33,126 nt of DNA from Pseudomonadota bacterium (GTDB lineage Bacteria > Pseudomonadota > Alphaproteobacteria > Acetobacterales > Acetobacteraceae). The position numbers and the translations under genes are program-made. The number at the start of each line of letters is the position of its first letter. Within the stretch, counting starts at the first letter, position 1. The notes under the pieces were generated by a model that saw only the letters and a program-made list of their open reading frames with translations, searched no databases and was not told where the DNA came from. Where the stretch lies: NCBI GenBank assembly GCA_021805565.1, contig JAJZFA010000031.1:1-33126 (forward strand). The letters run 5' to 3'. Below are positions 1 to 33,126 of this stretch, piece after piece.

Positions 1-36
1 CCGCCCGTTGATGATCTCGATCGTGCTGTCCGGCAT
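1..36 (-). CDS. IS66 TnpA-like protein, first 12 codons only
   Basis: Only the first twelve codons (MPDSTIEIINGR) lie in the window; the gene continues past the left edge. IS66 elements usually start with tnpA, a small helix-turn-helix accessory protein, and the N-terminal STIEIINGR stretch fits that type. The distance of about 90 bases from the putative inverted repeat also fits. A purine-rich AAGGTG lies upstream as a possible ribosome binding site, though further from the ATG than ideal. With so little sequence the assignment depends mainly on context. Confidence 0.4.
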   Translation of the reverse strand, partial: MPDSTIEIINGR

Positions 37-127
37 GACTTTAAGGAGCACCTTAAGGTGGACTTTAAGGTCTACAGCTTCGCTACCCCGCCGATCTTCA
101 GCAAGGCGACCCTCACCGGACGCTTAC
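1..127 (-). mobile_element. IS66-family insertion sequence, left end (partial)
   Basis: The element runs off the left edge of the window. Read on the minus strand, positions 127-110 begin with GTAAGCG followed by TCCGGTGAGGG, which resembles the GTAAGCG start of IS66-family terminal inverted repeats. About 90 bases further in is an ATG (36-34) opening a frame that reads MPDSTIEIINGR, like the start of IS66 TnpA proteins. The leader between them contains two copies of CCTTAAAGTC and the palindrome CACCTTAAGGTG. The family call rests on recalled consensus features and was not compared with a database. The other end and any 8-bp target duplication cannot be seen. Confidence 0.55.
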
Positions 128-344
128 CCTGCTTCAGAGTTAAGCGGGCAGCCAGCAGCCCAAGACTCAGGGGGGCATTTTTGCACGCCGAAACACACCC
201 TTTCTTGACCTTGGCACGCTGCGTCGCCTCCCAGCGCGCGCGCAACCGCCCAAGCATCGCATCGAAGGCCGCAACGCCGACACCGGTCAGGCGGTGGAAG
301 CTCGGGCGGCGGTGCAGCCGGGCGGCCGAGAATGGGCTGGGCAT
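128..344 (-). pseudogene. IS5-type transposase N-terminal fragment, interrupted
   Basis: The minus-strand frame from the ATG at 344 reads about 49 residues resembling the N-terminal helix-turn-helix region of IS5-type transposases: FHRLTGVGVAAFDAMLGRLR, then RARWEATQRAKVKKG, ending near position 198. In intact relatives this is followed by a Pro/Gly-rich segment and a DDE domain. Here it turns into unrelated sequence (198-128) and then meets the putative IS66 end at 127. The DDE domain is absent, so the fragment cannot transpose by itself. Positions 128-197 may be the terminus of a third element, because the segment GCGTGCAAAAATGCCCC looks like an IS end, but that is a guess. A good Shine-Dalgarno (AAGGAG) sits upstream of the ATG. 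Confidence 0.5.
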
Positions 345-352
345 GGGCGCAG

Positions 353-373
353 ACTCCTTCGCGTTGAAGGAGT
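353..373 (-). promoter_or_regulatory. Hairpin covering the transposase ribosome binding site
   Basis: ACTCCTTC (353-360) and GAAGGAGT (366-373) form a perfect 8-bp inverted repeat with a 5-base loop. On the minus strand the arm nearer the transposase ATG at 344 contains its Shine-Dalgarno AAGGAG, nine bases from the start codon. Folding of read-through mRNA would hide the ribosome binding site. Many insertion sequences use this kind of structure to limit transposase translation from outside transcripts; that role here is inferred. Confidence 0.45.
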
Positions 374-397
374 GCTAGGAATCATCCATGCCCGTGA

Positions 398-432
398 CCG
401 GGGAATCCCGGACCTTGCGGTAAGCAGACCGC
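398..432 (-). terminator. Two short hairpins downstream of the transglutaminase gene
   Basis: CCGGG/CCCGG (398-402/407-411, loop GAAT) and GCGGT/ACCGC (417-421/428-432, loop AAGCAG) lie 53-87 bases beyond the stop codon of the minus-strand gene ending at 485. They could terminate its transcript. No T-tract follows either stem, so intrinsic termination is not strongly supported. Confidence 0.3.
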
Positions 433-484
433 TGGGGGCGGACTTTCGCAACAGGTTTAGTAAAGCGATACAAACCGCCGTCCG

Positions 485-3400
485 TTACACCCGCCGTAAA
501 TCCAGCGTCCGGGGATGTTCCGGCGACCGCCGAACGACCGGTTCGCGCATCGGACCCGGCGTGTGCCCGAACGGGAAAAACCGCGACCGCCGGCGAGCCT
601 CCGCTTCGTTGGCGTTCACCGGATTGGTCTCGTAACTCAGGCCGCCCGGATGGGACACGTGATATGTCACCCCGCCCAGGCTGCGGCCGTTCCATCGGTC
701 GAACACGTCGAACACCAGCGGCACATGCACCCCGATCGTTGGATGCAACGCGCTCGGTGGGTTCCATGCCTTGAACCGCACGCCGCCAACATACTCGCCC
801 TCGCGATCGGTCTTCGTCAGCGGCACCGCCGCGCCATTCGCCGCCAGCACGTATCGTTCGTCCACCCAGCCGGATACCCTGGCCTGCACCCGCTCCACCG
901 AACTATCGACATACCGCACGGTGCCCGCCGCCGATTGTTCCTCGCCCAGCACGTGCCACGGCTCCAGCGCGTTGCGCAGTTCCAGTTCCATCCCGCGGAA
1001 TTCGGCCCGCCCGACATGCGGGAACCGGAACGCCAGATGCGGCAGGAACCAGTTCGGATCGAGCGAAAAACCGAGCGCCCCAAGCTCCTCGAGGGCGCCA
1101 CGGAAGTCTTGTTCGACGAAATGCGGCAACATGAAATCGTCATGCACCCGAGTAGCCCAATGAACCAGCGTCCGCTCATACGGGCGTTCCCAAAACGCCG
1201 CGACCGCCGAACGCATCAGCAGAACCTGTGCGGCCGACATGCGCGCATGCGGCGGCATTTCGAACGATCGGCATTCCACCAGCCCCCGCCGCCCCGATGC
1301 GCTGGCCGGATCGTACATCTTGTCGATGCAGAATTCCGTCCGGTGGGTATTGCCGGTCATGTCGGCCAGGATGTTGCGGAACAGCCGGTCGGTCACCCAG
1401 GGCGGCTGCGATTGCCCGGCTTTTACTTGCGCGAATGCGATCTCCAACTCCGCGATTGCGTCCTGACGCGCCTCATCCACGCGGGGATGTTGGCTGGTCG
1501 GGCCAATGAACTGGCCGCTGAACAGAAACGACAGGCTGGGGTGGTTGTGCCAGAATCCCACCACCGACTTCAGCAGGTCGGGTCGCCGCAAAAACGGCGA
1601 ATCCCCGGCCGACGCGGCGCCCATGACGACATGGTTGCCGCCGCCAGTGCCGACATGCCGGCCGTCCAGGTTGAATTTCTCGGTCGCCAGCCCGACCTGC
1701 CGGGCTTCTTCATATAATTGTTCGGTCAGTTCAATCTGTTCGGTCCAACTGGATACCGGATGCGTGTTGACCTCGATCACGCCGGGATCGGGCGTTACCG
1801 AGAAATGCAGCAGCCGTTCGTCTTCCGGCGGCAGATATCCTTCCATGACGATTTTGCGGCCGCGTTCCGCCGCGGTTTCCTCCACGGCCGCGGTCAGGGC
1901 CAGCCAGTCCTCGATCGCATACAGCGGCGGGAAAAACACGTGCAGGATGCCGTCGCGCGCCTCCACCGCCAGGGCGGTGCGGATCACGTCCGGATCGTTT
2001 GGCCCGGTCACGGGCAAATCCTGCGGCACCGGGCGGAAATTCTCGATGCCGCCGACTTCGCCCAGCGCCTGCCGGCTTTGCAACGCCTGACGCGCCGGCA
2101 GGTCTAGCCGCGGGGCAAACGGATCGGGCTGCACGTCGAGTTCGGCATGATCCGGATCGACCCACGGCAGCGATTCCAGCGGCAGGCGCAGGCCAACGGG
2201 ACTGTCGCCCGGAATCAGGAACATCTCGCCGGCCTTGAAGAACCACTTGCCGGACTGCCATCGCCGCACACCGCGATCCATCGCCCGGCGCAGCGGCAGT
2301 ACGCTGCCAACCGGGCTAGACAGGCCGCCGGCAAACGTCCGGGCCAGGCGTGCGCGTTCCAGCGGATCGCCCAGCCTGGAATCCTCCGCCAGCACGTTGG
2401 CCGGCAGCCGGTGTTCCTTCCACAGGTAATAGTGGATGTCCTCATACGCCTGGATGACCAGCGCCGGATCGATCTGCAACCGCTCGGCCAGACCGTGGGC
2501 GAACGCCGCGGCATCTTGTGTTGTCGCGGTATCGCTATCGTCGTCGGATGCCAGCAGGGACGGGTCGTTCCAGATATTTTCGCCATCCGCCCGCCAGTGG
2601 CAATGCAGCGCCCAGCGCGGCAACTGTTCGCCAGGATATTGCTTGCCCATGCTCAGGTTCAGCACGGCACCGGACGACCAACGGTCCATCAGGCGCCGGA
2701 TCAGCCGTCCGGCAAACGCGCGTTTGGTCGGTCCCAGCGCGTCGGTGTTCCACTCCGGCGCGTCCATGTCGCCGGCCGCGATAAAGGTCGGCTCGCCGCC
2801 CATCGTCAGCCGCACATCGTTGCCGGTCAGCGACCGATCGACCTCCCGGCCGCGCGCCACGATCGCCTGCCACTGCGCGTCGGAGTATGGTTTCGTTGTG
2901 CGCGGCGTTTCCGCGATGCGCACTACCGCCATCTCGAAGCCGAACGTGGTCTCGGCCTTCTCGACAAGCCCCGAGATCGGCGCGGCGGAGATCGGGTCGG
3001 GACTGGCCGCGAGCGGGATATGGCCCTCCCCGCACAGCAACCCCGACGTTGCGTCCAGCCCAACCCAGCCAGCGCCCGGCAAATAGACCTCGGCCCAGGC
3101 ATGCAGATCGGTAAAATCCGAGGATGGACCCGGCGGCCCGTCGAGCGGTTTCACGTCGGGTGCGAGTTGAATCAGGTAGCCTGACACGAACCGCGCGGCC
3201 ATGCCCAGGTGACGCAGAACCTGCACCAGCAGCCAGGCCGAATCCCGGCACGACCCGGTGGCGCCCGTCAGGGTTTCCTCCGGTGTGAAAACCCCCGGCT
3301 CCAGGCGCACGATATACGCCACCTTGCCCTGCACCAGGGCATTCAGCGCGACCAGTTTATCGACTGTGCGCATTTCCGCGCGGGGAATGGCTGCCAGCAG

Positions 3401-3787
3401 CGCCGCCAGCTTCGGACCCGGTGGCTCGGTCTTCCGGAACGGGGCAAGTTCCTGTTCCAGCACCGGATCGTAACTGAACGGGTAGGTTTCCGCTTCTGGT
3501 TCCAGGAAGAAGTCGAACGGGTTGACCGTGGCCATATCGGCGACCAGATCGACCGTAACCTCGAACCTGTCCACTTTGTCCGGGAACACGACGCGGGCCA
3601 GATGGTTGCCCTGCGGGTCCTGCATCCAGTTGATAAAATGCGGCTTTGGCTCAACCGTCAGTTCGTATGAAAGGATCGCCGTCCGCGCCTGGGGGGCCGG
3701 CCGCAGTCGGATTGTTTGCGGGCCCAATGCGACCAAACGGTCATAGCGGTAGGACGTCTTATGGGTCAGGGCGACGTGCAGCGGCAT
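485..3787 (-). CDS. Transglutaminase-like / DUF2126 large protein
   Basis: This is a 1100-residue protein of the common two-part architecture. An N-terminal bacterial transglutaminase-like domain and transglutaminase core (about residues 1-290) are followed by the long DUF2126 region. A complete Cys-His-Asp triad is visible: Cys180 in GSCRDSAWL, His229 in DLHAWAEVY and Asp245 in GLDATSG, so the core is probably active as a peptidase or transglutaminase. No signal peptide or membrane segment is seen, which suggests a cytoplasmic location. Length is normal for the family and the ATG at 3787 gives the usual N-terminus (MPLHVALTHKTSYRYDR). In many proteobacteria this gene sits with a circularly permuted ATP-grasp gene and an alpha-E (DUF403) gene, a system possibly acting in peptide ligation. 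Here insertion-sequence debris replaces any downstream partner, and pqqE lies upstream in the same direction after 171 bases. The substrate is unknown. Confidence 0.9.
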   Translation of the reverse strand: MPLHVALTHKTSYRYDRLVALGPQTIRLRPAPQARTAILSYELTVEPKPHFINWMQDPQGNHLARVVFPDKVDRFEVTVDLVADMATVNPFDFFLEPEAETYPFSYDPVLEQELAPFRKTEPPGPKLAALLAAIPRAEMRTVDKLVALNALVQGKVAYIVRLEPGVFTPEETLTGATGSCRDSAWLLVQVLRHLGMAARFVSGYLIQLAPDVKPLDGPPGPSSDFTDLHAWAEVYLPGAGWVGLDATSGLLCGEGHIPLAASPDPISAAPISGLVEKAETTFGFEMAVVRIAETPRTTKPYSDAQWQAIVARGREVDRSLTGNDVRLTMGGEPTFIAAGDMDAPEWNTDALGPTKRAFAGRLIRRLMDRWSSGAVLNLSMGKQYPGEQLPRWALHCHWRADGENIWNDPSLLASDDDSDTATTQDAAAFAHGLAERLQIDPALVIQAYEDIHYYLWKEHRLPANVLAEDSRLGDPLERARLARTFAGGLSSPVGSVLPLRRAMDRGVRRWQSGKWFFKAGEMFLIPGDSPVGLRLPLESLPWVDPDHAELDVQPDPFAPRLDLPARQALQSRQALGEVGGIENFRPVPQDLPVTGPNDPDVIRTALAVEARDGILHVFFPPLYAIEDWLALTAAVEETAAERGRKIVMEGYLPPEDERLLHFSVTPDPGVIEVNTHPVSSWTEQIELTEQLYEEARQVGLATEKFNLDGRHVGTGGGNHVVMGAASAGDSPFLRRPDLLKSVVGFWHNHPSLSFLFSGQFIGPTSQHPRVDEARQDAIAELEIAFAQVKAGQSQPPWVTDRLFRNILADMTGNTHRTEFCIDKMYDPASASGRRGLVECRSFEMPPHARMSAAQVLLMRSAVAAFWERPYERTLVHWATRVHDDFMLPHFVEQDFRGALEELGALGFSLDPNWFLPHLAFRFPHVGRAEFRGMELELRNALEPWHVLGEEQSAAGTVRYVDSSVERVQARVSGWVDERYVLAANGAAVPLTKTDREGEYVGGVRFKAWNPPSALHPTIGVHVPLVFDVFDRWNGRSLGGVTYHVSHPGGLSYETNPVNANEAEARRRSRFFPFGHTPGPMREPVVRRSPEHPRTLDLRRV

Positions 3788-3958
3788 TTCGATGCTCTGA
3801 ACAAATTTGGGCCGCTATAATTTTGCACCGCAGCACGAACCAACGCAACCGGTATGCGTCCAGCAGCGCCTTCCAGCCGCCAATGACTGCACCGGGCTGC
3901 CGATGAAACGCCGGATGTGCGTCACCACTATCCGCGGGGATAATCGCCGGACCCGCTT

Positions 3959-5065
3959 TTACCCGGCAGTCTCGGCCGCGGCACCATAGCGTCGATAGAC
4001 GAAGTCCGGCGGTTCGGCGCTTTGCCTGGCGACCGCGGCCATCATCACCGCATGGTCTGGCGACTTTTCGCAGGCTGGGTCGGTGCGCGATGCATCGCCT
4101 GTCAGTGCGAACGCCTGACACCGGCACCCGCCCCAGTCGATTTCCCGCCGGTCGCAGGACTGGCACGGTTCGGGCATCCAGTCGGTGCCGCGAAACCGCA
4201 CGAATGCTGGCGACTCCCGCCAGATTGCCGCCAGCGAGTGATCCCGCACCGATGGAAACACCATGCCGGGCAGCGATTCGGCCACATGGCAGGGCAGTGC
4301 CTGACCGGCGGGCGTTATCGTGATAAACCGTCGCGCCCATCCGCCCATGCAGGCTTTCGGCCGAGCGGCGTAATAGTCTGGAACGACGTAATCGACGGAC
4401 AGGCGGCCCTTGAACCGCACGCGGGCGGCTTCCACCGCCTCGGTCGCCGCATCGAGTTCGGTTCGGCCCGGCAGCAGCGCGTCACGGTTTGGCAGCGCCC
4501 AGCCGTGATATTGCACATGGGCGATTTCCACCCGCCCGGCGCCCAGTTCCTCCGCCAGATCGAGCATCGCCGGAACCCTGACCAAATTCTGCCGGTGCAC
4601 GACGAAATTGACCGTCAAGGCGAGTCCGGCGCGTCTGACCGCACGCGCGGCGATCAACTTGCGCGCATGGCCCCCAGGAAAACCGCCGATCCGGTCGGCG
4701 TTGGCCGCTTCGGTGTCCTGAAAGCTGATCTGAACATGATCCAGCCCGGCCTGAACAAGACGCCCAAGCAAGGTTTCATCCAACCTGACAGCCGAGGTGA
4801 TCAGATTGCTGTACAGGCCAAATCCGGCGGCAGCCGCAACCAATTCGACGAGATCTTTCCGCGCGGTGGGTTCGCCGCCGGTGAAATGCAGTTGCAGAAC
4901 ACCCAGTTCGGCCGCTTCCTGAAGCACCCGCCGCCATGTCGCGGTATCCAGTTCGGCGCTGGCACGGTGCAAGTCCACCGGGTTGGCGCAATACGGACAT
5001 TGCAGCGGACAACGGTGAGTCAGTTCCGCGACCAGACCCATCGGCGCGGCAAACGCATTCACCAC
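3959..5065 (-). CDS. pqqE: PqqE, radical SAM enzyme of PQQ synthesis
   Basis: PqqE uses S-adenosylmethionine and iron-sulfur clusters to form the carbon-carbon bond between the Glu and Tyr of PqqA while PqqD presents the peptide. The radical SAM cysteines are at 19, 23 and 26 (CPLQCPYC), followed by HFTGGEP. The C-terminal SPASM region carries the expected Cys set, including CMGGW, LPCHVAE and CQSCDRREIDWGGCRCQ, for auxiliary clusters. At 368 residues it has normal length. The start is a GTG: 5065 overlaps pqqD by seven bases, while a second GTG at 5062 would give a four-base overlap; either suits translational coupling. It is the last gene of pqqA-B-C-D-E, with 171 bases before the next gene on the same strand. 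Confidence 0.96.
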   Translation of the reverse strand: MVNAFAAPMGLVAELTHRCPLQCPYCANPVDLHRASAELDTATWRRVLQEAAELGVLQLHFTGGEPTARKDLVELVAAAAGFGLYSNLITSAVRLDETLLGRLVQAGLDHVQISFQDTEAANADRIGGFPGGHARKLIAARAVRRAGLALTVNFVVHRQNLVRVPAMLDLAEELGAGRVEIAHVQYHGWALPNRDALLPGRTELDAATEAVEAARVRFKGRLSVDYVVPDYYAARPKACMGGWARRFITITPAGQALPCHVAESLPGMVFPSVRDHSLAAIWRESPAFVRFRGTDWMPEPCQSCDRREIDWGGCRCQAFALTGDASRTDPACEKSPDHAVMMAAVARQSAEPPDFVYRRYGAAAETAG

Positions 5066-5331
5066 CGTACAACCCCCTTATCGCCTAAATCCCGCAGCAT
5101 GGCGGTAACATCGTCCGCGATTGTCGCACGCGGCGCGGCGAAGCGTTCGGCCAGCACATCGATCATGCCGCCCAGGCTGCGCGTGCCGTCCACCAGTTTC
5201 AGGATTTCCACCGCCTGCTCATCCGGCAGGAACAACCGCTCCGGTGCCAAAACGACCCACGCCGAGCGAACGGTATCGAAACGGAATTTGACCCCCGTCC
5301 CAAACACCGGAATCACGGATTCGCCAGTCAC
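5059..5331 (-). CDS. pqqD: PqqD, PqqA peptide chaperone
   Basis: PqqD is a small peptide-binding protein that delivers PqqA to PqqE. Its fold (RiPP recognition element) recurs in many peptide-modifying pathways. The 90-residue sequence has the family landmarks: VKFRFDTVRSAWVVLAPERL near the N-terminus, then FLPDEQAVEILKLVDGTRSL and the C-terminal ADDVTAMLRDLGDKGVVRW. The start chosen is the GTG at 5331, which overlaps the pqqC stop in a GTGA arrangement and gives the standard length. The open frame continues much further upstream, but that part is only the shadow of pqqC. The stop overlaps the pqqE start, so pqqC, D and E are probably translated as a coupled set. Confidence 0.94.
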   Translation of the reverse strand: MTGESVIPVFGTGVKFRFDTVRSAWVVLAPERLFLPDEQAVEILKLVDGTRSLGGMIDVLAERFAAPRATIADDVTAMLRDLGDKGVVRW

Positions 5332-6065
5332 ACGCCGCTCGGTACGAATGCACCCGGCGGAATCATGCCGGGTTCGACATAAGCAATATAAAGCGCGTCC
5401 AGCATCGCCCACAGAATATCGCACTTGGTCCGCAAAACGTCCAGCACGGCTTGCTGTTGTTCCGGCGTGCGCGCGTGTTCCTTGACATAGGCCAAAGCGA
5501 ACTCGGCGTCCTGCGGCGCCTGATCCAGCCTTGGCTTGAAGTACCCAAGCGTGTCGGCGGTAATGAAGTCGTAGTTGGCCAGCATGCCGCCAACCCGTTC
5601 TGCAATAATCGTGGGGGAAAACAGTTCGGTCAGACAAGACCCGATCGCTTCCAGAATGGACCGGTCGCGTACCAAAGCGATGTAGGCGTCCACGGCGAAC
5701 CGCGTGATGGGCAACAGTCCGGTCGTCGAAAGGACGTAGTCGCGGTCCAGCCCCAGCCCGTCGGTCAACCGCAGCCATCGCGCGATACCGCCGGTATCCG
5801 GTGCGTCGCCGTCGTGATCGTGCAGCCGCCGCCGCCATGCCCGCCGTAAATCCGGCGTGGGCAAACGAGCGATCAGGGTCGCGTCCTTGGCCGGAATACG
5901 GCACTGATAGTAGTAACGATTCAGCGCCCAGGCCTGCAACTGGCCACGGTTGAGCTTGCCCTGGTACATCAGCTTATGAAACGGATGCTGGGAATGATAT
6001 CGTTCGGCGCCGATCTGCCGCAAGGCAGCCTCGATTTCATCGGGTGATAGCAGGCCGCCGCTCAT
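5328..6065 (-). CDS. pqqC: PqqC, pyrroloquinoline-quinone synthase
   Basis: PqqC is a cofactorless oxidase that performs the last step of PQQ synthesis, the ring closure and oxidation of AHQQ. The 245-residue sequence aligns without gaps through the active-site region to my recollection of the Klebsiella enzyme. It keeps Tyr23, His24, Arg50, Arg80, His84, Glu147, Arg157, Tyr175, Arg179 and Lys214. The position equivalent to Klebsiella His154 is Ile154 (segment FSPTIIAERV), a notable difference at a residue linked to oxygen chemistry. The ATG at 6065 overlaps the pqqB stop as ATGA, and the stop overlaps the pqqD start, placing the gene firmly in the operon. Confidence 0.96.
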   Translation of the reverse strand: MSGGLLSPDEIEAALRQIGAERYHSQHPFHKLMYQGKLNRGQLQAWALNRYYYQCRIPAKDATLIARLPTPDLRRAWRRRLHDHDGDAPDTGGIARWLRLTDGLGLDRDYVLSTTGLLPITRFAVDAYIALVRDRSILEAIGSCLTELFSPTIIAERVGGMLANYDFITADTLGYFKPRLDQAPQDAEFALAYVKEHARTPEQQQAVLDVLRTKCDILWAMLDALYIAYVEPGMIPPGAFVPSGV

Positions 6066-6982
6066 AGTTCGATCTCCATTCCGTCATAGCCCACGTTCCA
6101 GCCGGCTGCTTCTGCTTCGGCCCGTTCGGGCGAATCGTCCAGCAAAACCGGGTTGGAGTTATTGATGTGGAGCAAAATCTTTCGCCCGACCCGGATTTTT
6201 TTGAACGCTTCGATCGTGCCGTCCGAACCGCTTACGCTCATGTGGCCCATCCGCATTCCGGTTTTGCTGCCGGCGCCCGCGCGTATCATCTCATCGTCGG
6301 TCCATAACGTGCCGTCGAAGAATACCGCGTCTGCCCCATCGAGGCGCCGGGCGAGGCCGGGGGTCATGCGCGCGCAGCCTGGAATGAAAAATAGCCGGCG
6401 GCTGCCGCTATCGATAACCGCACCCACCGTCTGGTCGCCCTCGACAATGGCAGGTGCGGCCGACCCTTCTTCCAAATAAAGCGGAACCTTGCCGGGAACC
6501 GGGAACAGCGTCGCCGACAATCCGCTAAATGTGCCATCGGGCAGGTTCAGACGAGCCGGTGTGCCAACCGAAACGGTTTGTCGGGCAACCACGTCCCGCG
6601 CCAGCACCTCGAACACCGGATTGGCGTTCAGCACGGCATGAATCGACTCGGTTGCATAAACCGTGAGCGGCTGGCGTTCGCGGAGTGTCAGTAGGCCGGC
6701 GATGGCATCGACATCGCCCCCGGTCAGGACCACGCCGGCAATAGGGGAAGACCGCAATCCAAATTTCGGATGCAGACATGGGGTGGATTCGATTTGCTGT
6801 CGCAGATCGGGAGATGCGTTCAGCAGAAACCAATTTTCGCCATCTGCGCTGACCGCAAGGGATGCCTGCGTTCGGGCCAATGCACGGCGGTCGCCCGCCC
6901 TGGACCGGCGACAGCCCTCGGCATTGGAATTCCATTGTGGAAATCCGCCACCGGCGGCGGCGCCAAGGATACGCGCCTTCAT
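6062..6982 (-). CDS. pqqB: PqqB, metallo-beta-lactamase-fold PQQ synthesis protein
   Basis: PqqB is thought to hydroxylate the tyrosine ring of the released Glu-Tyr intermediate. The 306-residue sequence starts with MKARILGAAAGGGFPQWN, typical of the family, and contains LTLRERQPL (about 98-106), FFDGTLWTDDEM (221-232), MGHMSVSGSDGT (245-256) and HINNSNPVL (272-280). The stretch that often reads D-x-D-H in relatives is GGDVDAIAG here (89-96), so that histidine is replaced by alanine. The ATG at 6982 lies 49 bases after the pqqA stop, beyond a strong hairpin at 7001-7024. The stop overlaps the pqqC start by four bases. Confidence 0.96.
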   Translation of the reverse strand: MKARILGAAAGGGFPQWNSNAEGCRRSRAGDRRALARTQASLAVSADGENWFLLNASPDLRQQIESTPCLHPKFGLRSSPIAGVVLTGGDVDAIAGLLTLRERQPLTVYATESIHAVLNANPVFEVLARDVVARQTVSVGTPARLNLPDGTFSGLSATLFPVPGKVPLYLEEGSAAPAIVEGDQTVGAVIDSGSRRLFFIPGCARMTPGLARRLDGADAVFFDGTLWTDDEMIRAGAGSKTGMRMGHMSVSGSDGTIEAFKKIRVGRKILLHINNSNPVLLDDSPERAEAEAAGWNVGYDGMEIEL

Positions 6983-7000
6983 AATTTTAAATCCGAACCT

Positions 7001-7024
7001 GCCGCGCTACCGAGGTAGCGCGGC
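7001..7024 (-). promoter_or_regulatory. Strong stem-loop between pqqA and pqqB
   Basis: GCCGCGCTACC (7001-7011) and GGTAGCGCGGC (7014-7024) form a perfect 11-bp inverted repeat; with the last pair open the loop is four bases. It lies 7 bases after the pqqA stop and 18 bases before the pqqB start. No T-tract follows on the transcribed strand, so it is more likely a partial terminator or an mRNA 3'-end stabiliser than a full terminator. Abundant short pqqA transcripts beside a rarer full-length pqq message are known from methylotrophs, and this stem is well placed to produce them. Function here is inferred. Confidence 0.7.
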
Positions 7025-7031
7025 GCCCGAT

Positions 7032-7112
7032 TTAGGCCAGCTCGGCGGAGGCGTAGCAGTTGATCTCGGCGCCAAGGCAAATTTCGACGATTTTCGGTGT
7101 CTTCCAGGCCAT
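7032..7112 (-). CDS. pqqA: PqqA, PQQ precursor peptide (26 residues)
   Basis: This short gene encodes MAWKTPKIVEICLGAEINCY followed by ASAELA, a canonical PqqA. Glu16 and Tyr20 in the E-I-N-C-Y motif are the residues joined and processed into PQQ. The ATG at 7112 has a strong ribosome binding site, AGGAGG (7121-7126), eight bases upstream, which fits the need for many copies of the substrate peptide. It is the first gene of the operon, followed by a stem-loop and then pqqB. Confidence 0.97.
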   Translation of the reverse strand: MAWKTPKIVEICLGAEINCYASAELA

Positions 7113-7205
7113 AGTCTATTCCTCCTAGGATATTGTTGAAGTCTCCGTCGTGAACGGACCCCGCCCACACGCGCGTCGGAGCTACGGGCTACAATCGCGG
7201 TGGAC

Positions 7206-7235
7206 ATTATATAGCGCAAAAATTAGGTTTGTCCA
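7206..7235 (-). promoter_or_regulatory. Candidate sigma70-type promoter of the pqq operon
   Basis: On the minus strand TGGACA (7235-7230) and a perfect TATAAT (7211-7206) are separated by 18 bases in a locally AT-rich stretch. The -10 box ends 93 bases before the pqqA start codon, leaving a leader of about 85 bases. The match is good, but no transcription start is known. Confidence 0.55.
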
Positions 7236-7375
7236 TCCAATGTTCGCTGTAGGACGTTATTTCGCCGCCGGTTTTCCGGTGCCGCGCCCTCGTTCAACCG
7301 GCGAACCCGGTCTATGATACCGTCCGGCGGCACTCTGCCAGTCCGAGACCTTTATTCTTTGGGAAGAAATCCACG

Positions 7376-7939
7376 ATGTCCGAGACCCGTTTCCCTTTGC
7401 TGACCGCCGGCGAGTTAACCGATGAGCAGCGCGCCGTCGTCGATGCGATTCAGTCCGGCCCGCGCGGCAGCGGGCTTCGTGGCCCATTCAATGCCCTGCT
7501 GCGCAGTCCGGTGTTATGCGATCTGGTGCAGCGAGTCGGGGCCTATATTCGCTTCGGCGGTTCCATACCCGCGCCCTTGAACGAACTCGCCATCTGCATG
7601 GCCGGCCGCAAATGGGGCGCGCAATACGAATTCTATGCGCACCGCCGGCTGGCGATCGATGCCGGCCTGAATCCCGCGATCCTGGACGCCATCGCGGACG
7701 GCACTCGTCCGGCGGACATGACCGGCGACGAGACAACGGTGTATGAGTTCGTGAGCGCATTGCTGTCCACCGGTCAGGTTCCGGACGCATGCTATCGCGC
7801 GGCGAAGGAACGGTTCGGGGAGCGCGGGATCATGGATTTGGTGGGCGCTGTCGGCTATTACAGCCTGGTTTCGATGGTCCTGAACGTCGCGCAGGTGCCG
7901 CTGCCCGAGGGTGAAGCAGCCCCGTTAAAGCCGCTCTAG
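7376..7939 (+). CDS. Carboxymuconolactone decarboxylase-family protein
   Basis: The 187-residue protein has the all-helical AhpD/CMD fold signature: LNELAICMAGRKWGAQYEFY (about 68-87) followed by AHRRLAIDAGLNPAILDAI. There is no CxxC pair, so it is not an AhpD-type peroxidase-reducing protein and is closer to the decarboxylase or uncharacterised CMD groups. The substrate cannot be told from sequence. The ATG at 7376 is preceded by GGGAAGAA as a ribosome binding site. It is transcribed divergently from the pqq operon and converges on the lytic transglycosylase gene, with a long hairpin in between. It appears to be a single-gene unit. Confidence 0.85.
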   Translation: MSETRFPLLTAGELTDEQRAVVDAIQSGPRGSGLRGPFNALLRSPVLCDLVQRVGAYIRFGGSIPAPLNELAICMAGRKWGAQYEFYAHRRLAIDAGLNPAILDAIADGTRPADMTGDETTVYEFVSALLSTGQVPDACYRAAKERFGERGIMDLVGAVGYYSLVSMVLNVAQVPLPEGEAAPLKPL

Positions 7940-8056
7940 CGGTATTCGCGATCGGGGCAGCATCGGTAAAACCGGTTCGGTGCGCCGGAAGGGCCGTTCG
8001 CTTGAGCAACCTTGGCCCCCGGCCACGAGACAGCGGTGCCGGACGCGTTCGTGAAC

Positions 8057-8092
8057 GGGGTCTGGCCGGCCAGTGCTGGCCGGTCAGGCCCC
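8057..8092. terminator. Long bidirectional hairpin between convergent genes
   Basis: Positions 8057-8073 and 8076-8092 pair over 17 bp with two G-T wobbles around a two-base loop, with GGGG/CCCC at the base and CCGGCCAG/CTGGCCGG at the tip. It lies between the convergent CMD-family gene (ends 7939) and the lytic transglycosylase gene (ends 8142), where a shared terminator is expected. There is no T-tract on either side, so termination may need Rho or the hairpin may mainly protect 3' ends. Confidence 0.55.
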
Positions 8093-8141
8093 ATTGCTCA
8101 GGCTGAATCGATCGGTCAAGCGTTGATCGGTCCAGCGAGTG

Positions 8142-9284
8142 TTAAGATTGCGCGTCGGGCGAGAGAACGATGCAGCTTCCGTGACCCCGGCCGATATGCT
8201 CGCATGCCTGGATCGCGGTTTCCCGCGACATTCCGGTCAGCCGGGCACGCCACAATGTCGCTCGGCCCTGATGCACGCTGCCAACATAAGGATGCGCGAC
8301 CGCAAGTTCGGCGTGGGCGTGACCGCGCGCCGCTGCCAGCGCGCTGTTGGCCTGCGCCTGATTGGCGTAAGCGCCGACCTGGATTGCCCATTGTCCGGGC
8401 GCTGCCGGCCCGCGATGCGCAGGGGCGGCATCGGCGGCGTTAGCGGATGAGATCAGCCGGAACCCCCCGTGCGGCGGCGCCGGCGGCGTGACCAAGGCGT
8501 AATCGCGAGGCTGCATCGCGCCACGTCCGAGCGGCTCCGCCAGGGCCGCGACCTCGACCGGGGCGCGTTTCTGAACGCGGCCCCCGTTGCCCCCCTGCCT
8601 GGCAGCGGCCAGCACAGCGGCGTGGCCGTAGCGCCTGCCCGGCGGGATATTCAATGGAAGCGCGTTCATCGCCAGCTCATCCGCGGCCGAACGGTTATTC
8701 GGGAATATGCCTTGCAGGTTCGGACCGATCGTCGCCACGTAATGGCGGGTTTCATCGGGCAACGGCCGTATATTGGCCAGATAATCGTCCAAACGGGCCG
8801 GTCCGGCATTATAGGCCGCCAGGAAACCCGGAGAGCCGTAAATCTCGTACATCTCCCGCATATACGCGACCCCGGCGAGAATATTGTCGTGCGGATCGAA
8901 CGGGTCGTCGCCAAGGTTATAGCGGTCCCGCAACCCGTCATACGTCGCGGGCATAACCTGCATAAGACCCATCGCGCCCGCACCGGAGGTGATCAGGCCG
9001 CCATTCTGGTATTCTCGTCCGCCCGATTCCACGCGCATGAGCGAGCGAATCCAGGTGTCGGGAATATCGAAACGACCCGAGGCTTCGCGAATGTAAGGAC
9101 CCCAGGGATCTTCCGGCGGACCCGGCGGGGTGTAATCGTGCTTCGCGTGCGCTACATATCCGGCTGCTTCGTTGATAGCGTCCTGGTGCGGGGCCGTCCC
9201 GCACGCCGCGAGCGCGGTCAACAGGGCGAAGGCAAAAACGGTGCGGAGCCGGGCAGGGGCGATCAGCCGATGCAATGCAGTCAT
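8142..9284 (-). CDS. Lytic transglycosylase lipoprotein with SPOR domain
   Basis: The 380-residue protein probably cleaves peptidoglycan glycan strands in the periplasm. It begins with a signal peptide ending in a lipobox (LTALAAC, Cys28), so it should be anchored as a lipoprotein. A soluble lytic transglycosylase domain follows (about 60-200), with the catalytic Glu86 in SLMRVESGG, then GAGAMGLMQVMP and FLAAYNAGPARLDDYL. A low-complexity linker leads to a C-terminal SPOR domain (about 300-375, WAIQVGAYANQAQANSAL), which binds denuded glycan at division sites. The frame extends 49 codons upstream, but the ATG at 9284 is preferred because it opens the signal peptide and has GGAG upstream. It is divergent from the peroxiredoxin gene. 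Confidence 0.93.
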   Translation of the reverse strand: MTALHRLIAPARLRTVFAFALLTALAACGTAPHQDAINEAAGYVAHAKHDYTPPGPPEDPWGPYIREASGRFDIPDTWIRSLMRVESGGREYQNGGLITSGAGAMGLMQVMPATYDGLRDRYNLGDDPFDPHDNILAGVAYMREMYEIYGSPGFLAAYNAGPARLDDYLANIRPLPDETRHYVATIGPNLQGIFPNNRSAADELAMNALPLNIPPGRRYGHAAVLAAARQGGNGGRVQKRAPVEVAALAEPLGRGAMQPRDYALVTPPAPPHGGFRLISSANAADAAPAHRGPAAPGQWAIQVGAYANQAQANSALAAARGHAHAELAVAHPYVGSVHQGRATLWRARLTGMSRETAIQACEHIGRGHGSCIVLSPDAQS

Positions 9285-9606
9285 ACGTAACCGTCTCCGT
9301 GTCGCGCGACAAACAGGATACCACACGACAGACCTACGGTTGCCGCTTATCCGATACCTCAGGAATACCTTGTAAGGCTTTAAACGACTTCCATCTTTCA
9401 GGCAAGTCATCTCGGCCCTGGGATCAGGCAATCGTATGGCGGAATGATTGGGCGGACAAACGTGCGCCAGTCCGGCGGGATCGGACCAAACCGGCCCGAC
9501 GGGTTTGGACGACCGGGGGCGTGACTTCCCCCGCGCGGGCGGCTAGGAGTGCGGTTCTGTCGCGGTTCTGGGCGGCATTTGTGAAACCCTTGCGGGAGCA
9601 AAGACG
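9285..9606. other. Divergent intergenic region (transglycosylase / peroxiredoxin)
   Basis: This 322-base region separates two divergently transcribed genes and must hold both promoters. I see no convincing coding sequence or tRNA. Two inverted repeats stand out: CCAAACC/GGTTTGG (9486-9492/9502-9508) and GGGGG/CCCCC (9515-9519/9528-9532). The first could be an operator for the peroxiredoxin gene, but it matches no regulator site I can name. Confidence 0.4.
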
Positions 9607-10089
9607 ATGACAATCAAGGTTGGCGACACGATTCCATCCATGAAATTGATGGTGGCATCGGCGGATGGGCCGAAGGAAATATCGACCGACGATATCTTCA
9701 AGGGCAAGAAAGTCGTGCTGTTCGCGGTTCCGGGTGCGTTCACGCCGACATGCAGCGCCAAGCACCTGCCGGGATTCGTGCAGAATGCCGAGGCCTTCAA
9801 GGCCAAGGGCGTCGATGAAATCGCCTGCATCGCCGTCAATGATGCCTTCGTGATGGACGCATGGGGCAAGGACCAGGGCGCCGGCGACAAGGTTACCATG
9901 CTCGCGGACGGCGCGGCCGTATTCGCCAAGGCAATCGGCCTGGAACTCGATCTGAATACCCGCGGCATGGGCTGGCGCAGTCAGCGTTATGCGCTGGTCG
10001 CCGAAGACGGCAAGGTCACCCACCTCGGCGTCGAGGCTCCTGGCGGATTCGAAGTCAGCAAGGCTGAATCGATTCTAGCGGTTCTCTGA
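9607..10089 (+). CDS. Prx5-type peroxiredoxin
   Basis: The 160-residue protein reduces hydrogen peroxide and organic peroxides using a peroxidatic cysteine. Cys49 lies in the family motif PGAFTPTCSAKHLPGF, which marks the Prx5/AhpE-like redoxin group, and length is normal. Cys74 (EIACIAVND) is a possible second thiol. No signal peptide is seen, so it should act in the cytoplasm, with glutathione/glutaredoxin or thioredoxin as likely reductant by family precedent. The ATG at 9607 follows GGGAG at good spacing. A long hairpin terminator follows 5 bases after the stop, so it is probably transcribed alone. Confidence 0.93.
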   Translation: MTIKVGDTIPSMKLMVASADGPKEISTDDIFKGKKVVLFAVPGAFTPTCSAKHLPGFVQNAEAFKAKGVDEIACIAVNDAFVMDAWGKDQGAGDKVTMLADGAAVFAKAIGLELDLNTRGMGWRSQRYALVAEDGKVTHLGVEAPGGFEVSKAESILAVL

Positions 10090-10094
10090 GAATT

Positions 10095-10131
10095 AACGGT
10101 TCGGCGGCCGCCCGGGCCGCCGATTACCGTT
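10095..10131 (+). terminator. Terminator hairpin after the peroxiredoxin gene
   Basis: TCGGCGGC (10101-10108) pairs with GCCGCCGA (10116-10123), and flanking AACGGT (10095-10100) pairs with ACCGTT (10126-10131) across a two-base TT bulge. The extended 14-bp stem starts just after the TGA of the peroxiredoxin gene. No T-tract follows. Confidence 0.6.
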
Positions 10132-10436
10132 GTCGCACGACTGTCACGAAAACCGGCTTGCATCCGGTTGGGCCATCTGCTTCTTGATTGGCGAACAGTG
10201 CGGGCCCAGTCAGGATTGGCTTTTCTTCGCCGGGATTTACCAGACGCCGGTTTGTCCGCCATCAGGCCAGTCTGCGCACGCATTGCCATTGCTACCGCGG
10301 TATTGCTTCCAGATCAGGTGTCACAGCCGTCCTCGCACGGATTGCATGCGCAGGCGCGGGCGGCGTTCGCGGCGCGTCATCGAGCGCGAACGGTTGCGGC
10401 GGATGTCGCGAATCGCACGCGGACTTGAATCCGCTC
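10132..10436. other. Intergenic stretch upstream of the porin gene
   Basis: There is no supported gene in this stretch. Open frames are present but their translations are Arg/Cys/His-rich without recognisable domains, as expected of non-coding GC-rich DNA. The sequence becomes AT-rich towards its right end, where a candidate porin promoter lies. Confidence 0.4.
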
Positions 10437-10465
10437 TTGCGTATTTGGATGTCATTTATTACAAT
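10437..10465 (+). promoter_or_regulatory. Candidate promoter of the OprB-type porin gene
   Basis: TTGCGT (10437-10442) and TACAAT (10460-10465) are separated by 17 bases in an AT-rich segment unlike its surroundings. The -10 box is 49 bases before the porin ATG at 10515. The match to a sigma70-type promoter is fair; no operator is recognised. Confidence 0.5.
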
Positions 10466-10514
10466 AAAGTAGATATGTACGAATATTTGCCGCTCGCCGA
10501 AGGACTTGTCCTTT

Positions 10515-11909
10515 ATGCTTAATCGATACTGGACAGTGCTTCTCGCCCTGGCCTTGCTGGCTCGTCCGGCGGCGGCGCAGGACCGGACGTTAGTCGCCGC
10601 CGGCGACGCCGTGTTGTCGTCCGATACGCCAGCGGGTCCGGCTGAACCCGCCGTCGCGCCGGCCGTCACCGAACAATGGGCCATTCATGGCCAAAGCACC
10701 TATACCCAGCAGCTTCAGCCGGCCTTCCATTCGCCCTATCAAGGACCGCAAAGCCTGCCTGGGGATGCGAACGGGCGGGAAACATTCGATGCGACGGTAT
10801 TCGTCGGATTCCGTCCGTGGCAGGGGGCGGAAATCTGGTTCAACCCCGAAGCCGATCAGGGCTTCGGCCTGGGCAACAGTTACGGCGTCGCAGGCTACCT
10901 CAGCGGCGAGGCCTACAAGGTAGGGGAGGTCTATCCGTACTATCGCATGGCGCGAGCGTTCTTTCGCCAGACCATCGACCTGGGCGGCGACATCCAGCGG
11001 GTCGATCCGGACCTCAATCAGTTGGGCGGGTCGCAAACGGCGAACCGGGTTGTGCTGACCATCGGCAAGGTGTCCGTCGTCGATATTTTCGACACCAACA
11101 AATACGCCCACGATCCGCGTAACGACTTCCTGAACTGGTCGGTCATCGACGCGGGGTCGTTCGACTACGCGGCCGATGCCTGGGGCTCCACCTATGGCGC
11201 CGTTGGCGAATGGTATCAGGATTGGTGGACCATCCGAGCCGGGCTGTTCGATCTGTCGGATGTGCCGAACGGGACGCATCTCAGCCTGCCGTTGATACAC
11301 CAGGATCAATTCGTAACGGAATTGGAAGAACGCCACACGCTTTGGGATCAGCCTGGAAAGATCAAATTCCTATCATGGCTGACCCGCGCCAATTTGGGAA
11401 CCTATGCGAATGCAATCGCGCTGGGCGCGGCCACCGGTACGATTCCATCCACCGCGGCCGTCCGTGGCTATCGCAGCAAGTATGGTTTTGTCCTGAACCT
11501 CGAACAGCAATTGGCGCCCGATCTGGGTATGTTCGCCCGAGCCGGCTGGACGAGCGGTGGCGTTGAAGAGGTGGATTTCACCGACATCGACCGAACCGTC
11601 TCCATTGGGCTTTCGCTGGCCGGCACACGATGGAACCGGCCGGACGATGCCGTCGGCCTGGCCGGCGTGGTCAACCAGATATCCCGAGCGGCTCGGCAAT
11701 ATCTGGCGGCCGGGGGCCTTGGCGGCATCATCGGAGATGGACAATTGCCGATGGCCGGGCCGGAGGAGATTATCGAGACTTACTATAGCTATGCGGTCAA
11801 CAGTGTCACCCGGATTGCCGCCGATTATCAGTTCGTCAATAATCCGGCGTACAATCAGCAACGCGGGCCGGTTTCTGTGTTTGCGCTGCGTTTGCACGTT
11901 CAATACTGA
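10515..11909 (+). CDS. OprB-family carbohydrate porin
   Basis: The 464-residue protein has a signal peptide (MLNRYWTVLLALALLARPAA followed by AQ) and the pattern of an outer-membrane beta-barrel: alternating aromatic and polar strands and a C-terminal strand ending in an aromatic residue (LRLHVQY). WAIHGQSTYTQQ, FVGFRPWQGAEIWFNPE and GWTSGGVEEVDFTDIDRTVS are typical of the OprB carbohydrate-selective porins, which pass sugars into the periplasm. A TTG at 10506 also opens the frame, but the ATG at 10515 is preferred because AAGGA (10500-10504) lies ten bases upstream. It is transcribed alone and converges on nadE. In PQQ-using bacteria such a porin would feed periplasmic sugar oxidation; that link is inference. 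Confidence 0.9.
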   Translation: MLNRYWTVLLALALLARPAAAQDRTLVAAGDAVLSSDTPAGPAEPAVAPAVTEQWAIHGQSTYTQQLQPAFHSPYQGPQSLPGDANGRETFDATVFVGFRPWQGAEIWFNPEADQGFGLGNSYGVAGYLSGEAYKVGEVYPYYRMARAFFRQTIDLGGDIQRVDPDLNQLGGSQTANRVVLTIGKVSVVDIFDTNKYAHDPRNDFLNWSVIDAGSFDYAADAWGSTYGAVGEWYQDWWTIRAGLFDLSDVPNGTHLSLPLIHQDQFVTELEERHTLWDQPGKIKFLSWLTRANLGTYANAIALGAATGTIPSTAAVRGYRSKYGFVLNLEQQLAPDLGMFARAGWTSGGVEEVDFTDIDRTVSIGLSLAGTRWNRPDDAVGLAGVVNQISRAARQYLAAGGLGGIIGDGQLPMAGPEEIIETYYSYAVNSVTRIAADYQFVNNPAYNQQRGPVSVFALRLHVQY

Positions 11910-11942
11910 CCCGGCTCGGCGGTTCCGTCGCGGATCGCGCGA

Positions 11943-13979
11943 TCAACCTACAGGGACGTTTCGCTCCAGCTCCGCCAGCCACGCCGCCGCGTTGCCGTCG
12001 GACGGCGCCCGCCAGTCGCCGCGCGGCGACAGCGATCCGCCGGCCGACACTTTCGGTCCGTTCGGCATGGCGCTGCGCTTGAACTGACTGAACGCAAAGA
12101 AGCGAGTCAAAAACACCTTCATCCAGCGACGGATCTGCTCCAGGTCGTAAGCGACACGCCGGTCCGCGGCGAAATGCGGCGGCCAACCGCCCCGCGCCGG
12201 GTCTTCCCAGGTGTGCAGCGCCATGAATGCGATTTTCGATGGGGCGAATCCGTAACGAAGAATATGGAACAGGGTGAAGTCCTGTAAAGCGTAGGGTCCG
12301 ATCGCGGCCTCGGTGCTTTGCGGCGTTTCGCCCTCGGCCACGGGCACCAGTTCGGGGGAAATTTCGGTCGAAACGATCGCATCCAGCGTTTCCAGAACGT
12401 TATCGGGAAAACGCCGCGTGCCGATAATCCAGCGGATCAGGTGCTGGATCAGCGTTTTCGGCACACCGGCGTTGACGTTGTAATGCGCCATCTGGTCGCC
12501 GACGCCATACGTACACCACCCCAGCGCCAGTTCCGAAAGATCGCCGGTGCCAATGACGATGCCGCCGTGACGATTTGCCAGCCGGAACAGATAGTCGGTG
12601 CGCAATCCGGCCTGCACATTCTCGAACGTGATGTCATAGACCGGCTTTCCCGTTGAATACGGGTGCCCGATATCGGCCAGCATCTGTTTCGCAGCGGGTT
12701 GTATATCGAGTTCGGCGGCGGAAACGCCCAGCGAAGTCATCAGCTTCCAGGCGTTGGATTTGGTGTGTCCGGAGGTGGCAAATCCCGGCATCGTGTAGGC
12801 AAGGATGCCCTCGCGCGGCAAACCGAGCCGATCGAATGCCTGGGCGCAAACGAGGAGTGCCTGGGTGGAATCGAGGCCGCCGGAAATGCCGATCACCACT
12901 TTCTTCAACCCGGCCGCACGCATCCGCTGCGCCAGGCCGGATACCTGGATGTTATAGGCTTCGTAACAATCTTGTTCCAGCCGCGTTACGTCGGCGGGCA
13001 CGAATGGAAACCGTTCCACCGTGCGGCGGAAGCCGATATCGCCGGACGGCGGCGCGACCGCGAAGGCGATGCGGCGGAACGGGCGCGCATAACGCCGGCG
13101 GTTGGTGTCGAACGACCCCATTTGCAGGCGCTCCTGCGCCAGCATCTCCAGATCGACATCGGCGATCGCCGCCTGATCGGCCTCGGGAAACCGGTCCGTC
13201 TCGGCCAGGGTGCCGCCGTTCTCGAAGACCGATGCCTGACCGTCCCAGGCGAGGTCGGTGGTGGATTCGCCTGCTCCGGCGGCGGCGTAAAGATATGCGG
13301 CCAGACACCGGGCCGACTGCGACCGGCACAGCAGCCGGCGGGTTTCGGCCTTGCCGATGGTGATGTTGCTGGCCGACAGGTTGGCCAGCACGGTGGCGCC
13401 AGCGGCGGCGGCCTGCCCGCTGGGCGGGTTCGGCACCCAGATATCCTCGCAAATTTCCGCGTGCACGATCAGGCCGCGCACGTCGGACGCTTCCCACAGC
13501 AGGTCGGTGCCGAACGGGACAGTGTGGCCGCCGAGGTCGATGCTGGCCCCATCGGTGCCGTCGCCGCTGACAAAATGCCGGGCTTCGTAGAATTCGCGAT
13601 AGTTCGGCAGGTGGATTTTCGGCACCGCGCCAAGGATCGTACCGCGATGGATCGCCACCGCGCAGTTATACAGCGCGCCCCGGTACCGCAGCGGCGCACC
13701 CACCAGCAAAAGCGGCATCAGGGACTCCGAACCGGCAACGATCGTGCCGATCGCGGTTTCCACCGCATCCAGCAACGGTGTTTGCTGCAATAGATCGCCG
13801 ATCGAGTATCCGGAAAGTCCCAGTTCCGGAAAGACCGCGACGGCCACCCCCTGGCGGTCGCAATCCTGGGCCATGCGCAGGATCGTGTCCGCGTTGGTGG
13901 CCGGATCGGCCAGCGCGGTGCGGGTTGTGCAAGCGGCCACACGGGCGAAGCCGTGACGATAGACGGAACGGAAACTCAT
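11943..13979 (-). CDS. nadE: Glutamine-dependent NAD synthetase
   Basis: NadE amidates deamido-NAD to NAD, the last step of NAD synthesis. This is the two-domain form (678 residues): an N-terminal nitrilase-type glutaminase channels ammonia to the C-terminal synthetase. The glutaminase triad is Glu52 (FPELGLSGYS), Lys121 (AVPKIHLPNYREFYE) and Cys177 (HAEICEDIWVP), close to the numbering of the Mycobacterium enzyme. The synthetase ATP loop SGGLDS is at 366-371. Length matches the family. The frame extends 21 codons further upstream, but the ATG at 13979 begins the normal N-terminus (MSFRSVYRHGFARVAACT) and has AGGG upstream. It converges on the porin gene with 33 bases between the stops. Confidence 0.96.
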   Translation of the reverse strand: MSFRSVYRHGFARVAACTTRTALADPATNADTILRMAQDCDRQGVAVAVFPELGLSGYSIGDLLQQTPLLDAVETAIGTIVAGSESLMPLLLVGAPLRYRGALYNCAVAIHRGTILGAVPKIHLPNYREFYEARHFVSGDGTDGASIDLGGHTVPFGTDLLWEASDVRGLIVHAEICEDIWVPNPPSGQAAAAGATVLANLSASNITIGKAETRRLLCRSQSARCLAAYLYAAAGAGESTTDLAWDGQASVFENGGTLAETDRFPEADQAAIADVDLEMLAQERLQMGSFDTNRRRYARPFRRIAFAVAPPSGDIGFRRTVERFPFVPADVTRLEQDCYEAYNIQVSGLAQRMRAAGLKKVVIGISGGLDSTQALLVCAQAFDRLGLPREGILAYTMPGFATSGHTKSNAWKLMTSLGVSAAELDIQPAAKQMLADIGHPYSTGKPVYDITFENVQAGLRTDYLFRLANRHGGIVIGTGDLSELALGWCTYGVGDQMAHYNVNAGVPKTLIQHLIRWIIGTRRFPDNVLETLDAIVSTEISPELVPVAEGETPQSTEAAIGPYALQDFTLFHILRYGFAPSKIAFMALHTWEDPARGGWPPHFAADRRVAYDLEQIRRWMKVFLTRFFAFSQFKRSAMPNGPKVSAGGSLSPRGDWRAPSDGNAAAWLAELERNVPVG

Positions 13980-14115
13980 GATGACCCTGGACAGTGCGCG
14001 CCGTACTATGGCGCGGGTCGCCCGCAAGCGCCATCCAGGCACTCCGGATTTCCTGGCCGGCCGTCGCCGTCCGCGTCACTGGTCCGGATTCGCCGCGTGC
14101 CCGTTGGCCGGCCGG

Positions 14116-14688
14116 TCAGTCTTCCAGCGGCGGTTTGCCCTCATGCGCGACCATCAGATCGTGCATGTCGGAGGCATGTTCCTCCTCCACGACCAGAATA
14201 CCCTCCAGCATGACCCGCGTTGCCGGATCGTAGTCGCCGAAATAGCGGATCAGTTCCCGGTAATGATCCACCGCGATGCGTTCGGCGATCAGATTTTCCT
14301 TGATCATATCGACAAGGTTGCCGCCCTCGGCATATTGCGAGGCTGAACGGCTTGCCAGCCCATCCGGATTGAAATCCGGTTTGCCGCCCAATTGGTCGAT
14401 CCGTTCCGCCACAAGCATCATATGCGCTTGTTCTTCCTTGGCGTGTTCGGCGAATTCGGCCTTAACGCCCTCGCTGGAAATACCGGTCGCCGTAACCGCA
14501 TGCATTGTATAGCGCAGCACGCAGACAATTTCTGTCGCCAGGACGGCCTGCAAAATCTCTATCGTCTTTTTTACGTCGCCGCCATAGGTGGAGGCGATCG
14601 CGCCGGAGGAGATGTTCTTTCTGGCCCGTTCGCGCAGCATTTTCACGTCGCTCAGGAACGGCTTTGCGGTTTTGTCGCTGTTCGCCAC
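14116..14688 (-). CDS. Ferritin-like di-iron protein (bacterioferritin/Dps-like)
   Basis: This four-helix-bundle protein of about 190 residues carries a full di-iron ligand set: Glu53 (ATEIVCVLRY), Glu86 and His89 (EEQAH), Glu136 (IAERIAVDHY) and Glu168 with His171 (EEEHASD). Iron storage or oxidative protection is likely; whether it forms a 24-mer, a 12-mer or something else cannot be told. The frame opens with a TTG at 14757, but the GTG at 14688 is preferred because GGAG lies six bases upstream and the extra residues are not family-like. It lies downstream of prs on the same strand, separated by a hairpin, so co-transcription is possible but may be attenuated. Confidence 0.85.
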   Translation of the reverse strand: MANSDKTAKPFLSDVKMLRERARKNISSGAIASTYGGDVKKTIEILQAVLATEIVCVLRYTMHAVTATGISSEGVKAEFAEHAKEEQAHMMLVAERIDQLGGKPDFNPDGLASRSASQYAEGGNLVDMIKENLIAERIAVDHYRELIRYFGDYDPATRVMLEGILVVEEEHASDMHDLMVAHEGKPPLED

Positions 14689-14740
14689 GGCTTGCTCCGG
14701 TTCGTTATACCGAAGCGTAACGTGGCACGGCACCGCCGGG

Positions 14741-14757
14741 TTGCCGGTGGCCGGCAA
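14741..14757 (-). terminator. Hairpin between prs and the ferritin-like gene
   Basis: TTGCCGG (14741-14747) and CCGGCAA (14751-14757) form a perfect 7-bp stem with a three-base loop, starting six bases after the prs stop codon on the minus strand. It may terminate or attenuate the prs transcript before the ferritin-like gene. There is no T-tract. Confidence 0.35.
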
Positions 14758-14763
14758 TCTTGT

Positions 14764-15696
14764 TCAGTCGAACAGCGAACTGACCGAACTTTCGTCGCTG
14801 ATGCGTCGCATCGCCTCCGCCAGCAGGGGCGCGATGGTCAGTTCGCGGATGTTGCCGCAACGCTTCACTTCGTCGGTGGCCAGGATCGAGTCGGTGATGG
14901 TCATCATCTCGATGGGCGAAGACGCGATGCGGGCAACGGCGGCGCCGGACAGCACGCCATGGGTGACATAGGCGCTGGCCGACCGGGCGCCGTGCCGGAC
15001 CAGTGCGTCGGCGGCGTTGCAGTGGGTGCCGCCGGAGTCCACAAGGTCATCGACCAGCAGGCAGTCGCGGCCGGCGACGTCGCCAATGATGTTCATCACC
15101 TCGGAATGACCGGCCCGTTCGCGGCGTTTGTCGATGATGGCAAGGTCGCAGTTCATCCGCGTGGCGATGGCGCGCGCGCGCACCACGCCGCCGACATCGG
15201 GGGAAACGATCATCAGATCGCGGCCCTGGTAGTGCTCCTCGATATCGCGGCTGAACAGCGGGGCGGCGATCAGGTTGTCCACCGGAATATCGAAAAAGCC
15301 CTGAATCTGGCCGGCGTGCAGGTCCATGGTCAGCACCCGGTGGGCGCCGGCCTCGGTGATCAGGTTGGCCACCAATTTAGCCGAAATCGGTGTGCGCGGG
15401 GCCGATTTGCGGTCCTGCCGAGCGTAGCCGAAGTAGGGAATAACGGCGGTGATGCGGCGGGCGGATGATCGGCGGAGCGCATCCAGCGTGACCAGCAGTT
15501 CCATCAGGTTGTCGTTGGCGGGGAACGAGGTGGACTGGATGACGAAAACATCCTCCCCGCGCACGTTTTCCTGGATTTCGACGAACACCTCCATATCGGC
15601 GAATCGCCTGATGGAGGCTTTGGTCAGCGGCAGTTCGAGAATGCGGGCCACCGCCTCGGCCAGGGGACGATTGCTGTTGCAGGCGACGATCTTCAT
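14764..15696 (-). CDS. prs: Ribose-phosphate pyrophosphokinase
   Basis: Prs makes PRPP from ribose 5-phosphate and ATP for nucleotide, histidine, tryptophan and NAD synthesis. The 310-residue sequence is complete and typical: [17 protein letters not shown] at the start, FGYARQDRK in the ATP-binding loop region, [19 protein letters not shown], and the PRPP-binding loop [17 protein letters not shown]. The frame extends 17 codons upstream, but the ATG at 15696 gives the family N-terminus. It lies upstream of a ferritin-like gene on the same strand with a hairpin between. Confidence 0.96.
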
Positions 15697-15846
15697 GGGG
15701 CGGGACCGCTGGGAATAAGGCCGAACCGGTCGGGACGCCGGAAACACGCGGCTTCTACCAATCGTTCCGTGACATGTCCATGAACGCGGGTTGCGGTGTC
15801 GTAGCCGGTCACGCTTGTAAACAGGTCATTATTTCGTCCCCGACAT

Positions 15847-16452
15847 TTACCACCTGGCATCCGGTGCGATCGCCGGCGCCTGGCCGGCCGGACGGCACGC
15901 CGGGATAAACTGGGCGGCGCGGAAGGCGGTGTGGCGGATCGCCGCTTCGGCCGGCAGGTGCATGCCGTGAAACACCGCGGCGACGATGGCAACCGCGGCG
16001 ATCGCCGGGGCGATTTTCAGCCCCGGCGGCGGCGAGCCGACGAAGCGGAACAGGACCGCGGCACCCGCCAGACCGAGCGAGGCACCGGCGACCACCTCCG
16101 GTACTGTATGATCGTGCAGAACGATGCGGGATACGCCGATCGCGACCGCCGCCAGCAGGGCCGCGGGCAGAATGCTGGACCGGCGGCGCGTGAGGATCGC
16201 GGCGAGGCCTCCGCAAACCACGGCCGCGGCCGCGACATGGCCGCTGGGACTGTGGACATCCATCGGGCCGAACACCGGATCGCATGACAGGAACATCAGT
16301 TTGGCCGCCAGCGTCGCCGCGAAGGTGCCGGCCACCACGACCAGCCATACCAGCGCACCCCTGCGCCAGCCTTGCACGGCAAGCACAATGGCGACGGCCA
16401 GGACCAAGGGCATGACAACGGCCTGGTCGGCGAAGTCTGTCAGGTATCTCAC
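15847..16452 (-). CDS. PAP2-superfamily membrane phosphatase
   Basis: The 201-residue protein is mostly hydrophobic, with about five membrane segments. It carries two of the acid-phosphatase signatures: SPSGHVAAAA (about 68-77) with the catalytic PSGH, and SRIVLHDHTVPEVVAG (about 108-123), resembling SRx5HxxxD with Glu at the last position. The first signature (KX6RP) is not clear; KLMFLSCDP is the nearest candidate. It may dephosphorylate a lipid such as undecaprenyl pyrophosphate or phosphatidic acid, but the substrate is unknown. It is a single-gene unit on the minus strand, 150 bases upstream of prs. Confidence 0.8.
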   Translation of the reverse strand: MRYLTDFADQAVVMPLVLAVAIVLAVQGWRRGALVWLVVVAGTFAATLAAKLMFLSCDPVFGPMDVHSPSGHVAAAAVVCGGLAAILTRRRSSILPAALLAAVAIGVSRIVLHDHTVPEVVAGASLGLAGAAVLFRFVGSPPPGLKIAPAIAAVAIVAAVFHGMHLPAEAAIRHTAFRAAQFIPACRPAGQAPAIAPDARW

Positions 16453-16528
16453 ACGACGCGGTCTAGGCTAAAAACCTTAACGAACGGTTCAAGACCGCTG
16501 GCGGCCATTGCCGACCGTCCAACCAGCG

Positions 16529-17293
16529 TCAGGCGCCCTGCCAGACCGGTGGACGCTTGTTCAGGAATGCGTCCATGCCTTCCCTGAAATCCTGGCTGGT
16601 ATAGCACAGCCGGATCAGATCCTCGTCTGGCGGCAGGCTGTCGCGCAAGCGGCGCAGGGCTTCCCGCGTGGCCCTCATGGTCAGCGGCGCATGGCCGGCC
16701 ATGAGGGTGGCCAGCGCGACCGCGCGCGCGTGCAGTGCGTCCGGGCTGGGCAATACCTCGGACACCAGACCGGCCGACAGCGCCTCCTGGGCCGAGTAGA
16801 GCCGGGCGGTGAAAATCATCTCGATGACGCGCGCGGGGCCGACCAACGCATTCAGGCGCGCGATATTCGCCATCGACAGGCAGTTGCCGAGGGTGCGGGC
16901 AATAGGAAAGCCGAAACGGGCATTATCGGCGGCGATGCGCACATCGCACGCGGCGGCGATGGCGGCTCCGCCGCCGGTGCAGGCGCCGGCAATCGCGGCG
17001 ATGGTGGGGACGGGGCAGCGTTCTATGGTGCCCACGACGCGATCGATACGGGCTTCATAGGCGATCGCATCCTCGGCCCCGGTAAACGCCCGGAACTGAT
17101 TGATGTCGGTGCCGGCGGCGAAGGCCTTGTCGCCCGCACCGGCGATAATCAGGGACCGGACGGGGCCGGGGTCAGCCGCGATCTCCGCCAGGCGTTCATA
17201 CATCGCGAAGGTCAGGGCATTGCGCGCCTGTGGCCGGTTGAGGGTCACGTAGCCGATGCCGTCACGCTGTTCGCAGAGGATTTCATCGGTCAT
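16529..17293 (-). CDS. Crotonase-fold protein (enoyl-CoA hydratase/isomerase family)
   Basis: The 254-residue protein has the crotonase fold: LNRPQARNAL (18-27), the CoA/oxyanion segment AFAAGTDINQF (57-67) and the second oxyanion segment GACTGGGAAIAAACD (103-117). Both glutamates needed by true hydratases are absent: the residue after GGG-x is Ala111 (rat mitochondrial Glu144) and the position after FGFP is Ile131 (rat Glu164). So the enzyme is unlikely to hydrate enoyl-CoA in the usual way and may be another crotonase activity such as an isomerase, hydrolase or decarboxylase. The ATG at 17293 has AGGA nine bases upstream. The open frame runs far beyond this start, but that part has no family similarity. 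It is divergent from the DEAD-box helicase gene. Confidence 0.87.
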   Translation of the reverse strand: MTDEILCEQRDGIGYVTLNRPQARNALTFAMYERLAEIAADPGPVRSLIIAGAGDKAFAAGTDINQFRAFTGAEDAIAYEARIDRVVGTIERCPVPTIAAIAGACTGGGAAIAAACDVRIAADNARFGFPIARTLGNCLSMANIARLNALVGPARVIEMIFTARLYSAQEALSAGLVSEVLPSPDALHARAVALATLMAGHAPLTMRATREALRRLRDSLPPDEDLIRLCYTSQDFREGMDAFLNKRPPVWQGA

Positions 17294-17574
17294 GGGATAC
17301 GATCCTGGATGCTGGCGGTGTGGTAGGGCCAGCGGGCAAAAGTATGCAAGAGCGGAGCAACGCGCGGCCGGACCCTGACATGCTCTGTGGTTCAATCCGC
17401 GGGGCCGGCGGTGCTGGATGCCGCTGTAGCGCGGCGATGGCCCTGACTGAATGGGCCAACGCACACCAGCCGGGCCGTCGGTTGGCGCCGTGTTGTTCGC
17501 ACCCGCACAATATCCTTGCAATCCGGTCACATCTATCCGATATGCAGGTTGTCTTTCCGTGATTGCGTGATTAG
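17294..17574. other. Divergent intergenic region (crotonase / helicase)
   Basis: This is the first 281 bases of a 420-base gap; the rest is the structured leader of the helicase gene. I see no supported gene or tRNA. It must hold the promoter of the crotonase gene and probably that of the helicase gene, but no clear -35/-10 pair stands out. Confidence 0.35.
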
Positions 17575-17657
17575 CGGACGTGTTTTTTGCGTCCGGAATT
17601 CCGGAAATTTTCATCCGAAAACCGTTCGTCCCCATTTAATCGCGCGGGGCGACGAAC
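17575..17657 (+). promoter_or_regulatory. Structured leader upstream of the DEAD-box helicase gene
   Basis: Three potential hairpins lie in a row in an AT-richer stretch ending 56 bases before the helicase start. CGGACG/CGTCCG (17575-17580/17590-17595) encloses a loop containing TTTTTT. CCGGAATTCCGG (17593-17604) is a perfect palindrome and competes with the first. GTTCGTCCCC (17624-17633) pairs with GGGGCGACGAAC (17646-17657) apart from a one-base bulge and a spare G. A long structured leader could give cold-shock control or autoregulation by the helicase; this is inference. Confidence 0.4.
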
Positions 17658-17713
17658 TTTCAGGCGTATGTCGTCCACTTAAATCGTGGCGCGCGCTGGA
17701 GTAAACCTACGTC

Positions 17714-18949
17714 TTGACCCAAACTACTTTCACGGCCCTCGGTCTGTCCGAGCCGCTGCTGCGCGCCCTCGACGCAAAGAAGTTCGAGATTCCGACGCCG
17801 ATCCAGGCCGACACTATCCCCGCCCTGCTCGCGAACAAAGACCTGCTCGGTGTTGCCCAGACCGGCAGCGGCAAGACCGCCGCGTTCACCCTGCCAATCC
17901 TGCAGCACCTCGCCGCGCAACAAATCCGCCCCGCGCCGTTCGTGGCTCGGGCCCTGATCCTTGCTCCGACGCGGGAACTCGCGCTGCAAATCGACGAAAC
18001 CGTCCGCGCGCTGTCCATCAATCTGCGTCTTCGCACGGTGGTTATTATTGGCGGCGCGTCCCGCTTCAAGCAGGTCGAGGCGATGCGGCGCGGTGCCGAT
18101 ATCGTCATCGGCACACCTGGCCGCGTTTGCGACCTGATGCAGACTCGCGAACTCGTCCTCGGCGCTGTGTCCCAGTTCGTGCTGGATGAGGCCGATCGTA
18201 TGCTCGACCTCGGCTTCATCAAGGACATTCGCCGCATCGTCGCCGCCCTGCCGCCGCACCGGCAGTCTTGCCTGTTCTCCGCGACCATGCCGGCCGAGGT
18301 TGCCAGTCTGGCAAACAGCCTGTTGCGCGATCCTATCCGCGTGGAAATCGCCCGTAAGGAAGAGACCGCGCCGAAGATCGAGCAGTTCGTCCACCACCTG
18401 GCGCAAAGCGGCAAGCAGTCGCTGCTGCTGTCGATGTTGCAAGAGGAAGCGCTGTCGCGGGTGATCGTGTTCACCCGGACCAAGCACGGCGCCAACAAGG
18501 TCGCCAGCGTGCTGGAAAATGCCGGCATTCAGGTGAATGCCATTCACGGCAACAAAAGCCAGCCGCAGCGCGAAAAAGCCCTGCGCGATTTCCGCTCCGG
18601 CCGGGCGCGGGTTCTGGTTGCAACCGATATCGCCGCGCGCGGGATCGACGTGACAGGCATTTCTCACGTGATTAACTTCGATTTGCCGGTCGAGGCCGAA
18701 AGCTACGTTCATCGCATCGGCCGCACCGCGCGTGCCGGCGCGGCGGGCATCGCCATCTCGTTCTGCGATCCGTCGGAGCGGCCCGTGCTGCGCCAGATCG
18801 AGCGGCAAATGAACTATACGATCGAGGTTGTGGGCGATGCCCCGCCGCCGATGACGCATCAGCCCAAGCGCCCAGGCGCGCCAGGGCAGGCGCAGCGCCG
18901 CCGGTATAACGATCGCGGCGGCAACCGGGGCATGCGCTCCGCGGCTTAA
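17714..18949 (+). CDS. rhlE: DEAD-box ATP-dependent RNA helicase (RhlE-like)
   Basis: The 411-residue protein has all core helicase motifs: a Q motif (FTALGLSEPLLRAL to PIQ, 6-31), Walker A AQTGSGKT (48-55), PTREL (85-89), TPGR (134-137), DEAD (158-161), SAT (189-191), then VLVATDIAARGID and HRIGRTARAG. A short basic tail rich in Arg, Gly and Pro fits the RhlE group. It probably remodels RNA in ribosome assembly or mRNA decay. The start is a TTG at 17714, with GGAG twelve bases upstream; this gives the usual N-terminus and no better start is seen. The stop shares one base with the ATG of the UPF0178 gene, so the two are translationally coupled. Confidence 0.93.
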   Translation: MTQTTFTALGLSEPLLRALDAKKFEIPTPIQADTIPALLANKDLLGVAQTGSGKTAAFTLPILQHLAAQQIRPAPFVARALILAPTRELALQIDETVRALSINLRLRTVVIIGGASRFKQVEAMRRGADIVIGTPGRVCDLMQTRELVLGAVSQFVLDEADRMLDLGFIKDIRRIVAALPPHRQSCLFSATMPAEVASLANSLLRDPIRVEIARKEETAPKIEQFVHHLAQSGKQSLLLSMLQEEALSRVIVFTRTKHGANKVASVLENAGIQVNAIHGNKSQPQREKALRDFRSGRARVLVATDIAARGIDVTGISHVINFDLPVEAESYVHRIGRTARAGAAGIAISFCDPSERPVLRQIERQMNYTIEVVGDAPPPMTHQPKRPGAPGQAQRRRYNDRGGNRGMRSAA

Positions 18950-19413
18950 TGGTAACGCTTTACATCGACGGCGATGCCTGCCCGGTTCGTGACGAAGTCT
19001 ATCGCGTCGCGGATCGGCTGGGCTTGCCGGTTTTCGTCGTGGCCAACGGTTCGCGTCCGATCCGCCCCACGGGGCGGCCGAATGTGACAATGATCACGGT
19101 GGAAGCCGGTGCCGACGTGGCCGACGACTGGATCGCCGAACGGGTGACCAGGGCCGATATCTGCATTACAAGCGATATTCCGCTGGCGTCTCGCTGCCTT
19201 GCGAAAGGCGGCCGGGCGCTGTCGTCCAACGGCAAGGTCTGGACCCCGGACAATATCGGCAACGCCCTGGCCGGGCGCGAGGTTGGTCGTTATCTGCGGG
19301 AAATGGGTATGAATACCGGCGGCCCGGCGCCGTTAACCAAGCAGGACCGCTCGAATTTTCTCAGCGCGCTGGATACTCTGGTGCGGGCGGCGCAGCGGGA
19401 ACATCGGGCCTGA
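18949..19413 (+). CDS. UPF0178 / DUF188 family protein (YaiI-like)
   Basis: The 154-residue protein belongs to the conserved but poorly characterised UPF0178 family. Its signatures are complete: YIDGDACPVRDEVYRVA at the N-terminus, then ADDWIAERV, CITSDIPLASRCLAKGG and ALSSNGKVWTPDNIG. The acidic residues in DGDACP and TSDIPLA resemble PIN-like nuclease sites, so an RNA-related role is often suggested, but activity is not established. The ATG at 18949 overlaps the last base of the helicase stop (TAATG), which supports a shared transcript and perhaps a linked RNA function. Confidence 0.9.
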   Translation: MVTLYIDGDACPVRDEVYRVADRLGLPVFVVANGSRPIRPTGRPNVTMITVEAGADVADDWIAERVTRADICITSDIPLASRCLAKGGRALSSNGKVWTPDNIGNALAGREVGRYLREMGMNTGGPAPLTKQDRSNFLSALDTLVRAAQREHRA

Positions 19414-19506
19414 CCGCGGGCCAGTTCTAACATTGTCTTGACATCCTGACGCGAAGGCTTCCCGTGGTAAGGGTCGGCTCGTATAGCGCCGAACCGAGGA
19501 GTTTGC

Positions 19507-21477
19507 ATGGGCGCCGAATCCACGTTGCATCTCACCCGCGAGGCAGCGATCCGGGAGGCTGAAATCCTGGAGCGATCGGTATCGCCGACGAACCGCATGG
19601 CCGATGCGATCCGGGCGCTGGCGATCGATGCGGCGGACCCTGGCGATCCGGTCGTGCCGGTGGGCATGGCAGACCTCGCGACCGTGCTGTGGACGCGCTT
19701 TCATAAATTCGATTCCGCCGATCCGCGCTGGCCCGACCGGGACCGGTTCGTTCTGTCCGCCGGTCACGGATATTTACTGCTGTATGCGCTGATCCATCTC
19801 ACCGGCCATGACGGCATGACAATCGACGATATCCGCACTGTGCGGGCGTTGCATTCGCCGGTCGCCGGCCATCCTGAATATGGCGCCCATCCGGCGATCG
19901 AGGCGACGACGGGGCCGATGGGCCAGGGGCTTGCGACCGCCGTCGGCCTGGCCATCGCCGAACGCAATATGGCGGCCCGCTTCGGCAAATCGCTGGTGGA
20001 TCACCGAACCTGGGTTATCGCCTCGGAAGATGACCTGATGGAGGGTATCGGGCAGGAGGCGGCGGCACTTGCCGGACAACTGGCGCTGTCGAAGCTGACG
20101 GTACTGTATAGCGCCGAATCGATACCCGCCGGCGGCGATAGCGCGGTGCCGGGTTCCGACAGCGTATTGAAGTGCTTTGCCGCCCATGGTTGGGCGACAC
20201 GGCAGGCCGACGATCGCGACCCGGCCGGAATCGCCGCGGCATTGTCGTTCGCCGTGCGATCGAAGAAGCCCACATTGATCGCGTGCCGGTCGCCCTCGGC
20301 CCTCGCCCCGCTCGCTTCAAAGGCGGATATGGACTGGTGCGAACCGCCGTTCGTCATTCCGGCGGATTTACAGGAGCGCTGGCGTGCGGCCGGCAACCGG
20401 GGTGCATCTGCCCGCCGGGCCTGGTTGAAACGCCTGACCCGGCATGCCCAGCGCGGCGAGTTTGAGCGGGTTGTGGCCGGTCGCCTGCCCGACAACTGGC
20501 ACGAGGTTCTGGCAGGCTTGAAGCAGGACATCGCCGACACCCGGCCGAAACGCGCCAGCCAGGACTCCAGCCAGATTTGCCTCGATGCCTTCATTGCGGT
20601 CGCGCCGGAACTGATCGGCGGAGTCGCCGGCCTGACCGGGTTCGATGCCGTCCAGGGCAGGGGCGTGGTTCCGGTTTCCGCCACCGGCTATGGTGGCCGC
20701 TCCATTCAGTTCGGTCCTCGCGAACATGCCATGGCCGCCGCCGCCAACGGCATGGCGCTGCATGGCGGCATTATCCCCTTCATCGGCACGTCCGCGATTT
20801 GCAGCGACTATCTGCGGCCCGCTTTGCGGCTGACGGCGATCATGCACCAGCGGGCGATCTATGTTCTGACCCATGATTGGATCGGCCTGGGCGAACGCGG
20901 ACCCGCGTATCAGCCAGCCGAACAACTCGCCAGCCTGCGGGCCATGCCGAACCTGCACGTCTTCCGCCCCGCCGATGCGATGGAAACCGCCGAATCCTGG
21001 GACCTCGCGATGCGGCGGACGGACGGACCGAGCATTTTGGCGCTGTCGCGGCAGGAACTGCCGGCGTGGCGAACGGATACGGCGGACAGCCGGACGGCGC
21101 GCGGCGGGTACGTTTTGGCCGAAGCCGACGGCCCGCGCCAGGCGACGATCGTTGCCACCGGGTCGGAAGTCCCGATCGCCATGGCGGCTCGGGAGAAGCT
21201 GGCGGGCGACAATATCGCCGTCGCAGTCGTATCGCTGCCGTGCTGGGAACTGTTCGCGCTCCAGGATGAAGCCTATCGCGCCGAGGTTTTGGGCGGTGCG
21301 CCGCGTGTGGGGATCGAGGCCGCCGGAGCGTTCGGATGGGCGCAATGGCTGGGCCCGGATGGCACATTCATCGGCATGACGGGCTTTGGCGTATCCGGTC
21401 CTTGTTCGGACCTGTATGCGTATTTCGGCATCACCGCCGAAGCGGTGGTCGCCGCGGTGACCCGCCGGCTGGGGTAA
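19507..21477 (+). CDS. tkt: Transketolase-like protein with a degenerate active site
   Basis: The 656-residue protein has the full transketolase layout: an N-terminal thiamine-diphosphate domain, a pyrimidine domain (SIQFGPREHAMAAAANGMAL) and a C-terminal domain (ATIVATGSEVPIAM). Compared with recalled E. coli TktA, key residues differ. His26 is Asp47. The metal ligands Asp155 and Asn185 are Glu174 and Glu204 (SEDDLMEG, YSAESI). His261 has no counterpart. Asp381 of GGSADL is Gly (GGVAGL). Asp469 and His473 are Arg464 and Tyr468 (GERGPAYQP). His66, His100, Ile187, Glu411, His461 and Arg520 are kept. The frame is intact and the fold residues look conserved, so it is more likely a changed or non-catalytic relative than decay. 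The ATG at 19507 has GAGGAG upstream. A structured repeat begins right after the stop, and gap follows 155 bases on. Confidence 0.85.
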   Translation: MGAESTLHLTREAAIREAEILERSVSPTNRMADAIRALAIDAADPGDPVVPVGMADLATVLWTRFHKFDSADPRWPDRDRFVLSAGHGYLLLYALIHLTGHDGMTIDDIRTVRALHSPVAGHPEYGAHPAIEATTGPMGQGLATAVGLAIAERNMAARFGKSLVDHRTWVIASEDDLMEGIGQEAAALAGQLALSKLTVLYSAESIPAGGDSAVPGSDSVLKCFAAHGWATRQADDRDPAGIAAALSFAVRSKKPTLIACRSPSALAPLASKADMDWCEPPFVIPADLQERWRAAGNRGASARRAWLKRLTRHAQRGEFERVVAGRLPDNWHEVLAGLKQDIADTRPKRASQDSSQICLDAFIAVAPELIGGVAGLTGFDAVQGRGVVPVSATGYGGRSIQFGPREHAMAAAANGMALHGGIIPFIGTSAICSDYLRPALRLTAIMHQRAIYVLTHDWIGLGERGPAYQPAEQLASLRAMPNLHVFRPADAMETAESWDLAMRRTDGPSILALSRQELPAWRTDTADSRTARGGYVLAEADGPRQATIVATGSEVPIAMAAREKLAGDNIAVAVVSLPCWELFALQDEAYRAEVLGGAPRVGIEAAGAFGWAQWLGPDGTFIGMTGFGVSGPCSDLYAYFGITAEAVVAAVTRRLG

Positions 21478-21522
21478 GGCGACGCTGGCAAATAAGTGCG
21501 TCAGCACGCCAGCAAAGTTGCC
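21478..21522 (+). repeat. Structured palindromic repeat, copy 1
   Basis: The repeat starts on the base after the transketolase stop codon. Outer stem GGCGAC (21478-21483) pairs with GTTGCC (21517-21522) with one G-T wobble. Middle stem GCTGGC (21484-21489) pairs with GCCAGC (21508-21513). AAATAA (21490-21495) is bulged, the inner hairpin is GTGC-GTCA-GCAC (21496-21507), and AAA (21514-21516) is bulged on the other side. A tail with CAA and TAAGC follows, as in copies 4 and 5. The rest of the gap before gap holds only the ribosome binding site GGAAGGA. Confidence 0.85.
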
Positions 21523-21632
21523 GCGCAATCCCTAAGCGCGCGCTTGTGCGGGGCCGGGCCGTTGATTTATCTCAATGACTGTGCCGATAAGCAGACACCT
21601 GTTTCTGGTAAGCCTTGGAAGGAAAGCAAACA

Positions 21633-22646
21633 ATGGCCGTGAAGGTCGCGATCAATGGATTCGGACGTATCGGGCGCCTGGTGCTGCGCGCCATCGTCGA
21701 AAGCGGCCGGGAGGACGTTGTTCCCGTGGCGATCAACGATTTGGGCAGTGTCGAGGCGAACGCGCACCTGTTCGCCTATGACAGCGTGCATGGTCGTTTT
21801 CCCGGCCAGATCGAGGTGTCCGGCGACACCATTACAATCCGCCACAACGGCAAGGTGTACGGGCCGCTGAAAGTGTCGGCCGAACGCGACCCGACGAAAG
21901 TGCCGTATCAGGGTGTGGATGTGGCGCTGGAATGCACCGGCATTTTCGCCAGCAAGGCAAAGGCGTCCGCGCTGTTGACCGCCGGAGCGCGCAAGGTGCT
22001 GATCTCCGCCCCGGCGGATGAGGTCGATGCGACGATCGTTTATGGCGTGAATCACAAGACGATCACCAGGGATATGACGGTGATCTCCAACGCGTCCTGC
22101 ACCACCAACTGCCTGGCGCCGATGGCGAAGGTGCTGCATGAACGTTTCGGCATTCTACGCGGCTATATGGTGACCATCCACGCCTATACCGGCGACCAGA
22201 ACACCGTCGATACGCTGCATAAGGATCTGCACCGGGCGCGGGCGGCGGCTGTGTCGGCGATCCCAACCTCGACAGGTGCCGCCAAGGCCGTGGGGCTGGT
22301 ATTACCGGAACTGAAGGGCAAGCTGGATGGCACCGCCATCCGGATACCGACTCCGAATGTGTCGCTGGTGTCGCTGGACGTGAATTTGGCGAAGGCGGCG
22401 ACGAAGGAGGAGATTAACGCCGCGATGCAGGATGCCGCGAAGGGCGAGCTGGCCGGGATTTTGGACTATAACAAGGCACCGCTGGTCAGCATCGATTTCA
22501 ACCATAATCCGGCGTCCTGCACCTTCGACGCCACCCAGACGGCCGTGGTTGACGGTGCGCTGGCCAGAGTCATGGGATGGTACGACAATGAATGGGGCTT
22601 CTCTAACCGGATGTCTGACACCGCCGCGTTGATGGGGCGGTTGTAG
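21633..22646 (+). CDS. gap: Glyceraldehyde-3-phosphate dehydrogenase
   Basis: This NAD(P)-dependent enzyme interconverts glyceraldehyde 3-phosphate and 1,3-bisphosphoglycerate in glycolysis, gluconeogenesis and the Calvin cycle. The 337-residue sequence has the dinucleotide-binding loop NGFGRIG (8-14) and the catalytic Cys156 in SNASCTTNCLAP, with HAYTGDQNTVDTLHKDLHRA and WYDNEWGFSNRM downstream, all typical. Six earlier codons are open, but the ATG at 21633 gives MAVKVAINGFGRIG and has GGAAGGA about nine bases upstream. It follows the transketolase-like gene and precedes glpX, so the three probably act on sugar phosphates together. A 12-bp hairpin lies after the stop. Confidence 0.97.
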   Translation: MAVKVAINGFGRIGRLVLRAIVESGREDVVPVAINDLGSVEANAHLFAYDSVHGRFPGQIEVSGDTITIRHNGKVYGPLKVSAERDPTKVPYQGVDVALECTGIFASKAKASALLTAGARKVLISAPADEVDATIVYGVNHKTITRDMTVISNASCTTNCLAPMAKVLHERFGILRGYMVTIHAYTGDQNTVDTLHKDLHRARAAAVSAIPTSTGAAKAVGLVLPELKGKLDGTAIRIPTPNVSLVSLDVNLAKAATKEEINAAMQDAAKGELAGILDYNKAPLVSIDFNHNPASCTFDATQTAVVDGALARVMGWYDNEWGFSNRMSDTAALMGRL

Positions 22647-22668
22647 CATCGGCTGGCTTGAATTTGGC

Positions 22669-22700
22669 CGATCCGGGGCGTTCGCTGTCGCCCCGGATCG
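22669..22700 (+). terminator. Perfect 12-bp hairpin after gap
   Basis: CGATCCGGGGCG (22669-22680) and CGCCCCGGATCG (22689-22700) form a perfect 12-bp stem with an eight-base loop, 22 bases after the gap stop. It is a strong terminator or 3'-end stabiliser candidate without a T-tract. The remaining 244 bases before glpX hold no recognised feature, apart from the glpX ribosome binding site AAGGAAA. Confidence 0.6.
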
Positions 22701-22944
22701 TGAATTGGCTTGAGGCGCCGGCGTTGCCGTCACGCCACCGCCGCATCGCCATCGGTCCACCGGAGATCGGTTTCGTGTGTGTGGAACCCGACCGCCAGTC
22801 GCGGATCGTTCGCCGCGCCAGCCAGTTCTGTGATCCAACGAAGCCTCACATGAGCCAGCCGTCTCCGCGAGCAAACCCTGCCCACCGCCCCGGTTCGTGC
22901 TAAACCGCTCGGGACTCGCACCCCGCCCGACAAAAGGAAACCCC

Positions 22945-23940
22945 ATGGCCGCCCACAAGAAGCCGGAACCCGGCACGATGACAGACCGCAATCTGGCGCT
23001 GGAACTGGTCCGCGTCACCGAAGCCGCCGCGCTGGCGGCCTCGCGCTGGATCGGCCTCGGCAAAAAGAACGAAGCCGACGGCGCCGCGGTGGAAGCCATG
23101 CGCAAGGCATTCGATGCCGTGGGCATCGACGGCACCGTGGTCATCGGGGAAGGCGAAATGGACGAAGCCCCGATGCTGTTCATCGGCGAGAAAGTCGGCG
23201 CCGGCGGCCCAAGGATGGACATCGCCGTCGATCCGCTGGAAGGCACCACGCTGACCGCCAAGGCCGGTCCCAACGCGATGGCGACACTGGCCCTGGCCGA
23301 GAACGGCAATTTTCTCCACGCCCCCGACATTTACATGGACAAAATCGCCGTCGGCGGCGGCCTGCCGGCCGGCGTGGTGACCCTGGACGACGCGGTGGCC
23401 GTCAATCTGCGGAATCTGGCACGCGCCAAAAAATGCGAAATCTCCGATCTGGTCGCCTGCATCCTCGATCGCGACCGGCATAAGGATCTGATCGCCCATT
23501 GCCGCGAGGCCGGTGCGCGCGTCATGCTGATCACCGACGGCGACGTGGCCGGCGCCATCGCCACCGCGTTACCGGACTCGGAAATCGATATCTATCTGGG
23601 GTCCGGCGGCGCGCCCGAAGGCGTGCTGTCGGCGGCGGCGCTGCGCTGCGTCGGCGGGCAGATGCAAGGTCGGCTGCTGTACGAATCGGACGATCAGATC
23701 GAACGTGTCCGCGCCATGGGTCACGCCGATCCCAGGCGCTGCTTCTCGGTTGAGGAAATGGCCAGGGGCGACGTGATGTTCGCCGCGACCGGCGTGACAT
23801 CCGGCGCCATGCTGCGGGGCGTCAAGCGCAGCCCGCACGGGGCGACCACGCATTCGATCGTGATGCGCAGCCACTCCGGCACGGTGCGGTATATCGAGGC
23901 ACATCATAACTTTGCACAAAAGACCTGGACACCGACCTAG
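22945..23940 (+). CDS. glpX: Fructose-1,6-bisphosphatase, class II
   Basis: GlpX hydrolyses fructose 1,6-bisphosphate in gluconeogenesis; some relatives also act on sedoheptulose 1,7-bisphosphate in the Calvin cycle. The 331-residue sequence carries the class II signatures: KNEADGAAVEAMR (41-53), VIGEGEMDEAPML (66-78) and the metal-binding DPLEGT (96-101), with ITDGDVAGAI and GSGGAPEGVLSAAAL further on. The frame opens 16 codons earlier, but the ATG at 22945 with AAGGAAA upstream is preferred. Its last base is the first base of the recJ GTG start, so glpX and recJ are coupled. This pairing is recurrent in alphaproteobacteria. Confidence 0.97.
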   Translation: MAAHKKPEPGTMTDRNLALELVRVTEAAALAASRWIGLGKKNEADGAAVEAMRKAFDAVGIDGTVVIGEGEMDEAPMLFIGEKVGAGGPRMDIAVDPLEGTTLTAKAGPNAMATLALAENGNFLHAPDIYMDKIAVGGGLPAGVVTLDDAVAVNLRNLARAKKCEISDLVACILDRDRHKDLIAHCREAGARVMLITDGDVAGAIATALPDSEIDIYLGSGGAPEGVLSAAALRCVGGQMQGRLLYESDDQIERVRAMGHADPRRCFSVEEMARGDVMFAATGVTSGAMLRGVKRSPHGATTHSIVMRSHSGTVRYIEAHHNFAQKTWTPT

Positions 23941-25712
23941 TGGGCGAATGCGTCCTCGGCGTTACCAGCAGCCTGTCCGGACGGCGCTGGCTTTGGCGTT
24001 CCGGTGAGGAACGGGTCGCGGCTGGCATCGCGCAAAAACTCGGCCTGCCAGAGATCGTTGGGCGGTTGTTGTCGGCCCGGAATATCGGCATTGGCGATGC
24101 GGCCACGTTCCTGGAACCCACGCTGCGGGCGCTGCTGCCGGACCCGTCGGCCATGACCGACATGGACGCGGCGGCCGAACGATTGGCGGATGCGATCCGG
24201 CGGGGCGAAACGGTCGCGGTCTATGGCGATTACGACGTGGACGGTGCATGCAGCGCGGCGCTGATGGTGGGGTTTCTGCGGGGGCTGGGATGTCCGGTGC
24301 TGCATCACGTGCCGGATCGGATCAAGGAAGGCTACGGCCCGAACGCGCCGGCTCTGCTGTCGCTGACCCAGCGTGGCGCGAGCCTGATCGTGTGCGTCGA
24401 TTGCGGCACCGCCGCCGCGGCCGAACTGGCCGCGGTCGCCGGGGTGGCGGACGTGGCGGTGTTGGACCATCACAAGGCGGAAGGTCCGCCGCCGGCCATT
24501 TTGGCCACGGTCAACCCGAACCGGCTGGACGACACGTCCGGCCTTGGCATGCTGTGCGCGGCCGGGGTGGCGTTTCTGACCGCCATCGCGACGGTGCGGG
24601 CGTTGCGCCGCCTGGGCTTCTTCGCCGCGCGCGCCGAACCCGATCTGATGGCGCTGCTCGATCTGGTTGCGCTGGCGACCGTATGCGACGTGATGCCCCT
24701 GACCGGCGTGAACCGGGCGTTTGTGTGCCAGGGATTAAAGGTGATGGCTCGGCGGTCGCGGCCGGGCATCGCGGCCCTGCTGGACGTGACCCAGGCCCGC
24801 GACAAGCTCAACGCCGCCACCTGCGGCTACGCGCTGGGCCCCAGGATCAACGCCGGCGGCCGCATCAGCGAGGCCGATCTCGGGTTGCGCCTGCTGCTGA
24901 CCGAGGACCGGATCGAGGCGCTGGCACTGGCCGAAACGCTGGAAGCGGTTAACCGCACGCGCCAGGACGTGGAGGCGGGCATCATGGAAGCGGCGATGTT
25001 CGCCGCTGAAACCCAGGTCGCCGCCGGACGCGCGGCGTTGCTGGTCACGGGGCAGGGGTGGCATCCCGGCGTGGTGGGCATCGTGGCCGGCCGGATCAAG
25101 GAACGTTTCAACCGGCCCGCCTGCGTGGCCGGATTCAACGACGGTCTGGGCAAAGGCTCCGGCCGTTCGGTTCCCGGAGTCGATCTCGGATCGGCCGTGA
25201 TCGCCGCTCGGCAGGCCGGCTTGCTCGTCACGGGCGGCGGTCACGCGATGGCGGCCGGATTTTCGCTGCTACCGGAACGGTTGGCCGATTTCCATGCCTT
25301 TCTGGAAGACCGGTTATCGGCGGCCTCCGCCATGCCGCGGGCGGCCGACCTTATTGTCGAGGGCACGCTGGCGGTGTCCGGCGCCACGACCGAGGTCGCC
25401 CGGCACCTGGAACGGCTGGCGCCGTTCGGTTCGGGTAACGAGGAGCCGACCTTGGTGCTCAATCGTGCCCGCGTGGTGCGCGCTGACCGGGTGGGGCGCG
25501 AGGCGGGCTCGATCCGGGCGTTCGTGGAAGGGGAGGGTGGCGGGCCCAGATTGAAGACAATGATGTTCCGAGCGCGGGAGGGTGCCTTGGCGGATGCTTT
25601 GATGGCGCGGGCCAACGGCGTGCCGCTGCATCTGGCGGGCCATCTGCGGGCGGAGGAATGGAACGGATCGGTCAACCCGACGTTCATCGTTTCGGACGCG
25701 GCGGTGGCCTGA
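23940..25712 (+). CDS. recJ: Single-stranded-DNA exonuclease RecJ
   Basis: RecJ degrades single-stranded DNA 5' to 3' in recombination and repair. The 590-residue protein has the DHH phosphoesterase motifs DYDVDG (97-102), CVDCGT (152-157) and LDHHKAEG (175-182). These are followed by the DHHA1 region (GWHPGVVGIVAGRIKERF, GKGSGRSVPGVDL, GGGHAMAAGFS) and an OB-like C-terminus. Length is normal. The GTG at 23940 overlaps the glpX stop by one base, so translation probably depends on glpX. No stop or frameshift is seen. Confidence 0.96.
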   Translation: MGECVLGVTSSLSGRRWLWRSGEERVAAGIAQKLGLPEIVGRLLSARNIGIGDAATFLEPTLRALLPDPSAMTDMDAAAERLADAIRRGETVAVYGDYDVDGACSAALMVGFLRGLGCPVLHHVPDRIKEGYGPNAPALLSLTQRGASLIVCVDCGTAAAAELAAVAGVADVAVLDHHKAEGPPPAILATVNPNRLDDTSGLGMLCAAGVAFLTAIATVRALRRLGFFAARAEPDLMALLDLVALATVCDVMPLTGVNRAFVCQGLKVMARRSRPGIAALLDVTQARDKLNAATCGYALGPRINAGGRISEADLGLRLLLTEDRIEALALAETLEAVNRTRQDVEAGIMEAAMFAAETQVAAGRAALLVTGQGWHPGVVGIVAGRIKERFNRPACVAGFNDGLGKGSGRSVPGVDLGSAVIAARQAGLLVTGGGHAMAAGFSLLPERLADFHAFLEDRLSAASAMPRAADLIVEGTLAVSGATTEVARHLERLAPFGSGNEEPTLVLNRARVVRADRVGREAGSIRAFVEGEGGGPRLKTMMFRAREGALADALMARANGVPLHLAGHLRAEEWNGSVNPTFIVSDAAVA

Positions 25713-25849
25713 TGTTGCCGGCGCGGGCGTGGCCATCGCGCACGCCAACCGGTTTGGCCCCGGTGCCACCCGATCGTCCCGAATAGGCTTGCCCGATTCC
25801 AGGCTTGTGGCGTAGGGAACGGCGCCAGTCAGCCGGAGAATCCTTGGCC

Positions 25850-26818
25850 ATGCGGCGCCGTATCTTTTTGTTTTTTCTCATAATCGCCACGATTGTCTGG
25901 CAGGCTTCCGCCTGGGCAGGCGGCATCGTCTTCGTCGTGAATTCCGCGGGCGCATCGATCAGCGTGATCGACATGACGACGCAAAAGGAAGTCCGCCGCA
26001 TCCCCAGCCTGCGAGAACCGCACCACTTGGTGCTCAGCCCGGACGGGCGCAGCCTGCTGGTCGGCGACACCGCCGGCAATCAGATGCTGTTTCTCGATCC
26101 CAACACGGGCGACGTGCAGAAACGCATGCCGGTCGCCGATCCGTATCAACTGGGGTTCAGCCCGGACGGCAAATTCCTGACGGTGAACGGCCTCGCGCGC
26201 AATCAGGTGGACGTGTACGACGCGGCCACGATGAAGCTGGTAAAGCGTTTTCCGGTGGTCGCGACACCCAGCCATCTGGATTATTCGCCCGATTCATCGA
26301 CGGTGTTCGTTACGTTGCAGGACAGCGACAAGCTCGCGGCCTTCGATCTGCGCACCATGACCGAAAAATGGACCATGCCGGTCGGCAAAACCCCCGCCGG
26401 CGTGCTGTGGCTGAACGGCAAGGTCCTGGTTGCCGATATGGGCACCGATTATATCGCCGTGGTCGATCCCGCCGACGGCAAGGTGCTGGAACACGTTCAG
26501 ACCGGCAAGGGCGCGCATCAGTTGTTCCTGTCGCCCGATCGCAAAATTTTGTGGGTCAACAACCGCGCCGGGGGTACCACCGTTTCGCTGGACGCCGCGA
26601 CGCTGAAGCCGATCCGGTCCTATGCCATCCCCGGCGGGCCGGACGACATGGTGTTCGCACCGAATGGCAAAATCTGGATCACCCGCCGCTGGGCGGAGAA
26701 GGTGGCCGTGCTCGATCCTGCTGCCGGGTCGTATGAAACGATCGATGTCGGCCGCTCGCCGCACGGCATTTTGCTGAACGCGAGGGCGCCGTCGCCCACG
26801 GTGCTGTCCAGCCGCTGA
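25850..26818 (+). CDS. Exported YncE-like beta-propeller protein
   Basis: The 322-residue protein has a signal peptide (MRRRIFLFFLIIATIVWQAS, cleaved near AWAG) and then repeated blades of the YVTN/YncE type. Examples are GGIVFVVNSAGASISVIDM, HHLVLSPDGRSLLVGDTAGN, QLGFSPDGKFLTVNG and HQLFLSPDRKILWVNNRAGG. It should be a periplasmic seven-bladed propeller binding a protein or small ligand; no enzyme motif is visible. The ATG at 25850 is preferred over the open frame from 25805 because it opens the signal peptide and has GGAGAA nine bases upstream. Its stop overlaps the start of the fatty-acid hydroxylase-like gene (TGATG), so the two form a coupled pair. Confidence 0.88.
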   Translation: MRRRIFLFFLIIATIVWQASAWAGGIVFVVNSAGASISVIDMTTQKEVRRIPSLREPHHLVLSPDGRSLLVGDTAGNQMLFLDPNTGDVQKRMPVADPYQLGFSPDGKFLTVNGLARNQVDVYDAATMKLVKRFPVVATPSHLDYSPDSSTVFVTLQDSDKLAAFDLRTMTEKWTMPVGKTPAGVLWLNGKVLVADMGTDYIAVVDPADGKVLEHVQTGKGAHQLFLSPDRKILWVNNRAGGTTVSLDAATLKPIRSYAIPGGPDDMVFAPNGKIWITRRWAEKVAVLDPAAGSYETIDVGRSPHGILLNARAPSPTVLSSR

Positions 26819-27765
26819 TGCCCGACCCGTTCGACATCGCCGCCGGATGGCTACAGGAAAACCTGCTGGTTCCGGTGCTGTATTGGTCCGGTCTGATGAA
26901 CTGGGAAGATGTATCGTACGGATGGGCACTGTTCGCGATGTACGGTGCCGCGCAGGTCGCGGTTACCTTCGCCGTATGCCTGCCATTGGAACGCTGGCGC
27001 CCGGTGGAGCGCTGGCCCGACAACAACGCGGTCTGGATCGATGTCGCTTACACAATCCTGTCCCGTGTCGGAATCCTGCCGCTTGTCACCTACGTCATGT
27101 TTTATCGGGCGCAAGTCGCAATCGGCGGCTGGATGGCCGACCGAGGCCTTGTTACGCCGACGCTTGAGGGCCTGTTCCCCGTCCTGCTGGGCCGGCAGGT
27201 TATCGTTTTTGTTCTGTACGCTATGATACTGGACTTCGCCGAATACTGGCGCCACCGCCTGTCTCATCAGTTCCGCTGGTGGTGGGCGCTGCATTCGCTG
27301 CATCACGCGCAGCGGCAAATGACCTTCTGGTCGGACGACCGTAACCATCTGCTGGACGACGTCATCTCATTTGTCTGGTTCGGGGCCATCGCGTTGGCAA
27401 TCGGCGTGCCGCCCTTGCAGTTTCCTTTGTTGGTGCTGGTGCTGCGTTTTCTGGAATCGCTGTCGCACGCCAATGTGCGGCTGTCGTTCGGGTGGCTGGG
27501 AGATCGGCTGCTGATTTCGCCGCGATTCCACCGGGCGCATCACGGTATCCGCGCGGCGGGCGGCCGAAGCTGCAATTACGGCGCGGTGCTGCCATGGTGG
27601 GATATGCTGTTCGGAACTGCCGATTTTGCTCGCGACTATGTTCCGACCGGCGATCCCTCGGGTGAGGAGGCACTGGCGACTGGCACCTATTGGCAGCAGC
27701 AAATGGCCGGACTGCGCCGGTTTATCCGGACATTCGGACGCAGACCGGTGCCGCACCGGCCATGA
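26818..27765 (+). CDS. Sterol desaturase / fatty acid hydroxylase family protein
   Basis: The 315-residue membrane protein has several hydrophobic segments and the three histidine clusters of the family: His146-x3-His150 (HRLSH), His159-x2-His162-His163 (HSLHH) and His238-x2-His241-His242 (HRAHH). His217 (ESLSHANVR) is also typical. These should bind two irons and hydroxylate or desaturate a lipid; the substrate (fatty acid, hopanoid, carotenoid or sterol) cannot be told. The ATG at 26818 shares a base with the stop of the beta-propeller gene, so the enzyme is made together with that exported protein. A DUF169 gene follows 72 bases later. Confidence 0.9.
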   Translation: MPDPFDIAAGWLQENLLVPVLYWSGLMNWEDVSYGWALFAMYGAAQVAVTFAVCLPLERWRPVERWPDNNAVWIDVAYTILSRVGILPLVTYVMFYRAQVAIGGWMADRGLVTPTLEGLFPVLLGRQVIVFVLYAMILDFAEYWRHRLSHQFRWWWALHSLHHAQRQMTFWSDDRNHLLDDVISFVWFGAIALAIGVPPLQFPLLVLVLRFLESLSHANVRLSFGWLGDRLLISPRFHRAHHGIRAAGGRSCNYGAVLPWWDMLFGTADFARDYVPTGDPSGEEALATGTYWQQQMAGLRRFIRTFGRRPVPHRP

Positions 27766-27837
27766 CGTCCTAAACGCCCGGTCCGGCTTTGCGTCCGGCG
27801 CGCGATATGCCAGCATGCCGCGAGAAGGAAGCAAGCC

Positions 27838-28644
27838 ATGAACGACATGCCAACGACGCAGGATATGGATGGCAAGACCGTCGCCGATCTTGGGGAACAA
27901 CTGAATCAGTTGCTGCGCCTGCGCACCTTCCCCATCGGCATGAAGCTGTTCCAGGATGTGGCGGAGATGGAAGCCGTGCCCGGCCTGCGCCGCCCGGCCA
28001 AAGGGAAAACCTATTCCACCTGCCAGTTGGTCACTCAATCCCGCATGGCCGGCTTCACGCTTGGCATCACCACGGAAAACGTGCCGCCATTTTCCAGTTG
28101 CAGCAGCGTGATCGGGCTGGATGCCCCAGGCGACATTTATACCTCCGGCCGCAAGATGGAGGGCGTTTGGTTCGAAAATCGCGATGCCGCCGCCGCGCAT
28201 CAGGCGCAAATGCCACGTGTGGCACCGGGAACGTACCATGGGCTGGCGATTTCTCCGTTGCGAACCGGCCGGCTCAGCCCGCCGGATGTGTGCCTGTTTT
28301 ATGGCAATCCCGCACAAATGATTCTGTTCATCAATGGGCTGCAATGGCGCAATTATCAGCGTTACGATTTCAGCATCACCGGCGAGAGTGCCTGCGCCGA
28401 TAGCTGGGGCAGCGCACTGAAGAACAAGAAGGTCAGCCTGTCGATACCGTGCTATGCGGAACGCCGTTACGGCGGCGTGGCGGATGACGAGATGCTGATG
28501 GCGTGCCCGCCGGCCGATTTGCAGCGAGCGGTGACGGGATTGCAGGGTCTGGCGAAGGCGGGGCTGCGGTATCCTATCATGCCGTTCGGCCCGCAGGCCG
28601 AACCGGGCGAGGGAATGGCCAAGAGTTATGCCGGGAAAAGCTGA
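27838..28644 (+). CDS. DUF169 family protein
   Basis: The 268-residue protein belongs to DUF169 (COG2043), which has no established function. Visible family features are RTFPIGMKLFQDVAEM near residues 30-45, YSTCQLVTQSRMAGFTLGIT with a conserved Cys, PPFSSCSSVIGL, VCLFYGNPAQM and SIPCYAERRYGG. Several cysteines lie in these blocks and could bind metal or a cofactor. No signal peptide or membrane segment is seen, so it should be cytoplasmic. The ATG at 27838 follows AAGGAA at eight bases. It may be transcribed with the beta-propeller and hydroxylase genes, since the gap is short, but it has its own good ribosome binding site. Confidence 0.85.
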   Translation: MNDMPTTQDMDGKTVADLGEQLNQLLRLRTFPIGMKLFQDVAEMEAVPGLRRPAKGKTYSTCQLVTQSRMAGFTLGITTENVPPFSSCSSVIGLDAPGDIYTSGRKMEGVWFENRDAAAAHQAQMPRVAPGTYHGLAISPLRTGRLSPPDVCLFYGNPAQMILFINGLQWRNYQRYDFSITGESACADSWGSALKNKKVSLSIPCYAERRYGGVADDEMLMACPPADLQRAVTGLQGLAKAGLRYPIMPFGPQAEPGEGMAKSYAGKS

Positions 28645-28945
28645 ACAGCGCGTGTGTCCGCCGATGCCAGACCAGGATATGTGCCGGTGCCCCCAACGCC
28701 AACGAACCGGCAGGCTTCCCGTGGTTGGACCGGGCGTGCTTTCGCCGCGATAAATCGCCGCGATCCGCTGCCGGAATACTGCGGGCGGCAGTGAACCACT
28801 GTCCGCTGCGTCCCACACCGTACACATATCCGCTGCATCCCGGACAATCCGGGCAGCGTGTGTATGCAGATAACCGAGCCCTGTGTCATTTGCCCGCCGA
28901 CCGGCTGTAAGGCAGCAGCAAGTCGCAAAGGTAAAAGGGGCAAAA

Positions 28946-28968
28946 CCGTGGGCACGGGTGCATTTTTG
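28946..28968 (+). terminator. Weak intrinsic terminator candidate
   Basis: CCGTG (28946-28950) and CACGG (28953-28957) form a short GC-rich stem with a two-base gap, followed by GTGCATTTTTGT. It lies about 300 bases after the DUF169 stop. The stem is short, so the call is weak. Confidence 0.3.
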
Positions 28969-29127
28969 TAGAAAGTTTTACGCCGGATTTTGCTAGCCAC
29001 GACACAGCGACACTCGCAAGAGACCAGAACGGGACAGGAGCCGAACGGGGCGCAGGAATAACGGCATACCCGCCGCCACGGCCCCGGGCGATCGTTGTCG
29101 GACACGCCCTTTGTCGTTCCTTGGGCA

Positions 29128-29171
29128 GGCAGCTTTATTGGCGCACTCGCACCGTTATTGCCAATGCTGCC
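29128..29171 (-). repeat. Structured palindromic repeat, copy 2 (divergent)
   Basis: This copy is in reverse orientation to copy 1. Outer stem GGCAGC (29128-29133) pairs perfectly with GCTGCC (29166-29171), and middle stem ATTGGC (29137-29142) pairs with GCCAAT (29160-29165). TTT (29134-29136) and GTTATT (29154-29159) are the two bulges. The inner part (29143-29153) has diverged to a weaker GCG/CGC hairpin. The stems differ in sequence from copy 1 but keep pairing. It ends 50 bases before the metallo-hydrolase gene. Confidence 0.7.
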
Positions 29172-29221
29172 CTGACGCCTGCGCAGTATGCGGGCGCGAT
29201 GGGTTTTGCTAGCTACTGGGG

Positions 29222-30265
29222 ATGCAACCGACTCATCCGTCTAAACTGACGTTCCCCATCGCCGTCGCGCCGCAATTCGGTTCGGTGACCGATATCGCGC
29301 CTGGTATTCGCTGGCTGCGCCTGCCGCTGCCGTACCGCCTGGATCATGTGAACATCTATCTGCTGGAGAACGAGGGCGGCTGGACCGCGCTGGACTCCGG
29401 TCTCGGCGACGATGTGTGCAAGACGGCATGGCAGACGGCGCTGGCCGGCCCGCTGAAGGGACAACGCCTGAAATCGCTGATCGTATCGCATTTTCATCCC
29501 GATCATGTCGGGCTGGCCGGCTGGCTGTGCCGGCAGTACGACCTGGAACTGACAATGCCCCGCCCGGAATATCTTCACAGCCTGGTGCTGCAATTCGCCC
29601 CGGCCAACTACGGCGAGGACGTTTATCGCCCGTTCTACCGGCGCCATGGCCTGTCCGCCGAGGCGACCGAGATCGTGCTGAGCCGGGGGCACGAATATCT
29701 GCATCGCACGACCGGCGTTCCCGCATCGTATCGCCGGATCCGTCATGGCGACAGATTGGCGGTCGGCGCGCGCGAATTTCAGGTCATGACGGGCGGCGGA
29801 CACTCAATCGAACAGGCGATGCTGTATCGTCCCGAAGAACGTCTGTTCCTGGCCGCCGATCAGGTTATCGCTCGGATTTCGCCGAATGTGAGCGTGCATC
29901 CGATGGAGCCGGACCTGGATGCGTTGGGCATCTATCTGGCGTCGCTGCGCGCGATCCGGGACTCCGTGGCACCCGATGTGCTGGTGCTGCCCGGTCATGG
30001 CCTGCCGTTTCATGGCCTGCACGACCGCGTGGACGAACTGATCGCGCATCATGCGCTGCGGTGCGGCGAGATCGCGGCCGGCTGCCGGGACACGCCGTTG
30101 TCGGTGGCCGAGATCGTGCCGGTGCTGTTCACCCGCCCGCTGGACGCACATCAAACCGGTTTCGCGTTCGGGGAGGTCCTGGCCCACGTCAATCACATGC
30201 TGGGCCGGGGCGAGTTGCGGCTCGAGACCGATCAAGGCGGGGTGGATCGTTACCGGACAGTATAG
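29222..30265 (+). CDS. Metallo-beta-lactamase-fold hydrolase
   Basis: The 347-residue protein has the metal-binding motif HFHPDH: His90, His92, Asp94 and His95 in SHFHPDHVGLAG. Further metal-ligand regions are GGGHSIEQAMLY, LFLAADQVI and LVLPGHGLPFHG. A C-terminal helical extension resembles LACTB2-type proteins, some of which are nucleases or thioesterases, so the reaction is open. No signal peptide is seen. The ATG at 29222 gives the family N-terminus, but its ribosome binding site is poor (CTGGGG directly upstream), so the start is less sure. It converges on the MFS gene, with repeat copy 3 in the 99-base gap between the stops. Confidence 0.88.
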   Translation: MQPTHPSKLTFPIAVAPQFGSVTDIAPGIRWLRLPLPYRLDHVNIYLLENEGGWTALDSGLGDDVCKTAWQTALAGPLKGQRLKSLIVSHFHPDHVGLAGWLCRQYDLELTMPRPEYLHSLVLQFAPANYGEDVYRPFYRRHGLSAEATEIVLSRGHEYLHRTTGVPASYRRIRHGDRLAVGAREFQVMTGGGHSIEQAMLYRPEERLFLAADQVIARISPNVSVHPMEPDLDALGIYLASLRAIRDSVAPDVLVLPGHGLPFHGLHDRVDELIAHHALRCGEIAAGCRDTPLSVAEIVPVLFTRPLDAHQTGFAFGEVLAHVNHMLGRGELRLETDQGGVDRYRTV

Positions 30266-30319
30266 CGGCCATTGCCGCCGGATCGATTGCCGATGCCGGT
30301 CCAAGCCTTTGTTTGAGCG

Positions 30320-30363
30320 GGCAGCTTTATCGGCGTGCTGACGCACGTATCGCCGATGCCGCC
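30320..30363 (-). repeat. Structured palindromic repeat, copy 3
   Basis: On the minus strand this copy begins one base after the TAA of the MFS gene, much as copy 1 follows the transketolase stop. Middle stem ATCGGC (30329-30334) pairs with GCCGAT (30352-30357). The inner hairpin GTGC-TGAC-GCAC (30335-30346) is the exact reverse complement of that in copies 1, 4 and 5. The outer stem GGCAGC/GCCGCC (30320-30325/30358-30363) has one A-C mismatch. TTT and GTATC are the bulges. The sequence beyond (30301-30319) still resembles the tail of copies 4 and 5. Confidence 0.8.
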
Positions 30364-30364
30364 C

Positions 30365-31567
30365 TTAATCGGTCTCTCTGGCCGGGCGGGTTTCCGGCAT
30401 GGCCAGCCAGACCGCGATAACACCGGCCAGACCGGTGGCGGCCAGTACCAGGAACGCTGTCGTCGTGCCCGCGTCATCGGCGATGCCACCGGACATCGTG
30501 GTACTGATGGCGGCCCCCAGATACAGCGCCAGCCCCAATATGCCCATGCACAGGTTGAAATGCGCGGTTCCCAGCGTCAGGTCGGCGGCCAGCAGCGGCA
30601 GCAGTACGCCGAACACCGCCGCGCTGACGCCGCTGACGGCCTGTCCGATCACCAGCGGCCAGGACCCAGGCAGCACCGCCAGTAGCAGTCCGCGCAACGG
30701 CAACGCCCCCCAACCGATCAGCATGAGACGCTTGCGGCCGATTTTTTGTGCGGTTCGGCCGACCCAGGGCGATAACAGCGCCACCACACATTGGGGGACG
30801 ACGATGCAGGCGGCGATGATCAGGTTGGCGAACTGTCCCGCGCGCATGGTGACCGCCGACGCGGCCAGCGGCAGCATCGCGGCGTTCGATAAATGGAACA
30901 ACATCACGCACAGGGCCGCGATCAGCAGCCGCCGGTCGGCCAGCAGCCGCTTCAGGCCGTCCACGTCCAAAGCTCGGCTGGTTGTTTGCGACCGGCTGTG
31001 CGGCCCTGCTCCGATTTTCCACAGCATCGCCAATGCCGGCACGCACAGCGCCGCGGTCAGCAGAAATACGAAGCGCGACGAAAAATACGCCCCGCTGGCG
31101 CCCATGACCGCGGCGGCCAGACCGTTGCCGATCGATCCATGGCGTGCGTTGCGCCCCAGCCGCTCCCCCAGCGCGGCATGTCCAGCGAGTTGCAGGCTGA
31201 TCGCCGCGATTGCCGGGGTGATCACGCAACTGGCGAAGCCATGCAGAATCTGTGCGGTCAGCACCGGCAACGGATGCGGCAAAAACGCCAGCAGCAGCGC
31301 CGCGACGAAGACGGCGGCCAGCGCCCCGGTTGCCGCGATACGCTTGTTACGCATCGAATCCACCAGCACACCGGCCGGCAACTGGCCAATCAACGATGTC
31401 ATCGTGCCGAGTGTCAGCGCGAAGCCGATGTCGATCTGGGTCCATTTATGCGATGTCAGATAGACGGCGACGAACGGTCCGAAGCCCGTTTGCACGTCGG
31501 CGACGAAGAAATTCAGCAAATCCAGTGCGCGGTTCGGACCGATGCGCGGATGGACGGCGCGTGACAT
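30365..31567 (-). CDS. Major facilitator superfamily transporter
   Basis: The 400-residue protein has about twelve hydrophobic membrane segments in two halves with a central polar loop near residues 195-220 (GPHSRSQTTSRALDVDGLKR), as in MFS permeases. The first half carries FVADVQTGFGPFVAVYLTSH and the loop DSMRNKR, corresponding to the family's segment 2-3 motif; SPWVGRTAQKIGRKR is the counterpart in the second half. It is an inner-membrane secondary transporter of unknown substrate. The frame extends 15 codons before the ATG at 31567, but this start fits the N-terminal pattern; the ribosome binding site is weak. It starts seven bases after the PRC-barrel gene, so the two are likely co-transcribed. 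Confidence 0.87.
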   Translation of the reverse strand: MSRAVHPRIGPNRALDLLNFFVADVQTGFGPFVAVYLTSHKWTQIDIGFALTLGTMTSLIGQLPAGVLVDSMRNKRIAATGALAAVFVAALLLAFLPHPLPVLTAQILHGFASCVITPAIAAISLQLAGHAALGERLGRNARHGSIGNGLAAAVMGASGAYFSSRFVFLLTAALCVPALAMLWKIGAGPHSRSQTTSRALDVDGLKRLLADRRLLIAALCVMLFHLSNAAMLPLAASAVTMRAGQFANLIIAACIVVPQCVVALLSPWVGRTAQKIGRKRLMLIGWGALPLRGLLLAVLPGSWPLVIGQAVSGVSAAVFGVLLPLLAADLTLGTAHFNLCMGILGLALYLGAAISTTMSGGIADDAGTTTAFLVLAATGLAGVIAVWLAMPETRPARETD

Positions 31568-31574
31568 CACCGGG

Positions 31575-32099
31575 TCAATGGCCGGCCGCGACGGAATCCG
31601 CCGGGGTGACAACGGATGCCGCTTTGTTGGGATCGAGGAACTCCGGGGCGGCCTTTATCTGGTCCGGCGTCATCGTCACGGTGATTTTGTGTTTGGTGTC
31701 GCCGGGGGTGAAGCGCAGCACGCTCCAATGCACCGCGATTTTGCGGTTACCGACGCCCATGAAGCCGCCGAAGTCGATGACGGCGGCTTGTGGCTGGCCG
31801 TTGGCATCGACCAGCACGTCCACCAGACGCCCGATTTCTTTCTTATCTGGATCGGTCACGGGTTGTCCCAGGATGGCTTCCGCCGTGTCGGGGGCCACCG
31901 ACTGAACCGCGCTTAAGGGTGGCGTTTGGACCGCGGCGGGCGGCTGCGCGGGGGGAACCTGCTCGAGCGACAGCGGTTGGACCGGAATTGCCGGCGGCGG
32001 GGCGTCGTTCGCCACGGGCGGCGGCGGGTTATCGGCCCGCGCCGATACGCCAGCCGCCACGCCAAGGATAGCCGCGGCCATTAGAGTCATTCGTTGCAT
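31575..32099 (-). CDS. Exported PRC-barrel domain protein
   Basis: The 174-residue protein has a signal peptide (MQRMTLMAAAILGVAAGVSA, cleaved near RAD) and a Pro-rich linker (about 24-70, with PPPP and PPAQPP). A PRC-barrel domain follows: ILGQPVTDPDKKEIGRLVDV, LVDANGQPQAAVIDFGG and KIAVHWSVLRF. Such proteins are periplasmic or surface-associated in alphaproteobacteria and often respond to stress; the function here is unknown. The frame opens earlier, but the ATG at 32099 starts the signal peptide and has GGGG upstream. Its stop lies seven bases before the MFS start. Confidence 0.87.
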   Translation of the reverse strand: MQRMTLMAAAILGVAAGVSARADNPPPPVANDAPPPAIPVQPLSLEQVPPAQPPAAVQTPPLSAVQSVAPDTAEAILGQPVTDPDKKEIGRLVDVLVDANGQPQAAVIDFGGFMGVGNRKIAVHWSVLRFTPGDTKHKITVTMTPDQIKAAPEFLDPNKAASVVTPADSVAAGH

Positions 32100-32256
32100 C
32101 CTGGCCCCCAACCAGTTGAATTGCCTATGCGCCGCGCGCACGGCGATCAAGCCGTCAGTGTCGATAGCACGATCATGTTACCGTGGCAGTGGTATCGGCG
32201 GCATACTGGCCAGCGATGCTTCCGAGGTCGTCTGGGCCGGCCGCCGGTGGCGCCCG

Positions 32257-32640
32257 TTAGCGACGCTGGATCAGTTCGATCGTGACATTTTCCGGTGCGG
32301 TTAAAAACGCGATCCGAACGCCCGGCCGGACGGTCGCGATGTCCATGGTGAACGTAACGCCTTGCGCCTTCAGTCTGGCGACCGCCGCTTCGATGTCTTC
32401 GACGGTCAGTCCGAAATGGTCCAACCCCAAATAAGGCGAAGACGGCGCGGCGGCGGCTTCTCCGGGCCTGACCTTGGCGATGAACACTTTCTGCCCGGCG
32501 AGATTGACATCGATACGAACCGAACCGTTGGGTTGCGGGGTTTTAACGATCTCGGCCCCCAGCTTGTCCTAGTACCAGGCCGCGGTGGCGTCCGGATCCA
32601 GCGAACGCAGGTGAATATGTTCCCAGGTGAACTGTGTCAT
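32257..32640 (-). pseudogene. Glyoxalase/VOC-family gene with in-frame amber stop
   Basis: The frame from the ATG at 32640 reads MTQFTWEHIHLRSLDPDATA then AWY, meets TAG at 32571-32569 (codon 24), and continues in the same frame with DKLGAEIVKTPQPNGSVRID, YLGLDHFGLTVEDIEAAVAR and VTIELIQRR to a stop at 32257. The total of about 127 codons is a normal single VOC domain, and His10 and the later Glu fit metal-ligand positions. The stop replaces one residue between WY and DKLG, where relatives have a charged or polar residue; GAG or AAG to TAG would need one change. A GTG at 32487 could restart a 76-residue piece, but that would lack the first metal ligand. Sequencing error, recent loss or readthrough are all possible. 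Confidence 0.82.
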
Positions 32641-32972
32641 GGTCGTCCCCGCGAGCCGGTTCCGCACGATACACGCATGGCCTGACCGGTCAGGCAAGGG
32701 CGCCTCCCAGGGCATGGGGTGGCGGACCTAAGGCAACGCTGGCAAATAAGTGCGTCAGCACGCCAGCAAAGTTGCCGTGCAAAACATAAGCTTAGGCAAC
32801 GCTGGCAAATAAGTGCGTCAGCACGCCAGCAAAGTTGCCGTGCAAAACATAAGCTTAGGGTAACTGCTCAACCCACCGCCTGACGGCGTTCATTTGCTGA
32901 CGGTGCGCGCCTGCCACCGTCTCTTAATATTAACTTGACACGGTCACGGGCGAGTCGAGTCTAAACGCGGGC
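32641..32972. other. 332-base intergenic region with tandem repeats
   Basis: This gap lies between the divergent VOC gene and the IS66 TnpC start. It holds the tandem repeat copies 4 and 5 (32731-32856). After them, 32857-32972 is probably the left end and leader of the IS66-type element. A TTGACA (32935-32940) lies there, but it is too close to the GTG start to be a clear promoter. No other gene is seen. Confidence 0.45.
32731..32856 (+). repeat. Tandem structured palindromic repeats, copies 4 and 5
   Basis: Two identical 63-base units lie head to tail. In each, outer stem GGCAAC/GTTGCC (32732-32737/32771-32776 and 32795-32800/32834-32839) and middle stem GCTGGC/GCCAGC (32738-32743/32762-32767 and 63 bases on) pair perfectly. 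AAATAA and AAA are bulged and GTGC-GTCA-GCAC is the inner hairpin. A tail GTGCAAAACATAAGCTTA joins the units. Copy 1 differs from these in only one base of the 45-base core. The perfect identity of the two units suggests a recent duplication. Confidence 0.9.
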
Positions 32973-33126
32973 GTGAACGCGCTCCCGAACCTCGACCATC
33001 TCAGCCACCCGGAGAAAGACGCGCTGATCCGCGCGCTGTGGGCGCAGGTCCAGTCCCTTGGGGGGCGGGTCGCCGAACTCGAGGCCAGGCTGAACGATCC
33101 GCCCAAGACCCCGGAGAATTCCTCCG
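32973..33126 (+). CDS. IS66-family transposase TnpC, N-terminal part
   Basis: The first 51 codons of a gene that runs off the right edge read LPNLDHLSHPEKDALIRALW, AQVQSLGGRVAELEARL and DPPKTPENSS. This is the typical N-terminus of IS66 TnpC, with a leucine-zipper-like helix followed by the PPKTPxNSS segment that precedes its zinc-binding region. The start is taken as the GTG at 32973, since the frame is closed by TAA at 32931 and no ATG is available; no clear ribosome binding site is seen. No tnpA or tnpB precedes it, so the element is of the tnpC-only type or has lost its first genes. Confidence 0.75.
   Translation, partial: MNALPNLDHLSHPEKDALIRALWAQVQSLGGRVAELEARLNDPPKTPENSS

What the first reader, a model, noticed from the sequence alone, without database searches (positions are those of the whole stretch)
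21478..32839. Structured palindromic repeat family with covarying stems (five copies)
The five copies are at 21478-21522, 29128-29171, 30320-30363, 32732-32776 and 32795-32839. All share one architecture: outer 6-bp stem, a three-base bulge (AAA or TTT by strand), middle 6-bp stem, a five- or six-base A-rich bulge and an inner hairpin region. The middle stem is GCTGGC/GCCAGC in copies 1, 4 and 5, ATTGGC/GCCAAT in copy 2 and ATCGGC/GCCGAT in copy 3, so changes on one side are matched on the other. The inner hairpin GTGC-GTCA-GCAC is identical in four copies. Paired change with conserved bulges points to selection on a folded RNA or single-stranded DNA. I do not recognise it as a named family; it might be a REP/MITE-like mobile element or a 3'-UTR motif.
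Basis: partly seen in the sequence, partly recalled or inferred. Interest (0 to 1): 0.82.

Follow-up and report, generated by a model that had tools for sequence, protein, structure and literature searches.

The report
Mobile two-hairpin intergenic repeat element
The repeated hairpin is half of a tiny parasitic DNA element, about 111 bases long, that has copied itself at least 150 times into this bacterium's genome, mostly between genes; it resembles a known but poorly understood kind of bacterial repeat and shows how such elements insert.

Summary
In detail: the five copies are where stated and four fold as drawn. They are one arm (hp1) of a ~111-bp two-arm element: hp1, an 18-nt CAAAACA-type linker, a second palindrome (hp2). 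The window's genome holds at least 150 hp1 copies; 9 of 102 sampled genera of the GTDB family, its own included, have matches, with compensatory changes in both arms. It moves: flanking triplets, mostly TNA, are identical in 32 of 47 single elements here and 30 of 31 in a relative, and window copy 1 has an empty site in four relatives. It is not a RAYT-linked REP. I read it as a non-autonomous element moved in trans by an unidentified enzyme making 3-bp staggered cuts, perhaps IS5-like. The closest described kind is CIR (~110 bp, two arms, linker, GANTC in a loop). Nine of 12 hp2 sequences compared from other genomes have GATTC at one fixed place; this genome's copies have lost it (1 of 47). 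New variant of a known kind; it would supply CIR's unknown target duplication if the kinship holds.

The parts
21475..21477 (+). left copy of the TAA target triplet of copy 1; also the stop codon of the transketolase ORF 19507-21477
21478..21522 (+). copy 1, arm hp1 (subfamily A)
21523..21532 (+). copy 1, remaining right end (hp2 internally deleted)
   Evidence: alignment with four relatives that lack the insert
21533..21535 (+). right copy of the TAA target triplet of copy 1
29128..29171 (-). copy 2, arm hp1 (subfamily B, inner hairpin decayed); left TNA = TCA on the minus strand at 29173-29175
30270..30319 (-). linker and decayed hp2 remnant of copy 3 (outer limit approximate)
   Evidence: minus strand reads CGCTCAAACAAAGGC and then a decayed arm
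30320..30363 (-). copy 3, arm hp1 (subfamily B)
30365..30367 (-). left TAA of copy 3, also the stop codon of the MFS transporter ORF 30365-31612 (-)
32732..32776 (+). copy 4, arm hp1 (subfamily A), first unit of a 63-bp tandem array; left TAA at 32729-32731
32777..32794 (+). linker GTGCAAAACATAAGC plus TTA
32795..32839 (+). copy 5, arm hp1 (subfamily A)
32840..32859 (+). linker after copy 5, ending in AGCTTAGG (32852-32859), the octamer duplicated by the insertion sequence that cuts the array
   Evidence: the same octamer follows the other end of the insertion sequence on contig C60, locus L002

Best explanation
The feature is one arm (hp1) of a non-autonomous mobile element of about 111 bp. 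Anatomy (shown): TNA | GG..hp1..CC | 15-nt linker with CAAAACA + TTA | GG..hp2..CC | TNA. hp1 has two stems, an AAA bulge on the 3' side, an A-rich bulge on the 5' side and usually a GTGC-GTCA-GCAC cap; hp2 has a 13-bp stem. The two ends are weak inverted repeats (GG...AATAA). Insertion occurs at TNA and duplicates it (shown by identical flanks and one empty site). Tandem copies (63-bp hp1+linker units, 114-bp whole units) and hp2 deletions follow (shown as structures; the mechanism is inferred). Inferred: a transposase acting in trans makes 3-bp staggered cuts, most likely a DDE enzyme of the IS5 type; the paired stems persist because the ends are recognised, or tolerated, as hairpins. Survival is mainly intergenic, sometimes exactly on TAA stop codons, where the duplication keeps the stop.
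For: At least 150 hp1 copies in the genome: all 150 candidates that were scored matched, of 6022 in the first look. Left and right triplets identical in 32 of 47 single elements; of the 38 with TNA on both sides 32 match, shuffled mean 18.2, 0 of 100,000 shuffles as high. In JANXTL01 (= G028: six contig lengths and the positions agree) 35 hp1 places were read; 4 run off a contig end, the other 31 all fit one fixed 111-bp pattern, and 30 of 31 have identical triplets (TAA 16, TTA 13, TAT 1), shuffled mean 14.7, 0 of 100,000; about seven of these lie beside a second repeat, so their triplets are not independent host sites. Empty site for window copy 1 in G010, G022, G025 (single TAA) and G020 (TAG). 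Both arms covary across genera: hp1 44 both-side cells against a shuffled mean of 10.9 (24 sequences); hp2 20 against 5.3 (14 sequences); RNAalifold finds the same folds unaided. Left/right end resemblance 94 of 180 letters against 46.7, 12 of 20,000 column shuffles as high (ten hand-picked elements). An IS5-family insertion sequence (DDE_Tnp_1, DUF4096) flanked by TTA exists in G028.
Against: No autonomous element with these ends was found among the DDE_Tnp_1/DUF4096 loci examined in four genomes, so the enzyme is a guess; the G028 IS5 element has different ends (GTGTCTGAC). Other transposase families were not searched, apart from Y1. The terminal inverted repeats are poor for a classical MITE. 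In G000, 15 of 47 singles do not show identical triplets (mutated or misread ends), 10 of them in subfamily B (8 of 18 identical there). In the empty-site alignment a 12-column gap starts about ten bases beyond the junction. Draft assemblies may hide longer autonomous copies at contig ends.
Confidence: 0.82

Rival explanations
1. REP/BIME element mobilised as single-stranded DNA by a RAYT (Y1 tyrosine transposase).
For: Small palindromic intergenic repeat with covarying stems and mostly kept bulges, many copies, tandem groups.
Against: No Y1_Tnp match in 5 of 6 other carriers, including G028 with 37 copies; the only Y1 match in G000 is IS200-like with no hp1 in the 10 kb around it. No GTAG tag. 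Variable triplets duplicated on both sides do not fit IS200/IS605-type insertion (recalled knowledge). These are drafts, so a missed gene is possible.
Confidence: 0.03
2. A structured RNA kept for its function (3'-UTR stabiliser, terminator or small RNA), whose copies are secondarily spread.
For: Covarying fold; few divergent sites (5 against 26 convergent) and 23:10 orientation towards the upstream gene's end in G000; in 16 of 50 copies with a left TAA it is the stop of a long open frame.
Against: No Rfam match; no U-run in the copies read; patchy presence (15 of 299 genomes); duplications with near-identical copies in one relative; among full singles, stop-codon insertions occur in both orientations (7 left, 4 right of 47 in G000; 4 and 3 of 31 in G028); the orientation bias is not evident in the 29 G028 sites (4 same, 2 opposite; 14 at locus edges).
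Confidence: 0.1
3. Simple amplification by slippage and homologous recombination, the TNA triplets being part of the repeat unit and not a duplication.
For: 63-bp and 114-bp tandem arrays exist, with TNA between units.
Against: Dispersed single copies with different triplets that match on both sides of otherwise near-identical elements and an empty site.
Confidence: 0.05

Closest known systems
CIR, Caulobacter CcrM-associated intergenic repeats (Chen and Shapiro 2003, not held; description from passages of the review PMC2229807)
   Same: About 110 bp; two inverted-repeat arms joined by a linker; intergenic; TA at the termini; GANTC at the terminal loop of one arm: here GATTC sits at the same offset of hp2 in 9 of the 12 sequences compared from genomes other than G000.
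   Different: G000's own copies lost GANTC (1 of 47). Sequence kinship with published CIR could not be tested. The review's table gives CIR's target duplication as '?'; here a 3-bp TNA duplication is seen.
Bru-RS and RIME repeats of Brucella and rhizobia
   Same: Intergenic repeats of Alphaproteobacteria; Bru-RS is listed with 103-105 bp and a conserved stem-loop in tables of PMC2267715 (passages read); RIME was seen only as reference titles (PMC1273637).
   Different: No sequences available for comparison. The six plasmid hits at E 3 (three Rhizobium, two Agrobacterium, one Terrarubrum) covered 18-35% of the query; in the five loci fetched the hp1 model scored at most 14 bits and no two-arm fold was seen.
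REP/BIME elements with RAYT (PMC2817692; GTAG and CGTC classes, PMC3733652; passages of both)
   Same: Small covarying palindromes, many copies, intergenic.
   Different: No RAYT found, no GTAG or CGTC terminal tag; 3-bp target duplication.
MITEs such as RUP, Correia/NEMIS, ERIC (PMC2229807, passages)
   Same: Non-autonomous, about 100-150 bp, target duplication, stable hairpins.
   Different: Those fold end to end with terminal inverted repeats and TA at the termini; this element has two separate arms and TNA.

Membership tests
CIR | about 110 bp long | tested here: met
   31 of 35 JANXTL01 places fit one fixed 111-bp pattern, the other 4 are cut by contig ends; aligned full copies in G000 about 111 bp
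CIR | two arms of inverted repeats joined by a linker | tested here: met
CIR | GANTC methylation site at the loop of one arm | tested here: not met
   1 of 47 full copies in the window's genome; met in 9 of 12 hp2 sequences of other genomes, plus GAGTC in one viral contig
CIR | intergenic location | tested here: met
   of 81 sites 64 lie between called genes, 3 inside, 10 at locus edges, 4 without gene calls (crude gene calls)
CIR | sequence relationship to published CIR1-CIR4 | not testable with these tools
   paper not held; no CIR sequence available
REP/RAYT | RAYT (Y1) transposase in the genome flanked by the repeat | tested here: not met
REP/RAYT | terminal GTAG or CGTC tag | tested here: not met
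   ends are TNA|GG..CC|TNA
IS5-type (IS1031-like) MITE | 3-bp TNA target duplication | tested here: met
   that TNA is typical of IS1031 is recalled, supported here by one IS5-family element with TTA flanks
IS5-type (IS1031-like) MITE | termini shared with an autonomous IS5-family element | tested here: inconclusive
   none among the loci examined; only PF01609 and PF13340, in four genomes, were searched
Rfam RNA families | match to a curated model | tested here: not met
   0 matches for the window, three G000 loci and four loci of relatives

The most novel reading that the evidence does not exclude
The ends are recognised as folded hairpins with specific bulges, not as linear inverted repeats, yet insertion makes a 3-bp duplication: a structure-guided transposition by a DDE-like enzyme. 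This would combine the hairpin recognition known from Y1 enzymes with staggered double-strand insertion, and would be the missing mobility mechanism of CIR-type repeats.
Probability: 0.12. Interest if true: 0.75.

Novelty: new variant of a known kind. Interest (0 to 1): 0.42.

Why it matters
Two-arm intergenic repeats of Alphaproteobacteria (CIR type) were described with target duplication and mobility unknown (PMC2229807, passages). Here a family of the same build in Acetobacteraceae shows the insertion footprint (TNA, 3 bp), an empty site, apparently recent spread in one relative, and loss of GANTC in a genome with at least 150 copies, which argues that the methylation site is not needed for spread. 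It gives a tractable system for finding the transposase.

Tried and rejected
RAYT/REP: rejected. Rfam family: no match at gathering or E up to 1 (four loci). Parent transposase: PF01609 and PF13340 loci of G000, G028, G021 and G015 scanned for ends with a TNA duplication; only L173 showed a convincing TNA-flanked IS5 element, with other ends. L125/L167 has IS5-like ends GGGCCTGTC but a TA duplication. Sequence kinship with rhizobial repeats: distant plasmid searches gave nothing at E 0.01; of the six hits at E 3 five loci were fetched (H2 was not), and they were not two-arm homologues (best model score 14 bits, in an annotated coding region). G-U against A-C deviations as a strand test: 38 against 20 cells, 13 against 8 types, not decisive. 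The weak match in another family of the class (G050, E 2.9e-4) was read as chance. The weakest matches (G071, G257) do not show the architecture when read, so 15 of 299 genomes and 9 of 102 genera are upper readings. An automatic end-finder misplaced several right ends and was replaced by the alignment-based reading.

Rows dropped: of 47 subfamily-A rows 14 array or array-flanked members and 4 without hp2 were left out; of 52 B rows 18 were kept, picked by eye as singles with a readable hp2; 9 of the 47 singles without TNA on both sides were left out of the shuffle test (none of them identical). A1 holds 64 unique hp1 sequences: 62 distinct ones from the 93 rows plus two window copies that the filter had missed. 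A2 holds 24 and A3 14 hand-picked representatives; REEB358 may be the same genome as one of the unnamed ones. Empty site: nine of the loci were looked at; three (G005, G029, G014) lacked the anchor and were not aligned, and G012 aligned in a different upstream context and is not counted.
Full report
OBSERVATION. A structural scan of the window finds the five copies at the stated coordinates with sixteen possible pairs each. At a looser score such shapes are common by chance (28 on the + strand against 15-22 in three random sequences); the recurrence of one sequence is what stands out. RNA folding gives the drawn structure for copies 1, 3 and 4 (copy 5 has the sequence of copy 4); copy 2 has lost its cap; the complementary strand of copy 4 folds nearly as well. 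Copies 1, 4 and 5 form one sequence type (A), copies 2 and 3 another (B).

THE REAL UNIT. The window lies in a draft genome of 4.49 Mb, 64 contigs. BLAST with the two types gives 48 and 55 places, and a covariance model of hp1 gives 150 matches out of 150 candidates scored, a lower bound. Reading the flanks shows that hp1 is often followed by an 18-nt linker containing CAAAACA and ending in CTTA, then a second palindrome hp2 that ends in CC before a TNA; in B copies hp2 is often decayed or missing. Arrays have 63-bp (hp1 plus linker) or 114-bp periods. In the window no copy is complete: copy 1 is hp1 plus 10 bp, copies 2 and 3 keep decayed second arms, copies 4 and 5 are the first part of an array.

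MOBILITY. Among 47 single elements with readable ends in G000, left and right triplets are identical in 32 (24 of 29 in A, 8 of 18 in B); among the 38 with TNA on both sides, 32 match against 18.2 expected, 0 of 100,000 shuffles. JANXTL01 (found) is G028: six contig lengths and the positions agree. Of its 35 hp1 places read, 4 run off contig ends; the other 31 fit one fixed 111-bp pattern and 30 have identical triplets, TAA, TTA and one TAT. About seven of these lie beside a second repeat. Window copy 1 sits between the transketolase stop codon and gap (GAPDH). In relatives G010, G022 and G025 the same junction has a single TAA and no insert, in G020 a TAG and no insert; taking 58 bp out of G000 closes the junction, with a 12-column gap about ten bases further on. 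G012 was in the alignment but its upstream context differs, so it is not counted; three more loci had no anchor.

WHERE IT SITS. After merging arrays, 81 sites in G000: 26 convergent, 23 codirectional with hp1 facing the upstream gene's end, 10 the other way (p 0.035), 5 divergent, 3 inside called genes, 10 at locus edges, 4 without gene calls; in G028 29 sites: 7 convergent, 4 same, 2 opposite, 1 divergent, 14 edge, 1 without calls (crude ORF-based gene calls). Of 50 copies with left TAA, 16 have it as the stop of an open frame of at least 100 codons. Among full singles this happens in either orientation (7 left, 4 right of 47 in G000; 4 and 3 of 31 in G028), against 115 of 2035 for TAA anywhere in the fetched G000 loci, which overlap and are rich in the element. 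I read this as survival at harmless sites.

FOLD. Within G000 most variation is the A/B split plus decay. Across genomes the case is stronger: 24 representatives of hp1 have 8 of 16 pairs with both-side changes (2 of 500 shuffles as high) and 44 such cells against 10.9 in shuffles, 0 of 500 as high; 14 representatives of hp2 have 8 of 13 pairs and 20 cells against 5.3, 0 of 500. RNAalifold predicts both folds from the alignments alone. Shuffles do not correct for shared ancestry, but slid controls fall to 0-7 cells for hp1 and 0-7 for hp2. The AAA bulge and the cap are largely kept; G132 and G310 have another cap.

DISTRIBUTION. In a relatives search 7 of the 33 same-genus genomes (G000 included) have hits: G000 at least 107, G028 37, G015 17, G021 7, G017 2, G007 1, G016 1. 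In 299 genomes drawn from the same GTDB family 15 have hits, in 9 of 102 genera, own genus included, the weakest of them doubtful. Two-arm copies were read in G015 and G021, G236, G232, G136 and G292 and G339. One IMG/VR contig carries a copy. Plasmid records give nothing convincing.

WHAT MOVES IT. No Y1 transposase match in G028, G015, G021, G016 and G017, one in G007, which speaks against a RAYT as far as these drafts go. A 3-bp duplication points to a DDE-type enzyme (general knowledge). The two ends resemble each other weakly but more than chance. No autonomous partner was found among PF01609 and PF13340 loci of four genomes; other DDE families were not searched.

COMPARISON. CIR (PMC2229807; passages read) is the closest described type. 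Of 12 hp2 sequences compared from other genomes, 9 hold GATTC at the same offset in the loop; G000's own copies have GANTC in 1 of 47. Because one defining feature fails in the window's genome and sequence kinship could not be tested, I do not file the window copies as CIR; they work and look like a CIR variant. No description of this family was seen in the listings of paper searches, nor in the passages read; most subscription papers are not in that library.

Noticed in passing
window 32852-33126; L002 (contig C60 end): An insertion sequence starting GTAACTGCTCAAC cuts the hp1 array after copy 5; its other end is on contig C60 with the same 8-bp octamer AGCTTAGG, so contigs C5 and C60 are very probably neighbours joined through this element. 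A 51-aa partial frame at 32973 weakly matches DUF6444 (E 7e-4, below cut-off); IS66 family is a guess from recall.
   Followed up: partly
L087, L091, L096, L101, L110, L111, L115, L117 (JANXTL01): A second two-arm repeat (GAGCGTGATCGCC arm, TCAAACAAAGGCTTA linker, GACCATGATCG arm ending in TAA) lies next to several copies; apparently a distant subfamily of the same architecture.
   Followed up: no
L063:-: Element with hp2 in flipped orientation, as if the palindrome had inverted.
   Followed up: no
L019, L042, L016: hp2 collapsed to CTTAGGGCATGGCCTAAG-like short palindromes, a likely deletion product.
   Followed up: no
L249 (IMGVR_UViG_3300009510_000288) about 6450-6565: A two-arm element with TAA on both sides on a contig classed as viral.
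   Followed up: partly
L173 1357-2288 (G028): Apparently complete IS5-family insertion sequence, 932 bp, ends GTGTCTGAC, flanked by TTA on both sides.
   Followed up: partly
window 3959-6982 (-): ORFs that look like PQQ biosynthesis genes (pqqE, pqqC, pqqB) by eye; names recalled, not tested.
   Followed up: no
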